DNA from: a virus | Direction: 5' to 3' (one strand) | Length of the DNA stretch: 50,390 nt | IMG/VR virus record: IMGVR_UViG_3300020215_000876 | Span: 1-50,390 of that record | In this document: in pieces, positions 1 to 50,390 of the stretch | How the letters are laid out: the number at the start of each line of letters is the position of its first letter | Position numbering within the stretch: position 1 is the stretch's first letter | Made by a program: the position numbers and the translations under genes | Notes under the pieces: model-generated | Databases searched by the model: none | Told to the model about the DNA's origin: nothing | What the model saw: only the letters and a program-made list of their open reading frames with translations

Positions 1-594
1 TCAGCCATGACGTTTTACTCCAGCGGTGGCCTCGGCCTCGCTATTCGTGAGCCGTTCGGTGAGTTGCGTCCGCGCGCGATGCAGTCGCGAGCGCACCGTC
101 CCGACCGGTATGTTCAAGATCCGCGACGCATCGTCGTAGGTCAACCCCTGCAAATCACACAAGATCAGCACCTCTCTGTATCTTGACGAGAGCCGGCGGA
201 TGAATCGTCGAACACGTGCGACCGTTTCAGACTGCATCATGGCATTCGACGGGTCATCGATGATCAGATCGCGCTCTCGTGGTTCGTCCAGCGTCACGAA
301 CCGCCGATCCTTGCGAAGATGCCGCCGGCTCAGGTTGCGCGCAATCGCAAACAGGTAAGTGGCCAGCGACCCGCGCTCCGGATCGAAACGCCGCAGCTCA
401 CGCAACAACGCGAGGAACGTTTCCTGCGTGATGTCCTCCGCCGCGGCCACCGAGCCGGTCATGGCGCGCGCGAACCGGAACACCGGCGCGTGGTGTCGCT
501 GATAGATCTCGCGGAACGCGTCCCGCCGGCCGGCAATCGCGTGTCGGACGAGAGCGTCGTCCGCGATTGCCGTGCCATCGATGATGTCCGTCAT
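1..594 (-). CDS. ECF-type RNA polymerase sigma factor
   Basis: A 197-residue protein with the two-domain layout of extracytoplasmic-function sigma factors. Region 2 (about residues 20-95) contains the ITQETFLALLREL and YLFAIARNL motifs that bind core polymerase and the -10 element. Region 4 (about 130-185) has the YREVLILCDLQGLTYDDAS helix-turn-helix for the -35 element. I chose the ATG at 594 because region 2 begins soon after it. The stop overlaps a possible ATG (minus strand, 8-6), so a co-transcribed gene, often an anti-sigma factor, probably follows outside the window. This is host DNA left of the prophage. Confidence 0.9.
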   Translation of the reverse strand: MTDIIDGTAIADDALVRHAIAGRRDAFREIYQRHHAPVFRFARAMTGSVAAAEDITQETFLALLRELRRFDPERGSLATYLFAIARNLSRRHLRKDRRFVTLDEPRERDLIIDDPSNAMMQSETVARVRRFIRRLSSRYREVLILCDLQGLTYDDASRILNIPVGTVRSRLHRARTQLTERLTNSEAEATAGVKRHG

Positions 595-656
595 CGATCG
601 ATCGACGACCAGCGCAAAGTTGCCGGCTTTCCCTGTGGCCACGTGCACAGTTGGAC

Positions 657-686
657 TGCGCCACCGGCGCGTTGGCCGGTGACGCA
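657..686. terminator. Hairpin between two leftward host genes
   Basis: An inverted repeat with arms 657-668 and 675-686 (11 of 12 pairs, one C-A mismatch) and a GCGTTG loop. It lies just downstream of the small exported-protein gene on the minus strand. There is no T-run, so factor-independent termination is uncertain. Confidence 0.4.
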
Positions 687-694
687 GACCGTGT

Positions 695-919
695 TCAGCC
701 TTTCTTCCCCTTCGTGCCGCCGCCGTTCGGCTTCTGTCCGCCGCCGCGCAGGCCGGGTGTGCCGTCAGGCTTCTGTCCTTGCGGCGGCTGCGCGCCCGGC
801 TTGACCTTGATCGGCTTGGTCGCTCCTGGCGGCGGCGCCTGCGACCGCGTCTGCGCCAGCACGATACTCGGCATGGCCAGCGCCAGCACACACACGCCGG
901 CAACAAGTGCTCTCTTCAT
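695..919 (-). CDS. Small exported Pro/Gly/Lys-rich protein
   Basis: A 74-residue protein starting at the ATG at 919, which has a GGAG ribosome-binding site upstream. The first ~22 residues form a signal peptide: MKR, a hydrophobic stretch (ALVAGVCVLALAMPSIV), then an LAQ cleavage-like site. The rest is low complexity, rich in proline, glycine, glutamine and lysine, ending GTKGKKG, and is probably disordered in the periplasm or envelope. No enzymatic motif is visible. It lies between the sigma factor and the tRNA, in host DNA. Confidence 0.6.
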   Translation of the reverse strand: MKRALVAGVCVLALAMPSIVLAQTRSQAPPPGATKPIKVKPGAQPPQGQKPDGTPGLRGGGQKPNGGGTKGKKG

Positions 920-1073
920 CACTCGGGTCTCCTCTCGTTGCGCCATCGGCGCCCAATGCGTCGACGTCGCGTTCACTGGGGATTGCCAGCAGCGGCGAGA
1001 GAAGTTCCGTTTTTTTGTGGAGTCGGTGTGCGGCGGGGCAGTTCACGCGGGCGGAGACGCGTAGACCGTATGC

Positions 1074-1079
1074 TAGAAT
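1074..1079 (+). promoter_or_regulatory. Extended -10 element of the tRNA-Glu promoter
   Basis: TGCTAGAAT (1071-1079) matches an extended -10 box 21 bases before the tRNA. No convincing -35 box is visible. Confidence 0.45.
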
Positions 1080-1099
1080 CGATTGTTTCCCGCCTCTGT

Positions 1100-1175
1100 G
1101 TCCCCGTCGTCCAGAGGCCTAGGACGTGGCCCTTTCAAGGCTAAAACACGGGTTCGAATCCCGTCGGGGACGCCA
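1100..1175 (+). tRNA. tRNA-Glu (anticodon TTC)
   Basis: A full cloverleaf can be drawn. The acceptor arms GTCCCCG (1100-1106) and CGGGGAC (1165-1171) pair perfectly. The anticodon loop is CTTTCAA, giving anticodon TTC. The T arm is ACGGG-TTCGAAT-CCCGT (1148-1164). The discriminator base is G1172, and CCA is encoded at 1173-1175. The phage recombinase gene ends inside the 3' half on the other strand, so this tRNA is the likely integration target. Confidence 0.95.
1141..1175. other. Probable left attachment site (tRNA-Glu 3' half)
   Basis: Host genes end and the integrase begins at the 3' half of tRNA-Glu, where the integrase reading frame terminates. This is the expected place for the crossover core. 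The matching copy at the other end is not present in the window, so the core cannot be delimited. Confidence 0.5.
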
Positions 1176-2802
1176 ACGCCTTAGGTGCGAGAGCGTTAAT
1201 CAAAATGCCGCTAGCCGTCAGCGGCAGGCGCACGTCATACGTGCCACGCGCCTCTGGCGTAACAACAATTTTGGCAGACAACACGCCCTCAAGAATCGGC
1301 TTCGCCGCGGTCGGATTCGCGGTGAGCTCGTGCCGCCAATACTGGACTCGTTCGCGCACCAGTCGCTCGATCTCGGCGATGGTCCGATCCGGTGCGGTGG
1401 CGTCCATCAGCCTTGTCAGCGCATCGCGCTGGGACTTGATCGCTTTGAGACGCGTTACCACCGCCGGCAGATCACCCACGCCAGCCACTTGCAGGTCGAC
1501 TAGGCGTGCCGCCTCGATGTCGAGCGCCTTCAGCGTCAGCGCGGCGGTCTCCGTCGCTTGATCGCGCGTGGTGGCGGCCTCGTGCAGCGTTTGCGTGGCG
1601 AGATGGATCGCCATTTCCACGACGGCAGGCGCGAGCAGCCGATCGCGGATCGCGTTCAACACCAGCTCATTTAGTGGCGCCAGCGGCGCCTCGGTGTTAT
1701 TGGTGCACACGCTCTTGCCGCGCGTCATGTAGTTCCAGCAGGCCAAGCCCGGCACGCGACCGCGACCCTTGCGGCTATTTGTGCGCACCACCAGCGACCC
1801 GTGACACTGACCGCACTCGACGAATCCAGTCAGCAAATATTTCGACGGTTTCGCGACGGGGCGACCATGGCGCGCGCCCCCGGTGGCGCCGAGATATGCC
1901 GTCCTCCGGCGCGCGAGGCTGGCATGGGCCGCCTGCCATGCGTCGTCAGACACAATGCGCAGATGATCCGCCGGCTGACGGATCCATTCCGACTCAGCGC
2001 GTTGCCGCTGCCGTTTGCGGCCCCAGTCATCTCGTTTCTTGGATTGATTCCAAACAATGACGCCGCGGTAGAGCTCGCGATACAGAACCTCGCGCACCGT
2101 CGATGGGGTCCAACCTCTAGGACGCCCCAGTTGCGGGCGTGGGGAAGGCGTGAGGGCGTCATTCAATCGGACGGCGATTGCGCGTAGACCGAGACCAGCG
2201 TTCGCAAGTTCGAAGACGCGCCGCACGATCGCGGCCTCCGGCTCGTTGATGCGCCGCTCGACATGCGAGCGCTGCCCTGTGGGCAGCGTAATCGTGATGT
2301 TGTCGTAACCAAAGACGCGGCCGCCGGTCACGTGCCCTGCCTTGGCTTTGCGAGAGAGGGCGTCATAGGTCCGCTGCCTAGCGCGCTCGCGCTCGAGTTC
2401 GTCAGCGAACGCCGCGACGGACATCAAAAGCTTGTCGGTCGGCCCTTGCAGTAACCGCTCGCGGTCTTCGAGATAGAAGAAGACGCGCACGCCGGCGGTG
2501 ACGATCTGCTTCAAGGCATACGCGGTCTCAATGGCTTCACGACCCAGTCGCGATTCCTCGGACATGATCAGCGCATCGAAAAGGGGCCGAGGCGACAGCG
2601 CATTCATCAGCCGGATGAAGCCCGGGCGTTTCGCGAATTCTGCCCCGGATACCTCATCGTGGAACACGCAGTCCTCAACGACGACCCAGCCCTTGCGCGC
2701 AGCGTAGGCACGCGCCTGCTCGATCTGGCGAGTACACGACTTCTGTTCTTCCGCGACGCTCTCCTGCGATGTTGACTTGCGGGCGTAGATGGCAGCACGC
2801 AT
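1141..2802 (-). CDS. Large serine recombinase (phage integrase)
   Basis: A 553-residue large serine recombinase that would catalyse integration and excision. The resolvase domain (about 1-155) opens with YARKS, where Ser10 is the nucleophile, and continues with the SEESRLGR and DELERERARQRT motifs. The recombinase domain (about 165-275) includes GYDN and an RVFELANAGLGLRAIA helix. A zinc ribbon follows (CGQCHGSL then ACWNYMTRGKSVC), then a coiled region. The last nine codons, SPTGFEPVF, are read from the antisense of tRNA-Glu, so the C-terminus is supplied by the target site and may change on excision. It is transcribed towards the host flank, typical of an integrase at a prophage end. Confidence 0.93.
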   Translation of the reverse strand: MRAAIYARKSTSQESVAEEQKSCTRQIEQARAYAARKGWVVVEDCVFHDEVSGAEFAKRPGFIRLMNALSPRPLFDALIMSEESRLGREAIETAYALKQIVTAGVRVFFYLEDRERLLQGPTDKLLMSVAAFADELERERARQRTYDALSRKAKAGHVTGGRVFGYDNITITLPTGQRSHVERRINEPEAAIVRRVFELANAGLGLRAIAVRLNDALTPSPRPQLGRPRGWTPSTVREVLYRELYRGVIVWNQSKKRDDWGRKRQRQRAESEWIRQPADHLRIVSDDAWQAAHASLARRRTAYLGATGGARHGRPVAKPSKYLLTGFVECGQCHGSLVVRTNSRKGRGRVPGLACWNYMTRGKSVCTNNTEAPLAPLNELVLNAIRDRLLAPAVVEMAIHLATQTLHEAATTRDQATETAALTLKALDIEAARLVDLQVAGVGDLPAVVTRLKAIKSQRDALTRLMDATAPDRTIAEIERLVRERVQYWRHELTANPTAAKPILEGVLSAKIVVTPEARGTYDVRLPLTASGILINALAPKALASPTGFEPVF

Positions 2803-2889
2803 GACGGTCAGCCTGGATCAGATCGACGGCCGCCGTCTACCCGAGACAGGTGATGCCGTTGCGATTGCCCACCAAAGGCAGACCGCCGC

Positions 2890-3177
2890 TTAGGCATCGT
2901 GGAAACCATTGCTTATGAATGTGGCTGATTCCGGATGGCGCCCACGTGGCATCGGTTGGCGATTCGAGCTATTGATCAGGATTCGCAGCTGTCGTTCCTG
3001 AAATGGCAATAACGCCTCGTTTCCGGTCTCGAGGATCCAGATCGGCAGTGACTCGCCGCGAGCCGGATAGATGTCGCCGTCCGCAAATGAACGTCTACCA
3101 GGGTAGTTGACATCGACGTCAACAACGGCGGTTTGGGTACCGTCGAGCGTGGTCAGGTTTATATTCTTGAGGATCAT
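2890..3177 (-). CDS. Hypothetical protein
   Basis: A 95-residue protein of unknown function. I chose the ATG at 3177 because GAGGGGGCA lies immediately upstream; an ATG at 3204 would lengthen it by nine residues. The sequence looks like a small beta-rich domain (TAVVDVDVNYPG, LPIWILETG) with an Arg/Pro-rich tail. It sits between the integrase and another small gene on the same strand, in the lysogeny region where accessory genes are common. Confidence 0.55.
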   Translation of the reverse strand: MILKNINLTTLDGTQTAVVDVDVNYPGRRSFADGDIYPARGESLPIWILETGNEALLPFQERQLRILINSSNRQPMPRGRHPESATFISNGFHDA

Positions 3178-3204
3178 TGCCCCCTCGCCTTTATTCCACG
3201 TCAA

Positions 3205-3567
3205 CTAGTGCCGTTTCCACTCTCCATTAAGGGCGCACTCAAAACGCTGATAGAACGCGGGCGCTGTCATACCTGACGGCGGTCTCTGCTCGTTCGCAAC
3301 GAGGCCGGCCGCTGCCATAGCTACCCAGCGTATTTCGCCGCTTTCTGCTTCGAACACAGCGTACGCGGCTGCGCCCGCCGCGCCACCATTGGCACCCGGC
3401 AGCAACGAGACCAGGCGGCCGTAGCTCTTGGGAATGTTGCAACCCGGCAGAATCACATCGGTGGTTGGGGTCTGCGCGATAACAGGTGCGCCGAACCAAT
3501 ACACGCCGGTCGCCATCGTAAAGACAATAGTCACAAACCCCGCGACGACGATCGCTGTACGCTTCAT
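3205..3567 (-). CDS. Hypothetical exported or membrane-anchored protein
   Basis: A 120-residue protein with a clear N-terminal signal or anchor: MKRTAIVVAGFVTIVFTMA followed by VIAQ, a plausible cleavage point near residue 32. The remaining ~88 residues have two cysteines (in PGCNIP and FECAL) that could pair outside the cytoplasm. A GAGGAG site precedes the ATG. I do not recognise a family. A secreted protein beside the repressor operon could be a lysogenic-conversion factor, but that is inference. Confidence 0.65.
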   Translation of the reverse strand: MKRTAIVVAGFVTIVFTMATGVYWFGAPVIAQTPTTDVILPGCNIPKSYGRLVSLLPGANGGAAGAAAYAVFEAESGEIRWVAMAAAGLVANEQRPPSGMTAPAFYQRFECALNGEWKRH

Positions 3568-3633
3568 GAATCACTCCTCTCGAAAGGCGGATTGACGAAC
3601 ACTACATTGACGACACGCGGCCAGCGTGATTCC

Positions 3634-3879
3634 TCACGGTTCCCGGGTCACGATGTTATCGACGCGTTCCATTTGCCCGGACGAGCCATCCCAAACGAAG
3701 ATGCGCCCGCCGGTGTTGTCGACCGTGACGCGCGCGATCTCCTCTGCGCTGATGCGGCCTTCTGGCCGCCAGTATTTGATGTCAAACGGATCCTCGCCTT
3801 CGTCACGGACAACGGCGACAAGTCGCACGGTAACGTTGGGCTTGTGGCAGATGATGACGTCTCCAGGTGCGGTTTTCAT
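3634..3879 (-). CDS. Hypothetical protein
   Basis: An 81-residue reading from the ATG at 3879, with a beta-rich pattern (GDVIICHKPNVTVRLVAVV). The frame is open upstream to an ATG at 3969, which would add 30 residues but would share bases with the start codon of the divergent DUF5131 gene (ATG 3968-3970). I prefer the shorter form, though no good ribosome-binding site marks either start. Function unknown. Confidence 0.5.
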   Translation of the reverse strand: MKTAPGDVIICHKPNVTVRLVAVVRDEGEDPFDIKYWRPEGRISAEEIARVTVDNTGGRIFVWDGSSGQMERVDNIVTREP

Positions 3880-3967
3880 AGTGGTTTGATCACCATGGCA
3901 CACAAGCCTGACACGGTAGGTCACTGCGCGTTTTGGCGACAGATCCGCTCCGTGGTACTCTCGTCGC

Positions 3968-4786
3968 ATGGCCGACAAATCCGCGATCGAATGGACTGAA
4001 TCGACGTGGAACCCAGTCACCGGCTGCACAAAGGTGTCTCCTGGTTGCGATCTCTGTTACGCCGAACGTGTTGCGCTCCGCTTTCCTAACACCTTTCCTA
4101 ACGGATTTGACCTTACGTTGAAGGAGCACTTGGTCGACCTGCCTAAGAAATGGAAGGCGCCGCGGATCGTGTTCGTTAATTCGATGTCGGATCTGTTCCA
4201 TAGAGACGTCCCCGACGCTTATATTCAACGCGTGTTCAAAGTGATGGTGGACTGCCCGCAGCACACATTCCAGGTGCTTACGAAACGCGCCGAACGTCTC
4301 GCGCGCCTCGCGCCGAAGTTGCCGTGGCCGTCTAACGTGTGGATGGGAGTCTCGATCGAAAGCAATTCGTTTGCTTGGCGTGCGGACTACTTGCGCACGA
4401 TACCGGCGACCGTGCGATTCATATCTGCAGAGCCGCTGTTGGGATCGCTCTCCGCGCTGAGCTTGACCGGCATTCACTGGCTTATTGCCGGCGGCGAGAG
4501 CCAGTCTGGGGCGCGTCCTGCCAACATCGAATGGTTCCGAGAGCTGCGTCGCGCCTGCGAGGAGTCCAATACGAAGTTCTTCCTGAAACAGCTCGGAGGG
4601 CACCCCTCTAAACGAGGGGGAACCGCTGCGATTCTCGATGGGCGGCTGTGGCATGAGCTACCCGAGAAGATCGAAGAGGCGAGCGGGCTCCGACGCGGGC
4701 CTGTCCAGGAGCGCCTTGCCGAAAAAGTCCAACCCGCGAGGGTGCTTCGCCGCAAGTATCGGCCGATACATCGACTTCCCGCGTGA
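3968..4786 (+). CDS. DUF5131 (phage Gp37/Gp68) three-Cys-motif protein
   Basis: A 272-residue protein of the phage Gp37/Gp68 family, opening with IEWTESTWNPVTGC. Cys20, Cys27 and Cys30 (C-x6-C-x2-C, ending CYAE) form the three-Cys cluster, related to radical SAM iron-sulfur sites. Further family signatures are VFVNSMSDLFH, QVLTKRAERL, WMGVSIES, RFISAEPLLG and IAGGESQSGARP. The family core normally ends near DGRLWHELPE (about residue 230). The last ~40 residues are antisense to the conserved C-terminal codons of TcmP, suggesting stop loss and readthrough. Its known genomic partner TcmP is the convergent neighbour. The biochemical reaction is not established as far as I know. Confidence 0.88.
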   Translation: MADKSAIEWTESTWNPVTGCTKVSPGCDLCYAERVALRFPNTFPNGFDLTLKEHLVDLPKKWKAPRIVFVNSMSDLFHRDVPDAYIQRVFKVMVDCPQHTFQVLTKRAERLARLAPKLPWPSNVWMGVSIESNSFAWRADYLRTIPATVRFISAEPLLGSLSALSLTGIHWLIAGGESQSGARPANIEWFRELRRACEESNTKFFLKQLGGHPSKRGGTAAILDGRLWHELPEKIEEASGLRRGPVQERLAEKVQPARVLRRKYRPIHRLPA

Positions 4787-5503
4787 ATTGGTCATGGGCA
4801 ATCTACTGACGGCTGTTAGGTAGCCCAGGGTGGCCAGTTGCTCTTGATATAGCCGCCTCAGGCCAACGAGAGCCTGTGCAGGTCTCCGGCTGCGCGTAAT
4901 CGTTTGCCACGCGTCCGTACCAAAAAACCGTGTCCATCGATCCGCTTCGTCTCCTCCGCGCGGCGCGATGGTCGCATTCCGCCGAAGATCGTATTCCGGA
5001 AAACTGAACCACAGATCGATGCTGCGGTTGATACTCAGCGCACGAATGGTATCGAACGCGATCTCTTGCCCAAGCAAATCCACGAATGCCAACGATAAGG
5101 AACCATCGGTGACGTCCCTGATGCGCTGAATGACCGCGCTGCTATTGCTGTCGCCGGGAATGACCGTCGCCGAATTGGCGCGCGGCGCCTTCGCGACGCG
5201 TTGCTCGAGTGCATCGCGCAGCGCGTCGTCACTTTCAATAAACAAAGCGCGAGTCCAAGGCTGCCGTGTCTGCAGTGCACGCAGCGGAGAGCCAATAAAC
5301 TCCGACCCGTCGCTTCGATCGATACAGATCCCTGGACCGGCCATCAGGTCAACGAACACTAACCCGCTCCACTTGGAGGCCATCGAAGCGGTGACCATGT
5401 TCATGTATCGATCCAGATACCGAAGCTTCTCACGAGCCCACGGACCTGAACTGCGCGCGCGCAGACGATCCGAGCCGAAAACGGGCTTTGATCGTGCTGC
5501 CAT
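4658..5503 (-). CDS. tcmP: Three-Cys-motif partner protein TcmP
   Basis: A 281-residue protein matching TcmP, which regularly co-occurs with DUF5131. It has YLDRYMNM, then a Rossmann-like glycine loop VFVDLMAGPG with GSPLRAL downstream, and SLAFVDLLG, as in methyltransferase-like folds. The family C-terminal motif (MYRPILAAKHPRGLDFF) is present near the end. It starts 5 nt after the repressor stop on the same strand, so it should be expressed in the lysogen along with the repressor. That suggests a role in the lysogen, such as protecting the host or excluding other phages, rather than in lytic growth; this is inference. Its 3' end overlaps the DUF5131 gene by 129 nt. Confidence 0.82.
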   Translation of the reverse strand: MAARSKPVFGSDRLRARSSGPWAREKLRYLDRYMNMVTASMASKWSGLVFVDLMAGPGICIDRSDGSEFIGSPLRALQTRQPWTRALFIESDDALRDALEQRVAKAPRANSATVIPGDSNSSAVIQRIRDVTDGSLSLAFVDLLGQEIAFDTIRALSINRSIDLWFSFPEYDLRRNATIAPRGGDEADRWTRFFGTDAWQTITRSRRPAQALVGLRRLYQEQLATLGYLTAVSRLPMTNSRGKSMYRPILAAKHPRGLDFFGKALLDRPASEPARLFDLLG

Positions 5504-5508
5504 GAGCG

Positions 5509-6246
5509 CTACCTATCTCGTCGCGCGCGCCGGGCGGGCCGAATCCACAAGATAGGATGCATCGTTCCGATCTCGTTCTTTTTCACGAATCGTGCAGGGT
5601 AGGCTCGGTTCTCGCTTTCAAGGATCCATCCGCCCGGCGCACGTCGCGCGATCTTCAGTAGACGTTCGCCGCTAAGGAGCGCGACGTACACCTCGTCGCC
5701 ATCCTCAACGTCGGTGTTGGGCGAGACGACGACGGTTTCACCTGGCCTGTAGCGCGGGACCATGGAGTCACCCCGCACCTTGACGCCATACGCCAGCGGA
5801 TCGCGTACATCGAATGGCCGCGAGATCCGATCTTCAACGTCGGAGCGCAATCCCGCTTCATCCCAAAACAGGTTCGGTTGGGGCGACGCTTCGCCCTCGC
5901 CGATCACCGGGATGTCATTGCGCTTGTAACCAGTGGTGACGTCGATGTCGAGTTCTTCAGCCTCTTGGCCATCCTGGACAGATGGTTTTGGCCCGAAGAC
6001 TCGACGCACGGTTTCGTAGCCCTCGTTCACCCCTTGGAGCAATCGGTCGACTGGAATGTTCAGGAAGGTGGCGATTTTCAGTAGCGTGTCGACGCTCGGC
6101 TGGTAAGTGTCCGTTTCCCATTCACTAATGCGGGAGGCATCGACACCCATTGCTGCAGCGAAGGCTTTGCCAGTCAGGTAGCCCGCTTCGATTCTTGCGC
6201 TTCGGATGTTCTCCCCGATGGTCGGCAAAACACAGCCAGTCTCCAC
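5509..6246 (-). CDS. CI-like repressor with S24 (LexA-type) protease domain
   Basis: A 245-residue prophage repressor. An N-terminal HTH (about 8-70; GKAFAAAMGVDASRISEWE) binds operators. After a linker, the S24 domain carries the catalytic pair: Ser161 in RGDSMVP and Lys198 in ERLLKIARR. Self-cleavage would be triggered by RecA after DNA damage; the usual Ala-Gly cleavage pair is not obvious, and the linker reads PVIGEGEASP. The frame opens with GTG at 6246; a TTG at 6228 preceded by GGAG is an alternative. It is divergent from the Cro-like gene across three operator-like sites and probably co-transcribed with TcmP. Confidence 0.92.
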   Translation of the reverse strand: METGCVLPTIGENIRSARIEAGYLTGKAFAAAMGVDASRISEWETDTYQPSVDTLLKIATFLNIPVDRLLQGVNEGYETVRRVFGPKPSVQDGQEAEELDIDVTTGYKRNDIPVIGEGEASPQPNLFWDEAGLRSDVEDRISRPFDVRDPLAYGVKVRGDSMVPRYRPGETVVVSPNTDVEDGDEVYVALLSGERLLKIARRAPGGWILESENRAYPARFVKKNEIGTMHPILWIRPARRARRDR

Positions 6247-6269
6247 TTACGCCCGGCCGTAATCCAGCC

Positions 6270-6289
6270 AATTGCGACATACCGTAAAA
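6270..6289. promoter_or_regulatory. Operator-like site O1
   Basis: AATTGCG-ACATAC-CGTAAAA: one perfect and one imperfect half-site in the 7-6-7 layout shared by O2 and O3. It is the copy nearest the repressor start, so it may control repressor transcription. Confidence 0.5.
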
Positions 6290-6295
6290 TTGCGC

Positions 6296-6325
6296 TTGAC
6301 AGTAATTACGTCATATCGCAATAAT
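6296..6325 (+). promoter_or_regulatory. Rightward early promoter
   Basis: TTGACA (6296-6301), an 18-bp spacer and AATAAT (6320-6325) make a strong sigma-70-type promoter. Initiation would fall near 6332, the first base of the Cro-like ATG, so the transcript would be leaderless or nearly so. O2 fills the spacer, so repressor binding would block polymerase. Confidence 0.65.
6304..6323. promoter_or_regulatory. Operator-like site O2
   Basis: AATTACG-TCATAT-CGCAATA, the same 7-6-7 arrangement as O1 and O3, located between the -35 and -10 boxes of the rightward promoter. Confidence 0.55.
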
Positions 6326-6331
6326 TCCGAC

Positions 6332-6583
6332 ATGCTCGAACAGAGACAGATAACGAAATTGCGGAATAGCGCAATTGACGACGCGCCCAATAGGGTTCGG
6401 GCCGCGATCGAACTGTCCGGCAAGACGCAGCGGGAGGTCGCAGAGGCGCTCGAGATGACGGCGCCATATCTCAATGACATCTGCAACGGGCGTGTGCCGG
6501 ACCCGAAGCGGTCGACCATGCAGAGGCTCGCCAATTACTTCGGCTGCTCAATGGACGACCTGTTCCCCTCGAGGGCTGCGTGA
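6332..6583 (+). CDS. Cro-like HTH regulator
   Basis: An 83-residue protein with an HTH of the Cro/CI (XRE) type: AAIELSGKTQREVAEALEMT followed by PYLNDICNGRVPDPK. The frame is open from 6272, but the promoter boxes lie inside that upstream part, so I place the start at the ATG at 6332. It is the first gene of the rightward operon and opposes the divergent S24 repressor, as Cro does in lambdoid switches. O3 lies within its first codons. Its stop overlaps the next ATG (TGATG). Confidence 0.85.
   Translation: MLEQRQITKLRNSAIDDAPNRVRAAIELSGKTQREVAEALEMTAPYLNDICNGRVPDPKRSTMQRLANYFGCSMDDLFPSRAA
6357..6376. promoter_or_regulatory. Operator-like site O3 (perfect palindrome)
   Basis: AATTGCG-GAATAG-CGCAATT, a perfect 7-bp inverted repeat with a 6-nt spacer, inside the start of the Cro-like gene. 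It is the best of the three sites and defines the consensus AATTRCG-N6-CGYAAWW. Confidence 0.6.
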
Positions 6584-6744
6584 TGCGCGCCACCACGAAC
6601 GACGTGATGGCGGCTATGGAGGGTTTCCCGGGCGGGTGGCGGCAAGGACCGAAACAGCATGCAGTTGATGTTCGCTGCAAGCTCCGCCGCGTGTCATCCC
6701 GCGTCCCAAGCGAAACAACGGGCGAAGGGCGTGCGGCATGCTGA
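6583..6744 (+). CDS. Small hypothetical protein
   Basis: A 53-codon frame starting at the ATG that overlaps the Cro-like stop (TGATG) and ending just inside the next gene. These overlaps suggest translational coupling. It contains PGGWRQGPK and many basic residues; no family is recognised. It could be non-coding leader. Confidence 0.4.
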   Translation: MRATTNDVMAAMEGFPGGWRQGPKQHAVDVRCKLRRVSSRVPSETTGEGRAAC

Positions 6745-7220
6745 ATTCGCCTAGCGCGTGCAAGAACGGCCATCCCTGCGACATCAGCGGCATCAAGGAA
6801 GCGATCAGCTGCGGCGCGCAGCATGACCCAGACCGCGGTTCGCAGGTCGACGTCATCGCCGCCGCACTGGACATCAAGCCCGGCACCTTCCGCGACGGCA
6901 CGAATCCCAATGAACCAGATTGGCTGTCGCTGAAGCATCTGGACACGGTCGCCACTTTCACCGCGAATCATCCGGTGATCGCGCGCCACTTCGCCAAGTT
7001 GCAGGGCGGCTTTTTTTACAAGGTCAATCCCGCGACGGTATCCGAGCAAGCCACGGCAAAAACGATCGTCGAATTCGGCGAGTTCCTTCAGGCATTACCA
7101 GCCGGAAAGATCACGCCGCAGATTGCCGCGCGTGTCGAAAAAGAAGGCGCAGAGGCGATGGCGATGATCAAGGCCGTGATCGACGCGGTGACGCTGCGCG
7201 CCGCAGTGGAGGGGCAGTGA
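6738..7220 (+). CDS. Phage regulatory protein, possibly CII-like
   Basis: A 160-residue soluble protein. The central part (DVIAAALDIKPGTFRDGTN, then LSLKHLDTVATFTANHPVI) resembles the HTH-plus-helical layout of the phage CII/CP76 regulatory family, and its place right after the Cro-like gene fits that role. The C-terminal third is helical and rich in Ala, Glu and Lys. The family assignment is by pattern and position only; a generic early-operon regulator is the safe reading. Confidence 0.6.
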   Translation: MLNSPSACKNGHPCDISGIKEAISCGAQHDPDRGSQVDVIAAALDIKPGTFRDGTNPNEPDWLSLKHLDTVATFTANHPVIARHFAKLQGGFFYKVNPATVSEQATAKTIVEFGEFLQALPAGKITPQIAARVEKEGAEAMAMIKAVIDAVTLRAAVEGQ

Positions 7221-7223
7221 CGG

Positions 7224-7523
7224 ATGAAAGCCTCGCTCAACTCTTCGCCAACGTGCTCGTCGAGGGTGTCCGCCGTGTCGAGCGCGAAGCCGGCGACGCT
7301 CACGTCGATCGCGAGCGCGCCGTCATGGTGGATCAATCAGCCGCCGATCGGCTTCACGGCAGCGGCCGCACAGCAGCTCGCGGTGATGGTGCCAGTCGAC
7401 TTCGACGATCTCGATGAGCGGGTGTTTGTGCAACGGCAGCATCTGTTGTCGCTGGCGATCGCGGTGCGCCGGCACCGGCCCACGGTAGGCCTAATGCACG
7501 CCAACGTGGTGAGCAGGAACTGA
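7224..7523 (+). CDS. Hypothetical early protein (frame uncertain)
   Basis: Two frames compete here. The frame from the ATG at 7224 (99 residues) has GGAGGGG 9 nt upstream and a protein-like second half (WWINQPPIGFTAAAAQQLAV, then DFDDLDERVFVQRQHLL), but its first third is Ser/Ala-rich like a shadow frame. The frame from GTG 7217, ending 7417, has a protein-like first half (DESLAQLFANVLVEGVRRVE) that decays. A single-base frameshift near 7315-7335 would join the good halves. I list the 7224 frame because of its ribosome-binding site. Confidence 0.5.
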   Translation: MKASLNSSPTCSSRVSAVSSAKPATLTSIASAPSWWINQPPIGFTAAAAQQLAVMVPVDFDDLDERVFVQRQHLLSLAIAVRRHRPTVGLMHANVVSRN

Positions 7524-7533
7524 GGAGAGCGAC

Positions 7534-7728
7534 ATGCGACAGGCATTTGCCGCGGCTTTCGAAGAATGGGACCGCCGGTATCGCGAGAACCCGAAGGGTT
7601 TTATGTCCGATGTGGAACACCTACTCGGCACGACTCCGAAGACCTACGGCGAGGCGTGCTCGGCTTACTTCGAGAAGTTGCTCAACGAGTTGGCGGCTGA
7701 CAAGCCGTGGGACCAGATCGGTAAGTAG
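7534..7728 (+). CDS. Small hypothetical phage protein
   Basis: A 64-residue, mostly helical protein (FAAAFEEWDRRYRENPKGF, then YFEKLLNELAADKPWD) with a GAGGAGAG ribosome-binding site. The composition is that of a compact cytoplasmic protein. No family is recognised. A hairpin follows its stop. Confidence 0.7.
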   Translation: MRQAFAAAFEEWDRRYRENPKGFMSDVEHLLGTTPKTYGEACSAYFEKLLNELAADKPWDQIGK

Positions 7729-7738
7729 AAACACGAAA

Positions 7739-7765
7739 GGCCGGACTGCTCAGAACAGCCCGGCC
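7739..7765 (+). terminator. Hairpin after the regulatory genes
   Basis: GGCCGG (7739-7744) and CCGGCC (7760-7765) enclose an inner CTG/CAG pairing with a 7-nt loop. There is no T-run. A second hairpin, CGAAAC/GTTTCG (7774-7795), has AAAGGA in its loop. Both lie in the 138-nt gap before the next gene and may set a transcription or processing boundary. Confidence 0.45.
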
Positions 7766-7866
7766 CCGGTAGATCGAAACGAAAGGAATGGTTTCGCTTC
7801 ATGGACAGAGTAACGAATTCCGGCAGTGCCCGGCAAGCCCAGCCCGCCTCCCCCAGAGGTCCACGC

Positions 7867-8178
7867 ATGTCTGACCCTCGTGAAGTCCTGCGCCGCAAGC
7901 TGGCGGAACGGTACGCACCGATCGTCGCCGAGTTGGCCTTGAAGGTCGACAAACCCAACCCGGAGATGACGCTGGCAGACCTGCGGTGTGACCGCGCCGC
8001 GGACATCTATCTCGAGAAGGCGATGGACTTTCTGCTCGGCCCCTCGCGCCAGAGTCGGATCAATGAGGTGCAGGCGGCGCAGGCCCACGAACGCGCGTTA
8101 CGGGAGGACGAGGACGAAACCGTCAAGCGGCAGGCGCGTCAGGATGTCATCAAGCACCGCTCCGGGAGGACGCACTGA
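7867..8178 (+). CDS. Hypothetical protein upstream of Bet
   Basis: A 103-residue helical, charged protein (DPREVLRRKLAERYAPIVAE, then EDEDETVKRQARQ). The ATG at 7867 has AGAGGT at good spacing; the frame also opens at 7801, adding 22 low-complexity residues. It overlaps the Bet start by one base, so it is probably translated in step with the recombination genes. Function unknown. Confidence 0.7.
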   Translation: MSDPREVLRRKLAERYAPIVAELALKVDKPNPEMTLADLRCDRAADIYLEKAMDFLLGPSRQSRINEVQAAQAHERALREDEDETVKRQARQDVIKHRSGRTH

Positions 8179-9245
8179 TGTCTACCGTCGCTGAACAACC
8201 GGCCGCCACCACACCGAAGGATCAGCAGCTCCAGCAGCGGGCGCAAGTTGTCGACGCGCTGACGAAGCGCGGCATCGACGAATACCAGTGGCGCACGCTG
8301 ATGAACAGCCTGTTCCCCGGCGCGCGGTCCGAGTCCGTGCTGATGGTGATCGACTACTGCCACGCGCGGAAGCTCGACCCCATGAAGAAGCCGTGCCACA
8401 TCGTCCCGATGAGGGTGAAAGACCAGAAGACCGGCGAGTGGGAATGGCGCGATGTCGTGATGCCTGGCATCTACGAATACCGCACCACGGCGATGCGCAC
8501 CGGGAATTACCTGGGGCACTCCAAACCGGAGTACGGCCCGACGGTGGAGTGCTTTGGCGTCACCGCGCCTGAATGGTGCGAGATGACGATGTATCGACGC
8601 GCCACCAACGGCGATCGGATCGAATTCCCCGTACGCGTCTACTTCCGTGAGGCGTGCGCGACGAAGTTCGACAAGGAAGCCAAGAAAGACGTCGCCAACG
8701 ATCGGTGGAGCAAAGCGCCGATCCAAATGCTGACCAAAACGACAGAAGCCGCAGGCCTCCGCGAAGCCTTTCCAGACGAATTCGGTGGCGAAACGACCGC
8801 CGAAGAAATGGATGGCCGCGGTCACGACGTCGTCGACGTGCAGCCCGTCCCGGCCATCCAGGTGCCCCAGCGCCGTGCTGACGACGTCGCCCAGCCGTCG
8901 TCAGCACCGGTGATCGATGCCGAGCCGGTCAGCGAACCGACGCCGGCGCCGGCCCCGCAGGCCGCGTCGACGATCACGATCACCAAGGTCGAGAAGATGG
9001 AGTCGTCGAAGACGCGCGGCAAGACCGACGAGCAAGTCGCGAAGCTCGGCGCCCGGCGCGTCTTCTATTTCCTCGTCACGGATTCCACCGGCCGCGTCTG
9101 CTCGACCTGGTCGGAGTCGCTCTATCTGCAGTGCGGCAAGTTCGCCGACGACAAGACCCCGGTCGACATTACCGCGGAAACGGTCAGCGGGCAGCCGTGG
9201 CCCAAGCTGGTCGAGGTCAACGCCGCCAAGGGAGACGCGCAGTGA
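8178..9245 (+). CDS. bet: Phage recombination protein Bet/RecT (ssDNA annealing)
   Basis: A 355-residue protein whose first ~215 residues match the Bet/RecT annealase family: YCHARKLDPMKKPCHIVPM is the family hallmark, followed by MPGIYEYRTTAMRTG and the late WSKAPIQMLTKTTEAAGLREAFPD motif (cited in parts). Such proteins anneal complementary single strands during phage recombination. Residues ~216-260 form a Pro/Ala linker, and residues ~260-355 are an extra beta-rich domain (RRVFYFLVTDSTGRVCSTW) beyond the usual family length. The gene ends in a GTGA overlap with the exonuclease, giving the standard annealase-exonuclease pair. Confidence 0.92.
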   Translation: MSTVAEQPAATTPKDQQLQQRAQVVDALTKRGIDEYQWRTLMNSLFPGARSESVLMVIDYCHARKLDPMKKPCHIVPMRVKDQKTGEWEWRDVVMPGIYEYRTTAMRTGNYLGHSKPEYGPTVECFGVTAPEWCEMTMYRRATNGDRIEFPVRVYFREACATKFDKEAKKDVANDRWSKAPIQMLTKTTEAAGLREAFPDEFGGETTAEEMDGRGHDVVDVQPVPAIQVPQRRADDVAQPSSAPVIDAEPVSEPTPAPAPQAASTITITKVEKMESSKTRGKTDEQVAKLGARRVFYFLVTDSTGRVCSTWSESLYLQCGKFADDKTPVDITAETVSGQPWPKLVEVNAAKGDAQ

Positions 9246-9895
9246 TTGCGGCGATCGCCACGGACGGCCTGGCGTTCGACAAGGCGAGCCACACCTACAC
9301 CCTGCACGGTGTGGTGTTACCCAGCGTGACGCAAGTCATCCGGGACAACCGGCTGTCGTCGGACTTCGCCTTCGTGCGCGCCGCCGACATGGAAATCGCG
9401 CGCCAGCTCGGTCAAGCGGTGCATGTCGCCACGCACTATCACGATGAAGGCACGCTGGATGAGCGCACGGTCGACCCGGTCGTGATGCCGTATCTGCTCG
9501 CCTGGCGGCGGTTCGTGGCCGATCGGCGCGTGCGGTTCGTCGCGCTCGAGCAGCGCGTCGCCGACCCGATCTACCGGTTCTGCGGCACGGTCGATCGCAT
9601 CGCGGTCCTCGAAGACAACCCGACGCTGGGCGAGATCGTCGTCGATCTGAAGACCGGGAACCCCGCCGCGGCCGGGGCGAACTATCAAACCGCCGCGTAT
9701 GCGCACCTGGTCCAGAGCCTGCCCTGTGTCACGCGCGTCGGTGCGCGGTGGTCGGTGCAGCTGCATCCCGAGCGCGCCGTGCCCTACTCGGTGACGCCGT
9801 ACGCGAAGTTGACCGACTGGCGCATTTTCCGCGCCGCCCTGGAATTAACCCACGAACGTGCATCGCTGGGCGTGTCCTGGCGCGAGGCTGCGTAA
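9242..9895 (+). CDS. PD-(D/E)XK exonuclease (RecB/Cas4-like), Bet partner
   Basis: A 217-residue nuclease. The catalytic core is visible: CGTVDRI supplies the first acid, GEIVVDLKTG the D-x-K pair, and YQTAAYAHL the Q-x3-Y motif typical of RecB-family nucleases. The GTG start overlaps the Bet stop by four bases. It would resect double-stranded ends so that Bet can anneal the strands. The N-terminal part (SHTYTLHGVVLPSVTQVI) is common in phage exonucleases of this type. Confidence 0.85.
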   Translation: MIAAIATDGLAFDKASHTYTLHGVVLPSVTQVIRDNRLSSDFAFVRAADMEIARQLGQAVHVATHYHDEGTLDERTVDPVVMPYLLAWRRFVADRRVRFVALEQRVADPIYRFCGTVDRIAVLEDNPTLGEIVVDLKTGNPAAAGANYQTAAYAHLVQSLPCVTRVGARWSVQLHPERAVPYSVTPYAKLTDWRIFRAALELTHERASLGVSWREAA

Positions 9896-10743
9896 TGGCT
9901 GCTACCGAGATCATGGACCCCGTCGCCGATCCGTTGCCGGACCCGGTGCCAGATGTCGAAATTCTCGACGCGGAGCCGGTGCCGGTGGACGAGCCCGAGG
10001 AACAGTCGCTGGCTCGCACCTCCACCGACCTGGTGACGCGCGCGAAGTCCTTCGTCATCACAACGGCCGCACAGTTCGAGCTCGCCGGCGAGATGCTGAC
10101 GACGCTGAAGGACCAGAAGCGCCGGATCGTCGACTTCTTCGAAGCCGACATTCAGCGTGCGCACGCCGCATGGAAGGGTCTCACCACCAAGCGCGCCAGC
10201 TTCGTCGACCCGCTCGACGAGGCGATTTCGAACCTGAGCGCCAGATACGGGACGTTCGCGAAGGAAGCGCGCGAGGCTGCCGAGCGCGAACGCCGGCGAC
10301 TCGAAAAGGAAGCGCACGAGCGCGAGCAGGCCCGGCTGAAAGAGGAAGCCGACCGGCTCGCCGCCGAGGCCAAAGCGAAGGCGGACGCCGCGCTCGAGGC
10401 GAAGACACGCGAAGAAGCGCTCGCGCTCGAGGCCCAAGCCGAAGACCTGCAGAAGGCTGCCGAGTACACGAAGATCGAAGCCGCCACTGTCCCGGCGCCG
10501 GTCCTGCCGGCCCGCCCTGTCGTGACGCCACCGAAGGGCACCACCGTGAAAGCGAACTGGTCGCACGAGGTCACCGACCTGACGGCCCTGGTGAAAGCCG
10601 TCGCGGCCGGCACCGTCAGCATTCAGGCCATCTGCGCCAACGACACGTATCTCCGCCAGCGCGCCAAGGCCGACAAGGACACGGTGCAGATCCCTGGTGT
10701 GCGGTTCTACGACGCCGTCAGCGTGAGTCACCGGAGGAAGTGA
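9895..10743 (+). CDS. Coiled-coil phage protein of the recombination operon
   Basis: A 282-residue protein with an acidic, Pro-rich N-terminus, a helical segment (VTRAKSFVITTAAQFELAGE), and a long charged coiled coil at about 120-200 rich in EARE/RLEKEA repeats. A small C-terminal domain follows (VTDLTALVKAVAAGT). The ATG overlaps the exonuclease TAA (TAATG). Similar coiled-coil proteins accompany annealase and exonuclease genes in many phages; a helper role in DNA end processing is inference. Confidence 0.7.
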   Translation: MAATEIMDPVADPLPDPVPDVEILDAEPVPVDEPEEQSLARTSTDLVTRAKSFVITTAAQFELAGEMLTTLKDQKRRIVDFFEADIQRAHAAWKGLTTKRASFVDPLDEAISNLSARYGTFAKEAREAAERERRRLEKEAHEREQARLKEEADRLAAEAKAKADAALEAKTREEALALEAQAEDLQKAAEYTKIEAATVPAPVLPARPVVTPPKGTTVKANWSHEVTDLTALVKAVAAGTVSIQAICANDTYLRQRAKADKDTVQIPGVRFYDAVSVSHRRK

Positions 10744-11120
10744 TGCGCCGCGGTCACTACCTGTCGAACCAGATCGCCCGCTTCCGCGCGCCGCGGCCGA
10801 TCGAGACGCCCGACACCGACGCCGCCCAGGTCTACCGCCAGCAATGGCGGAAGCGTGACGGCAGCATGGTCCGGACGTTCGACGTGCTCGCCCTCGACGA
10901 CAAGATGGCCCAGGAGTTGGGCGGCATTCGGCTGGCGGAGCGGTATCGGCAGAGTCCGGTGGACTGGCAGCTCGTGTCGAGCATCGTGCGTGAGCACTCG
11001 ACCTCGAGCGTGATCGCCGTCCTGAGCACTGAAGACCCCGATGAAACCAAGGTGCGCGAAGAAGGTTTCTGCCGGCTGACGGCTGGCGATCCCAATCCGT
11101 TCGAGGTCGAACTGTCGTGA
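10743..11120 (+). CDS. Hypothetical protein
   Basis: A 125-residue protein starting in a TGATG overlap. It contains RQQWRKRDGSMVRTFDVLAL and a C-terminal REEGFCRLTAGDPNPFEVEL. No known motif is seen. It is tightly packed in the recombination operon, so it probably acts in early DNA metabolism. Confidence 0.65.
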   Translation: MRRGHYLSNQIARFRAPRPIETPDTDAAQVYRQQWRKRDGSMVRTFDVLALDDKMAQELGGIRLAERYRQSPVDWQLVSSIVREHSTSSVIAVLSTEDPDETKVREEGFCRLTAGDPNPFEVELS

Positions 11121-11593
11121 TCCGCCGTCGCTCCGTGAAGCGCCCGAAGCTCGGCATCAACTACGCCGCGATTGCGGCCGCCGGTGGGATCGGGAAAGGC
11201 CCATCGACCCCGCTCGTCAAGGGCTGGAAGAAGGCGGCCTTCGAGAAGGCGCTGGCAGAGGCTTACGAAATCGTCAACCGACGCGATCGCAATCGGTCCC
11301 GCGTCACCGGCGTGAACCTGTTCCCGAGCACGGACAACCTCAAGGCCCTGCGGGAGCACAACCATCTGGGCAAGCGGTCGACGCACCCATCGGAGGAAAC
11401 CAACCCCGCGAACATCTTCCTGGTCTCGCACTACGAGCACCAGTTCCTGACGTCCGGTGAGTTGGTGACGCACGGCACCGACGCCAATCGTGAATTGAAG
11501 TTCTCGTGGAACAGGCACTTAGTTAAAGCCGGCAAGGAACCGTTCCGCATTCCCGCGGTGAACCTGTGGAAGCCACGAAAGGCGGTGGCGTAG
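11117..11593 (+). CDS. Hypothetical protein, weakly HNH-like
   Basis: A 158-residue basic protein starting with GTG in a four-base overlap. The segment LREHNHLGKRSTHPSEETNP with IFLVSHYEHQFL loosely resembles an HNH core with His and Asn residues, but the DxHH signature is absent. The C-terminal part (NRELKFSWNRHLVKAGK) is strongly basic and could bind nucleic acid. Function is not established. Confidence 0.6.
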   Translation: MIRRRSVKRPKLGINYAAIAAAGGIGKGPSTPLVKGWKKAAFEKALAEAYEIVNRRDRNRSRVTGVNLFPSTDNLKALREHNHLGKRSTHPSEETNPANIFLVSHYEHQFLTSGELVTHGTDANRELKFSWNRHLVKAGKEPFRIPAVNLWKPRKAVA

Positions 11594-12171
11594 TGCGCGC
11601 CGAAGCCATTCCATTTGAAACGCCGTGGCTGGCAACGTACAGCGCCGAGAAGAACGCACTCGGCCTGCACGACAAGGCCGGGTATTCGACCTGGTTGCCG
11701 ACGCAGTTCAAGGACGGCGACCGCGTAATGATCATCGCCCTGCCGTTGGCGAGCGATGCGCCCCATTTCCACGAAGCGGTCTACCGCTACTGGCGAGGGT
11801 GTGTGCTGCCCATCCTTGCGGAAGAACTCGGCGAGCCCAATCTGGACGTCGCGCACGACATCGTCGTGACGCAGTTGTCCGGTGTCCAAGCGGCGCCGAA
11901 GAAGAAGCGCGGGCTGAAGTTGAAGCGGAAGTCGACGGCGATGGACTCGATGCCGTGCGCCGAACTCTGCGAGCTGATCGACCGGGCGATCGTCTGGGCG
12001 ACGCGTGATCTCGGCCTGGTCATCCCCATGGCCGATCCGGGTTGGCGATGGAAGCGCGAACAAGAACAGCGGCGCGGTGCCGGATGTGCATCCGGCCGAT
12101 CGTTGTCATCCGTGGTGGGTGTCGCCGGCGACGGTGTGGAACCGTCGGCCGCGCCGAGTGGAGGTCGGTGA
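11593..12171 (+). CDS. Hypothetical protein
   Basis: A 192-residue protein. The start could be GTG at 11593 (TAGTG overlap, my choice) or GTG at 11566. An N-terminal domain (GDRVMIIALPLASDAPHFHE) is followed by a basic linker (KKKRGLKLKRK) and a helical segment (CAELCELIDRAIVWATRD) with VIPMADPGWRWKRE. I do not recognise the family. The last ~35 residues are low complexity. Confidence 0.6.
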   Translation: MRAEAIPFETPWLATYSAEKNALGLHDKAGYSTWLPTQFKDGDRVMIIALPLASDAPHFHEAVYRYWRGCVLPILAEELGEPNLDVAHDIVVTQLSGVQAAPKKKRGLKLKRKSTAMDSMPCAELCELIDRAIVWATRDLGLVIPMADPGWRWKREQEQRRGAGCASGRSLSSVVGVAGDGVEPSAAPSGGR

Positions 12172-12407
12172 TGAAAAGGGATAACGGCGGCCAGGCGTTT
12201 CCTCGCGCCGGATTCTTCGGCGTCTACAAAGACGGCAGTTCCGAATCTGAAGGCAGCACTGACGGCATGACGCTGCGCGATTACTTCGCCGCGAAGGCGA
12301 TGCAAGGGCTGATTGCCAGCAACGATGAAGGGGCCGGCGATCGCTTGACCGAGATTCCAGGCTACGCCTACGCCATCGCCGACGCGATGCTGGCGGCGCG
12401 CAAATAG
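12171..12407 (+). CDS. Small phage protein with MTLRDYFAAKAMQ motif
   Basis: A 78-residue protein built like the common phage proteins that open with a GGQAFP-type motif and carry GMTLRDYFAAKAMQG in the middle. Despite being widespread in phages, this type has no assigned function that I know of. It starts in a TGATG overlap and ends before a strong AGGAGG site for the next micro-gene. Confidence 0.75.
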   Translation: MKRDNGGQAFPRAGFFGVYKDGSSESEGSTDGMTLRDYFAAKAMQGLIASNDEGAGDRLTEIPGYAYAIADAMLAARK

Positions 12408-12428
12408 TAAGCCCGAACAGGAGGACAG

Positions 12429-12554
12429 ATGCCCGAAGACGTGAAGGAACCCGAACCAAACGAACCGCCGCCGGAACAGCCACCGGTGGCGCAAGGTGAC
12501 GGCGACGCCGGCACCGAGGAACCGCCGCCCGACATCGATCCGCTGGCGGAGTAA
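12429..12554 (+). CDS. Acidic Pro/Glu-rich 41-residue peptide
   Basis: The frame starts at an ATG behind AGGAGGA, the best ribosome-binding site in this area, which is the main reason to call it. The peptide is nearly all Pro, Glu, Asp, Gly and Ala (PEPNEPPPEQPP, PPPDIDPLAE) and would be disordered and strongly acidic. It lies immediately before the structured non-coding region. Confidence 0.55.
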   Translation: MPEDVKEPEPNEPPPEQPPVAQGDGDAGTEEPPPDIDPLAE

Positions 12555-12649
12555 AGACCGGACGCTTATCGAAATCGAATCGGTGCGCCGTTGACGCGGC
12601 TCGTCAGCACCGAGGAGCGAATGTGCGGCTACATGCGGTGAAAGGCCCC

Positions 12650-13086
12650 GCGCACTACAAGTCGGGCAACCTCAAAAACGCTGACCACGTTCGTAAAGAT
12701 TGCCGGACAGCCGGGAGAGACCGGCACTCGTTGAACACGAACGACCGGAGCGGCGGCGTGGAAGGACACGCAGGTGTCGATTACGTAGCAGACCAAGCGC
12801 TACGCGATGTCTTCAGCCTCTTGCCCCCTTGAACTACCCGTAGGGAGCAAGGAAGGACGGCGGACCGCTGATGACTGGGACTCAGCAGCCGGTATCAAGC
12901 CCGGCCCGTTTCGGTCGTTCGTGTTGAACGAGTAACAACAGGTTTCAGCGAGTTCGTCAGGGCCAAACAACCCGAAGACTTCTATCGCGCGGAACGCGCC
13001 GAGGAACCTTAGGGATCTGAGTTGGGCGAAGACCTGACGGACTCGTTGAACAGGTAGCTAAGCCGTAGCACGCGCCCGACGTGTGC
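12650..13086 (+). ncRNA. Candidate large structured RNA (unrecognised class)
   Basis: The ~530-nt gap between 12555 and 13105 has no credible gene but dense, nested complementarity. A closing stem pairs 12650-12655 with 13081-13086, and 12661-12667 with 13074-13080. A long helix pairs 12726-12753 with 12906-12933 (27 of 28 pairs including G-U, one G-G mismatch). Inside it are hairpins 12756-12771 (or 12765-12778), 12784-12804, 12820-12851, 12867-12886 and 12888-12905. A second 18-bp helix pairs 12944-12961 with 13033-13050, extended by 12962-12971 with 13021-13027, capped by hairpin 12987-12999. Further hairpins are 12710-12725 and 13057-13069. The + strand is assumed from the flanking genes. 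Size and style recall the ornate phage RNAs GOLLD and ROOL, but I recognise no conserved element of either. Confidence 0.65.
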
Positions 13087-13105
13087 CCGTTTGAGAAGAC
13101 TGAAC

Positions 13106-13882
13106 ATGCCAACGCATCGTGTGATTGAAAAAACTGCGGGAACCGGTGAACGCACCGGAAGCCTCTCCCATCTCGGCTTTCGGGTTTGGATGCAATACCA
13201 GCTCTCTGCCGACGATTACGGGGTATGTCCGGCCGAAGCCGAGAAGTTACGTGGGGACAACCCGGCGCTACACGCCGAACCCAACAAGAAGATTCAGGAG
13301 CAGATAGAGCGCCTGATTGAGGTGAAGTTGTGCGGCTCGTTCATGGACGGCAAACGACGGTATCTGTTCCAGCGCGACTGGCAGACCTACCAGCGGATCA
13401 AGCACCCGTCGAAGACCGCGTTGCCGCCAGTGCCTCCAGAAGAATTAGAGAAGTGTTGCGAAAAAACTAAAGAACTTTTTCTCAACTTTCATCCAAAAAT
13501 TGCGGGAGATTTTCGCCCTCACGCGAACGCTATCGCTAACGCCAGCGCAATCGCAACCGCTGAGCATCCGCATCCGGTGAAGGAATTTCTCACCGAGCAT
13601 GAGCGGCTGTTCCGCGCCAAATACCACGCGGCCCCAGCGAAATACACCGGCAAAGACGCCAAACACGCCAAGGACATCACCGAGCGGCACCAGTTCGAGC
13701 CGGCGATCGCCATCCTGCGGCAGTTCTTCGCCAGCACTGACCCGTTCATCGCGAAGTCGGGTCATGGGCTGGGTGTCTTGGCTGCCGGTGCGGTGCAGAA
13801 CCGCGTGATCGCGGAGTTGTCCGGGAATGGTGCCGCCGGCGACGGCTTCGATGGTCTGCGGGAGTTCGTGCGCCATGGCTGA
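13106..13882 (+). CDS. Phage replication initiation-like protein
   Basis: A 258-residue protein from the ATG at 13106 (GAGAAG upstream); a TTG at 13091 is possible. The N-terminal half (SHLGFRVWMQYQLSADDYG, then KIQEQIERLIEVKLCG and RRYLFQRDWQTYQRI) has the winged-helix look of phage replication organisers. A variable linker carries Ala/Asn repeats, and a C-terminal helical domain follows (KYTGKDAKHAKDITERHQF). Position before a zinc-binding small protein and RusA supports replication initiation. The start lies only 20 nt after the candidate structured RNA, which could influence its translation. Confidence 0.7.
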   Translation: MPTHRVIEKTAGTGERTGSLSHLGFRVWMQYQLSADDYGVCPAEAEKLRGDNPALHAEPNKKIQEQIERLIEVKLCGSFMDGKRRYLFQRDWQTYQRIKHPSKTALPPVPPEELEKCCEKTKELFLNFHPKIAGDFRPHANAIANASAIATAEHPHPVKEFLTEHERLFRAKYHAAPAKYTGKDAKHAKDITERHQFEPAIAILRQFFASTDPFIAKSGHGLGVLAAGAVQNRVIAELSGNGAAGDGFDGLREFVRHG

Positions 13883-14312
13883 TCAGGTGTTCTGGAACCG
13901 CGACAACGAAGCGGATCGCAAGAGATTCGCGCTGATCCTGGCGCCGCTCGTTGGTGCCAGCCGAACCAAGTCGTTCACGCGCCATGAAGGCACGGCCTAC
14001 ATCCTGTCGATGCAGGACGTCCCGCCGGCCATTCTCGAAGAAGCCGTCGCGTCCCTGGTGCGCCAGGGCGTGACGTGGATGCCGAAGCCGGGCGACCTGA
14101 AAAAAGAGTGTGCGTCGGTGATGGCCGCGAAACGCAAGGCCGCCGCCGCGTTGCATTTGGAGAGTTGCGAGCACTCCTCCCACTTCATCGACGTCGACGG
14201 TCGCATGGAGCGCTGCCCCTGTTGGAAACGTGCGCAGCAGGCGATGGTTGAGGTCGGTCAAGCGATCGCACTACCACCGTCTCGGGAAGACGCCGCGGAG
14301 TTGCTGCCGTGA
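13875..14312 (+). CDS. Replication-associated protein with Cys/His cluster
   Basis: A 145-residue protein. After a helical N-terminal domain (NEADRKRFALILAPLVGASR, then GVTWMPKPGDLKKEC), a Cys/His-rich segment (ESCEHSSHF then ERCPCWKR) could bind zinc. It overlaps the replication gene by 8 nt. In this position many phages carry a helicase loader or an accessory replication factor; I can only infer that role. Confidence 0.65.
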   Translation: MADQVFWNRDNEADRKRFALILAPLVGASRTKSFTRHEGTAYILSMQDVPPAILEEAVASLVRQGVTWMPKPGDLKKECASVMAAKRKAAAALHLESCEHSSHFIDVDGRMERCPCWKRAQQAMVEVGQAIALPPSREDAAELLP

Positions 14313-14545
14313 CGCCCTACACCATCGGCGAACCGGTGACCGAATTACCGCCTGTTCTACGCCGGTCGGACGAACAGGACTGGTCGTTAGCTTATCGCGC
14401 GGCGCAGAAGGCGGACGGTCGATGGGTGCCCGTCCAGTGTGGTGATCGCGTCGAAGCTCGGAAACTCAAGGACGTCTCGAAAAAACAGCCCGGTCTTGAA
14501 GCCGTGATGCGCGGATCGATCTGTTTCCTCCGGGTGCGGGTATGA
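14309..14545 (+). CDS. Hypothetical protein
   Basis: A 78-residue protein beginning with GTG in a four-base overlap and ending in an ATGA overlap with the next gene. It is charged and has no recognisable motif (SDEQDWSLAYRAAQKADGR). The coupled layout supports it being real. Confidence 0.6.
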   Translation: MTPYTIGEPVTELPPVLRRSDEQDWSLAYRAAQKADGRWVPVQCGDRVEARKLKDVSKKQPGLEAVMRGSICFLRVRV

Positions 14546-14940
14546 AGCAACCGGCGTTGGACTTCACCACGGTGCAGCCCTTCGATCCGACAGTGATGGC
14601 CGTTGCGCCCTCGAAGGATCGGGAGGCGCGGGAGACGTCCGCTCTCGCAGCGATCGAGAACACCGCGACGGGTCGACGGGCCAAACAAAACGCCACACTA
14701 CTGCAGCTGATTCGGGCTGCCGGTGAACTCGGCATTTCGGACATCGAGTTGGCGCGTGCAACGGGTTATCCCCGGTCTTCGATCTGCGCGCGCCGCGGCT
14801 GGGATTTGCGAACCCTGATCGAGCCAGCCGCGCATCGCTATCAAGACCCCGTCAGTAAGCGCACCTATACCCGCTGGAAGCTGGCGGCGACCAGGCCGGA
14901 CGAGCGTCAGGGCGACTCGGACACTGAGGCTGATTTATGA
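14542..14940 (+). CDS. Winged-helix DNA-binding protein
   Basis: A 132-residue protein with a probable winged helix at about 50-100: NATLLQLIRAAGELGISDIE, then LARATGYPRSSICARRGWD as turn and recognition helix. Such small HTH proteins sit beside RusA in many phage replication blocks. It overlaps RusA by four bases. Its DNA target is unknown. Confidence 0.68.
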   Translation: MKQPALDFTTVQPFDPTVMAVAPSKDREARETSALAAIENTATGRRAKQNATLLQLIRAAGELGISDIELARATGYPRSSICARRGWDLRTLIEPAAHRYQDPVSKRTYTRWKLAATRPDERQGDSDTEADL

Positions 14941-15389
14941 ACCGGCCGTCGATCGCGTTCACCGTGCACGGCAAAGCGGTAGCCAAAGGCTCGATCCGAG
15001 CATTCCAGCCCAAAGGCATGACGCGGCCGGTGCTGACCAGTACCTCGAAGGGGCTGAAGGCGTGGGAGTCCGACATTCGCGGCGAGCTGCAAGTCGTGAT
15101 GGCGAAGGCACCACAGAGCGACCTGCTGGCGTTATTCGATGCGCCGGTTGCCGTCGGCCTGCGCTTCCACATTGCGAAGCCGAGGAGACCGAAGAACAAA
15201 CACTACCCGACAGCCAAACCGGACATCGACAAACTCGCGCGCGCCGCGGTCGATGCGCTGTCCTCGGTGGTGTTTCGTGATGACGCGCAAGTGGTAGCGC
15301 TGCAGGTCCGCAAGGTCTACGCGGAGGCTGGCGCGAAGGTGGAAATCGTAATCGAGAGCTGGGCAGAAAGGACGTTGGTCAATGGATGA
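14937..15389 (+). CDS. rusA: RusA-family Holliday junction resolvase
   Basis: A 150-residue protein with the RusA signature: KPDIDKLARAAVDALS followed by VVFRDDAQVV, supplying the conserved aspartates that bind metal, and FHIAKPRRPKNKH upstream. It cuts four-way junctions made during phage recombination and replication. The N-terminus (IAFTVHGKAVAKGSIR) also fits. Length is normal for the family. The next gene overlaps by 8 nt. Confidence 0.93.
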   Translation: MNRPSIAFTVHGKAVAKGSIRAFQPKGMTRPVLTSTSKGLKAWESDIRGELQVVMAKAPQSDLLALFDAPVAVGLRFHIAKPRRPKNKHYPTAKPDIDKLARAAVDALSSVVFRDDAQVVALQVRKVYAEAGAKVEIVIESWAERTLVNG

Positions 15390-16479
15390 CGTGTTGGAAA
15401 TGCAGCCGGACAGCGAGCAAGTAAACGACGACACTGAGCCCGTCGCCGAGGAATTCAGCCCGTCGGACTTGACCGAGGACCAGGTGAAAGCCGGCTTGGC
15501 CAATCTCTCCGGCGGGATTGCAACCGCGCAAGATGTCGAGAACGCCGCGCGCGCCGAAGAAGGCTTGCCGCCGCTCGAATCTGCAGGGTTGCTTGATTTT
15601 GGCCCATTCAATCCAGATGCCGCGCTGAAAGCGATCTTCGACAAGAGCGTCGAAGTCGATCTGTTGCGATCGTCATGGCAGCGTAAAGCCGAAGACGCGA
15701 AGGACGCGAAGAAGGAGTACGAGATCGGCAGTTCTGCGCTGCTGAATCTGATCAACACGTTCAAGCTCCGCCGTCAACACGCGTTGAATCCGTCGCAGCC
15801 ATACCTGAAGGACGTGAGCGGCGACGCGCCGGCGCCGTCGCTGTCGACGTCACGATGCCCATGGGAACGCGATCACCCCGGGCAGTCGTGCCCGATCTGC
15901 ACGGCCGCGCAAGCGAAAGACTTGGTGCCGGCGCTCGAATCTGAAGTGCATCCCGAGCACGAAGGTCACGCCGCGGTGGCGGAGTCCGCGCGCGTCAAGA
16001 ACGTCCTGGAACCGCTGGCCGAGAAGTTGCGAGCCGTGAACGTTCACGCGACGGCGCCAGATCTGCAGCCCTTGTCGACGGACGACTTGAACGCGCTGAT
16101 CGCCTACGCGGACGAGCCGACGCCCATGCCGCCGCAATTGATCGCGCGTTGCTGCCGCGCGGCAGAGCCCGGGACACTACTGCAGGTCTGCCAGAACTGC
16201 GATCGCGTCTTGGTCGAGTTCGTCGGCGAGGCGACGGCGTATCCGGTTGACGCATTGGTCGGCTTCGAGTGCGGCGCATATCGGCCGACCGAAGTCGCGC
16301 CGGCCTCGCGCATTGAGGAACCGCCGACGCAGTCAACTGAACCGGTGCGCACCATCAAGCCACGCGGATCCAAGAAGACCGCCCGCAAACAGCCCGAGCA
16401 GGAGCACGCCAAGCAGGTTGAATCCGGTCGCAAGGCTACGACGAAGAAAGCCGCCAAGCGCGGAAAGGGCCGGCGGTAG
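15382..16479 (+). CDS. Hypothetical protein with zinc-knuckle pairs and basic tail
   Basis: A 365-residue protein of no family I recognise. An acidic N-terminus leads to a helical middle (SSWQRKAEDAKDAKKEYEIG). CPWERDHPGQSCPIC and a later CCRAA...CQNCDRV pair look like zinc-binding turns. The last ~45 residues are very Lys/Arg/Thr-rich (KATTKKAAKRGKGRR), like a histone tail, and could hold DNA. Its position between RusA and the methyltransferases suggests a DNA-related job. Confidence 0.65.
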   Translation: MDDVLEMQPDSEQVNDDTEPVAEEFSPSDLTEDQVKAGLANLSGGIATAQDVENAARAEEGLPPLESAGLLDFGPFNPDAALKAIFDKSVEVDLLRSSWQRKAEDAKDAKKEYEIGSSALLNLINTFKLRRQHALNPSQPYLKDVSGDAPAPSLSTSRCPWERDHPGQSCPICTAAQAKDLVPALESEVHPEHEGHAAVAESARVKNVLEPLAEKLRAVNVHATAPDLQPLSTDDLNALIAYADEPTPMPPQLIARCCRAAEPGTLLQVCQNCDRVLVEFVGEATAYPVDALVGFECGAYRPTEVAPASRIEEPPTQSTEPVRTIKPRGSKKTARKQPEQEHAKQVESGRKATTKKAAKRGKGRR

Positions 16480-16683
16480 ATGGAGAACTGCAGGTATTGC
16501 GGCGAGCCGGCCGAGGGCAACTTCTCGATCCATCGTGACGGGTTCGGTGTCGGTCCGGAAGTGCCGCTGTGCGATGCCTGCGGCGGCCATGAGGAGCCGT
16601 CAGCCTTCGACATCTGGGAGCAGATCGCGCAACCCAGCGATCGCGAGTTCGCGCACAAACCAGTCGGTGAGGTCGAATCGTGA
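16480..16683 (+). CDS. Small zinc-ribbon protein
   Basis: A 67-residue protein with two Cys pairs, CRYCGEPA and CDACGGHE, making a zinc ribbon. It starts directly after the previous stop and overlaps the methyltransferase GTG by four bases. It may act as a small adaptor; no function is known. Confidence 0.7.
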   Translation: MENCRYCGEPAEGNFSIHRDGFGVGPEVPLCDACGGHEEPSAFDIWEQIAQPSDREFAHKPVGEVES

Positions 16684-17945
16684 TTCACCACGGCGATCTG
16701 TTCACCGTGCTACCGGCGGTTCCGGCTGATTACTACGACGCCTGTGTCACCGATCCGCCCTATGGCATCGGCTTCATGGGGAAAGAGTGGGACACGTTCA
16801 AGCCGGGCGCCGTGAAGCAGGCGCACCGTCTGGTGAAGGCCGAGCCGATTGTCTCGGTCAACCCGAACATCAACGGTCGGCGGAGGTCGCCAGCAATTTC
16901 TCCAAGCCAAGTCGAATATGACTACACCGTCGAAGGATTGCGCGGTTTTCAACACTGGACCGAGCAATGGGCGCGCCAGGTGTTCAGGGTGCTCAAACCT
17001 GGCGCCTACATCGTTGTGTGCTGCGCGCCGCGGTCCTATCACCGCATGGCATGCGGGCTCGAGGACGCCGGCTTCGTCATCCGAGACAAGTTCTCGTGGC
17101 TGTTCGGCTCAGGGTTCCCCAAGAATCTGAATCTCGGAGACGGGCGCGGCACGGCGCTGAAACCAGCGCACGAGCCGATCGCGCTGGCGTGGAAGCCGTT
17201 CAAGGGCAGCATCACCGCTAACGTCGCGAAGCACGGCACAGGGGCGCTGAACATCGACGCGTGCCGGTTGGAACCCGGCGATGACGGTGATCGGACGGGC
17301 GAACCCAGCGCCGAACGAGGCTACACGGATAGCGGCTCGACAGACTTCGCACCGACACCGGGACCGCGCGGCGGTTCACCGCTGGGCCGCTGGCCCGCCA
17401 ACGTCATCATTGACGACGTCGCCGCGGCCGCGATCGATGAACAGACCGGCGAACTGGTCAGCGGCGCCAACCCGACCCGGCGCAGCGCGGATAAGTTCCG
17501 CGACGCGTACGGTGCCTTTAAGGGTCAGGAAGAGTGCGACGCCGCCCGCGGGCTCGACATTGGCGGTGCGTCACGCTTCTACTACGTAGCCAAGCCCTCG
17601 CGCGAAGAGCGCGACATGGGCTGCTACGACCTGACGCCGCGTCAGCGAGACGAATCGCGCAAGGAAGGCAATCCCGGCGGCGATAACCCGCGCAATCGTG
17701 GGCTGCAACCGCGCGGCAACTTTCACCCCACCGTTAAGCCGATCGCGCTGATGCGCTATCTGGTGCGCCTGGTCACGCCGCCAGGCGGCCGCGTGCTCGA
17801 TCCGTTCGGTGGCAGCGGCACTACGGCGTGCGCATGCGTCTACGAACAGCGCGAGTGGGACGTCATCGAGAAGGAAGCCGAATACATCGAGTTGATCAAG
17901 CGGCGCGTTCATGCTGTCGCGCCGCTGTTTACGGAGGCGGTCTAA
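16680..17945 (+). CDS. DNA N6/N4 methyltransferase (beta class)
   Basis: A 421-residue DNA methylase. Motif IV, VTDPPYGIGF, is near the N-terminus (~residue 22), and motif I, LDPFGGSGTT, is near the C-terminus (~375), the order of beta-class N-4/N-6 methylases. YHRMACGLEDAGFVIRD and FHPTVKPIALMRYLVR are further family segments. The region from ~150 to 320 would hold the target-recognition part. It modifies phage DNA, most likely to evade host restriction. No cognate restriction enzyme is seen nearby. Confidence 0.9.
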   Translation: MIHHGDLFTVLPAVPADYYDACVTDPPYGIGFMGKEWDTFKPGAVKQAHRLVKAEPIVSVNPNINGRRRSPAISPSQVEYDYTVEGLRGFQHWTEQWARQVFRVLKPGAYIVVCCAPRSYHRMACGLEDAGFVIRDKFSWLFGSGFPKNLNLGDGRGTALKPAHEPIALAWKPFKGSITANVAKHGTGALNIDACRLEPGDDGDRTGEPSAERGYTDSGSTDFAPTPGPRGGSPLGRWPANVIIDDVAAAAIDEQTGELVSGANPTRRSADKFRDAYGAFKGQEECDAARGLDIGGASRFYYVAKPSREERDMGCYDLTPRQRDESRKEGNPGGDNPRNRGLQPRGNFHPTVKPIALMRYLVRLVTPPGGRVLDPFGGSGTTACACVYEQREWDVIEKEAEYIELIKRRVHAVAPLFTEAV

Positions 17946-17983
17946 CCATGCGTGCCCTCTACCGCTGGAAGGCGGCGGCATGA

Positions 17984-19141
17984 ATGGCGGCCTACTACAA
18001 CGAGTTCGATCGCTATGCCGCGGCCTGGCTGCGCGAACTCATCAAGGCGGGGTTGATCGCTGATGGTGAAGTCGATGAGCGCTCAATTGTCGATGTTCGA
18101 GCCGACGACATCCGAGGCTTCACCCAATGCCACTTCTTCGCCGGCATTGGTGGATGGTCGTACGCCCTCCGACTCTCTGGTTGGGCCGATGAGCGGCACG
18201 TCTGGACCGGCAGTTGTCCCTGTCAACCGTTTAGCGCCGCGGGGAAAGGCGATGGCGCCGCCGATTCGCGCCACCTTTGGCCTACGTGGTTCGAGCTCAT
18301 ACGCGAGTGCCGCCCTCCAGTCGTCTTTGGCGAACAGGTTGCGAGCGCGGATGGACTTGGATGGCTCGATCGTGTTTCGACTGACATGGAAGCAACGGGT
18401 TACGCCGTCGCATCGGCGGATCTGTGCGCTGCGAGCGTCGGCGCATTCCACATTCGACAGCGGCTGTACTTCGTGGCCGACACCGAACGCGGGGCCACAG
18501 AACGACGGCGATTCGACCTGGCGGCAGCGGCGCGAAGTGCTCAAAGCGCAACACCGGAACGGCAACGGGTTCGGCCTGACGCTGGGGATGGCCGCGCAGT
18601 TATCGGCCTGGCCGACTCCGAATACGCCGAGCGGCGGCAGGTCCGTGTCCATCGAGAAGATGGACGCGACGGGGCGGATGGTAGACGGTCGCAAGCATAC
18701 GGCGAGCCTGGAACACGCGGCGAAGTTTGCAGCGTGGCGATCGCCGAACGCCTCAGATCAAAAGATGCGCTGCACCAGCGAGGCGATGTATCAGCGGAGA
18801 CGGCAAGCCAATCGGCAAGTGACGCTGGAGGAGCAAGCCTGTCTCGCGGCGTGGCAGTCACCGACGAGCGGGGATGCGAAGTCTCGGACGTACCAGTACG
18901 ACAACCACGACAAGACGAAGCCGCGGTTATCGAACGAGGGGCAGGTTTCTGGCGCACCGCAGATTGGATTCCCTGCGCCGACGGCAAATGGCGGCCAGTT
19001 GAACCCGGCACATTCCCGCTGGCTCATGGGATACCCGGCCGTGTGGGACGACTGCGCGGTTATGGCAATGCCATCGTCCCGCAGGTCGCCCAGGCGTTCA
19101 TCGAAGCCTATCTCGACGCCCGAGGACAAGTAGATGCGTGA
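17984..19141 (+). CDS. DNA (cytosine-5) methyltransferase
   Basis: A 385-residue C5 methylase. Motif I is FAGIGGWSYALRLSGW, the motif IV catalytic Cys lies in SCPCQPFSAAGKG, motif VI is GEQVASADG (usual ENV replaced by EQV), motif VIII is RQRLYFV, and motif X is GYGNAIVPQVAQAF. An N-terminal helix (FDRYAAAWLRELIKAG) precedes motif I. The target-recognition region (~165-320) is Arg/Glu/Ala-rich and contains LADS-type repeats. The same DNA is open in the +1 frame and encodes a second protein-like sequence, so the composition of this region may reflect dual coding. Confidence 0.92.
   Translation: MAAYYNEFDRYAAAWLRELIKAGLIADGEVDERSIVDVRADDIRGFTQCHFFAGIGGWSYALRLSGWADERHVWTGSCPCQPFSAAGKGDGAADSRHLWPTWFELIRECRPPVVFGEQVASADGLGWLDRVSTDMEATGYAVASADLCAASVGAFHIRQRLYFVADTERGATERRRFDLAAAARSAQSATPERQRVRPDAGDGRAVIGLADSEYAERRQVRVHREDGRDGADGRRSQAYGEPGTRGEVCSVAIAERLRSKDALHQRGDVSAETASQSASDAGGASLSRGVAVTDERGCEVSDVPVRQPRQDEAAVIERGAGFWRTADWIPCADGKWRPVEPGTFPLAHGIPGRVGRLRGYGNAIVPQVAQAFIEAYLDARGQVDA
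18075..19133 (+). CDS. WPTP-repeat protein nested in +1 frame of the C5 methylase
   Basis: A 352-residue frame (ATG 18075; ATG 18063 also possible) lying wholly inside the methylase gene. It begins MSAQLSMFEPTTSEASP and carries MDLDGSIVFRLTWKQRVTPS, ICALRASAHSTFDSG, repeated WPTPN/WRSPN/WQSPT motifs and a C-terminal LNPAHSRWLMGYP. I recognise this as a recurrent sequence type in phage genomes rather than a random shadow. Each WPTP in this frame is the same DNA as LADS or a similar string in the methylase frame. Its function is unknown. Confidence 0.65.
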   Translation: MSAQLSMFEPTTSEASPNATSSPALVDGRTPSDSLVGPMSGTSGPAVVPVNRLAPRGKAMAPPIRATFGLRGSSSYASAALQSSLANRLRARMDLDGSIVFRLTWKQRVTPSHRRICALRASAHSTFDSGCTSWPTPNAGPQNDGDSTWRQRREVLKAQHRNGNGFGLTLGMAAQLSAWPTPNTPSGGRSVSIEKMDATGRMVDGRKHTASLEHAAKFAAWRSPNASDQKMRCTSEAMYQRRRQANRQVTLEEQACLAAWQSPTSGDAKSRTYQYDNHDKTKPRLSNEGQVSGAPQIGFPAPTANGGQLNPAHSRWLMGYPAVWDDCAVMAMPSSRRSPRRSSKPISTPEDK

Positions 19142-19260
19142 ACTCCTCGACGTCTTCGCCCTCGTCTTCGGGGGTGATCAGTCTGGTGGCGATCGGATTG
19201 TTGGGATTGGCGGCCGTCGCCTTTGCCGTCGTGAAGCATGACGAGGATGGAGAACTGTAG
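19134..19260 (+). pseudogene. Small membrane protein interrupted in a G5 run
   Basis: From the ATG at 19134 (AGGA upstream) the frame reads MRELLDVFALVFGG and then leaves frame. From the five-G run at 19170-19174 the adjacent frame continues VISLVAIGLLGLAAVAFAVV and KHDEDGEL to the TAG at 19258. Removing one G would give a single 41-residue one-helix membrane protein. A GTG at 19138 in the second frame is an alternative start. A sequencing error in the homopolymer is as likely as a real mutation. Confidence 0.4.
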
Positions 19261-19452
19261 ATGACCGCGGAATCGTTCCTGGTGCTGATCTTCGGCATGG
19301 TCTGTGGGGGCTTCTTGGGCTACGTGTCCGCGTGGCGACTCGCCCGTCGTCTTGAGCATCACGGCGTGGCGTTGTGGAAGTGGGATGAGCCGATCGATCT
19401 GGCGGCCCCACGGACGAAGGCGAAACCGATCGACTTGGGGAGCCGACGATGA
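19261..19452 (+). CDS. Small membrane protein
   Basis: A 63-residue protein with one N-terminal transmembrane helix (SFLVLIFGMVCGGFLGYVSA), an RLARRLEHH cytoplasmic turn, and a short soluble tail. It starts right after the preceding stop and overlaps the next ATG. No family is recognised. Confidence 0.65.
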   Translation: MTAESFLVLIFGMVCGGFLGYVSAWRLARRLEHHGVALWKWDEPIDLAAPRTKAKPIDLGSRR

Positions 19453-19907
19453 AGACACGGCAGCCCAGCCTGTTGGATGCCCCGGAGAGTTCCACCGGGG
19501 CGCAACCGAGCGCGACCAGTGCTGAGGATGCCGCCAGCCGCCTGAAAGCGTCCGAGCGCCTCGTAGGACTGCTCGCGCGGTATCACCAGCAACGGTTGGC
19601 GGCGATCCACGTGCCCGCCGGGGTGATCGACGTCAAGTTCAACGCCAACGGGTTTGCCGGTGACCCGCCCGACCAGATCGAGTACCTGATCGAGCGCCTA
19701 CGGCGATGGACGCTGGCGACGAACTACTCGCACTACTCGCGGTGCGCGGACGGGATCACGATGTTCTCCGGGAACTTTGACGAATATTCGGCGGCGTTTC
19801 AGGTGGATGTGGCGACCGGCTCGGAGGCCGATCAATTACTGACGGCGCTGATGCACGACAACGCCGGATGGCAGGCCACGCGGCCGAAGTTGGTCAAGGC
19901 GAGTTAG
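19449..19907 (+). CDS. Hypothetical protein
   Basis: A 152-residue soluble protein. It has a helical N-terminal half (ASRLKASERLVGLLARYHQQ) and an aromatic-rich second half (TNYSHYSRCADGITMFSGNF). I see no known motif. It overlaps the upstream gene by four bases and ends before a ribosome-binding site for the next. Confidence 0.62.
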   Translation: MKTRQPSLLDAPESSTGAQPSATSAEDAASRLKASERLVGLLARYHQQRLAAIHVPAGVIDVKFNANGFAGDPPDQIEYLIERLRRWTLATNYSHYSRCADGITMFSGNFDEYSAAFQVDVATGSEADQLLTALMHDNAGWQATRPKLVKAS

Positions 19908-19933
19908 CAGACGAGGAAAGCGAGCGTAACCCG

Positions 19934-20140
19934 ATGACAGCGAACGAACGAGCAGCAGCGAAGTTAGAGCTGGAGGCGCTGAAAGCCGACATCAGGGCGT
20001 GCACGCCACCGAGTCAGTGCGCCTATGTGTTCGGGGCGATCTTCCCGCTGATTCATCAGCGGATCATCAAACTCGCGGACGGCAACCAAGCCTCAACGCA
20101 GTCCAGCGGTGACCACCGTGGGAGCGCAGCGCAGAAATGA
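19934..20140 (+). CDS. Small hypothetical protein
   Basis: A 68-residue protein starting at the ATG at 19934. The first half is helical and charged (NERAAAKLELEALKADIRAC), and AYVFGAIFPLIHQRIIKLA follows. It overlaps the next gene in an ATGA arrangement. Function unknown. Confidence 0.55.
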   Translation: MTANERAAAKLELEALKADIRACTPPSQCAYVFGAIFPLIHQRIIKLADGNQASTQSSGDHRGSAAQK

Positions 20141-20346
20141 AAGCCTCTAATTCATCTCCCTCGCCTCGCCGGACGAGCGGATCGAGGTATCGGGTCGAAC
20201 GCGTGCCCGGACTCGACAGCTGGCAGCTGCTAGACGAGAGAAGGAGTATCTGGGTCGGAACGATCTTCAGAGTCGGAGACGCCCGACAGATCTGCCGGTT
20301 ACTGAATACCTCCCCGGATCGAGGACGGAGAAAGGCCAAAGCATGA
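20137..20346 (+). CDS. Small hypothetical basic protein
   Basis: A 69-residue protein with a compact beta-like core (YRVERVPGLDSWQLLDERRS, then WVGTIFRVGDARQICRLLN) and a basic tail. It is linked to both neighbours by four-base overlaps. Function unknown. Confidence 0.55.
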   Translation: MKASNSSPSPRRTSGSRYRVERVPGLDSWQLLDERRSIWVGTIFRVGDARQICRLLNTSPDRGRRKAKA

Positions 20347-20621
20347 GGGAGCGCACAGGCGCCACGGCGGTCGTGGGAGTCTCCGTTTCAGCAACAGGTC
20401 AGCTATCGCACGACGGATCAAGAAAATTGGTCGTCGGGGACGACGTGCGCTGGAACGGACTCAAGTATCGCGCGATCGGGCGGCATCGCCGCGACGGCGT
20501 AGTCGTGTGGGCGCTACTACGAAAGCATGGTCGCAAATGGATCGGATGCGTCGTGGAGGAGTCAGAGGTGACGAGATGGGCAGCGCGAAATGCAAACAGT
20601 GCGGGACGGACAAGGTGTTGA
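20343..20621 (+). CDS. Small hypothetical protein, SH3-like pattern
   Basis: A 92-residue basic protein. The beta-strand pattern KLVVGDDVRWNGLKYRAIG followed by VVVWALLRKHGRKWIGC resembles a small SH3-like barrel. The next gene starts inside it at 20576 in another frame. Function unknown. Confidence 0.55.
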   Translation: MRERTGATAVVGVSVSATGQLSHDGSRKLVVGDDVRWNGLKYRAIGRHRRDGVVVWALLRKHGRKWIGCVVEESEVTRWAARNANSAGRTRC

Positions 20622-20794
20622 TGACTTTCGGGTTTGCCGGTCAAGACATGGAATGTCCGCATGGGCCTTGGGGAGACAAAACGCACGGTGATGATCCGTG
20701 TTCCCTGGGCTGGGCCGTGGCGATCCTGATTCTGTTGAGCTTGGTGTGGTTGGTGTGGGGCATCGTCGCCGCGTGGATACACGTCGCGCAGTAG
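20576..20794 (+). CDS. Zinc-ribbon plus transmembrane small protein
   Basis: A 72-residue protein starting at the ATG at 20576, 46 nt inside the previous gene. The N-terminus has a Cys pair (KCKQCGTD) and a later CPHG and DPC. A C-terminal membrane helix follows (WAVAILILLSLVWLVWGIVA). A cytoplasmic metal-binding head on a membrane anchor is the simplest reading. Confidence 0.6.
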   Translation: MGSAKCKQCGTDKVLMTFGFAGQDMECPHGPWGDKTHGDDPCSLGWAVAILILLSLVWLVWGIVAAWIHVAQ

Positions 20795-20799
20795 ACGGC

Positions 20800-21330
20800 A
20801 TGAGGATTGGCTACGCCGACCCGCCATACATCGGTTGCGCGCACCTATACGCCGATCAGCCGACGTATGCCGGGGAGGTGGATCACGCGCAGTTGATTGA
20901 CCGTCTCCAGCGAGAGTTCGACGGCTGGGTGTTGCACGCCGCTGCAACACCGACCTCCATGGCGACGATCGCGGCGCTGGTGGAACACACCGGAGCCAGA
21001 TGGTGCGCGTGGGTGAAGGGGTTCGCCGCGTTCAAGAAGAACGTCAGTGTGGCGTACGCGTGGGAGCCGGTCATTATCAAAGCGGCTCGCAAGCCAGTCG
21101 TCAGCGGTCGCATCGTGATGCGCGATTGGATTCAGGAGTCCATCACCCTCCAGCGCGGGTTGACCGGCGCCAAGCCGGAGCGCGTCTGCCATTGGGCATT
21201 CGAGCTTGTCGGGGCCGAGCCCTCGGATGAATTGATTGACCTGTATCCGGGCACCGGCGCCGTGTCCCGCGCGTGGCGGACATGGCGACAGCAGCCAGAA
21301 CTGCAAATTTCCTCAATGGGTGAGCGATGA
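20800..21330 (+). CDS. Small N6-adenine DNA methyltransferase-like protein
   Basis: A 176-residue protein with motif IV (YADPPYIGCA) at the N-terminus and a motif I-like DLYPGTGAVSRAW near the C-terminus. The order IV then I and the short length fit compact phage adenine methylases. The middle (WVLHAAATPTSMATIAALVE, then AWVKGFAAFK) resembles proteins of that group. It is the third methylase in the window. Catalytic activity is inferred from the DPPY motif. Confidence 0.78.
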   Translation: MRIGYADPPYIGCAHLYADQPTYAGEVDHAQLIDRLQREFDGWVLHAAATPTSMATIAALVEHTGARWCAWVKGFAAFKKNVSVAYAWEPVIIKAARKPVVSGRIVMRDWIQESITLQRGLTGAKPERVCHWAFELVGAEPSDELIDLYPGTGAVSRAWRTWRQQPELQISSMGER

Positions 21331-21563
21331 CACACGACGACGAGCCGCAGACGATCCGGGTTGGCGTGACCGTCACTTGCACGGTCTGCGGTGGCATGAA
21401 GAAACCAATCGGCCGGGCGGCGCCCGCTGCTGCGTTCTATTGCGACGACGACTGCGAGGGCTATCGCCAGCCGCCCTTTCCGGGATCACTGTGGCCCGGT
21501 GAACGGTCGGACGAGTTCGGGTATCCCGTCAGCAAGGACGGAACGAAAGAGGTTAAACCGTGA
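21327..21563 (+). CDS. Small zinc-binding protein
   Basis: A 78-residue protein with CTVCGGMKK and CDDDCEGY pairs, a probable zinc ribbon or treble-clef element. It is joined to its neighbours by four-base overlaps. No function can be given. Confidence 0.65.
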   Translation: MTHDDEPQTIRVGVTVTCTVCGGMKKPIGRAAPAAAFYCDDDCEGYRQPPFPGSLWPGERSDEFGYPVSKDGTKEVKP

Positions 21564-22324
21564 GCGAGCAGACGATCCGGGAGATCGCGAGACAGGCGGC
21601 ACAGCAGGCGGCAGTGAGCGCATGGGGCATCGATCCGCCCTACTGGACAGAGCAGCACGATTCTGTGGCCGATGCCGTCGCCGTGGCGGTGCTGCAAGCG
21701 GCACGCGCTCGGTTCTCGGATCTGGACTTCGGTGAGGAGATTCCGGAGATCAACCGCGTGCTCGAACAGGAATTTGGCTTGGCCGAGTTTCAATCAGTCG
21801 GCGGTGCCTCCGTCTCGTCAGAGCGACAGGAACCGGCCGGTGAATGGGAAGTGGTGCGCGCTGGCCTGACGATGTGCGCGGTTCATATGCTCGCCACGGA
21901 CAAGTGCCCCGATTGCGGCTGGGTGCAGAAGCAGGCCGCCACCTGTCGGCATCAGACGGCGTTGCCACAAGCCGACGGCACCTATCACTGTTTCCCATGC
22001 GGCTCGACGCTTCGCAAGGCCGATCCCCTCCGTCCGGTATCGGGAGGGATCGAACGAGGAGAGGAGCAGCCGCCCACACGCTCGATGGAATGGGGACTCG
22101 GTAATTGCTACATGCTCGCGCGTCGAGAACTGCGCCGCCTTGAGCGAATGGGGTGCAAGGCGGATTCGATGAGCGTCGAACGGTGGCAGCACGTTGTGCG
22201 CATCTGCGAAGAAGCCGGAGCGAAATCCAAAGGTGTGCTGCGAGCCACGCTGCCGACCGAATATACCGAGGAGTCGCCAGCCTCGGGAGCGGAGAGCGAG
22301 ACGCCCGACGAAAGGGAGCAGTGA
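21560..22324 (+). CDS. Hypothetical protein with zinc-ribbon pairs
   Basis: A 254-residue protein starting with GTG. The N-terminal ~75 residues are helical (REIARQAAQQAAVSAWGIDP). CPDCGW, CRHQT and CFPCGS provide two possible metal-binding clusters at about 115-150, and a helical C-terminus follows (ARRELRRLERMGCKADSM). It looks like a mosaic of short phage modules. Function unknown. Confidence 0.6.
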   Translation: MSEQTIREIARQAAQQAAVSAWGIDPPYWTEQHDSVADAVAVAVLQAARARFSDLDFGEEIPEINRVLEQEFGLAEFQSVGGASVSSERQEPAGEWEVVRAGLTMCAVHMLATDKCPDCGWVQKQAATCRHQTALPQADGTYHCFPCGSTLRKADPLRPVSGGIERGEEQPPTRSMEWGLGNCYMLARRELRRLERMGCKADSMSVERWQHVVRICEEAGAKSKGVLRATLPTEYTEESPASGAESETPDEREQ

Positions 22325-22485
22325 TGTTTTACGAACTTCAACGCGTGAAGCGTTACCGTCGATGGAAGCGCCCGTTTGCCCGCACGGCACTGATCGTCTT
22401 GGCCGTCATTGGTCTACCGGCGTTGGTCATTGAACTGCTCACCGAACTCGGTGCGGACGTGATTCACGAATGGGGGCAGCGATGA
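22324..22485 (+). CDS. Small membrane protein
   Basis: A 53-residue protein: a basic N-terminus (RVKRYRRWKRPF), one transmembrane helix (TALIVLAVIGLPALVIELL) and a short acidic tail. It starts in a TGATG overlap behind GGGAGCAG. The positive-inside rule puts the N-terminus in the cytoplasm. Function unknown. Confidence 0.62.
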   Translation: MFYELQRVKRYRRWKRPFARTALIVLAVIGLPALVIELLTELGADVIHEWGQR

Positions 22486-23108
22486 AGGCCGATCGCGTTC
22501 TCTCTCAGGGGGGATCACGATCGGTCGAAGAGGCGAGGCGTGGGTGGTTGTTCCGGTGCGAGAGCATCGCGCAGGCCACGCCGCGAGAGTGGGGCGCATT
22601 AGACCAACGGTATTACGACGCCGGTCTTGAAGTCATCGATGCCATTGCCGCCGCCGTGCGAGCCGAACAGCCACAGCACAGCGCATCGGTCGCAGAGGCG
22701 ATGCCGCTTGACATGGCCCGGTCGAAGGCGATTCTCGCGCGTAATGCGTGGGCGTCTGAACTGGCCTACCAGTCACGCGAACTCGCGAGATTTGACTTGT
22801 CGAAATTGCAAAAGCTGCGCGACGAAGCGGACGCGGCAATGGACGCCTTTGCTGCCGCCGTGCGAGCCGAGCAGCAGGCCGAGATCGAGCGACTGACGGC
22901 GTTCATCGAAACAGTGACGCCTGTTGCTGAGCGGTTGGCCGCGATGCAAAGCCGCGCCGAATCCGCCGAGCGGGAACGGGACGCCCTCAAGGCGGCACTG
23001 CAAGAGATGCTCGCATCCGCCTACCCCTCGGAGGTCTTACATCCAACCATGTGGGCAGCGTGGGAATCAGCCCGCGCCGCCCTTCGGGGGGCACAGGAGC
23101 AGCCATGA
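22482..23108 (+). CDS. Hypothetical helical protein with internal repeat
   Basis: A 208-residue, largely helical protein from the ATG at 22482. An AAVRAEQ segment occurs twice (near residues 58 and 126), encoded by a 17-nt direct DNA repeat, which suggests internal duplication or assembly from cassettes. A coiled coil follows (ESAERERDALKAALQEML). It ends in EQP at the first of four repeated gene junctions. Confidence 0.62.
   Translation: MKADRVLSQGGSRSVEEARRGWLFRCESIAQATPREWGALDQRYYDAGLEVIDAIAAAVRAEQPQHSASVAEAMPLDMARSKAILARNAWASELAYQSRELARFDLSKLQKLRDEADAAMDAFAAAVRAEQQAEIERLTAFIETVTPVAERLAAMQSRAESAERERDALKAALQEMLASAYPSEVLHPTMWAAWESARAALRGAQEQP
23096..23108 (+). repeat. Repeated gene-junction signal, copy 1 of 4
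   Basis: GGAGCAGCCATGA occurs here and at 23386-23398, 23601-23613 and 23768-23780. Each copy carries the ribosome-binding site and start of one gene and the EQP codons and stop of the gene before it. Confidence 0.85.
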
Positions 23109-23398
23109 AGGTCGAGCCGGTGTTCACGGCCAGAACGCGAGGCTGGAGACCCGACGTTCACCTTAACGCGCCAGCAGCAATAACGCATCCAAGGCGGCGT
23201 CGATGGCTCGCTTCATATCAGCGCGAGGCGGCGCGAGCGCACGGCGCGCTTGTTGCGGATGGCGCCGGCGATCACGCGTGTTATCGGTGTTTCCCTGATT
23301 CGGAGCTCGCGAAGGGCTATCGGTTCGTGTGCGTGAAGCACCAACTGGAAGACTTCCTCACTGAGACAGAAGCAAGACCAGCACAGGAGCAGCCATGA
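23105..23398 (+). CDS. Hypothetical protein
   Basis: A 97-residue basic protein. CYRCFPDSEL and FVCVKHQLE could form a small metal site. It ends in AQEQP at the second junction repeat. I do not recognise the family. Confidence 0.58.
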   Translation: MKVEPVFTARTRGWRPDVHLNAPAAITHPRRRRWLASYQREAARAHGALVADGAGDHACYRCFPDSELAKGYRFVCVKHQLEDFLTETEARPAQEQP

Positions 23399-23613
23399 AC
23401 CGCGTAGATCTCTTACGCCACAAACTACGCCACGACGAGCGGTTGGTGGCGCTGGCGGAAGCTGTTGGGAGCGAGAAGGGCCGCGACATCGCGCTCTGTC
23501 ACATGGCCGAAACACTGTGCGAAATCTTTGAAGCCTGCGGGTTTGCGCCAGAAGAATTCGAGACGGTGTTCCGTCTCTTGCGCCATGCGCCGGAGCTGGA
23601 GGAGCAGCCATGA
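23395..23613 (+). CDS. Small hypothetical helical protein
   Basis: A 72-residue helical protein (LLRHKLRHDERLVALAEAVG, then MAETLCEIFEACGFAPEEF). It starts and ends at copies of the GGAGCAGCCATGA junction. Function unknown. Confidence 0.6.
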   Translation: MNRVDLLRHKLRHDERLVALAEAVGSEKGRDIALCHMAETLCEIFEACGFAPEEFETVFRLLRHAPELEEQP

Positions 23614-23780
23614 ACCCCGAAGACAACCCCAACGCTTCGCTCGGTGAATTGATTCAGCGGGCGTGGCAACTCGAAATGCAGTTACAGCGACAAGAGCGGC
23701 AAACCGTCGATAGCATCCAAGCCCTTGCCGTGCGCCAGCGGATCGAAACGATCAAACAGCAGTTACAGGAGCAGCCATGA
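23610..23780 (+). CDS. Small Gln-rich helical protein
   Basis: A 56-residue protein that is one long amphipathic helix rich in Gln and Arg (LIQRAWQLEMQLQRQERQ). It sits between the third and fourth junction repeats, and its end (LQEQP) is encoded by the repeat. Function unknown. Confidence 0.55.
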   Translation: MNPEDNPNASLGELIQRAWQLEMQLQRQERQTVDSIQALAVRQRIETIKQQLQEQP

Positions 23781-23842
23781 CGCAGACGCCGACGTTACCC
23801 TCTCGAAAGCCGAAGGCCGGAAGGATCAGTAAGAGCCGCTGA
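23777..23842 (+). CDS. Basic 21-residue peptide
   Basis: A 21-residue frame started by the fourth junction repeat (SRKPKAGRISKSR at its C-terminus). Its start signal is as good as that of its neighbours, but it is so short that it may be the degraded end of the cassette string. It overlaps the end of the convergent membrane-protein gene. Confidence 0.35.
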   Translation: MTQTPTLPSRKPKAGRISKSR

Positions 23843-23945
23843 TGACATTCAAGATGGCGTTCACCACCAGCAACCCGAAGCCAACGACGGCAGCCAGCCA
23901 GACCGCGGCGCCGCAAACGTGGATGAACCCTTCCTTGAGTGTCAT
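23826..23945 (-). CDS. Small membrane protein, paralogue of neighbour
   Basis: A 39-residue protein from the ATG at 23945: MTLKEGFIHVCG, then one long hydrophobic helix (AAVWLAAVVGFGLLVVNAIL). The frame is open back to 24029, but the bases before 23945 match those before the start of the neighbouring gene at 24153, which supports the short form. It is the last gene of the leftward accessory operon. Holin-like or toxin-like roles are possible for such proteins, but nothing shows either. Confidence 0.55.
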   Translation of the reverse strand: MTLKEGFIHVCGAAVWLAAVVGFGLLVVNAILNVISGSY

Positions 23946-24015
23946 GGCCGTCCTAGCCGTCATCGAAAAAAATCGAACCTCGCCGTGTACGGACGCGACG
24001 ATGAACCTGTTGCTC

Positions 24016-24153
24016 CTAGTGGCCGCCAATGAGGTCAGCGATTCCCTTGAGCGCTAGGAATATCAAGGCTGCCCACGCCGCCAACACAACGATCAAGGCG
24101 CCGAGGTTGAGTAACTGCTCCTTGATTTCAAGGACGACATCCTTGATTTCCAT
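24016..24153 (-). CDS. Small membrane protein
   Basis: A 45-residue protein: an amphipathic start (MEIKDVVLEIKEQLLN), then a transmembrane helix (LGALIVVLAAWAALIFLALK). CTAGGA precedes the ATG. Upstream and initial codons resemble those of the next gene to the left, so the two appear to be an old tandem duplication. Function unknown. Confidence 0.58.
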   Translation of the reverse strand: MEIKDVVLEIKEQLLNLGALIVVLAAWAALIFLALKGIADLIGGH

Positions 24154-24241
24154 AACCAATCCTAGCAGTCATCGGAAAAACCGAAGGGTCTGCCAGGAGA
24201 TTGCGATCGCGTCGGCGCTGGTGAAAACCAGAGGAACGCGG

Positions 24242-24511
24242 TCAGCCGAACGGTTCGTCGACGGGAGCCTTGAGCGGATCTGGGTCCAGGACGCACAGGA
24301 TCGTTGCGCCTTCGTGCCCGACCACACGGCACTGACGCCATTGTCCGTCGACGCGGAACGGTTTCCCTTGGCGTTCGCCCCACGTCGCCCCGAATTCGAC
24401 CTCCACGTAGCTACCGATCTGCAAGGAGCCTTGGGATCGTACGGCGCGTTCGATGGCCTTGAGCTCGCCGGCACAGATCACCGGTCGGACGGAGAAGTCA
24501 CGGGCGGTCAT
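24242..24511 (-). CDS. Hypothetical protein in the accessory operon
   Basis: An 89-residue protein with a beta-strand pattern (SYVEVEFGATWGERQGKPF, then CRVVGHEGATILCVLDPDP), like a small barrel domain. The ATG lies 3 nt after the stop of the PD-(D/E)XK-like gene, so the two should be co-translated. No family is recognised. Confidence 0.62.
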   Translation of the reverse strand: MTARDFSVRPVICAGELKAIERAVRSQGSLQIGSYVEVEFGATWGERQGKPFRVDGQWRQCRVVGHEGATILCVLDPDPLKAPVDEPFG

Positions 24512-24514
24512 GCG

Positions 24515-25357
24515 TCAGTAGTAATGAAACAGGACCTTCGCAAACGAACTCAAGAAACCATCGATCGCCGCCGAATGGACTACGGCAATCGACCGCGCGT
24601 GGCGATCGCGCACGATGCTCGCGATGTCTGCTGCCGACACGAGCGAGGGCACCTCGTGCACCAAATCCGGCGACACATTATCCTCGAGCCACAACCAGTC
24701 CTGCCTGGTCACAGTTGCGCCGTCTGGTATTCGACCTGTTGCGAGATCGGCATTTGCGAGATTCGCGTCGGTCGTGTACAGGCGTGCAGTAGTAATAATC
24801 ACAGGAATTACAATCACCGAAGTACGTCGTTCGTCCTTCCAGAGCACCTGGTTTTGCGCGAGCATTGCCAGCAACGCGTTGGCACCAGCCTGGGTCTGCG
24901 TGATTGCGTCCCGCAACGATCTAGCCTGCCCCTTCGAGTCTCCTGGCAGATTCGTTTTGACTTCCAACGCCACGTGGTGTGGCGACCAAGACTCGAGTTG
25001 CATAGCGTCCGTCAAAAGGTTTCCATCCTTCGACTCAAAAAGCCGTTCGACTCTGACATAGCGACCGATGTCGCGACGATCGCCGGGCAGTTTCGCGAAA
25101 AGCCAATCGGAATAGGCAGGGTTGACGCGTTTACATTCGCCTACGATCAACGCCCGCCGCAAACACCACGCGAGGACGTCGATGTGCGTCGTGCGGTTAC
25201 GAGCCGAAACTGGAAACTCTGTGTTCACCAAAGCCCAGGCCGCCCCAGCACGGTTAATCGCTTCCGCAATGGTGTGTTGGAACGGATACCCGCTGTCATT
25301 CAGTTCTTTCAACATTCGTTGCTGGTCGATGGTGGGCAGCTCGTCGGGGGTTGACAT
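24515..25357 (-). CDS. PD-(D/E)XK nuclease-like protein
   Basis: A 280-residue protein from the ATG at 25357. The segment THIDVLAWCLRRALIVGECK has the acid...E-x-K layout of the restriction-endonuclease-like fold, with HTIAEAINRAGAAWALVNTE upstream as a possible N-terminal helix. The second half (HHVALEVKTNLPGD) offers a further E-x-K. It is divergent from the HerA-like gene, with only 15 bp between starts, so the two are probably expressed together. Nuclease-plus-HerA pairs occur in known anti-phage systems, hence a defence role is plausible but unproven. Confidence 0.6.
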   Translation of the reverse strand: MSTPDELPTIDQQRMLKELNDSGYPFQHTIAEAINRAGAAWALVNTEFPVSARNRTTHIDVLAWCLRRALIVGECKRVNPAYSDWLFAKLPGDRRDIGRYVRVERLFESKDGNLLTDAMQLESWSPHHVALEVKTNLPGDSKGQARSLRDAITQTQAGANALLAMLAQNQVLWKDERRTSVIVIPVIITTARLYTTDANLANADLATGRIPDGATVTRQDWLWLEDNVSPDLVHEVPSLVSAADIASIVRDRHARSIAVVHSAAIDGFLSSFAKVLFHYY

Positions 25358-25360
25358 GAA

Positions 25361-25373
25361 GGGAGATTGTAGG
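25361..25373. repeat. 13-mer GGGAGATTGTAGG between divergent starts, copy 1
   Basis: It fills the 15-bp space between the divergent nuclease-like and HerA-like genes. The second copy (27495-27507) fills the gap between another divergent pair. On the + strand it supplies GGGAG as a ribosome-binding site; on the - strand it contains TACAAT, a -10-like box about 8 nt before the ATG. Confidence 0.7.
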
Positions 25374-27199
25374 TGAAAGCATTCGAGATCGGGCCCGGCC
25401 TGAAGTGCGACGCGGATCGCCTCGTTGCCAGTCGGCTGTTGGTACAGGCGAATTCCGGTGGCGGCAAGACACGCACGCTGCGCCGGCTGCTCGAGCAAAG
25501 CCACGGCAAGCTGCAGCACCTGGTCATCGACCCGGAAGGCGAGTACCACACCCTCCGGGAGAAGTTCGATTACGTGCTGGCAGCGCCAACAGGCGGCGAC
25601 ACCGTGGCGCACCCGCGAACGGCCGCCATGCTCGCCGAGCGGTTGCTGCAGTTGAACGTCTCAGCCATCCTCGACATCTACGAGCTCAACCCAGATCAGC
25701 GCGTGTTGTTCGTGCAGCGGTTCCTGGACGCGCTGGTGAACGCACCGCGGGACCTGTGGCATCCGGCGCTGATCGTCCTGGACGAGGCGCACGTCTACGC
25801 GCCGGAAGGGAAGGAGAACGCGAGCACCGCGGCCGTGAAGGCGATGGCGTCGCGCGGCCGCAAGCGCGGCTTCTGTCTGGTACCGGCTACGCAACGACTC
25901 GCGAAGTTGTCGAAGGACGTCGCCGCGGAGTGCAACAACAAGCTGATTGGTCGCTGCACGCTCGACGTCGACATCAAGCGCGCCGCCGAAGAACTCGGCT
26001 TCACCACGAACGAACAGAAGCAGGGCCTGCGGCAGCTCGAGCCAGGTCAGTTCTACGCCTACGGGCCGGCGTTCGACGTCACCACGCCGATGTTGGTGCG
26101 CGTTGGGCCGGTGAAGTCCCATCATCCAGAGCCAGGGCAAAAGGCCGCACCGGTGCCGGCGCCGACCGAGAAGGTCAAAAAGGTGCTGCAACAGTTGGCC
26201 GACCTGCCGGCAGAAGCCGAGGAGCGTGAGCGTTCCATTTCGGAGCTGCGAAAAGACAACGCCGACAAGGCGCGTCGCATCAAGCAGTTGGAGGCGGAAC
26301 GCGCAAAAGCGACGCCGAATATTCCCGTAAATATTCCGGCTGCGAGGCCGGTCCCGGCGCTGACCGATGCCGATCGCAAGTCAATCGAGAAGCTCGTCGC
26401 CGCTTATCAATCGTCGGTGAATGGCGCACGAGAGGCGTTGGCCGGCGCGGAACAGCGCATTCGGGACGGCGTTCGAGTGGCGCTCGACGAGCATCTGGCG
26501 TCGTTACGCGCCGCTACGGCTGACATCCTCACCGAAATAGAACGACGTGCCGACCAACCGAGCGTCAAGAAGTTGCTCGAGAAGTTGAACGGATTGGCGG
26601 TTGTTCCGCGAAGCGTTGTACCAGCGCCGATCCGCCAAGTGACCGCGCCGCGCGGGTCCAACAATCGCACAGGTTCCACGTCGATCGCCCCGGTCCAAGG
26701 CCCCAGGCCAGATGCAGCGCAAGGTCTTCAGGAGCCAGAACAACGCATCCTCGATTCCCTCGCCTGGTGGAAGGCCGCCGGAATCGAGCGACCGACGCGG
26801 GTACAGGTCGCATTCGGTGCGCGCTATACGCTGAACGGCCACGTCAATAACACGTTGGGAGGCCTGCGGACCAAGGGCCTGATCGATTACCCGGACCGCG
26901 GCGCCGTGTCGTTGACGGAGGCCGGCGCCGCGTTGGCGAACACTCCAAGCGTTGCCGCCGATCGCGATGAGTTGATCCGCCGTGCCCTCGAAGTCCTGCG
27001 AGAGGAGCCGCAGCAACGCCTGTTCCGCGCCTTGGTCAGCGCCGAAGCCGAGATGCTGACCCGCGAAGAACTCGCCCACGCCTGTAACTACACGCTCAAC
27101 GGGCACGTCAACAACACGCTCGGGTCCTTACGCAGCATTGGGTTGATCGATTATCCGCGCCGCGGATTCGTCGCCCTCTCGGAAATGTTCAATGTGTAA
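25373..27199 (+). CDS. HerA-like ATPase with two C-terminal winged-helix repeats
   Basis: A 608-residue HerA/FtsK-type ATPase. Walker A is QANSGGGKTRT (~29), Walker B is LIVLDEAHVY (~140), followed by ASRGRKRGFCLVPATQRLAK as sensor region. After ~260 come a coiled coil (EERERSISELRKDNADKARR) and a Pro-rich linker. The C-terminus holds two near-identical segments, YTLNGHVNNTLGGLRTKGLI (~483) and YTLNGHVNNTLGSLRSIGLI (~570), each probably a winged helix. HerA proteins form hexameric rings and team with nucleases; the divergent PD-(D/E)XK-like gene is the natural partner here. It starts with GTG. Confidence 0.85.
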   Translation: MKAFEIGPGLKCDADRLVASRLLVQANSGGGKTRTLRRLLEQSHGKLQHLVIDPEGEYHTLREKFDYVLAAPTGGDTVAHPRTAAMLAERLLQLNVSAILDIYELNPDQRVLFVQRFLDALVNAPRDLWHPALIVLDEAHVYAPEGKENASTAAVKAMASRGRKRGFCLVPATQRLAKLSKDVAAECNNKLIGRCTLDVDIKRAAEELGFTTNEQKQGLRQLEPGQFYAYGPAFDVTTPMLVRVGPVKSHHPEPGQKAAPVPAPTEKVKKVLQQLADLPAEAEERERSISELRKDNADKARRIKQLEAERAKATPNIPVNIPAARPVPALTDADRKSIEKLVAAYQSSVNGAREALAGAEQRIRDGVRVALDEHLASLRAATADILTEIERRADQPSVKKLLEKLNGLAVVPRSVVPAPIRQVTAPRGSNNRTGSTSIAPVQGPRPDAAQGLQEPEQRILDSLAWWKAAGIERPTRVQVAFGARYTLNGHVNNTLGGLRTKGLIDYPDRGAVSLTEAGAALANTPSVAADRDELIRRALEVLREEPQQRLFRALVSAEAEMLTREELAHACNYTLNGHVNNTLGSLRSIGLIDYPRRGFVALSEMFNV

Positions 27200-27230
27200 A
27201 GTCGCGTCGAACGGAGAAGTCACGAGCGCG

Positions 27231-27491
27231 TTAGCCGCCCATGACGACCGCGTCGTAGCCCTTCAGGGTCACCACCTGCTCGACGTAGGCGATGCGGTTA
27301 GCGGCGAAGCCCGCCACAACCTCAGCCAACCCGCTGTTTTCGTCAAGCCGGACCCACGCGCGAGCCTCTTCGATGTCGCGCAGGGCAAGCCTCAGATGCT
27401 CGCGCAGGAACTCTGCCTTCACTTTAGTCAGCAGGCCATTGGCTATCGCTTCCATTTCATCCAGGCGAGTCGTGAAGACGGTATCGGTCAT
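27231..27491 (-). CDS. Small hypothetical helical protein
   Basis: An 86-residue protein from the ATG at 27491, mostly one long charged helix (FLREHLRLALRDIEEARAWV) ending GYDAVVMGG. It converges with the HerA gene and diverges from the next + strand gene across the second GGGAGATTGTAGG copy. Function unknown. Confidence 0.65.
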   Translation of the reverse strand: MTDTVFTTRLDEMEAIANGLLTKVKAEFLREHLRLALRDIEEARAWVRLDENSGLAEVVAGFAANRIAYVEQVVTLKGYDAVVMGG

Positions 27492-27494
27492 AGA

Positions 27495-27507
27495 GGGAGA
27501 TTGTAGG
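27495..27507. repeat. 13-mer GGGAGATTGTAGG between divergent starts, copy 2
   Basis: This copy directly precedes the ATG at 27508 on the + strand and lies 3 nt from the divergent ATG at 27491 on the - strand, the same geometry as copy 1. Confidence 0.7.
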
Positions 27508-27678
27508 ATGGGGAACAGGAAGCAACCAACACCGCGGCCGAGGAGCAAGGTAAAGGCGCCGCCTCCATCCGCGCCGCCATGCCCTATCGTTCCACTTGGC
27601 ACGCAGTGGTCGTTTCTGCGCTGCGAGAAGCGTAAGGGGCATTCCGGCGTGTGTTCACGCGGGCGCTTGGCATGGTGA
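27508..27678 (+). CDS. Small Pro/Lys-rich protein
   Basis: A 56-residue protein: a disordered basic start (RKQPTPRPRSKVKAPPP), then WSFLRCEKRKGHSGVCSRG, a possible small metal site. The ribosome-binding site is the 13-mer repeat. It overlaps the next ATG by four bases. Function unknown. Confidence 0.55.
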   Translation: MGNRKQPTPRPRSKVKAPPPSAPPCPIVPLGTQWSFLRCEKRKGHSGVCSRGRLAW

Positions 27679-27899
27679 AGCTCCCCGATCCGGAACGCTG
27701 CCCGCGTTGTCAACGCGAAGGCTACGTTGTGGAAAGCCGGCGCGTTGCGCGCATCGGCAAGGGCAAGCACGCCAAGGTCGGCGCCGGCCTGTGTTATCGC
27801 AAGCGTCGACGTCGTTGTGCGACCTGCAAACTTCGCTGGAATAGCTACGAGACCGTCATAGATCCCGCCAAAATCAAACTTAGAACACCAGCTAGCTAG
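27675..27899 (+). CDS. NrdR-like zinc-ribbon protein
   Basis: A 74-residue protein with CPRCQREGYVVESRRVARIG, then RRRRCATCKLRWNSYETV: two Cys pairs around an Arg-rich turn and a W/YE end, as in the zinc ribbon of the NrdR regulator of ribonucleotide reductase. The ATP-cone domain of NrdR is missing, so it is either a DNA-binding ribbon alone or a different small regulator. It is the last gene before the late operon. A weak hairpin (27895-27914) overlaps its stop. Confidence 0.68.
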   Translation: MKLPDPERCPRCQREGYVVESRRVARIGKGKHAKVGAGLCYRKRRRRCATCKLRWNSYETVIDPAKIKLRTPAS

Positions 27900-27970
27900 C
27901 GTTGTTGGGCTAGCCGTCTCTACATATTCCATTCTGATTTCGTTCCTACAACTTCGCGGGAGAGATCCGA

Positions 27971-28276
27971 ATGAACAGACGAGGGTTCATCGGCGCACTG
28001 GCAGGTCTGCCTTTCGCGGCCGTTGTCCAGCCGAAGGTCGGCCTGCCAGCGGTCTCGAGTCCGCCTTCTCATACGACCTGCAGCGTCAGCGGAGCGAGCG
28101 CCTATCGCTTCTATTCGGCCAATGAGATCAGGCGTGCCGAAGGACTCAGTGTCACGATCTGCTGCGATACCACCGAGTTCCGACGGGAATTGGCGCTCGC
28201 CCAGTGTGAGATTGAGGGTATCGAGCAACAACTGACCGCGGCTTTGCACCGCGGCATCCGCGTGGAGCGCTCGTGA
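27971..28276 (+). CDS. Hypothetical protein with Tat-like signal
   Basis: A 101-residue protein starting MNRRGFIGALAGLPFAAVVQ, a twin-arginine-type export signal (RRGFIG). The mature part has several cysteines (TTCSVSG, TICCDTT) and a helical end (RRELALAQCEIEGIEQQLTA). A similar signal opens the next gene, to which it is joined by a GTGA overlap. Exported proteins just before terminase genes are unusual; role unknown. Confidence 0.6.
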   Translation: MNRRGFIGALAGLPFAAVVQPKVGLPAVSSPPSHTTCSVSGASAYRFYSANEIRRAEGLSVTICCDTTEFRRELALAQCEIEGIEQQLTAALHRGIRVERS

Positions 28277-28622
28277 TCAGCCGCCGATCCCTGTTCGGCC
28301 TGACCTTCGGTGGTGCCGTGGCAACGGCTCTTCCTGCTTCACCAGAGAAGCGGTCAAGCCGGCGCCACCGATCCGCCTCACCATCGGCGAGCACGGTCAC
28401 GCCTGCAAGGTGGAGATCGCCGGTGTCGACGTGTCGCACATGTGCCGGTCCGCGCGCATCGCGGCCGACGCCGGCGACGTCACCCGCCTGCAGCTCGACA
28501 TGCTGGTGCTGAAGGACAGCGAGATCGTTGTAGAGCCCGGCACGATGGACGTTACCGTGCGCAACCTGTCGCGGCGTCTCCGCTTTGAGGCGGATCAGGT
28601 GCGCGTCAAGGCCGACGTGTGA
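28273..28622 (+). CDS. Small exported/structural protein with apparent frameshift
   Basis: The GTG at 28273 opens with ISRRSLFGLTFGGAVATALP, a twin-arginine-like signal, but the frame loses protein character at about 28345. The adjacent frame then reads KPAPPIRLTIGEHGHACKVE and GVDVSHMCRSARIAADAGDV up to the stop at 28622. One extra base in GAGAAGCG (e.g. GAGAAAGCG) would join them as SPEKAVKPAPP, giving a ~116-residue protein. A separate gene from GTG 28410 is the alternative. The second part resembles small phage proteins with a conserved beta domain; function unknown. Confidence 0.5.
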
Positions 28623-29003
28623 GTGCCGAAGCCTCTACGCGTCTGTCCGTGCGGATGCGGCGCCCTGGTGTCGAAGGGACGCTGCCAGGCCTCGAGCCGC
28701 CAGCGAGAGCGATGGCGAGGCAGCAGCCGCGCCCGCGGCTACGACTCCGCATGGGAGAAGGACGCCCGGCTATTCAAGAAGTTCTACCCGTTCTGCGGGA
28801 TGCGGCCGAACGGCGAAGCCCCGGTGATGAGCAGGTGCCACGACGAGGGGCGGGTGACGCCGGCCTACCAGGTCGACCACGTCGTGCCGCATCGCGGAGA
28901 CCCAACGCTGTTCAAGGACCGAAGCCAGCCCGTGAAACGTCAGCCCAACTGGCAAAGCCTCTGCCAGTCCTGCGGCGCCGCGAAGTCCGCCGCCGGTCTG
29001 TGA
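28623..29003 (+). CDS. HNH endonuclease
   Basis: A 126-residue protein starting with GTG. An N-terminal CPCGCG precedes the HNH core: YQVDHVVPHRGDPTLF supplies the His pair region, PNWQSLCQSCGAAKSAAG the Asn and final metal-binding residues, with CGMRPN earlier. HNH proteins next to terminase genes are common and often needed for DNA packaging by HK97-type phages. Placement just before TerS fits that role. Confidence 0.88.
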   Translation: MPKPLRVCPCGCGALVSKGRCQASSRQRERWRGSSRARGYDSAWEKDARLFKKFYPFCGMRPNGEAPVMSRCHDEGRVTPAYQVDHVVPHRGDPTLFKDRSQPVKRQPNWQSLCQSCGAAKSAAGL

Positions 29004-29150
29004 CTCGTCAGCGCAGCGGGACGGCAGACCATCCCAATCACGAACAGATCCGAAATGTGCGCGGTGGAATCGCGAAACTTCGCGGGTATACCGGTCCAAT
29101 TTTTCGCCAGTCTTTGCGCCCCGGAACCGCCCCCGTGTCGGTTGGGAAAG

Positions 29151-29183
29151 TTTGCACCACTAAAGGCGAAAAACCGGTGCAAA
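29151..29183 (+). promoter_or_regulatory. Hairpin directly before the TerS start
   Basis: TTTGCACC (29151-29158) pairs perfectly with GGTGCAAA (29176-29183); the 17-nt loop contains AAAGG. The ATG of TerS is 5 nt downstream. No stronger ribosome-binding site is visible, so the hairpin could control TerS translation. The rest of the 184-nt gap shows nothing else clear. Confidence 0.45.
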
Positions 29184-29187
29184 TCCG

Positions 29188-29709
29188 ATGAAGCGGCGGA
29201 CGCGTCGTTGGTCGCAGGTGCAGGGTGAGGCGAAGCGCCTCGCGTCGATCGGTTGCACGCCGAAGGAGATCGCTGAGCAGCTCGACGTTGACAAGTCGAC
29301 GGTGACGCGCTGGATCGCGAAGAAGAAGCTCACTTTGTCGTCGAACGTGGTGGACATGCCGCCGGCGAGCACGATGAAGAAGCCCGCTGAGTGGGCGAAA
29401 GCGATCCGCGACGAATACGCGCTCGACGAGACCGACGATCAACTCGTGACGATGGCGGAGGCGGCCGCCGCGATCGCGAATGACTCGTCTGCGAAACGGA
29501 GCGAACGCCTCAATGCGATGCGCACGTTCCGCGGCATCGTTGGCCAGCTCCGGCTGGTGGCGCGCAGTGCCGCCGCGTCAGCTACGGAAGAACAGCAGCA
29601 GCCGGTCGCGGTGAAGGCCACGCCGGCGCCGCCACCGAAGGCAAAGAATCCGCCTGTGCGTCGCAGGTCAACCGTAGACCCGCGAACGCATCTGAGGGCG
29701 GTGAAGTGA
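29188..29709 (+). CDS. Terminase small subunit
   Basis: A 173-residue protein with an N-terminal HTH (IGCTPKEIAEQLDVDKSTVT, then RWIAKKKL) to recognise phage DNA, a helical middle for oligomerisation (AEAAAAIANDSSAKRSERLN), and a basic, Pro-rich tail. It precedes TerL with a four-base overlap. TerS recognises the packaging site and stimulates TerL. Family sequence similarity is always low for TerS, so the call rests on HTH, length and position. Confidence 0.8.
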   Translation: MKRRTRRWSQVQGEAKRLASIGCTPKEIAEQLDVDKSTVTRWIAKKKLTLSSNVVDMPPASTMKKPAEWAKAIRDEYALDETDDQLVTMAEAAAAIANDSSAKRSERLNAMRTFRGIVGQLRLVARSAAASATEEQQQPVAVKATPAPPPKAKNPPVRRRSTVDPRTHLRAVK

Positions 29710-31412
29710 TTCTCACTGTGCCGATCGACAAGGTGCTCTATCCGACGCTTGGGCCGCAGGTCTGCGCGTTCATGGAAGAGAACTTGTGCTTCGGACCTGG
29801 TGATCTGCGCGGACAGCCGCTGGTGCTCGATGACGAGCGGCGAGGTCTGATCTACAGCCTCTACGAGATCGAGCCGCAGTACATCAAAGACGGTCGACGA
29901 CGATTGAAGAGTCCGCGCGCGGGCCGACGTCGTTTTCAGCGTGCGGGCCTGTCGCTCGCGAAGGGTAAAGCGAAGACCGAGCTTGCCGCATTGATCGCGG
30001 CCTGCGAGCTACACCCTGATGCACCGGTGCGCTGCACCGGCTGGACGAAAGGCGGCGAGCCGATCGGTGGCCCGGTCGACGATCCATACATCCCGATGTT
30101 CGCCGTGAGCGAGGAACAGTCCGACGAGCTCGCGTTCGGGGCGCTGCGCGTGATCCTCGAGTTGAGCCATTTGAAGGACGACTTCGACATCGGGCTCGCG
30201 CGGATCATGCGCTTGAAGGGTGATGGTAAAGCGGAATCGCTCGCGCAGAATCCAGACGCTAGCGATGGCGCCCGCACGACGTTCACCGTTTTCGACGAGA
30301 CGCACCGCTTCACGATGAGGCGGTTCATCGAGACCCACTCGACGATGTTGAACAACCTGCCGAAGCGCAAGAAGGCGAATGCGTGGGCCTTGGAAATTAC
30401 GACTGCGCCAGAGCCTGGCGCGGGATCGGTCGCTGAAGCGACGATGAATTATGCGCAGCAGATTGCTGACGGCAAGATCAAGAACGCCTCGTTCTTCTAC
30501 TTCCACATGCAGGCCGGCGATTACCACGACTTGAAAACGCCGGAAGGTCGGCGCGCCGCGGTGATCGAGGCCTCCGGCGCAGCCGCGGAGTGGCGCGACA
30601 TCGACGGCATTGTGTCGCTCTACGATGCGCCCGATTGGGACAAGCAGTACTGGGAACGCGTGTGGTGCAACCGGATGGTGCAGGGCTCCACGCAGGCGTT
30701 TGACGTGCAGCACGTCAAGACGCTGCAGGTAGTCCGGTCAATCGGGTCACGGAAGGAACTGATCACGCTCGGCTTCGACGGCGCGATGTTTCATGACAGC
30801 ACGGGCCTTGTGGCGACACACATCAAGACCGGATTCCAGTGGAAGGCCGGATTGTGGGAATGCCCGCCAGGCGGCGACAAGTTTGATCCGCCATGGCAGG
30901 TGCCGGAAAACGAAGTGGACGAAACAGTAAAGCGGTTGTTCTCGACCTACAACGTCTGGCGCATGTATGCGGACCCGCCCTACTGGGCGTCGTGGATCTC
31001 GAAGTGGGTCGGTGACTTCGGGAAGGACCGCGTGGTCGAGTGGTTCACGAATCGCCGACAGCCGATGGCGGCCGCGCTGAAGACGTACGAGACCGCCCTG
31101 AAGACCGGCGCGCTCTCGCACGATGGCGATCCTGATCTGCTCAGGCACATCGGGAACGCGCGCAAGCAAGAGATCCCAGGCTGGAAGGACGAGAAAGGCC
31201 AGTCGTTCTGGCTGATTCGCAAAGAGCATCCGGAATCGCCAAAGAAGATCGACTTGGCGATGGCATCGGTTCTGAGCTGGGAAGCGCGGAAGGATGCGCT
31301 TGCGGCTGGGTTGTTAAAAGTTCGTAGCGGTGAACGAGGGAGGGCACGTGTTTGGACGCCTGAAGGATTTCGGGACATCGATCCGGGACCGCAGCCGGCG
31401 GCTCCGGCGTAA
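29706..31412 (+). CDS. terL: Terminase large subunit (TerL)
   Basis: A 568-residue packaging motor, starting with GTG. The ATPase domain has a divergent Walker A (GLSLAKGKAKTELAAL, ~80-95) and a Walker B FTVFDETHRF (~197). The RNase H-like nuclease domain shows LGFDGAMFHDSTGLV (~355), a second acid in MYADPPYWASW and a third in KKIDLAMASVLSWEAR. The order and length are normal for HK97-type terminases. It pumps DNA into the prohead and cuts it. The next gene starts inside its 3' end. Confidence 0.93.
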   Translation: MILTVPIDKVLYPTLGPQVCAFMEENLCFGPGDLRGQPLVLDDERRGLIYSLYEIEPQYIKDGRRRLKSPRAGRRRFQRAGLSLAKGKAKTELAALIAACELHPDAPVRCTGWTKGGEPIGGPVDDPYIPMFAVSEEQSDELAFGALRVILELSHLKDDFDIGLARIMRLKGDGKAESLAQNPDASDGARTTFTVFDETHRFTMRRFIETHSTMLNNLPKRKKANAWALEITTAPEPGAGSVAEATMNYAQQIADGKIKNASFFYFHMQAGDYHDLKTPEGRRAAVIEASGAAAEWRDIDGIVSLYDAPDWDKQYWERVWCNRMVQGSTQAFDVQHVKTLQVVRSIGSRKELITLGFDGAMFHDSTGLVATHIKTGFQWKAGLWECPPGGDKFDPPWQVPENEVDETVKRLFSTYNVWRMYADPPYWASWISKWVGDFGKDRVVEWFTNRRQPMAAALKTYETALKTGALSHDGDPDLLRHIGNARKQEIPGWKDEKGQSFWLIRKEHPESPKKIDLAMASVLSWEARKDALAAGLLKVRSGERGRARVWTPEGFRDIDPGPQPAAPA

Positions 31413-31635
31413 CGTCGGCACCACAGTGGCGCGATCGTGGAGCGGGGTGCGCCACGTGATCGGGCTTGACGAGCTGCACTTCTACGGCGCGCTCGCGCTC
31501 GTGGCGATCGGGTGCTGGGATCTGTGGCGACCGGGTTCGTTCCTGATTCCCGCGTTCGTGTTGTTGTGGGTCTCCACGCCGCAGCGTCACGCCTTTGTCG
31601 TTCGCCCGCACGAACCGCCGAAGAAGGGGAATTAA
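31348..31635 (+). CDS. Small membrane protein between TerL and portal
   Basis: A 95-residue protein. I place the start at GTG 31348 because GAGGGAGGG precedes it; GTG 31330 is possible. A basic N-terminus (FGRLKDFGTSIRDRSRRLRR) is followed by two hydrophobic stretches (FYGALALVAIGCWDLW and SFLIPAFVLLWVS). It overlaps TerL by 65 nt. Small membrane proteins sit at this spot in some siphoviruses; role unknown. Confidence 0.65.
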   Translation: MFGRLKDFGTSIRDRSRRLRRNVGTTVARSWSGVRHVIGLDELHFYGALALVAIGCWDLWRPGSFLIPAFVLLWVSTPQRHAFVVRPHEPPKKGN

Positions 31636-31638
31636 CCG

Positions 31639-33270
31639 ATGGGTGCACTCTCTCGATTGCAGACCGTGCGCGGACCAGGCCGGGCGATGGCCGAGACAGC
31701 GAAGCAGCGCAGCGACCGCATGTGGGTGTCGCCCGAAGGCTTCATGCTGCCGGATTCGGCGTATTACGTCACGCCGGAGCTCGCGCTGACGCTGTCGCAT
31801 CTGTACTGCGCTGTCGACATCATCAGTGGCGACTTTGGGACGATGACCTGTCAACTTTTTCGCGACCTTGGCGAGGATGGCAAGTCAAAGATCCGATCGT
31901 CCGACGCCGGCATCGGCCGGTTGGCGTATCAGTTGCGGTGGGCGCCGAACAACTGGCAGACGGCAAAGGCGTTTTGGAGCACGTTGGCGTGGCAATACTG
32001 CCTTCGACCGGCGTGCTACGCCGAGATCAAATACCGCCCGGGGTCGGACAGCCTGATCGAACAGCTGTTGCCGCGCCATCCTGATCGCGTGCGAGAGGAA
32101 CGGCTGCCGAGTAGTCGTGTGCGATTCCGCCTCACGGAGCCAGACGGGTCGTTCCGGTGGGTGACGCAGGACGAAATGCTCTGCGTCCGCAATACGTCCA
32201 CCGACGGACTCAATGCCATCAGCCGAATCCAGTACGGCGCAAAAGCGGTCGCCACCGCGATCGCCCTCCAGGAGTTTACCCGCAACTACTTCGAGCATGG
32301 GGCGACCGCGGCACTGATCGCCACCTACAAGGGCGGCGAGATGGAGCCGCACGAGGAAGAAAACTACCACCGGCGCATCACCCGGTTCATGAACGGCACC
32401 GACAACGCCGGCGGGATCTTCCTGACGCCGGAGGACCTCGAAGTCAAGAACCTGGGCGTCGAGCCAGAAAAGGCGCAGCTGCTGGGGCTGAAGAACATCA
32501 GCGGCCGTGACATCGCGCGCATGTTCAAGATTCCGGCGAACTGGCTCGCCATCGAGGGAGCGCAGTCCTACAACTCGAGCGTCCAGGACACGCTCTACTA
32601 CTCGCAACGCTGCCAAACGCCGATTGTCGTGGAATTCGAACAGGCCATTCAGCGGGACTTGCTGGTGGCGCCGGAGGGGTTCTTCGCGAAATTCAACATG
32701 GATTATCTGATGCGCGCGACGCTGAAAGAGCGGATGGAGTCTTACGAAATCGGTATCCGCGCTCGAGTCATCCGACCGAGCGAGGCGCGACAGCTCGAGG
32801 ACCTCAACGCGGATGAGGAACTCGATCAATTGTCGGCGCTCGACCATCGAGCCGGCAGCCAGCGAGACGGCGCCGACAATAGGCCGAAGCAGGCGACCAC
32901 CGTCGCGACGCCGGTGAGTGTGCGCGCCATGCTATTCGCGCATGACAACGCGCATCGCGTGCTCCGCCGTGAAAAGGGGGCGATCGAGAAGATCGCGAAA
33001 AAGCACGCCGACGATGTGGACGGGTGGAAAGCCGAGTTGAAGTCGTTCTATGCCGACCACGCGAACGTCATCGCGGAAACCATGCGGTTGCCGATCGACA
33101 CCGCCAGGGCGGTCGCGGCGCGGCACGGCAGGGCGCTCGAGAACGGCGGCATTCTTGTTATGGATGAGCACTGGGAGCGCCATGAAGCCGAGGCGCTCGT
33201 GACGCTGGCCATGGATCCGGATTCATCGCTGACGCGGCTCGCCGACGTCGCACAGGAGATCGCATCATGA
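31639..33270 (+). CDS. HK97-family portal protein
   Basis: A 543-residue portal. Family segments are LSHLYCAVDIISGDFGTMTC, LPRHPDRVREERLP, RNTSTDGLNAISRIQYGAK, then the ISGRDIARMFKIPANWLAIE clip/stem region and SVQDTLYYSQRCQTPIVVEF. The last ~150 residues are a helical extension. Twelve copies form the head vertex through which DNA passes. It directly precedes the protease gene with a four-base overlap, the standard order. Confidence 0.92.
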   Translation: MGALSRLQTVRGPGRAMAETAKQRSDRMWVSPEGFMLPDSAYYVTPELALTLSHLYCAVDIISGDFGTMTCQLFRDLGEDGKSKIRSSDAGIGRLAYQLRWAPNNWQTAKAFWSTLAWQYCLRPACYAEIKYRPGSDSLIEQLLPRHPDRVREERLPSSRVRFRLTEPDGSFRWVTQDEMLCVRNTSTDGLNAISRIQYGAKAVATAIALQEFTRNYFEHGATAALIATYKGGEMEPHEEENYHRRITRFMNGTDNAGGIFLTPEDLEVKNLGVEPEKAQLLGLKNISGRDIARMFKIPANWLAIEGAQSYNSSVQDTLYYSQRCQTPIVVEFEQAIQRDLLVAPEGFFAKFNMDYLMRATLKERMESYEIGIRARVIRPSEARQLEDLNADEELDQLSALDHRAGSQRDGADNRPKQATTVATPVSVRAMLFAHDNAHRVLRREKGAIEKIAKKHADDVDGWKAELKSFYADHANVIAETMRLPIDTARAVAARHGRALENGGILVMDEHWERHEAEALVTLAMDPDSSLTRLADVAQEIAS

Positions 33271-34367
33271 TGAACGACTTCGCGAAAGTACTGAGCTCGA
33301 CCTGGTTGATTGATCCGGCCCATCTGCGGCCCCTAATGGAACGCGTCGCCGCTGCATCGCCGGAGGCTGTCGCTGCGGCCGTGCAGGCGTATCGAGACCC
33401 GCAACCGAAGATGATCGGCGACATCGCGGTCATCGAATGCAATGGGCCGATCACCGGCCGCAATTCGTGGTTCTCGATGTGGTACGGGTCATCGACCATC
33501 GAGAGCATGCAGGCACAGTTCCGTCTGGCACTCGCGGATCCCAACGTGAAGACGATCGTGTTTCGAGCCGATACGCCTGGCGGCACGATCGACCTTGCCC
33601 CAGAATTCGCGGACGAACTGTACGCGGCGCGCGAACTGAAGAACATCATCGTCGTAGCGGACACCTGCATCGCGTCGCTTGGGACGTGGCTATTCTCGCA
33701 GTGCTCGACCATTTACGTCCCGCGCAGCGGTCAAATCGGCAGCTGCGGCGCATACCTGCTGCATCAAGACATCTCAAAGATGCTCGAGAACTGGGGCATC
33801 AAGATGACGTTCATCTACGCGGGCGAGCACAAGGTCGAAGGCAACATGTTTGAGCCGCTCAGCGACGATGCCAAAACGCATTTCCAGGACGAGATCAACC
33901 AAGTCAAGGGATGGTTCGACGCCGCACTGGCGCGCGCGCGCGGTGTGAGCGTGAAGCACGTTCTTGAGAACTTTGGCCAAGGCCGCATGTTCTACGGTCA
34001 GGCCGCGGTGAAGGCCGGACTGGCGGATAAGGTCGCCACCTTCGACGCAGTCATCGGGCGGCTGCAAGGTCGCAAGCGGACCGGCGTACCAGTCGCAACC
34101 GCGTCGGCGGTGCAGGCGACGGGCGATCACATCAACGAGGGTGACGGCGGGCCGACCATGATGGCCGACGATGTCGCCAGGAACGCGACAACGCCGTCAG
34201 CCGACGTCCCCGCGAGCGCCGCAGTTGAACCTGACGTCGATGGCCAGTGCCCAGAGGGGTACGAGCTCCGAGACGGCCAGTGCCATCGGCGCAACGATGA
34301 CGACGAGGACGCCCGCGCTGCCGCCGAGCGTGACGCCGTGAACATCGCGATTGCGCTGAGCGAATGA
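33267..34367 (+). CDS. S49-family prohead protease
   Basis: A 366-residue ClpP-like serine protease of the SppA/lambda gpC type. ADTPGGTIDLA gives the GG oxyanion region, the catalytic Ser lies in TCIASLGTWLFSQ, and YAGEHKVEGNMFEPLSDDA carries the Lys conserved in phage S49 proteases. GRMFYGQAAVKAGLADKV is the usual following motif. It processes capsid and scaffold during head maturation. The C-terminal ~90 residues are a disordered acidic tail; no internal scaffold start is evident. Confidence 0.9.
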   Translation: MMNDFAKVLSSTWLIDPAHLRPLMERVAAASPEAVAAAVQAYRDPQPKMIGDIAVIECNGPITGRNSWFSMWYGSSTIESMQAQFRLALADPNVKTIVFRADTPGGTIDLAPEFADELYAARELKNIIVVADTCIASLGTWLFSQCSTIYVPRSGQIGSCGAYLLHQDISKMLENWGIKMTFIYAGEHKVEGNMFEPLSDDAKTHFQDEINQVKGWFDAALARARGVSVKHVLENFGQGRMFYGQAAVKAGLADKVATFDAVIGRLQGRKRTGVPVATASAVQATGDHINEGDGGPTMMADDVARNATTPSADVPASAAVEPDVDGQCPEGYELRDGQCHRRNDDDEDARAAAERDAVNIAIALSE

Positions 34368-34678
34368 TGTTGGATACCGCCGGCCCAGACCGCCGGCAAT
34401 CGGTACTCGCGGACCGCCGGGCGAGTCCGCGCGTATCTGTTGATACCGGAGAGATTCAAGAACGCCGGCGCCGCGGTCGCCCATCAGTTGATCCGACCGG
34501 GCGATCCGAGCGCATCAGCACCCGCGTAAGTCAGGAAACGTTCGACGCGTTGTGTCGACGCGCGAGCCAGCGCGGAAAGGAACTTGCTGAACACGTGCGC
34601 GAATTGCTCGATCGCGACGCCGCAATCGAGAGTTCTGTCGCCAAAACTCGACTTTCCGACCAATCGGTCCCACTCTAG
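34364..34678 (+). CDS. Ribbon-helix-helix-like protein
   Basis: A 104-residue basic protein. Residues ~48-90 (SERISTRVSQETFDALCRRA, then ELAEHVRELLDRD) match a ribbon-helix-helix fold: one strand and two helices. The first 45 residues are disordered and Arg-rich. It overlaps the protease stop (ATGATG; starts 34364 or 34367). It may regulate the late operon, since a structured leader lies directly after it. Confidence 0.65.
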   Translation: MMLDTAGPDRRQSVLADRRASPRVSVDTGEIQERRRRGRPSVDPTGRSERISTRVSQETFDALCRRASQRGKELAEHVRELLDRDAAIESSVAKTRLSDQSVPL

Positions 34679-34697
34679 CCCTACATAACAAAACTGG

Positions 34698-34886
34698 CTG
34701 CGCGGTCCTGACGGTCTGACGACCGGTCCATCCGCGCAGTAACACAGGGCTCCGCGAGTTCCGATGAACGCGCGGCCTGTTCGGGTGCTTCACGCGTTCA
34801 CGTGTGCCGGGCACTCACCGAGACGAAAGTCTCGCTGAGCCGGTCCGATTCGAACGCGAGAAGCCTCGAATAGGTCGCGCGTTTTT
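34698..34886 (+). promoter_or_regulatory. Structured leader of the capsid gene
   Basis: The 248-nt gap before the capsid gene holds three stem-loops: CTGCGCGG/CCGCGCAG (34698-34739) with an inner GGTC-TGAC-GACC; CGAGAC-GAAA-GTCTCG (34819-34834) extended by CTCA/TGAG; and AACGCG/CGCGTT (34853-34883) followed by TTTTT, an intrinsic-terminator shape. The last may reduce readthrough into, or separate, the capsid transcript. No clear promoter is visible. Confidence 0.5.
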
Positions 34887-34926
34887 CATTGGGGTGAGTG
34901 GGGTCGAGTGGCAGGAGCCGATCACC

Positions 34927-36591
34927 ATGGACCGACTTTTCACAGTGCTGCCGTTCCTCGCGGCCTTCTTCATCGCCGTCGCGGCGATGCCCACAAATGT
35001 GGTGCAGGTCAACGCCAAGCAAATGGGCACCGAACACACGCAGCCGTGGCGGGCCAAGGTGCTCGCCGGCGCCGCGCGCGCGATGAGCGACCTTCGGAGT
35101 CGCTGCCTGGCGCTCGTCGAGGCGCTATGCGGACATCCGCTTCGGGGGCCGGCGATGGCTGGCGTGGCCATGCTGGTGGCCTCGATTGCGACTCCGGATC
35201 ACGCGTCGTTCGGGATGTTTGCGGTGCTGGGTTCGTTGAAGCTGGCGCAGACCAAGGCCGCGAAGCTCGAAGGGGAGCGCAAGGCGCTGGTGAAGGAACG
35301 CAGTGAGATTGGCACAAAGGCGCTGGCGGAAGACCGGGCCATGACGGCGGAGGAAAAGGCTAAGTTCGGTGAGTTGACGAACAAGATCACCGCCGTCGAA
35401 GCCCAGATCGAGGACCACAAGCCGATTCTGGCTGCGGCGATCGAAGCGAACGAGATCGAGCGCGATCCCAAGCAGACGCCTGCGGTGACCGACGGTGACG
35501 CCGCCGCCGGCGCGCGTGCGGCCGCCGATGTGCGCCTCGGCGAGAACATGGCCGACAAGGACCCGAAGCGCGGTTTCGCCGACCACCGCGACTACCTGAC
35601 CGCGGTCATGAACGCGGGCCGCGGCCGCAAGGTGGACGCCCGACTGAAGCCACTGGCGACGCAGGGTTCCGACGAGCAGGGTGGCTACAGCGACCCGGCT
35701 GGTGGCTTCCTGGTGCCGCACGGCGTGGCGCCTGGCATCCTGTCGATCGCGCCCGAGAGCGATCCGCTGAACGATCTGATCACGCATGTGCCGATGTCGG
35801 CGCCGACGGTGTCATTCAATGCTCGCGTCGACAAGAACCACGCGACGAGCGTCAGCGGTGGATTCACCGTAACGCGTCGCCCGGAAACGGTCGACGGCAC
35901 GGCGAGCCGGCAGACCTTCGAGCAAGTTGTGCTGACCGCGAACGAGGAGTTCGGCCTGGCCTTCGCCAGCGAGCGCATCATCAACGACTCGCCCCAGTCC
36001 TTCGTGGCCATCATCCAGGCCGGCATGTCGACCGAGTTCGTCGCCAACGCGATGAACGAGCGCATCAACGGCACCGGCACCGGTGAACGCCAGGGCTCGC
36101 TGAATGCGGGCTGCAAGATCGAAGTGGCGAAGGAGGCCGGTCAAGCGGCCGACACCATCGTCAAGAAGAACATCGACAAGATGGCGGCGCGCTGCTGGCG
36201 CTACGGCTCGGCGGTGTGGCTGGCCAATCACAACACCCGCGAGCAGCTCAAGAGCCTCGTGCAGGAAGTGGGCACCGGCGGCCATGCGGTCCAGTACTTG
36301 ACCGGTTCGCAGGGCGGTCAGGAGTACCTCGACAACCGGCCGATCTTCTTCACCGAGTTTGCGAAGACGTTGGGTGACGCTGGCGACATCATGCTGATCG
36401 TCCCCTCCGAATACCTGGAGGGCACCTACCAGAGCGAGCAGTATGCGGAGTCCATCCACGTGCGTTTCGCAGCTGCGGAGCGTGGCTTCCGCTTCTACCG
36501 ACGCAACGACGGTCAGTGGTGGTGGCGATCAGCGTTGACGCCGAAGAACGGCAACCCGCTGTCGCCGGTCGTCGTGTTGGCGGCTCGCTAG
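34927..36591 (+). CDS. HK97-type major capsid protein with hydrophobic N-terminal extension
   Basis: A 554-residue protein from the ATG at 34927, which has CAGGAG 9 nt upstream. Residues 1-~96 are unusual: a signal-like segment (FTVLPFLAAFFIAVAAM) and a second hydrophobic stretch (AMAGVAMLVASIA). A delta/scaffold coiled coil follows (~97-190; KLAQTKAAKLEGERKALVKE). The capsid domain begins at about 235: GGFLVPHGVAPGIL, VSFNARVDKNHATSVSGGFT, SERIINDSPQSFVAII, AARCWRYGSAVWLANHNTRE and SEQYAESIHVRFAA. An internal ATG at 35217 would remove the extension but has no ribosome-binding site. Confidence 0.9.
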   Translation: MDRLFTVLPFLAAFFIAVAAMPTNVVQVNAKQMGTEHTQPWRAKVLAGAARAMSDLRSRCLALVEALCGHPLRGPAMAGVAMLVASIATPDHASFGMFAVLGSLKLAQTKAAKLEGERKALVKERSEIGTKALAEDRAMTAEEKAKFGELTNKITAVEAQIEDHKPILAAAIEANEIERDPKQTPAVTDGDAAAGARAAADVRLGENMADKDPKRGFADHRDYLTAVMNAGRGRKVDARLKPLATQGSDEQGGYSDPAGGFLVPHGVAPGILSIAPESDPLNDLITHVPMSAPTVSFNARVDKNHATSVSGGFTVTRRPETVDGTASRQTFEQVVLTANEEFGLAFASERIINDSPQSFVAIIQAGMSTEFVANAMNERINGTGTGERQGSLNAGCKIEVAKEAGQAADTIVKKNIDKMAARCWRYGSAVWLANHNTREQLKSLVQEVGTGGHAVQYLTGSQGGQEYLDNRPIFFTEFAKTLGDAGDIMLIVPSEYLEGTYQSEQYAESIHVRFAAAERGFRFYRRNDGQWWWRSALTPKNGNPLSPVVVLAAR

Positions 36592-36624
36592 TTCGGTATC
36601 GGTTTCTGGAGGAGATGAAGAGTC

Positions 36625-37086
36625 ATGGCTTATACCGCGAATAAGGCTCTGGCCCAGTGCCGTCGCCGTCTTGTGGACTTCGATCCCGATTCGGGCTCGG
36701 AAACCATCGTCACGCTCAACCCGGCCGCCTCAGAGAAGTGCCTGGCACTCACCGCGTTGGGAGGCTTGAGGCGCGTGGTGGCCGCGCTGATGCACAGCGT
36801 CGGCACGGGATCGATCACCGGCTTCAAGATCTTTGTCGCCGACAACGCGGCTGGAACGACCAACGCGGCGGTTGTCGCCACGCATGCGCTCGGGTCCGAT
36901 CCGAATGCGGTCGGTGATTACCTGTTCCTCGAAGCAAGCGCCGAGCAGCTGCGTGCGGCGTCGGCCACCGCGGCGTATTGGGGCGTGAAGATCACGCTCG
37001 GCACCAGCACTGATGAGTGCGTGGTCTACGCCGAAGAGCACGGCAAGCAGGCGTACGACCAGGTCACCGCCGACTACGTCAGCTAA
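36625..37086 (+). CDS. Hypothetical capsid-associated protein
   Basis: A 153-residue beta-rich protein (SITGFKIFVADNAAGTTNAA, then AYWGVKITLGTSTDECVVYA) directly after the capsid gene behind GGAGGAG. This is the usual place of decoration or head-stabilising proteins, and the composition fits, but I see no defining motif. Confidence 0.65.
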   Translation: MAYTANKALAQCRRRLVDFDPDSGSETIVTLNPAASEKCLALTALGGLRRVVAALMHSVGTGSITGFKIFVADNAAGTTNAAVVATHALGSDPNAVGDYLFLEASAEQLRAASATAAYWGVKITLGTSTDECVVYAEEHGKQAYDQVTADYVS

Positions 37087-37105
37087 ACCTGACGCGGCAT
37101 CAGTT

Positions 37106-37149
37106 GCGCGCGCGGCTTTCCAGAGTCGCCATCCTCCGGCCGCGCGCGC
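37106..37149. terminator. Strong GC hairpin after capsid genes
   Basis: GCGCGCGCGGC (37106-37116) pairs perfectly over 11 bp with GCCGCGCGCGC (37139-37149); the loop is 22 nt and GTGTTTCG follows. It could attenuate transcription after the abundant capsid genes or protect their mRNA 3' end. Confidence 0.5.
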
Positions 37150-37211
37150 GTGTTTCGTAACCCGGCAACCGCTCCGGCGGCAGCGCCCAGAGTAAGGACG
37201 GCAGGACCACC

Positions 37212-37934
37212 ATGGCAGACGTCATCGGCCAGCGCATCGCTGGCAATCTCCTCTATATCGATCGATCCGCGCATCTCCGTCGAATCGTCGACGCAATTGG
37301 TCCCGACGTCATCAAGTGGGACGAGCGCTTCCTGAACGCCGGTGCGTTGTCCGCCGACGATCCACTCGGTTGGACCGTCACGCTAGTGGAGGCCGGCGCC
37401 GGCGAATCCACCGTTACGCGCGCGGCCACCGTGGGTGGTGGCCTCGTGCTGACCTCAGATGCGAACGAAGACGACGGCATCAACATGCAGCTGAAGGGCG
37501 AGGCCTTCAAGCTGAACTCATCCTGCAAGGGGCTGTACTTCTACGCGAAGCTGCAGACGAACGAGGCGACGCAGAGCGATTTTCTCGTCGGCCTGTGCAT
37601 CACGGACACCACGCTGCTGGGCGGAATGACCGACGGCATCTACTTCGAAAAGCTGGACGGCGGCACCGGCATTTCGGCGGTGACCGAGAAGGACTCGACA
37701 GAAACGCAGTCTGACTCGCTGGCGGTCCTCGCAGCCGATACTGACGTCGAACTCGAGTTCTACTACGACGGCGCGAAGGTCGAGTTCTTCATCAACGGCG
37801 TGAGCGTGGCGAGCCATACCGCGAACATCTGCGATGACGAGGATTTGACGCCCAGCCTGCACTTCCTGACTGGGTCGGCGGCGGCGAAGACGCTGACGAT
37901 CAAGCAGATGCGCGTCGTTCAAATCGGCTATTAG
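37212..37934 (+). CDS. Structural protein with lectin/LamG-like fold
   Basis: A 240-residue beta protein. The run KGLYFYAKLQTNEATQSDFL, GIYFEKLDGGTGISAV, DVELEFYYDGAKVEFFING and SLHFLTGSAAAKTLTI follows the strand order of concanavalin/LamG-like sandwich domains, common in head fibres and decorations. AAGGACGG precedes the ATG. It may decorate the capsid surface and bind carbohydrate; this is inference. Confidence 0.65.
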   Translation: MADVIGQRIAGNLLYIDRSAHLRRIVDAIGPDVIKWDERFLNAGALSADDPLGWTVTLVEAGAGESTVTRAATVGGGLVLTSDANEDDGINMQLKGEAFKLNSSCKGLYFYAKLQTNEATQSDFLVGLCITDTTLLGGMTDGIYFEKLDGGTGISAVTEKDSTETQSDSLAVLAADTDVELEFYYDGAKVEFFINGVSVASHTANICDDEDLTPSLHFLTGSAAAKTLTIKQMRVVQIGY

Positions 37935-37938
37935 ACCG

Positions 37939-38070
37939 ATGCGCCTGCGTAAACGTCCTGTCGGTGCTGGTGCTCCTGGTGGCGATGCTGACATCGCCCT
38001 CGGAGCCGTGGGCACGTTAACCGGCGTCAATAAGTCGGGGACAGGATCGACGAGCTGGGTCACGAAGTAG
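37939..38070 (+). CDS. Small Gly-rich basic peptide
   Basis: A 43-residue frame starting 4 nt after the previous stop: a basic start (MRLRKRPVGAGAPGGD), then a Gly/Thr/Ser-rich tail ending SWVTK. Location between two structural genes supports it, but the ribosome-binding site is poor. Confidence 0.4.
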   Translation: MRLRKRPVGAGAPGGDADIALGAVGTLTGVNKSGTGSTSWVTK

Positions 38071-38116
38071 ATGTCTCTCCTCTCTCACGTTCTGCCCTGG
38101 TCTGTGGGGTGACCGC

Positions 38117-39070
38117 GTGGAATCGATCCACATTGTCACTCCTCCGGCACTGGAACCGCTCACAACGAACGAGGCCAGACGACAACTCCGCATGGGCGCG
38201 TCCAGCGGGGAACCGGCCCCATCGGCCCCGACGGTCGCCTTGGCGAGTCCTGCTGCTGTAGGGAACTGCGACAACGGCGCGCATCGCGTCGGTGTGACCT
38301 TCGTCACGGCCGACGGCGAAACCGAAATCGGCCAGCTTTCGGCGGCAGTCACCGTCGTCGATAAGACCGTTAACGGTCAGATCGCCGTCACCGACATCCC
38401 GACAGGCGGATCCTTTGTGACGTCGCGCCGGTTGTGGATGACGGCCGTCGGCGGGACGGTAGCGAGGCTGGTGGCGACAATCGCGAACAACACGGCCACG
38501 ACGGCGACGATCAGCGTCGCAGACACCAGCCTGGGTGCCGAAGCTCCGACGAGCAATACGACGGCCAACCCCGAACTGAACGCCTGGATCCCTTCAGCCC
38601 GGCAAATCTGCGAAACGTTCGTGCGCCGCAGGTTGATCGACCAGGTGCTGGACTGGAAGCTCGACGGAGACTCCGTTCCCACAGGCACGCAGGTCTTGCG
38701 TCTCCCGTTCGGCAACGTCACGGCGATCGGGTCGATCACTTACGTGGACGCCAACGGAGTGACTCAACCCTGGTCCAGCAGCGAATATCGAACGGACCTG
38801 CCGACGGGTGAGAAGTGCTCACGGGGACGCATTGAACCGGCGTACGGCTACCAGTGGCCGTCCACGCGTGGCGTCATCGCGGCGATGACGATTCGTATGA
38901 CCGCCGGCTACGGAGCGACGCGCGCGAGTGTCCCTGAAGCATTGAAGGTCGGGATGAAGGCGCTCATTAGCCACTGGGATCGCACGCGCGAAGCCGTGAA
39001 CGTCGGAAACATCGTGAACGAAGTGCCGATGGGCGTGAAGTATTCGTGGTCGCCGTTTAGGACCTTCTGA
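38117..39070 (+). CDS. Head-tail connector with inserted Ig-like module
   Basis: A 317-residue protein starting with GTG. The N-terminal PPALEPLTTNEARRQLRM and the later LNAWIPSARQICETFVRRRL are helices 1 and 2 of gp6/gp15-like head-tail connectors; DWKLDGD and SVPEALKVGMKALISHW are further family parts. Between them, residues ~28-150 form an extra beta module that resembles the repeats of the hub protein at 46045-50175 (IPTGGSFVTSRRLWMT compared with IPTGPSGTISRLIYRT). Without the insertion the length would be normal for the family. It forms a ring under the portal. Confidence 0.8.
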   Translation: MESIHIVTPPALEPLTTNEARRQLRMGASSGEPAPSAPTVALASPAAVGNCDNGAHRVGVTFVTADGETEIGQLSAAVTVVDKTVNGQIAVTDIPTGGSFVTSRRLWMTAVGGTVARLVATIANNTATTATISVADTSLGAEAPTSNTTANPELNAWIPSARQICETFVRRRLIDQVLDWKLDGDSVPTGTQVLRLPFGNVTAIGSITYVDANGVTQPWSSSEYRTDLPTGEKCSRGRIEPAYGYQWPSTRGVIAAMTIRMTAGYGATRASVPEALKVGMKALISHWDRTREAVNVGNIVNEVPMGVKYSWSPFRTF

Positions 39071-39405
39071 TGGTGAAACTGGGCGATCTCAACGAAACGG
39101 TCGTGATCCTGCGGAGCTCGGTCACGGGTCAATCAGCTACCGGAGAGGACCTCCTGTCCTGGTCTACGGTCGATCACTGGCCGGTCTGTGTCGAAGAGCT
39201 CGCCGGCTCCGAGCGTCTCGGCGTCAGCGATGCCCCGACCAGCGTCATCCAATACCGGGTTACTGGCCGCAACCGCGACGACTTGCAACCGGGCATGCGC
39301 CTTCGCCGGGGCGCCGACATTCTCGAGATTGCCGTGGCGCCGCCAATGCCGCGATCGATGTGGTCCGTCGTGAAGTGCTTCGAGGTGGATCGTGGCGCGT
39401 CCTAA
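39070..39405 (+). CDS. Head-tail adaptor / head closure protein
   Basis: A 111-residue protein of the SPP1 gp16-like head closure group: GDLNETVVILRSSV at the N-terminus, then VCVEELAGSERLG, YRVTGRNRDDLQPGMRLRRG and LEIAVAPPMPRSMWSVVKC. It closes the head after DNA packaging and docks the tail. It overlaps the connector stop by one base and the next GTG by 14 nt. Confidence 0.82.
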   Translation: MVKLGDLNETVVILRSSVTGQSATGEDLLSWSTVDHWPVCVEELAGSERLGVSDAPTSVIQYRVTGRNRDDLQPGMRLRRGADILEIAVAPPMPRSMWSVVKCFEVDRGAS

Positions 39406-39952
39406 TAATGCGACCGCCATCAGCGCGCACGTCGAGGGACTTCGGGAAGCGAAGCAGCGATTTCAAGCGTTGCCGCCGTTCATGCAGCAGAAGCGCATCG
39501 ACGTGAATTCGGCGACGGCGGCCGCGGTAGCTCTCGGTGCGAAACAGCGTTTGGTCGCGAGTCCGGCAATCCGAACGCGACGGCTGCACGACCACGTCAA
39601 GTGGAAGATCACGAAAACCAGCGGCGTCGCCATTGTCGGCGTCTCGAGCGGTTCGACGATCGTGAACGTCCGGCCAGGGGTGCGGAAGAACGTCCGCATC
39701 AAGGGTATCGCGATCGCCGGACGCGGAGGTTCAGCGTTGACATCGCAGGGCGCGCGTTTTGATCGCCCGTCTCGTCGAGCCCATCTGATTGAGTTTGGCT
39801 GGTCAAAGGCACCGGCGGAGCCATTCATGATCCCGGCCACAGATGCGCAGAAGGAGCCGCACTTGCAGCGCTGGCGCGCGGCGGGTCGACAACTCGAGCG
39901 AGACATCGCCGGATTGGCGAATTTGCCGTCAACAGGTGGAGGCCTTCTGTAA
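39392..39952 (+). CDS. HK97 gp10-like neck/tail component
   Basis: A 186-residue basic protein starting with GTG. VEGLREAKQRFQALPPFM and AHLIEFGWSKAPAEPFMIPA are hallmarks of the gp10-like family, which acts at the head-tail joint. GAKQRLVASPAIRTRRLHDH is the basic middle. It lies in the canonical place between head closure and tail completion. Confidence 0.85.
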   Translation: MARPNNATAISAHVEGLREAKQRFQALPPFMQQKRIDVNSATAAAVALGAKQRLVASPAIRTRRLHDHVKWKITKTSGVAIVGVSSGSTIVNVRPGVRKNVRIKGIAIAGRGGSALTSQGARFDRPSRRAHLIEFGWSKAPAEPFMIPATDAQKEPHLQRWRAAGRQLERDIAGLANLPSTGGGLL

Positions 39953-40438
39953 ATGGCTGTCACCGTTCGTAAGAGCGCCAGCAAGCCCGTTAAAGCGGCA
40001 ATCTATCTGGCTCTGAATGTTACGGCGCTGACAACGACGGTCGGCGCGGCCGCCACGCCGAAGTACACCGTGGCCGTGCATGGGAAAGTGTCGCAACCGC
40101 TGGCCTACCCGCATGTCAGAGTCGATGCGGCCGGTGGCCGGCCAGACAATGAGACGTTCGGCCGAAACGCGCAGGCGGTCCGAATGTACGTGCAGATCTT
40201 TGCGCTCAGCGAGGAACAGGCGCTCGAGATCGAAAGCACGGTCTTGGGATTGTTGAACCGAGCTGGCGGATACAACACGTTAGGCACTTCCGCGGACGCA
40301 ATCATCACGGCAGCAGGATGGCGTTTGATTCACGTCAACTGGGACGACGTACAGACGCGTGACCCGATCGATGAGGGTAACGCCATCGGCGTCTATCAGC
40401 GCACGGTGATGTTCACCGTCACGGTGGAGGAATCGTAA
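39953..40438 (+). CDS. Tail completion/terminator protein (DUF3168-like)
   Basis: A 161-residue protein with PYVRVD-like segments (YPHVRVDAAGGRPDNE), VRMYVQIFALSEEQALEIES and a C-terminal YQRTVMFTVTVEE, as in tail terminators that cap the tail tube and join it to the head. It starts directly after the gp10-like stop. Family call by position and pattern. Confidence 0.8.
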   Translation: MAVTVRKSASKPVKAAIYLALNVTALTTTVGAAATPKYTVAVHGKVSQPLAYPHVRVDAAGGRPDNETFGRNAQAVRMYVQIFALSEEQALEIESTVLGLLNRAGGYNTLGTSADAIITAAGWRLIHVNWDDVQTRDPIDEGNAIGVYQRTVMFTVTVEES

Positions 40439-40713
40439 TGGCGCTCGACTTCGAGAAGGTGAAGGCGGCGTCTGTGTTCGAGCTGGCAGCCCTGGCGCTG
40501 TGTGAATTCAGCCGCCTCGTAGATGCGATCGAGCGCATTGCGCCGGATGCCGGCGCGCAGGCAGACGAGGCGGATGGAGAGCCCCAAGCGGTTACTTGCC
40601 CGCATCCGGCGGAACTCCGCGTCAATCAGGCCGTGATGGGGCAGGAGCCGTACGCCGTGTTTAAGTGCGGCGTCTGCCAGGAAACGGTTACGGCACCAGC
40701 GGTGGAGGCGTAG
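40438..40713 (+). CDS. Small zinc-ribbon protein in the tail module
   Basis: A 91-residue protein: a helical N-terminus (VFELAALALCEFSRLVDAIE), then CPHPAEL and FKCGVCQETV as possible metal-binding turns. It is not part of the standard siphovirus tail set. Function unknown. Confidence 0.62.
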   Translation: MALDFEKVKAASVFELAALALCEFSRLVDAIERIAPDAGAQADEADGEPQAVTCPHPAELRVNQAVMGQEPYAVFKCGVCQETVTAPAVEA

Positions 40714-40717
40714 CGTC

Positions 40718-41455
40718 ATGGCGAGTCTAGTCCTTACGAACGTCAAGACCTACCTGGGCGAGTACGACATCTCCGGTTACTCGAACAGCGTGATGCTCGA
40801 TTACGCCGCGGCCGCGCTGAAAGACACGCGCATGGGCCACGAGACGGAGATCAACAAGGGCGGCGCGAAGTCGGTCAACTTCCAGATCGGTGGTTTCGCC
40901 GATCCGGCGACGGATGGCATGGAGGCGATCGCGTTCAACAAGATCGGCACCGCGAACATCCCGCTGACGTGCTCACCGCATGGTGCGCCGGTAGGCGACG
41001 TCGCGTATTTCTTCAAGGCCTTGAAGGCCAGTATGAAGACCTTCGGCGGGTGGGGCCAACTGATGCCGTTCTCTGGCAACGCCGTCGGCGGCGAACAAGC
41101 GGCGTTGGTGCGCGGCAAGGTCTTCGTGGCGGCGAGTACGCCGAAGACGGCGACCAGCACGAGCGGCGTGATTCAACTCGGCGCCGTGACGGCCGCACAA
41201 CGCGTATACGCCGCACTGCACGTGCTTGATCCCGTGTCCGGCACGACCCCGACGTTGGATGTCACGGTGAAGAGCGACGACGCGTCCGGTTTCGCGTCAC
41301 CAACCACGCGACTGACGTTCGACCAGGCGACCGGCAAGACCAGTCAACTGCTGTCCGCAGCCGGCGCCATCACCGACACGCATTGGCGCGTCGACTACAC
41401 CATCGGCGGGACCGGCCCGTCGTTTCCATTCATTGTCGTCGTCGGCATCGTTTAG
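40718..41455 (+). CDS. Major tail (tube) protein, long paralogue
   Basis: A 245-residue protein. ASLVLTNVKTYLGEYDISGY, then LDYAAAALKDTRMGHETEIN match the tail tube fold of this phage group, and the shorter neighbour shares the same start. The C-terminal ~100 residues (GVIQLGAVTAAQRVYAALHV) form an added beta domain. GGAGG precedes the ATG. The two genes are an evident tandem duplication, so one may be the tube and the other a tube-tip or minor tail protein. Confidence 0.8.
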   Translation: MASLVLTNVKTYLGEYDISGYSNSVMLDYAAAALKDTRMGHETEINKGGAKSVNFQIGGFADPATDGMEAIAFNKIGTANIPLTCSPHGAPVGDVAYFFKALKASMKTFGGWGQLMPFSGNAVGGEQAALVRGKVFVAASTPKTATSTSGVIQLGAVTAAQRVYAALHVLDPVSGTTPTLDVTVKSDDASGFASPTTRLTFDQATGKTSQLLSAAGAITDTHWRVDYTIGGTGPSFPFIVVVGIV

Positions 41456-41464
41456 GAGAACGCA

Positions 41465-41872
41465 ATGGCGAGCATCGTATTGACCAACGTGAGCGTCACG
41501 GTCGGTGGGAATGACATCTCCGCCTACGTGCAGCAGATCAACCTCGATTACGAGGCCGAGGCCGTCAAAGACAACGGCATGGGCTCGACGACCGAGGCGA
41601 ACAAAGGCGGTATCAAGAAGTGGGGCGGCACGATCCAGTTCAAGCAGGATTACGACAACGGCGCCGTCGATGACATTATGTTCGCGTTGATCGGCACCCA
41701 AGGCGTCTTCCAGGGCTGGCCGAACGGGAACACCACCGGTGTCAACAACCCGAAATACCACGGCACCTGCTTTTTCCAAGGCTACGCGCCGTTGAGCGGG
41801 TCACACGGCGAGCTCGCGAAGAGCACACTGCGCTTCTTGTCGGCCGGCAATCTGTCGCGCGCCGAGGCGTAA
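41465..41872 (+). CDS. Tail tube protein, short paralogue
   Basis: A 135-residue protein. ASIVLTNVSVTVGGNDISAY, then LDYEAEAVKDNGMGSTTEAN run parallel to the previous gene, so the two share ancestry. AGGAG precedes the ATG. Its length is nearer to a simple tail tube subunit. It lies directly before the tail assembly chaperones. Confidence 0.8.
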   Translation: MASIVLTNVSVTVGGNDISAYVQQINLDYEAEAVKDNGMGSTTEANKGGIKKWGGTIQFKQDYDNGAVDDIMFALIGTQGVFQGWPNGNTTGVNNPKYHGTCFFQGYAPLSGSHGELAKSTLRFLSAGNLSRAEA

Positions 41873-41874
41873 TC

Positions 41875-42288
41875 GTGGAACCGACCATCCACCTCGATCG
41901 TAAGCGGACGATGCGCTACGGCTCGCGGGCCTTGCGCCTCGTCGAAGAGCGATCGGGCCACATCCTCGGCGAGTTGCTGATCACCCACGCCAGCGCCGCA
42001 TCCGCGGCTTGGCTGCTGTGGGGGGCCCTACTCCACGAGGACGAGGCATTTCGCCAGCGGCTGGAGCCGAAGCTGTCCATCGATGACGTGTGCGACTTGC
42101 TTGACGAGTACTGGTTTGGGCGGGGCAAAACCCTGAAAGACCTGGCGCCGATGTTCGCGGAAGCGGTGGTGCAGGCGGGGATGTTCTCTCGAGAGGGAAA
42201 AGCCTCGCCGGAGACAGGGAGCGGCTCGCCTGGTTCCGGCAAGGACGGCTCCGAGCCTTCTGCGTCAGCGACTGGTTCGACCGCGTAG
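41875..42288 (+). CDS. Tail assembly chaperone, short form (gpG-like)
   Basis: A 137-residue protein starting with GTG. It is helical in the middle (ASAASAAWLLWGALLHEDEA, then IDDVCDLLDEYWFGRGKTLK) and ends in a Ser/Gly-rich tail. Position between tail tube and tape measure is that of lambda gpG. Codons 108-109 (GGA AAA) lie in a slippery heptamer, where a fraction of ribosomes would shift to make the long form. Confidence 0.85.
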   Translation: MEPTIHLDRKRTMRYGSRALRLVEERSGHILGELLITHASAASAAWLLWGALLHEDEAFRQRLEPKLSIDDVCDLLDEYWFGRGKTLKDLAPMFAEAVVQAGMFSREGKASPETGSGSPGSGKDGSEPSASATGSTA

Positions 42289-42509
42289 AACCGGTCGCCT
42301 ACGGACCGCTGGCGCTGTCGCCGGCGGCGATTGATGAGATGACGCCCGGCGAGCTGCTCAAGATGCACGCCGGGTATATGTGGCGGCTGACGAATCCGGC
42401 GCCTGAGGCGGTGTGGCTCGTCACGATGCTGCTGAAGATGTTCGGCGGATCCGAAATGCCGTGGACGCCAGAGACAGTGTTGGGGTTGAAACCGAAGGCG
42501 AATGGCTGA
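41875..42509 (+). CDS. Tail assembly chaperone, -1 frameshift fusion (gpGT-like)
   Basis: A predicted 211-residue fusion made by -1 frameshifting at 42195-42201. After the slip the frame reads WFRQGRLRAFCVSDWFDRVE, PLALSPAAIDEMTPGELLKM, HAGYMWRLTNPAPEAVWLVT and ends PETVLGLKPKANG at 42507-42509. This frame has no useful start of its own, yet is strongly protein-like, as in lambda gpGT. The long form would guide tube subunits onto the tape measure during tail assembly. Confidence 0.85.
42195..42201 (+). promoter_or_regulatory. Slippery heptamer for -1 frameshift
   Basis: G-GGA-AAA in the zero frame fits X-XXY-YYZ exactly (lambda uses GGGAAAG at the same place). Slippage re-pairs GGG-AAA and continues at AGC. 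Confidence 0.85.
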
Positions 42510-43992
42510 ACCGATTGCGGCCTTGATCGTGCGCATTCTCGCGGATACGAGCGAGATGGTTACCGGTGTGAAAAACGTCACCGGTCAGCTCGACTCATTC
42601 GAGAACCGCGTCGCCCAGTTTGGCAAAGCGTTAGCGGGTTACTTCTCCGCTCAGGCGGTAATCGGGTTCGGGAAACAGATCATCGCCGAAATCGATCAGA
42701 TCGACTCCGCATCCAAACGGATCGGCGCCTCGTCTGAAGAGTTCCAGCGCTTCTCATATGCGGTCACGCAATCAAGCGGCGATGCCGCCGGCGCCTTGGC
42801 TGGCATCGTCTCGTTGACCGATCGTCTCGCCCAAGGCGATGCAGGACTACTGGGGGTCCTCAAGAGACTCAATATCAGCTTTGATGAATTCAACGCGCGC
42901 GATCCCATCGCCCGCTACAGGGACCTAGCGCTTGCGATTGCGGCAGTGGAGAGCCCGACGGAACGACTAGAACTCAGGCTCGAGGCGATGGGCGCAAAGG
43001 GCGAAAAGGCGCTGGCTGCGATTGACAGCGGTTTTGACGAGCTGATGACGAACGCGCCGGTCTATACCGACGAAATGATCAAGCAGATCGATCGCGCTGA
43101 CAAAGCGTTCGATCGCGTCCTCCAAAACATGAAAGTGAACCTGGTCAATTCACTGGCGGAGATGAGGGACATCTTTACCGGCAAGAGCATCAGGGACAGT
43201 TTCGACTTCGCTGGAGACGTGCGCAGGGGGAACCCCGGCGATCGTCCACCGATTGGGAAGGATCCGAAGTCCAGCTCCGGGACGCTGGACAAACGATGGG
43301 TCGTCGATGGCCCTCTCGGCCCAGCGATGGACCCGAACGACGCAAACCAGTTGGCGGTGGCACTGGCTCATCTCGAGCTGGAGATGGTGAAGGTAAAAAA
43401 TGCCCAAGACGCTGAGGCCGCGTCGGCGGACAAATTGCGGAAGGCCTCCGAGCAGTTGAGTGCAGAGTTTTATTTAAATCGTGCTGCCGTCGCGGCGCTG
43501 GCGGCAGAGTTCGAGAAGGAATTCCCGAAGGACTCATTCATCGAAGGCCTCGATAGGGCGGCCGCTGATGCAAAGACGCGCATCAGCGAATTGATCGAGG
43601 AAGAAAAGAAGCTGCGCGACATCATCACCCCTGGGTGGAACACCGTCGCCGGTGACGATGTCGACGCTGAGATTTTCAAACTCCGGCAAAACAAGAACAA
43701 CTGGATCAACGGCAACCTAACGCCTGAAGCCCTCGAGGTGGAGCACCGGTTGATCAACAACTTCAACATGCGCTCGCTGGCCAACATGTTGCGGCCAGCC
43801 GCGACGCCGACGATGCCGTCTGCAGGCGCAATGTTTCCAGGCATGGCGACCCCTGGTGGCCCGACGCACATCACCATCAACGCGCAGGGCAGCTGGTGGG
43901 ACAGCCCGGATCGCATGAACCAGATGACGCGCATGATCGAGGATTCGATCGCGCGACGGTCAGGACTCACGAACACGTATTCGAGACGATGA
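42502..43992 (+). CDS. Tape measure protein
   Basis: A 496-residue helical protein with VRILADTSEMVTGVKNVTGQ at the N-terminus and the FSAQAVIGFGKQIIAEIDQ, ASSEEFQRFSYAVTQSSGDA segment common to siphovirus tape measures. The C-terminal HITINAQGSWWDSPDRMNQM resembles the usual tape-measure end. It overlaps the chaperone fusion by 8 nt. At 496 residues it is short, so the tail should be short too (roughly 70-75 nm by the 1.5-angstrom-per-residue rule). Confidence 0.88.
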   Translation: MAEPIAALIVRILADTSEMVTGVKNVTGQLDSFENRVAQFGKALAGYFSAQAVIGFGKQIIAEIDQIDSASKRIGASSEEFQRFSYAVTQSSGDAAGALAGIVSLTDRLAQGDAGLLGVLKRLNISFDEFNARDPIARYRDLALAIAAVESPTERLELRLEAMGAKGEKALAAIDSGFDELMTNAPVYTDEMIKQIDRADKAFDRVLQNMKVNLVNSLAEMRDIFTGKSIRDSFDFAGDVRRGNPGDRPPIGKDPKSSSGTLDKRWVVDGPLGPAMDPNDANQLAVALAHLELEMVKVKNAQDAEAASADKLRKASEQLSAEFYLNRAAVAALAAEFEKEFPKDSFIEGLDRAAADAKTRISELIEEEKKLRDIITPGWNTVAGDDVDAEIFKLRQNKNNWINGNLTPEALEVEHRLINNFNMRSLANMLRPAATPTMPSAGAMFPGMATPGGPTHITINAQGSWWDSPDRMNQMTRMIEDSIARRSGLTNTYSRR

Positions 43993-44030
43993 CGAGATAA
44001 ACGAACCGACGTTGACTCAGCCAGGGCGTT

Positions 44031-44048
44031 GAGGGGTTGCAAACCCTC
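44031..44048 (+). terminator. Hairpin after the tape measure gene
   Basis: GAGGG (44031-44035) pairs with CCCTC (44044-44048); TT follows. It is weaker than the terminator downstream at 44116-44161. Confidence 0.35.
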
Positions 44049-44115
44049 TTCGCACATGCCAAGGCGCTGCGTTCCGGCGCGCTGAGACAGCACACAGGGA
44101 ACGGTCAGGACGAGA

Positions 44116-44161
44116 ACGGCCTGCGGCTCGCGCACCCACGCGCGACTTGCAGGCCGTTTTG
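44116..44161 (+). terminator. Intrinsic terminator between tape measure and tail genes
   Basis: ACGGCCTGC (44116-44124) pairs perfectly with GCAGGCCGT (44149-44157), with an inner CGCGC/GCGCG stem in the loop, followed by TTTTGT. It lies in the 218-nt gap before the distal tail genes and fits a factor-independent or attenuating terminator. No promoter is evident between it and the next gene. Confidence 0.6.
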
Positions 44162-44210
44162 TCGTTCTGGTCGTTTCCGATGTTTGACGCAGAAAAAGGA
44201 GTGCGAACAC

Positions 44211-44846
44211 ATGGCTGGAGTTTCCCGAACGATGGCGCTGAATGGGACGGTGCGTGCGCAGCGGCGACGCTGCACCAAGGCGCCGCTGGCGTGGCGCGTG
44301 AAGAACTTCGTCGCCAACCGGTTGCCCGATTATCCGAGACTGGCGGCCGCGCTCTTTGCACGCGCGATGGGCGTGCCGGTGGTGCTCTCTGTGTTGCGCG
44401 CACGTGTGCGAACCGCCGCCGGGGAGTGGATCGATTACGGCATCGTATCGACGCGAGTCGTCACGACGGCTGGCGTGGGTTTCCTGGTCGACGCATGGCA
44501 GAACAGCGTCGAACTCGAAAACATGAAGTATCACGCCGTCGGCACGGGCACTAATGCCGAAGCCGCAGGCGATACGGCGCTGCAGACGGAAAGCACCACG
44601 ATCCTGAATCCAGATTCGACGCGCGCCACCGGGACCACCACGGAAGGCGCAACGGGGAACATCTTCCGTTCCGTCGGGACGGTGACCTTCGATGGATCCG
44701 GCGCGATTACCGAACACGGGTTGATGTCGCAAGCGGCGACCGGCGGCGGTGTGCTGTGGGATCGCTCGGTCTTCAGCCCCATAAACGTGGTGAATGGGGA
44801 CTCGATTCAATTCACGTACGACGTGACGTTTACCGCGGGCAGCTAA
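44211..44846 (+). CDS. Distal tail structural protein
   Basis: A 211-residue protein from the ATG at 44211 with AAAAAGGAG upstream. A basic N-terminal third is followed by a beta-rich part (MKYHAVGTGTNAEAAGDTAL, then GNIFRSVGTVTFDGSGAITE) common in phage tail proteins. The frame is open back to 44037, but the terminator lies there. Role in the tail tip or fibre is inferred from position. Confidence 0.68.
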   Translation: MAGVSRTMALNGTVRAQRRRCTKAPLAWRVKNFVANRLPDYPRLAAALFARAMGVPVVLSVLRARVRTAAGEWIDYGIVSTRVVTTAGVGFLVDAWQNSVELENMKYHAVGTGTNAEAAGDTALQTESTTILNPDSTRATGTTTEGATGNIFRSVGTVTFDGSGAITEHGLMSQAATGGGVLWDRSVFSPINVVNGDSIQFTYDVTFTAGS

Positions 44847-44852
44847 CCGGTC

Positions 44853-45707
44853 ATGTTCGACGCCCACAAGAACTTCGCCTATTCGACCGTCGCGACGGCA
44901 CCGACGCCTCCCAACTCGGGCACGTCGCTGGACGTACAGGCTGGGCACGGGACGCGCTTTCCGGCCACACCGTTTAATGCAACGGTATGGCCGGCGAACA
45001 CCATTCCTGATCCCAGCAACGCCGAGATTGTGCGTGTGACAGGGATCACCGCAGACGCGTTCGCGATCGTGCGGCAAACCGAGAGTTCTGGAGCTCGGTC
45101 GATCCAGGTCGGCGATCAGATTGCTGCGTCCATCACGAACAAGGTCATCACGGACATTGAGGCAGGAATTAACTTTCCGAACCTCCAGTCGGCTGGGTAC
45201 GTCAAGGCCGCCGGCGCGATCGGGTTGACCTCAGGTCAGAAGATTTATCTCGACGGCGTGGGGCTGTCTGGCGATACCTATCTTTACGAGAGCGCGGCGA
45301 ACGTATATTCGGTCGTCGTTGGTGGAACTGAGCGCTTCAAGATCGACGGCAATGGCATCGTGCATTTGCTGGGCCGCGAACGCTTGGTGGTGGCGTCTGA
45401 CATCAATCTGAGCGCAGACGCGAACAACTACAACCCCACTGGATTCTCCAACTGTAATTTCTTGCTCGTGACGCCGACCGGCGCCGATCGCAGCATTACC
45501 GGTATGGCGGCGGGTGCGGACGGCGACGTCGTCTATCTGTCGAACCAGTCGACGACACGCAGCTTGACCCTTGTTTACGAGAGCAGCTCGTCGACCAGCG
45601 TCAATCGGTTCACGACGCCAGGCAGCACCAACGCCGTCCTCACTCCATTGAAGACAGCGATGCTCTATTACGGAGCAAACCGGTGGAACGTCGCCGTTTT
45701 CTCATAA
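44853..45707 (+). CDS. Tail fibre-like structural protein
   Basis: A 284-residue protein. The N-terminal HKNFAYSTVATAPTPPNSGT, then DPSNAEIVRVTGITADAFAI resembles adaptor regions of phage fibres. The middle (LYESAANVYSVVVGGTERFK) and end are beta-rich (LVVASDINLSADANNYNPTG), a pattern of fibre-like trimeric proteins. It may contact the host. Family membership is not certain. Confidence 0.65.
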   Translation: MFDAHKNFAYSTVATAPTPPNSGTSLDVQAGHGTRFPATPFNATVWPANTIPDPSNAEIVRVTGITADAFAIVRQTESSGARSIQVGDQIAASITNKVITDIEAGINFPNLQSAGYVKAAGAIGLTSGQKIYLDGVGLSGDTYLYESAANVYSVVVGGTERFKIDGNGIVHLLGRERLVVASDINLSADANNYNPTGFSNCNFLLVTPTGADRSITGMAAGADGDVVYLSNQSTTRSLTLVYESSSSTSVNRFTTPGSTNAVLTPLKTAMLYYGANRWNVAVFS

Positions 45708-45729
45708 ACCTTGCGAGGAGAAAGCCTTT

Positions 45730-46017
45730 ATGCGTATCACGCAATTAGCAGACGGCGCGTTCCACTTGTTGTTGACCGACGCCGAACACGCCACGCTGGC
45801 ACGTGCGGCAGAACTCAGTTCGCGCGGCGAGTCGCCACTGCAACTGCTTCACGATCAGGTGGATGGCTACTTGGTGAATCAACGGACCAGGCAGGCCCAG
45901 ATGGACGCGAGTGAACGCGCTCGGCTTGATGACGCGCTATCCAGCGCGGACAGAAAAGCCATTGCCGAGATCTACAACAGAGCGCGTATAGCCAAAGACC
46001 TCGCCGCGAAGGGCTGA
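45730..46017 (+). CDS. Hypothetical helical protein
   Basis: A 95-residue protein with GAGGAGAAA upstream. It is helical and charged (LLTDAEHATLARAAELSSRG, then LDDALSSADRKAIAEIYNRA). Placed between tail genes, it may be a small chaperone or a fibre accessory. No family is recognised. Confidence 0.6.
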   Translation: MRITQLADGAFHLLLTDAEHATLARAAELSSRGESPLQLLHDQVDGYLVNQRTRQAQMDASERARLDDALSSADRKAIAEIYNRARIAKDLAAKG

Positions 46018-46044
46018 CGGTCACCCTTCGGAATTATCACGACG

Positions 46045-49000
46045 ATGTTTGGGCATTACGCACCCGGGCAGGGCTACTTCGGTAAAGGTGGTCAGGACTT
46101 CAATGGGCTCACGAAAAGCCTTACTGGAGCCGTGGCGTCCGCCGGTGCCTTTGCGTCGAGAACGATCGGGCGGATGCTCACGAGCGCCGTGATGCCAACA
46201 AGCACCTGGGTTCGCCAGGTCACGCGCGCGATCGGGAGGTCGCTCGCCTCTGGCATCGGCAATTGCGGTAAGCGCGTCCAACGCGGCTTGGTTGGGACCG
46301 TCACGGCCAGCGGTGTGCTGGATCTGCTGAAAGTCCGACTTGTCGCACTATCCGGATCTGTGGCGTCGGCCGGCGCGCTGGCGCGCGTGTGCTTTCGCCG
46401 ATTAACAGGCGCCGTCAACCCGACGGGGTCGATAACGAGGCGCATCGCCAGACTGCTGGCTGGTCTGCTGACGCCGAACGGGTTCCTTGCACAACGTCAC
46501 CGCGGCGAAACCACCGTCACCGTTGCGCTCGGAGGCACCGATCGGACCAGCAACATTCGGCTCGGTTCGCTGGAGGTGGAAGACGTCCTGAACGACGCGC
46601 CGAACCGATGCACCTTCACGTGTGTCGGCTACATGCCGACGGAAGGCGAGGTGGTGCAGGTGCTTCGCGGTCCAACCGCGGAGCGGGAATTTGCCGGCCA
46701 CGTGATGAGCGTGCAGCAGTTCTATGAGGGCATCCTGGCCAACGTTGCCTACCACGTGACGTGCCAAGACTACACGTGGAAGCTCAATCGGCGTCGGGTG
46801 ACCAAGCGTTGGGTTAATACCAGCGCCAGCACGATAGCCCAACAGATCATCAGTGGATTCACGTCCGGGATCACCTCGAACAACGTCGTGCTCGGACTGG
46901 CGACTGTGCCGGAGTTCCGATGCGATAACGAGTTGCCGAGCCGCGCCTTGCAGCGGCTATGCGCAGAGATCGGCGGCAACTTCTACATCGACTATGCGCT
47001 CGACCTGCACTTTTTCTTAACGGAGACCTCCGAGGCCCCGAACGACATCTCCGACGCGACGTTGGCCACGACCACGGCACGCGGGTTGGCACATACCGGT
47101 GACGTGTCTCAAGTCCGCACACGGATGCGCGGCATCGGCCATGGGACGTCGGCGCTCGAGCACATCTCAAGCACCGATACATCGATCCCAGTTGAGAGCG
47201 CCGAGATGTTCGAGTCGAACGGCGGATCACTGAAGAACACGGAAAACGAGGGCGCCTATACGGGGCGTCACCTCGGCGGCGTCGCGTCGACGGTTCTGGG
47301 CAACGTCGCCGGCCCGGCAAGCGCGCCCTCAGCGAATGTCGCATCGGGCGTGGTCGGCGTGTTGGCCGGAATCTTCAAATACAAAATTGCCTTCGCGAAT
47401 GCGCAGGGCGAAACGACTCCGGGGCCTGAGTCCGGATCTGTGACTGGAACCGCCTTCGCGCCTCCGACGAATGCCAACGTGGCCGCGAGTGGCGCGATCG
47501 GTCCGTTGGTCGGCGCCTATCTCTACGTCACAACGTATGTGACGTCCCTCGGAGAGACGACGGCGGGCGCATCGTTTGGCCGGACGGCGACAGCCGTCGC
47601 CGCGCCAGGTGCGCCGTCTTTAGCCGCCGCCGGCACGATCGGACGACTCATCGGGAACTATGGCTACCGCGTCGCCTTCAAGACGCCGTTCGGTATTACA
47701 GAGGGCGGCAGCATCGCCACGCGCACGGCGTCAGGCACCGCGGCTGGGTCGACGCCGTCCGCATCAGCCATCTCCAACACGCTCGGTAACTTAGTCGGCG
47801 CTTACAGCTACCGGGTCACTTTTGGATCGCCGTTTGGTGAATCGGCACCGACGAGCGCTGGTGGCCGCACCGCCTCGACGCCAGGCGGTCCTGGCGCCCC
47901 AACCTGCACAGCGACGGCCATCGGTCCATTGAAAGGCACCTATCACTACAAAGTAGGTTTCGTCGATGACGAAGGCCGCGAGATTCTCGGCGGGTCTGCG
48001 ACGTCGTACACCCATAACGGTTCGCAAGCGGCGACGCCGAGTGTCGGCAGCACCGGGGGCGCGACAGGACTCAACATTCGCATTCGCGTGTGCTGGATTC
48101 ACCCCATCTATGGTGAATCGAGTTGGTCAGACGCCGCTGAACTGACCAATCACGGAGCGAACGTCAACATTACCGCGAACGCACTGCCGTCCGGTTGCAC
48201 GTGGCAGGTGTTCTCGACTGGCAGCTTCTCGGGCGCATATGCCGGCCAGCCGTACTTTCGAATGCCGACCGTCTACACGGCCAGCAGCGGCGCGTTGGAC
48301 ACGGTCAGCGGTGCCGTTGCGACGTCAGCAGCCGGCACGATGGGCGGCAACTGCTCGATCTCTGGGATCTCGACCGGCCCCAACGGCACGGACTCCCGGC
48401 GCGTGTACAGAACGCGAGTAGGTGCGGGGAGCGGTGGGGCGTATTACCTGGTTGGCCAGATCAACGACAACAGCACAACGACTTTCAACGATGTCGTGCC
48501 AGACCAGGCGTTGCAGTCCGGACCGCTGTACGCGCAACCAGGGGAACAGCACACGGTGACCGTCCCGACTGGGCCGACTGGGACGACGAGGCGCTACGTA
48601 TATAGAACCGAAGCTGGCGGGTCGGCGCACTACCTGTTGCGCACGCTCGAGGACAACGTCACGACCTCGTTTACGGACAACGCGAAGGACGTAGAGCTCG
48701 ACAAGTCCCGCCAGCCCTCCGCTTCGGCGACGTCTGGTGAACAAATCAGCCTGACGAACATTCCGACGGGACCGTCCGGCACCATCAGCCGTTTGATCTA
48801 CCGCACGGAAGCGGGTGGATCTGTTTACAGGTTGCTGATCGAAATCGCGGACAACAGTACGACGTCGTATACCGACAACAAGGCGGACACCGAGCTCGGC
48901 GCAGAGACAGCCCGGGGCACGTCCACCGCCGGCGGTCAGGCGCACAGCCTCACCTCGATTCCCGTCGGGCCTACTGGCACGCTGGCTCGTCGTATCTACA

Positions 49001-50175
49001 GGACGGTCGCTGGCGGCACCTCGTATCAGTTTGTTGGCGAGCTGACGGACAACGTCTCGACCACCTTTACCGACGCGGTGGCGGATTCCGCATTGGGCCA
49101 CTACATCCCACTGACCAATACCGCCGGCGCGAACAAGATCGCGTTGACGTCGATTCCGACCGGTGGTGCGGGCGTCACGAAGCGGATCATCTATCGCACT
49201 GAGGCCGGTGGGAGCGTCTTCCGATACGTCGCCACGCTCGATGACAACAGCGCGACGACGTACACGGACAACACGCCCGACACGAGCCTCGGGCGAGAGG
49301 CGCTGACGCAGAGCACGATCGGTGCGATCACCGGAGACACGAGTCTCTTGCTGAGCAGCGTCACCGGCTGGCCGACGGTCGGGTGGTTGAAGGCCGGCAG
49401 CTTATTAGTTCGGTGGAACGGCATCAGTGGCACCACGCTGACCGGTATCCCTGGCGGCCAGGACTCAACGATCACCCGTAGCGGAACGACCGCGACGGTG
49501 ACCACGACGGGCAGCCACGGTTTCGCCACGAACGACGTGGTCACAATCCAAGGCGCAGAACAGTCCGAATATAACGGCTCGCACAAGATCACGGTGACTG
49601 GCTCGACGACGTTCACCTACACGATCGCAGGGTCACCGGCCACGCCCGCGACGGGGACCATTAAGGTCTACGCCGTTGGAGCCATTCTGGCGCCCATCCA
49701 AGGCGGCTCTGGTGTTGTCACGGCGCCGTTCCTGTCGGGTGTTTCGGGTCTGACCTATCCCGTCGACAAAGGCGGGCCGGTGCGCATCATGGTCGTCCGC
49801 AACGATTCGGCCGCGCAGGCCGCGCTGGCGGCTGTCGAAGGCGGCGACGGCGTGCACGAAGAACTCCTTGACGAACCGTCGATCGAAACTGTCGCGCAGC
49901 TGACGGCCGCCTGCGACGCGGAACTGGCGGCGTACAGCAGGAAACTTCGGACGATTACGTTCCGCTCGAGAGATCCAAAACTTCGCAGTGGAAAGACGGT
50001 GACGTTGAATCTTGGTGCCCCGACGAACATTTCAGGATCGTTCCTGATTCAGCGCGTGATCAGCACCGAGTTTGATACCGCGCCGTATCTCAATCCGATG
50101 CGCGAAGTGATTGCGGCGCCGGTACGCCTCTCATTCGAAACGGTATTGCGCCGATCGCGCGAGTCGGTGATGTAG
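46045..50175 (+). CDS. Giant tail hub protein with Ig-like repeat insertion
   Basis: A 1376-residue protein. Residues ~20-150 are about seven short repeats (LTGAVASAGA, LSGSVASAGA, LTGAVNPTGS). Residues ~150-400 resemble a gp27-like baseplate hub (IRLGSLEVEDVLNDAPNRCT, ISGFTSGI, LQRLCAEIGGNFYIDYALDL). Then come five Fn3/Ig-like repeats (type A, GAYSYRVTFGSPFGES) and five of a second type (type B, IYRTEAGGSVYRLLIEIADN). Near the C-terminus hub-like sequence returns (EELLDEPSIETVAQLTAACD, RKLRTITFRSRDPKLRSGKT). The repeats therefore look like a ~900-residue insertion into a hub, probably extending from the tail tip to contact the host. Confidence 0.78.
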   Translation: MFGHYAPGQGYFGKGGQDFNGLTKSLTGAVASAGAFASRTIGRMLTSAVMPTSTWVRQVTRAIGRSLASGIGNCGKRVQRGLVGTVTASGVLDLLKVRLVALSGSVASAGALARVCFRRLTGAVNPTGSITRRIARLLAGLLTPNGFLAQRHRGETTVTVALGGTDRTSNIRLGSLEVEDVLNDAPNRCTFTCVGYMPTEGEVVQVLRGPTAEREFAGHVMSVQQFYEGILANVAYHVTCQDYTWKLNRRRVTKRWVNTSASTIAQQIISGFTSGITSNNVVLGLATVPEFRCDNELPSRALQRLCAEIGGNFYIDYALDLHFFLTETSEAPNDISDATLATTTARGLAHTGDVSQVRTRMRGIGHGTSALEHISSTDTSIPVESAEMFESNGGSLKNTENEGAYTGRHLGGVASTVLGNVAGPASAPSANVASGVVGVLAGIFKYKIAFANAQGETTPGPESGSVTGTAFAPPTNANVAASGAIGPLVGAYLYVTTYVTSLGETTAGASFGRTATAVAAPGAPSLAAAGTIGRLIGNYGYRVAFKTPFGITEGGSIATRTASGTAAGSTPSASAISNTLGNLVGAYSYRVTFGSPFGESAPTSAGGRTASTPGGPGAPTCTATAIGPLKGTYHYKVGFVDDEGREILGGSATSYTHNGSQAATPSVGSTGGATGLNIRIRVCWIHPIYGESSWSDAAELTNHGANVNITANALPSGCTWQVFSTGSFSGAYAGQPYFRMPTVYTASSGALDTVSGAVATSAAGTMGGNCSISGISTGPNGTDSRRVYRTRVGAGSGGAYYLVGQINDNSTTTFNDVVPDQALQSGPLYAQPGEQHTVTVPTGPTGTTRRYVYRTEAGGSAHYLLRTLEDNVTTSFTDNAKDVELDKSRQPSASATSGEQISLTNIPTGPSGTISRLIYRTEAGGSVYRLLIEIADNSTTSYTDNKADTELGAETARGTSTAGGQAHSLTSIPVGPTGTLARRIYRTVAGGTSYQFVGELTDNVSTTFTDAVADSALGHYIPLTNTAGANKIALTSIPTGGAGVTKRIIYRTEAGGSVFRYVATLDDNSATTYTDNTPDTSLGREALTQSTIGAITGDTSLLLSSVTGWPTVGWLKAGSLLVRWNGISGTTLTGIPGGQDSTITRSGTTATVTTTGSHGFATNDVVTIQGAEQSEYNGSHKITVTGSTTFTYTIAGSPATPATGTIKVYAVGAILAPIQGGSGVVTAPFLSGVSGLTYPVDKGGPVRIMVVRNDSAAQAALAAVEGGDGVHEELLDEPSIETVAQLTAACDAELAAYSRKLRTITFRSRDPKLRSGKTVTLNLGAPTNISGSFLIQRVISTEFDTAPYLNPMREVIAAPVRLSFETVLRRSRESVM
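47320..48010 (+). repeat. Five type A (Fn3/Ig-like) coding repeats
   Basis: About 50-55 codons each, recognisable by the pattern G-x-Y-x-Y-[RK]-[VI]-x-F-x-[ST]-x-x-G-E. Copies: IFKYKIAFANAQGE, AYLYVTTYVTSLGE, NYGYRVAFKTPFGI, AYSYRVTFGSPFGE and TYHYKVGFVDDEGR. Confidence 0.75.
48349..49293 (+). repeat. Five type B coding repeats
   Basis: About 60-65 codons each, with the pattern IPTGP.GT..R.IYRTEAGGS..YL...DN.TT.[FY]TD. They read RRVYRTRVGAGSGG, RYVYRTEAGGSAHY, RLIYRTEAGGSVYR, RRIYRTVAGGTSYQ and RIIYRTEAGGSVFR in order. Confidence 0.78.
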
Positions 50176-50180
50176 CGGCC

Positions 50181-50390
50181 ATGGATTACCCAGCCATTAT
50201 TCAAGCGGTCGTCGCCAGTGGCGCGATCAGTGCCGTCGTCGGCGCCATTCCGGCTGTGCGATCAGTCCGTAAGGGTCTTCGCACGCTCGAGGAGCTGGCG
50301 ACGATGACACGTCGCATCGACGCCTATCTGCGCGCGTCAACCGACTTGGATGAGCGGCCGATCTTCCGCACGAACAAAGTTGGCCACGTC
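50181..50390 (+). CDS. Partial membrane-associated protein (3' end outside window)
   Basis: The first 70 codons of a gene cut by the window edge. A hydrophobic N-terminal helix (YPAIIQAVVASGAISAVVGA) is followed by a charged region (RSVRKGLRTLEELATMTRRI). A small holin or a tail accessory protein is possible, but the fragment is too short to say. Confidence 0.5.
   Translation, partial: MDYPAIIQAVVASGAISAVVGAIPAVRSVRKGLRTLEELATMTRRIDAYLRASTDLDERPIFRTNKVGHV

What the first reader, a model, noticed from the sequence alone, without database searches (positions are those of the whole stretch)
12650..13086. Candidate new large structured RNA in a phage early operon
A ~437-nt non-coding stretch is almost fully accounted for by nested helices: a bulged 13-bp closing stem (12650-12667 with 13074-13086), a 28-bp helix with one mismatch (12726-12753 with 12906-12933), an 18-bp helix (12944-12961 with 13033-13050) and at least eight hairpins. 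Two long helices with distant arms, nested without conflict inside a closing stem, are hard to get by chance. ACTCGTTGAACA also recurs at 12726 and 13041, so one strand (12922-12933) could pair with either copy, a possible switch. Known large phage RNAs (GOLLD, ROOL) are comparable in size and setting, but I recognise none of their elements. It lies between an acidic 41-residue ORF and the replication gene.
Basis: partly seen in the sequence, partly recalled or inferred. Interest (0 to 1): 0.9.

Follow-up and report, generated by a model that had tools for sequence, protein, structure and literature searches.

The report
Orphan paired hairpins before phage replication gene
A prophage, probably of an acidobacterium, carries a 551-base stretch without an evident gene in front of its replication gene; it holds two real long hairpin-forming repeats, but nothing beyond those two shows that it is the large, elaborate RNA first suggested, and no relative could be found to test it.

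Summary
The two long helices are real and not chance: A, 12726-12753/12906-12933 (25 Watson-Crick, 2 G-U, 1 mismatch), and B, 12944-12961/13033-13050 (16 Watson-Crick, 2 G-U). None of 400 shuffles of the gap contains a helix as good as either. They sit in a 551-nt apparently non-coding gap (12555-13105), the only gap above 40 nt in an early operon (8178-19141) whose genes otherwise overlap or abut.

With the helix arms excluded, the interiors and flanks fold no better than shuffles. The closing stem has zero predicted probability. The proposed switch costs 25 kcal/mol. Strand asymmetry is not significant.

No homologue was found in Rfam, phage or plasmid records, selected viral contigs, or hundreds of acidobacterial genomes. 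The nearest phages with a related replication gene (58 and 54% identity) have open reading frames running up to that gene and no such element. Covariation could therefore not be tested.

My best reading is a cis-acting intercistronic mRNA element, two long hairpins that process, insulate or control transcription into the replication gene. A stand-alone large RNA is not excluded but unsupported. A second, stronger hairpin lies at 34760-34890, before the major capsid gene.

The parts
12555..13105 (+). 551-nt apparently non-coding gap in the early operon that holds the element
   Evidence: Flanking genes 12429-12554 and 13106-13882; the other gaps in 8178-19141 are -28..+38 nt; codon scores of ORFs inside <=0.05; no Pfam hits
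12726..12753 (+). Helix A, 5' arm (ACTCGTTGAACACGAACGACCGGAGCGG)
   Evidence: pairing probability 0.87-1.0 except the G.G mismatch
12906..12933 (+). Helix A, 3' arm
   Evidence: score 23 against shuffle maximum 16.5
12944..12961 (+). Helix B, 5' arm (TTCAGCGAGTTCGTCAGG)
   Evidence: pairing probability 0.99-1.0 over 16 of 18 pairs
13033..13050 (+). Helix B, 3' arm
   Evidence: score 17 against shuffle maximum 16.5
12726..12737 (+). 12-mer motif copy 1, ACTCGTTGAACA
   Evidence: Exact repeat of 13041-13052
12922..12933 (-). Motif copy 2, inverted, one mismatch (ACTCGTTCAACA)
12943..12954 (-). Motif copy 3, inverted, degenerate (ACTCGCTGAA...), in the 5' arm of helix B
   Evidence: Read directly from the sequence; pairs with copy 4 in helix B
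13041..13052 (+). Motif copy 4, ACTCGTTGAACA
12429..12554 (+). Upstream 41-residue acidic ORF with a GGAGG ribosome-binding site
   Evidence: Upstream bases AACAGGAGGACAG and codon score 0.51
13106..13882 (+). Downstream replication-initiation-like gene
   Evidence: PHROG 2149/1408; relatives at 58 and 54% identity in viral contigs and about 40% in acidobacterial genomes
13440..13560 (+). AT-rich patch plus degenerate GCGAACGC/ATCGC-type repeats inside the replication gene: candidate lambda-O-like origin
   Evidence: GC falls to 0.44 at 13400-13499 against about 0.62 across the window; sequence; function inferred
12623..12832 (+). 69-residue GTG ORF with a GAGGAG upstream, overlapping the 5' part and helix A; doubtful gene
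   Evidence: Codon score -0.01, GC by codon position 0.70/0.45/0.68, no Pfam hit

Best explanation
A cis-acting intercistronic element of the early mRNA. Helices A (28 bp) and B (18 bp) form one after the other as the early operon is transcribed. They act on that mRNA between the recombination genes upstream and the replication gene downstream, most likely as double-stranded sites that RNase III can cut or as stable barriers that set the stability or polarity of the downstream message. A put-like effect on the passing RNA polymerase is the next best form of the same idea. Shown: the gap without evident coding, the two non-chance helices, the shared motif, and the position inside a same-strand gene run. 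Inferred: that the region is transcribed through, that the helices form in RNA, and that they process, insulate or control transcription.
For: The only gap above 40 nt in a tightly overlapping + strand operon contains two helices that exceed every one of 400 shuffles. All four wobble-type positions in the arms are G-U on the + (mRNA) strand and none is A-C, 1 in 16 by chance. Signal is confined to the helices and the loops are unconstrained, as expected of a processing or insulating hairpin rather than an ornate fold. Both helices have pairing probabilities near 1. The same prophage has a second long hairpin (34760-34890, z -9.2) at the start of its major capsid ORF, so long hairpins between genes recur in this phage. 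HK022 put RNAs are a known phage precedent for paired stem-loops with shared sequence acting in cis on an early transcript (PMC9378689).
Against: No expression data. No homologue, hence no covariation. Strand asymmetry in fold energy is not significant (z -1.2). The element is absent from the related phages' replication operons, so it is not an essential part of this operon type. No promoter was found in 12300-13300 and the terminator-like sites are no more than chance. RNase III involvement is inference from helix length only.
Confidence: 0.42

Rival explanations
1. DNA-level element: the four motif copies (orientation + - - +) are binding sites for a replication initiator, repressor or recombinase, and the hairpin potential is a by-product of inverted sites.
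For: Shared 12-mer in four copies. Both strands fold almost equally well (z -5.3 and -4.5). The region adjoins an initiator-like gene. A related phage (L236/L142) shows inverted arrays of an 11-mer, TGACGGGATCT, beside its integrase-like gene, a likely DNA-level precedent.
Against: Complementarity runs well beyond a binding site (28 continuous positions). All four wobbles are G-U on the + strand. The AT-rich patch and repeats that look like an origin are inside the replication gene instead. Motif copies are not at regular iteron spacing.
Confidence: 0.25
2. A stand-alone large structured phage RNA, the first reader's idea (works like GOLLD or ROOL).
For: Apparently non-coding, phage-borne, strong total fold, no match to any known family.
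Against: Excess stability comes only from two inverted repeats. The closing stem and switch are not predicted. No promoter or convincing terminator. No relatives in Rfam, phages, plasmids, the viral loci examined, 193 genomes of one acidobacterial class or 396 genomes spread over the phylum. The nearest tRNA gene lies about 11 kb away.
Confidence: 0.13
3. Remnant of a small mobile element (MITE-like, terminal inverted repeats 12726-12753/12906-12933, or a 327-bp insert bounded by direct 12-mers), with no present function.
For: Present here and absent before the replication gene of relatives. Near-perfect terminal repeats; exact direct 12-mers bound 12726-13052. Interior unstructured.
Against: Only one copy in the prophage record and no copies in any collection searched. 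No target-site duplication is visible at the ends of helix A (sequence). The gap (551 nt) is larger than the repeat-bounded part.
Confidence: 0.15

Closest known systems
Phage intercistronic RNase III processing hairpins (T7 early mRNA type; own knowledge)
   Same: Long near-perfect helices between genes of a phage early operon, loops unconstrained
   Different: Large (152- and 71-nt) interiors; processing not shown; two helices share a 12-mer
HK022 put RNA antiterminators (PMC9378689)
   Same: Two stem-loops, shared sequence, cis position in an early phage transcript
   Different: put RNA is about 70 nt, close to the early promoter and acts on E. coli RNA polymerase; this is over 300 nt, deep in the operon, no promoter found
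GOLLD / ROOL large phage RNAs (PMC12286853)
   Same: Phage or prophage location, apparently non-coding, several hundred nt
   Different: No covariance-model match, not near a tRNA array, no conserved family found, only two helices above chance
Lambda-type phage origins inside or next to the replication gene (own knowledge)
   Same: Repeats next to an initiator gene
   Different: Not AT-rich, no regular iterons; a better origin candidate lies inside the replication gene

Membership tests
GOLLD / ROOL / any Rfam family | Match to the covariance model | tested here: not met
   No hit at gathering threshold at this site; only one chance hit (E 3.1) at permissive threshold over 12550-13150
GOLLD / ROOL / any Rfam family | Elaborate multi-helix fold beyond chance | tested here: not met
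   Interior and flanking segments fold like shuffles
GOLLD / ROOL / any Rfam family | Covarying homologues | not testable with these tools
   No homologue found
GOLLD / ROOL / any Rfam family | Often near tRNA islands | tested here: not met
   ARAGORN finds a tRNA-Glu at 1100 and a doubtful tRNA-Gly at 43243 only
Intercistronic RNase III / mRNA-control hairpin | Long helix lying between co-directional genes | tested here: met
Intercistronic RNase III / mRNA-control hairpin | Transcribed through and cleaved or stabilised in vivo | not testable with these tools
   No transcript data
put-type antiterminator | Two adjacent stem-loops of about 70 nt near an early promoter | tested here: not met
   Two stem-loops but 327 nt (12726-13052), over 4 kb into the operon, no promoter found (description from PMC9378689)
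Phage replication origin | Iterons plus AT-rich unwinding region | tested here: not met
   GC 0.55-0.64 across the gap; the AT-rich patch is inside the replication gene; four motif copies irregularly spaced
MITE or similar mobile element | Terminal inverted repeats with target-site duplication and multiple copies | tested here: not met
   Inverted repeats present, but no duplication visible and no second copy

The most novel reading that the evidence does not exclude
A previously undescribed phage RNA built on two long sister helices that share a 12-mer, acting in trans or as a regulated RNA at the switch from recombination to replication genes, in a phage lineage (probably of Acidobacteriota) with almost no sequenced relatives.
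Probability: 0.15. Interest if true: 0.65.

Novelty: new member of a known kind. Interest (0 to 1): 0.33.

Why it matters
If the helices act in RNA, this would be an early-operon RNA control element in a prophage of what appears to be an acidobacterial host, a phylum with few studied phages, and a second long hairpin at the start of the capsid gene suggests that this phage uses such elements repeatedly. If it is DNA-level or a remnant, the value is a caution: a large fold-energy excess can come wholly from two inverted repeats and does not by itself show an ornate RNA.

Tried and rejected
Homologue searches that led nowhere: blastn of the gap in phages and plasmids. A 17-mer of helix A in viral contigs gave 76 hits, none with further similarity; the best, L073, looks coding. 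Replication protein alone in viral and genome contigs; terminase; p11117; RecT, one relative L080 without the element. DNA search of 193 class genomes gave 7 isolated matches of 22-40 nt, judged chance. Single-sequence covariance models of A and B: in class genomes model A gave only compact hairpins, weak or partial (model B was not run there); nothing convincing in relatives or in 80 loci around the upstream neighbour's family. Phylum sample, 396 genomes. Rejected ideas: coding region, the closing-stem fold and the switch, integron attC or a group II domain V look-alike (ATGCGGTGAAAG at 12633; no Rfam support), origin of replication as first choice.

Full report
What was checked. The window is a 50,390-base virus record, apparently a prophage: a host-like ECF sigma gene and a tRNA-Glu (1100-1175) at the left are followed by a serine integrase whose 3' end overlaps the tRNA. 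The tRNA pattern matches 11 genome contigs, most of them labelled as Acidobacteria or Terriglobia, so the host is probably an acidobacterium; two labels (a Cyanobacteria and an Acidimicrobiia bin) differ. The finding lies in a + strand early operon with RecT, exonuclease-like genes, a replication-initiation-like gene, and genes I call RusA-like and methyltransferase-like from their sequence and position only (not confirmed by a family search). From 8178 to 19141 the genes overlap or are separated by at most 38 nt, except for the 551-nt gap 12555-13105.

The gap is probably non-coding. Codon scores of all ORFs inside are at or below 0.05 against 0.21-0.51 for the three neighbouring genes scored, and none has a Pfam match. 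One 69-residue GTG ORF (12623-12832) has a plausible ribosome-binding site and coding-like GC by position, so it cannot be fully excluded.

Helices. A (12726-12753/12906-12933) and B (12944-12961/13033-13050) are as described. With Watson-Crick +1, G-U +0.5 and mismatch -3 they score 23 and 17; the best helix in each of 400 dinucleotide shuffles of the gap averages 9.8 and never exceeds 16.5. They are not independent: they share the 12-mer ACTCGTTGAACA, present in four exact or near copies arranged + - - +.

Fold energy. The region folds better than shuffles on both strands (437 nt: + z -5.3, - z -4.5) and is the best of 114 sampled windows. Partitioning shows where the excess comes from. A with its arms has z -5.9 and B with its arms -4.4, but A interior +0.3, B interior -0.8, the 5' part -0.4, the 3' part -1.1, and all non-arm sequence joined -1.3 (the same joined sequence on the - strand is -2.6). 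So the additional hairpins are what any sequence of this composition gives. The closing stem has probability zero and costs 5.5 kcal/mol if forced; the alternative pairing of 12922-12933 with 13041-13052 costs about 25 kcal/mol. The strand difference is not significant (z -1.2), though the arms carry four G-U and no A-C on the + strand (1 in 16).

Relatives. Direct searches found none. The replication protein was traced by two routes. Acidobacterial genomes gave about 40% relatives and viral contigs gave L140 (58%) and L141 (54%) plus three weaker ones. L140 also keeps downstream neighbours of the window's operon. In these loci open reading frames lie in place of the gap upstream of the replication gene, and neither blastn, nhmmer nor single-sequence covariance models find the element there or in the wider records. 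Searches of class and phylum genomes gave only short or low-scoring matches judged chance.

Mechanism. The pattern (two long helices with unconstrained interiors between co-directional genes, in an otherwise gapless gene run, wobbles on the mRNA strand) fits a cis-acting intercistronic mRNA element best. RNase III processing or insulation is my first choice and a put-like action second. Both are inference. The main rival is a DNA-level set of binding sites; the origin version of that rival is weakened because the AT-rich patch and repeats lie inside the replication gene. A relative, L142/L236, carries inverted arrays of an 11-mer near an integrase-like gene, which suggests that such arrays can be DNA sites.

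Second element. At 34760-34890, between the head protease gene and the major capsid gene (its longest ORF, from 34804, overlaps the hairpin), a compound hairpin of -82.4 kcal/mol (z -9.2 on +, -6.6 on -) is followed by TTTTT. It has no Rfam or phage match. It is statistically stronger than the finding itself and supports the view that this phage uses long hairpins between genes.

Verdict. Observation partly confirmed; 'new large structured RNA' partly supported at most. The present status is an orphan pair of long inverted repeats whose RNA function is plausible but untested.

Noticed in passing
window 34760-34890 (+): Very stable compound hairpin (MFE -82.4 kcal/mol, z -9.2; - strand z -6.6) followed by TTTTT, just before or overlapping the start of the major capsid ORF 34804-36591; possible terminator, attenuator or processing site.
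   Followed up: partly
window 1-2802: ECF sigma gene, tRNA-Glu 1100-1175 and a serine integrase (1141-2802, -) whose end overlaps the tRNA: looks like the left prophage boundary in a probably acidobacterial host.
   Followed up: partly
window 13440-13560: AT-rich patch followed by degenerate GCGAACGC/ATCGC repeats inside the replication gene: candidate lambda-O-like origin.
   Followed up: partly
window 12621-12641: Six-codon ORF ATG TGC GGC TAC ATG CGG TGA (MCGYMR) with GAGGAG just upstream, overlapping the 69-residue GTG ORF 12623-12832: possible leader peptide ahead of the helices.
   Followed up: no
L236:19500-19794 (phage of locus L142): Inverted arrays of TGACGGGATCT close to a tyrosine-integrase-like gene, likely integrase arm or att sites.
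   Followed up: partly
L100-L117 (acidobacterial genomes): Small replication-initiator family (about 40% identity to the window's protein over its first 104-130 residues) in several copies per genome in G129 and G152, downstream of small HTH-like ORFs: perhaps satellites or cryptic islands.
   Followed up: no
window 43243-43332 (-): ARAGORN calls a tRNA-Gly(acc) that Rfam does not confirm at its gathering threshold; the surrounding 450-nt window is among the better-folding ones.
   Followed up: no

What the first reader, a model, noticed from the sequence alone, without database searches (positions are those of the whole stretch)
17984..19141. Complete gene nested in the +1 frame of a C5 methyltransferase
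The methylase frame has motifs I, IV, VI, VIII and X, so it is real. The +1 frame from 18075 to 19133 is open for 352 codons and reads as a recurrent phage sequence type: MSAQLSMFEPTT start, DLDGSIVFRLTWK, WPTPN-type repeats and NPAHSRWLMGYP. The same DNA gives LADS in one frame and WPTP in the other, mainly in the methylase target-recognition region. Dual coding over more than 1 kb is rare and could link the methylase specificity region to a second function.
Basis: partly seen in the sequence, partly recalled or inferred. Interest (0 to 1): 0.75.

Follow-up and report, generated by a model that had tools for sequence, protein, structure and literature searches.

The report
Methylase gene hiding its second subunit
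One stretch of phage DNA is read in two frames to make two proteins, a DNA-methylating enzyme and what is most likely its missing DNA-recognition partner, and the same double reading is kept in hundreds of related phage and bacterial sequences.

Summary
M (17984-19141) is a C5 cytosine methyltransferase. N (ATG 18075, stop codon 19131-19133, 352 aa) lies wholly inside it in the +1 frame.

Chance and codon bias are excluded by homologues. In 63 loci under 70% alike, window included, 12 stops occur in the +1 frame where 232 are expected; the +2 control is 779 against 713. An ATG with a Shine-Dalgarno match precedes N in 79% of 129 loci against 22% expected. Both frames show similar purifying selection.

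N is probably not a second function. M has motifs I, IV, VI, VIII and X but no motif IX; N ends in one, linked by profile to single-chain relatives and through them to M.HhaI. Among 447 loci an IX-type motif precedes motif X in the +1 frame only (225) or the M frame only (88), never both; 33 had neither, 101 were unresolved. The stretch between VIII and IX, disordered in the model of M, carries PTP-type units in N and often differs between near-identical cores.

Best reading: M and N are catalytic and recognition subunits of one heterodimeric m5C methyltransferase, resembling M.EcoHK31I. The biochemistry is untested.

The parts
17984..19141 (+). M: C5 cytosine DNA methyltransferase, catalytic (large) subunit, motifs I, IV, VI, VIII and X; no motif IX in this frame
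   Evidence: PF00145 1e-12, phrog_363 1.6e-82; AF2 residues 1-180 mostly pLDDT above 80 (blocks 63-98), Foldseek best hit M.HhaI 2i9k, 169 columns, rmsd 2.4
18075..19133 (+). N: nested +1-frame ORF, 352 aa, MSAQLSMFEPTT...; putative recognition/motif IX subunit
   Evidence: open frame; phrog_1008/phrog_31772; conservation, selection and start-site tests
18065..18069 (+). GGTGA, Shine-Dalgarno-like match 5 nt before the N start codon
   Evidence: sequence; ATG with SD in 0.79 of 129 loci against 0.22 under synonymous shuffles
18137..18169 (+). M motif I FAGIGGWSYAL
   Evidence: position; motif name recalled
18209..18244 (+). M motif IV GSCPCQPFSAAG, catalytic Cys (role recalled)
   Evidence: P79 C80 Q81 P82 S84 invariant in 30 sequences
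18320..18346 (+). M motif VI VVFGEQVAS (GEQV for the usual ENV, recalled)
   Evidence: G116 E117 Q118 V119 invariant in 30 sequences
18452..18481 (+). M motif VIII IRQRLYFVAD; the same DNA runs into the first WPTP unit of N
19055..19084 (+). M motif X RGYGNAIVPQ
   Evidence: low confidence in the M model (residues 344-361 pLDDT under 50)
18291..18446 (+). N helix plus beta-hairpin (SSSYASAALQSSLANRL ... SIVFRLTWKQRVTPSHRRICALRASAH), the best-modelled part of N
   Evidence: AF2 helix 76-92, strands 101-109 and 115-123; ten-residue blocks 81-120 pLDDT 88, 73, 90, 92; codon constraint of M residues 101-166 is 1.7-1.8 times expected
18474..18875 (+). four PTP-type units of N (WPTP 18474, WPTP 18609, WRSP 18735, WQSP 18852), variable region; M frame here is predicted disordered
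   Evidence: AF2 of M residues 203-293 pLDDT under 50
18999..19046 (+). N motif IX, LNPAHSRWLMGYPAVW
   Evidence: profile match to the in-frame motif IX of single-chain relatives, which aligns to RKLHPRECARVMGYPDSY of M.HhaI 1svu

Best explanation
The locus encodes one m5C DNA methyltransferase as two proteins on the same DNA. M, read in the outer frame, is the large catalytic subunit (AdoMet binding, catalytic Cys, motif X). N, started by its own ATG and ribosome-binding site 91 bases inside M and read in the +1 frame, is the small-domain subunit: a helix/hairpin, a variable array of PTP-type units that sets the DNA target, and motif IX. The two would assemble on DNA into an active heterodimer that marks phage DNA, most likely against host restriction. 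Shown here: the two frames, their joint conservation and selection, the conserved start signal, that M lacks and N has motif IX, and that the variable stretch differs between otherwise near-identical genes. Inferred: that N is made, that it binds M, that the PTP units contact DNA, the target sequence, and the anti-restriction role.
For: +1 stops 12 against 231.9 expected in 63 loci, +2 control 779 against 712.5; by source, window 0 against 4.0, fetched by N 2 against 52.2 (14 loci), fetched by M 6 against 93.5 (29), phage records 4 against 82.9 (19), and bacterial genome contigs 9 against 254.2 (78). 2 against 462.4 in 178 distinct loci with motif IX in +1. N identity 0.40 against 0.25 under synonymous shuffles on 60 random pairs, mean z 7.1 (drawn from 163 loci without +1 stops; the +2 control also rose, mean z 4.8, as shared wobble bases would cause). 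Codon constraint 1.12 upstream of N, 1.7-2.0 over N's conserved blocks. dN/dS 0.25 and 0.41 in N, 0.24 and 0.40 in M on 21 close pairs. Start: ATG with SD 0.79 against 0.22. Motif IX in N, by hhalign to single-chain M relatives, E 1.2e-5 (probability 81) for N and 2.5e-8 (95) for the Paenibacillus-type N, joined to M.HhaI. Motif IX in +1 only 225, frame 0 only 88, both 0, neither 33, unresolved 101, of 447. M's VIII-IX region disordered in AF2. Variable region: of 291 pairs with cores at least 90% alike, 86 have +1 VIII-IX identity under 50% counted over the shorter one, 62 of these with lengths within 20%; they fall in 8 of 21 clusters. No standalone N: 80 of 80 loci and 59 of 60 loci (some show one place twice) overlap M in the same register; the 60th had no N by this test. 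Precedent M.EcoHK31I: large polypeptide I-VIII and X, motif IX in the small one (passages of PMC3404938).
Against: No expression data. The AF2 model of N alone is poor (mean pLDDT 59.8, pTM 0.30), and Foldseek finds no match for it (best E 0.72); no complex was modelled. Codon constraint over N's first third is weak (1.17 and 1.26 over M residues 41-70 and 71-100). In one family (Fushigi-type) motif IX is in the M frame yet the +1 ORF is largely kept, so motif IX alone does not explain N; this fits a recognition role but could fit another. The link of N's motif to M.HhaI is indirect and short (21 columns), and in most M.HhaI entries the best aligned stretch stopped before motif IX; the alignment printed through it is 1svu. 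Some relatives break the pattern: 9 of 63 loci have 1-2 stops in the tested stretch and 7 of 78 genome loci have 1-3; L082, left out, has five stops after codon 170. For M.EcoHK31I the cited paper places the predicted TRD in the large polypeptide.
Confidence: 0.8

Rival explanations
1. N is a real, translated protein with a separate job (for example an anti-restriction or regulatory protein) that merely shares the methylase DNA.
For: No biochemistry ties N to M; N has no structural match; the +1 ORF persists in large part even where motif IX is in the M frame.
Against: N ends in a C5-methyltransferase motif IX that M lacks, and in the 313 loci where the motif was found it is in one frame only; not seen without M in the loci examined; its variable part lies in the methylase's specificity stretch.
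Confidence: 0.13
2. The +1 frame is used by programmed frameshifting from M, giving an M-N fusion, and not by an internal start.
For: In ShiLan-type relatives the PTP units pass from the +1 frame into the M frame along the gene; single-chain forms with IX in frame 0 exist.
Against: Conserved ATG plus SD just inside the gene; +1 stops are common just before that point (often codons 18-29) and nearly absent after it. No slippery site was looked for.
Confidence: 0.04
3. The open +1 frame is a by-product of GC content and codon bias and encodes nothing.
For: For the window alone, only about 6 stops are expected.
Against: 12 against 232 stops with each gene's codon usage and M sequence held fixed; low-GC relatives agree (L111, 48% GC, 0 against 5.0; L101, 52% GC, 0 against 6.0; L112, 49% GC, 2 against 8.0); SD and ATG enrichment and dN/dS below 1 in N.
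Confidence: 0.02

Closest known systems
M.EcoHK31I (YGGCCR), two-polypeptide C5 methyltransferase (Lee, Kam and Shaw 1995, cited in PMC3404938)
   Same: Large polypeptide with motifs I-VIII and X, motif IX only in a small polypeptide (passages). I recall, from no call, that the small one is also read from an alternative frame inside the large gene.
   Different: The cited paper puts the predicted TRD in its large polypeptide; here the PTP-type variable units are in the nested frame. This is a family found in phages and bacterial genomes.
M.AquI, two-polypeptide C5 methyltransferase
   Same: C5 enzyme split into two chains.
   Different: [quoted passage not shown] here motif X stays in the large chain and the second frame is nested.
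M.HhaI, single-chain C5 methyltransferase
   Same: Catalytic domain fold of M; motif IX of the single-chain relatives aligns to RKLHPRECARVMGYPDSY.
   Different: All motifs in one chain and one frame.
[quoted passage not shown] part 1 of 6 and passages seen)
   Same: A second protein read out of frame within a phage DNA methylase gene.
   Different: That one is an inserted homing endonuclease in gp65; here the second frame runs through the methylase itself and carries methylase motif IX.
Lambda Rz/Rz1 embedded genes (passages of PMC8785237)
   Same: Phage genes nested in two frames.
   Different: Unrelated function; shorter and joint action in lysis are recalled.

Membership tests
C5 cytosine DNA methyltransferase (M) | PF00145 above its curated cut-off | tested here: met
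   48.6 bits against 22; NCBIfam TIGR00675 below its cut-off, 35.2 against 100.65
C5 cytosine DNA methyltransferase (M) | PCQ catalytic motif IV and motifs I, VI, VIII, X | tested here: met
   motif VI reads GEQV, not ENV
C5 cytosine DNA methyltransferase (M) | motif IX in the same chain | tested here: not met
   in the window and 225 of 447 loci the LMG.P-type motif before X is only in the +1 frame
C5 cytosine DNA methyltransferase (M) | methylation activity | not testable with these tools
   needs an assay
Two-polypeptide C5 methyltransferase of the M.EcoHK31I kind | large chain with I-VIII and X, small chain with IX | tested here: met
   by sequence only (motifs II, III, V, VII not placed one by one); definition
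Two-polypeptide C5 methyltransferase of the M.EcoHK31I kind | small chain read from another frame inside the large gene (recalled feature) | tested here: met
Two-polypeptide C5 methyltransferase of the M.EcoHK31I kind | sequence similarity to EcoHK31I alpha and beta | not tested
   I had no EcoHK31I sequence; its paper is not held
Two-polypeptide C5 methyltransferase of the M.EcoHK31I kind | both chains needed for methylation | not testable with these tools
   needs an assay
Same-strand +1 overlapping genes | both frames under purifying selection | tested here: met
   N 0.25 [0.20-0.31] and 0.41 [0.28-0.55]; M 0.24 [0.19-0.34] and 0.40 [0.31-0.50], 21 close pairs; N 0.34/0.58 and M 0.32/0.55 on 56 more distant pairs

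The most novel reading that the evidence does not exclude
A very large class of phage and prophage m5C methyltransferases writes its catalytic subunit and its DNA-recognition subunit over each other in two frames, and changes target by exchanging short cassettes that recode the variable region in both frames at once, so that catalysis and specificity cannot be separated by recombination. Motif IX has moved between the two frames at least once, giving two-chain and single-chain forms that share the nested recognition ORF.
Probability: 0.5. Interest if true: 0.85.

Novelty: new variant of a known kind. Interest (0 to 1): 0.72.

Why it matters
Embedded genes are described as rare in tailed phages, and annotators are advised to use extreme caution in recording them (passages of PMC8785237). 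Here is one over 1 kb with constraint measured in hundreds of loci, from phages of Proteobacteria, Paenibacillus, Mycobacterium and Microbacterium hosts and from many bacterial genomes, inside a well-studied enzyme family. In the phage records opened, gene callers usually took one frame, so one subunit is missing, and predictions of methylase specificity made from M alone would read what is probably the wrong, disordered region. Anyone cloning such a methylase with a recoded M would silently destroy N. It also gives a natural test of how two proteins share one DNA while specificity keeps changing.

Tried and rejected
Single-gene statistics were too weak to settle the matter, so I moved to homologues. 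Pfam, NCBIfam and PADLOC gave no family for N; PHROGs calls N 'DNA methyltransferase', a label I did not take as evidence. A PDB sequence search with the N profile found nothing, and the N structure model gave no usable fold match. The idea that N exists as a standalone gene elsewhere was tested and not supported in the loci examined. My first motif regex missed the window's own family and was replaced. A first dN/dS run held some disrupted loci and was redone on clean ones; in that run 21 and 209 'stop' changes remain, which I take to come from scoring single differences against one sequence's context. A first measure of variable-region exchange divided by the longer sequence and so mixed deletions with exchange (135 of 291 pairs); it was redone over the shorter one (86 of 291). 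In L017/L070, with identical M cores, the variable part is 186 against 76 residues, so that pair shows loss and replacement of units together. Literature searches for nested or overlapping methylase genes listed no description of this family; the library lacks most subscription papers, and I opened few of the listed papers, so this does not show that none exists. 'Mte8' gave one paper with a passing mention. Passages of PMC5723332, PMC8008677, PMC3439449, PMC6456624 and PMC4574080 added nothing decisive.

Rows dropped before counts: for, 11 loci set aside (L016, L058, L063, L067, L075, L076, L081, L082, L087, L088, L091: partial, frame-disrupted, short or broken) and 6 truncated ones, leaving 97 of 114, then 63 under 70% identity. 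For one search, 109 of 447 loci were unresolved (12 without motif IV, 97 without a IX/X pair), and the 178 'distinct' loci differ in the 60 residues after motif IV but are not cut at 70%. For one search, 223 of the 225 IX+1 loci were clean. For one search, 199 of the 225 had a recognised motif VIII. L001-L016 and L115-L194 were fetched by N, so they are biased to keep N; loci fetched by M show the same. One search kept the best 80 of 188. Searches scored at most 7 candidates a genome in nearly all rows shown, so their tallies may be low.

Full report
What is there. The ORF M at 17984-19141 (385 aa) is a C5 cytosine methyltransferase (PF00145 1e-12, phrog_363 1.6e-82). A second ORF, N, runs in the +1 frame from ATG 18075 to the stop at 19131-19133 (352 aa). 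N lies wholly inside M, ending 8 bases before M does. The record is an IMG/VR virus contig of 50,390 bases with terminase, portal, head protease and tape-measure matches, so it is a tailed phage or prophage.

Is it more than chance? In the window alone, barely decisive: shuffling synonymous codons within M gives an open run this long in 0.07% of trials, other nulls in 0.18% and 0.24%. Homologues decide it. tblastn finds N in 180 and M in 345 of 50,697 phage records. In the loci fetched from IMG/VR and phage records, +1 stops sit mainly in the first 37 or so codons of M and at its very end, and seldom between. In 63 loci with M under 70% identical, the window's own included, 12 stops are seen against 231.9 expected when each gene's own synonymous codons are shuffled; 54 of 63 have none; the +2 frame behaves as expected, 779 against 712.5. 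Split by how they were fetched: by N 2 against 52.2 (14 loci), by M 6 against 93.5 (29), phage records 4 against 82.9 (19); 78 bacterial genome loci give 9 against 254.2. On a wider set of 178 distinct loci with motif IX in the +1 frame the figure is 2 against 462.4.

Is N translated and selected? An ATG with a Shine-Dalgarno match of at least 4 nt between the last upstream +1 stop and M codon 45 is present in 79% of 129 loci against 22% under synonymous shuffles; an ATG of any kind in 97% (125 of 129) against 64%. In the window this is GGTGA at 18065-18069 and ATG at 18075. Codons of M are conserved beyond codon usage by 1.12 upstream of N (M residues 1-28), only 1.09-1.26 over residues 29-100, then 1.7-1.8 over 101-166, 1.4-1.5 over the variable stretch and 1.9-2.0 over 316-365, where N is most conserved. 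Counting changes by their effect in both frames, dN/dS is 0.25 and 0.41 for N and 0.24 and 0.40 for M on 21 close pairs, and 0.34/0.58 against 0.32/0.55 on 56 more distant ones. These are simple counts with bootstrap over pairs, not a full OLGenie run.

What is N? M's motifs I, IV, VI, VIII and X are in place, but motif IX is absent from its frame. N's C-terminus, LNPAHSRWLMGYPAVW, is that motif. Four distant phage methylases made this visible. Paenibacillus phage Arcticfreeze and Microbacterium phage R1 have the same nested +1 ORF ending in LNP.W.E.LMGFP.GW; mycobacteriophages ShiLan (gp70) and Fushigi (gp80) have such a motif in the methylase frame, before motif X. Profiles agree. N against the Paenibacillus-type nested ORFs: probability 99.9, E 3.5e-33, 250 columns. 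N against Fushigi-type methylases: only 21 columns, the motif IX, probability 81, E 1.2e-5; the Paenibacillus-type nested ORF against the same: probability 95, E 2.5e-8. M against the same: E 2.5e-24, aligned well over motifs IV-VIII. The Fushigi-type profile aligns its motif IX with RKLHPRECARVMGYPDSY of M.HhaI in entry 1svu; in most M.HhaI entries the best stretch stopped before it. Of 447 loci, an LMG.P-type motif precedes motif X in the +1 frame only in 225, in the M frame only in 88, in both in none, in neither in 33; 101 could not be resolved. So wherever the motif was found, it was in one frame or the other.

The variable region. Between motifs VIII and IX the M frame is rich in Gly and Arg (15% and 11%) and is modelled as disordered (residues 203-293 pLDDT under 50), while N carries zero to five PTP-type units (199 loci). 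The stretch is 43-252 codons long and changes fast: of 291 pairs of loci with M cores at least 90% identical, 86 have +1-frame identity under 50% there, counted over the shorter one, 62 of them with lengths within 20%; they fall in 8 of 21 clusters, for example L333/L338 with core 0.91 and variable part 0.30. Pairs share members, so these are not independent events. This is how target-recognition regions behave, and it is why I place recognition in N. The Fushigi-type enzymes fit: motif IX is in M there, yet the +1 frame with hairpin and LPTP units has no stop in the second half of IV-VIII (0 against 135.7 expected in 78 single-chain loci, ShiLan types included), 45 against 110 in the first three quarters of VIII-IX, and then a stop nine codons before motif IX in all 40 loci printed; over the whole stretch it is 163 against 404.5 (profile match of N to these ORFs probability 97, E 2.4e-10).

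Structure. AF2 models M's catalytic domain mostly well and Foldseek puts it on M.HhaI over 169 columns at 2.4 angstrom; the rest of M is not confidently modelled. N alone models poorly (pLDDT 59.8) apart from a helix and hairpin (residues 76-123) and the motif IX helices (311-331, blocks 85 and 77), and has no fold match. A partner that folds only with M would look like this, but so would other things.

Spread. The genome collection gave 80 loci (best of 188) from Proteobacteria, Verrucomicrobia, Planctomycetes and others; all 80 carry M and N in the same +1 register. Searching whole genomes with the N profile, 22 of 295 genomes in the family of a Citrobacter locus and 26 of 297 in that of a Brucella locus have matches; of 60 loci taken, some showing one place twice, 59 overlap M in the same register, a few in short remnants, and one showed no N. 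No standalone N was seen.

What is known. [quoted passage not shown] the title it cites says two proteins are required. I recall that the small one is nested in another frame, but no call shows it and the paper is not held. Both frames have been annotated in a few phages, K1H, PhiXhv-5 and Arcticfreeze, and PHROGs holds N in its own families, matched by 88 of 88 N sequences. In five records the N frame, or part of it, is annotated and the catalytic part of M is not. My searches listed no paper describing the family. I therefore call it a new variant of a known kind: it works like M.EcoHK31I, but membership by sequence is untested.

Limits. No expression, binding or methylation data; the target site is unknown; phylogenetic dependence is reduced by the 70% cut, not removed; a minority of loci break the pattern (9 of 63; 7 of 78; L082), and some contigs have apparent frameshifts.

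Noticed in passing
16680-17945: An N4/N6 DNA methylase gene (PF01555, 6e-30) lies directly upstream of M, so two different base-modifying enzymes sit side by side.
   Followed up: partly
20698-21330: An ORF with a DPPY motif (read from the ORF list; meaning recalled) without any Pfam or PHROGs match may be a third methylase-like gene.
   Followed up: partly
9748-10743: Exonuclease match (phrog_10477, weakly a RecE-like family) in one of three long mutually overlapping ORFs (9748-10743 +, 9858-11120 +, 9784-11160 -); the other two have no Pfam or PHROGs match. A RecT gene lies at 8178-9245.
   Followed up: partly
25373-27199: A 608-aa ORF matches a terminase large subunit family (phrog_2666) and HerA/DUF87 although a separate terminase lies at 29706-31412.
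   Followed up: no
1141-2802: Large serine recombinase (PF00239, PF07508, zinc ribbon) on the minus strand, suggesting a temperate phage.
   Followed up: no
L110:1571-2929: In Klebsiella virus KpV2811 the N frame runs on without a stop through the annotated endonuclease VII gene, a possible N-nuclease fusion.
   Followed up: no
L114:1616-3037: In Edwardsiella phage eiAU the N frame runs on into the annotated N-6-adenine methyltransferase.
   Followed up: no
L199, L202, L212: In ShiLan gp70-type methylases the PTP units start in the +1 frame and continue in the methylase frame after a stop, as if the variable region had been shifted between frames.
   Followed up: partly
L490-L502: A divergent branch in the family of the Brucella locus has very long +1 ORFs (368-679 aa) overlapping M; the two read (L490, L494) have WPTP units and LNPLFVE.LMGWP.
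   Followed up: partly
L094, L095, L098, L102, L103: Public phage records that annotate the N frame or part of it, some as 'methyltransferase', and leave the catalytic part of M unannotated.
   Followed up: yes
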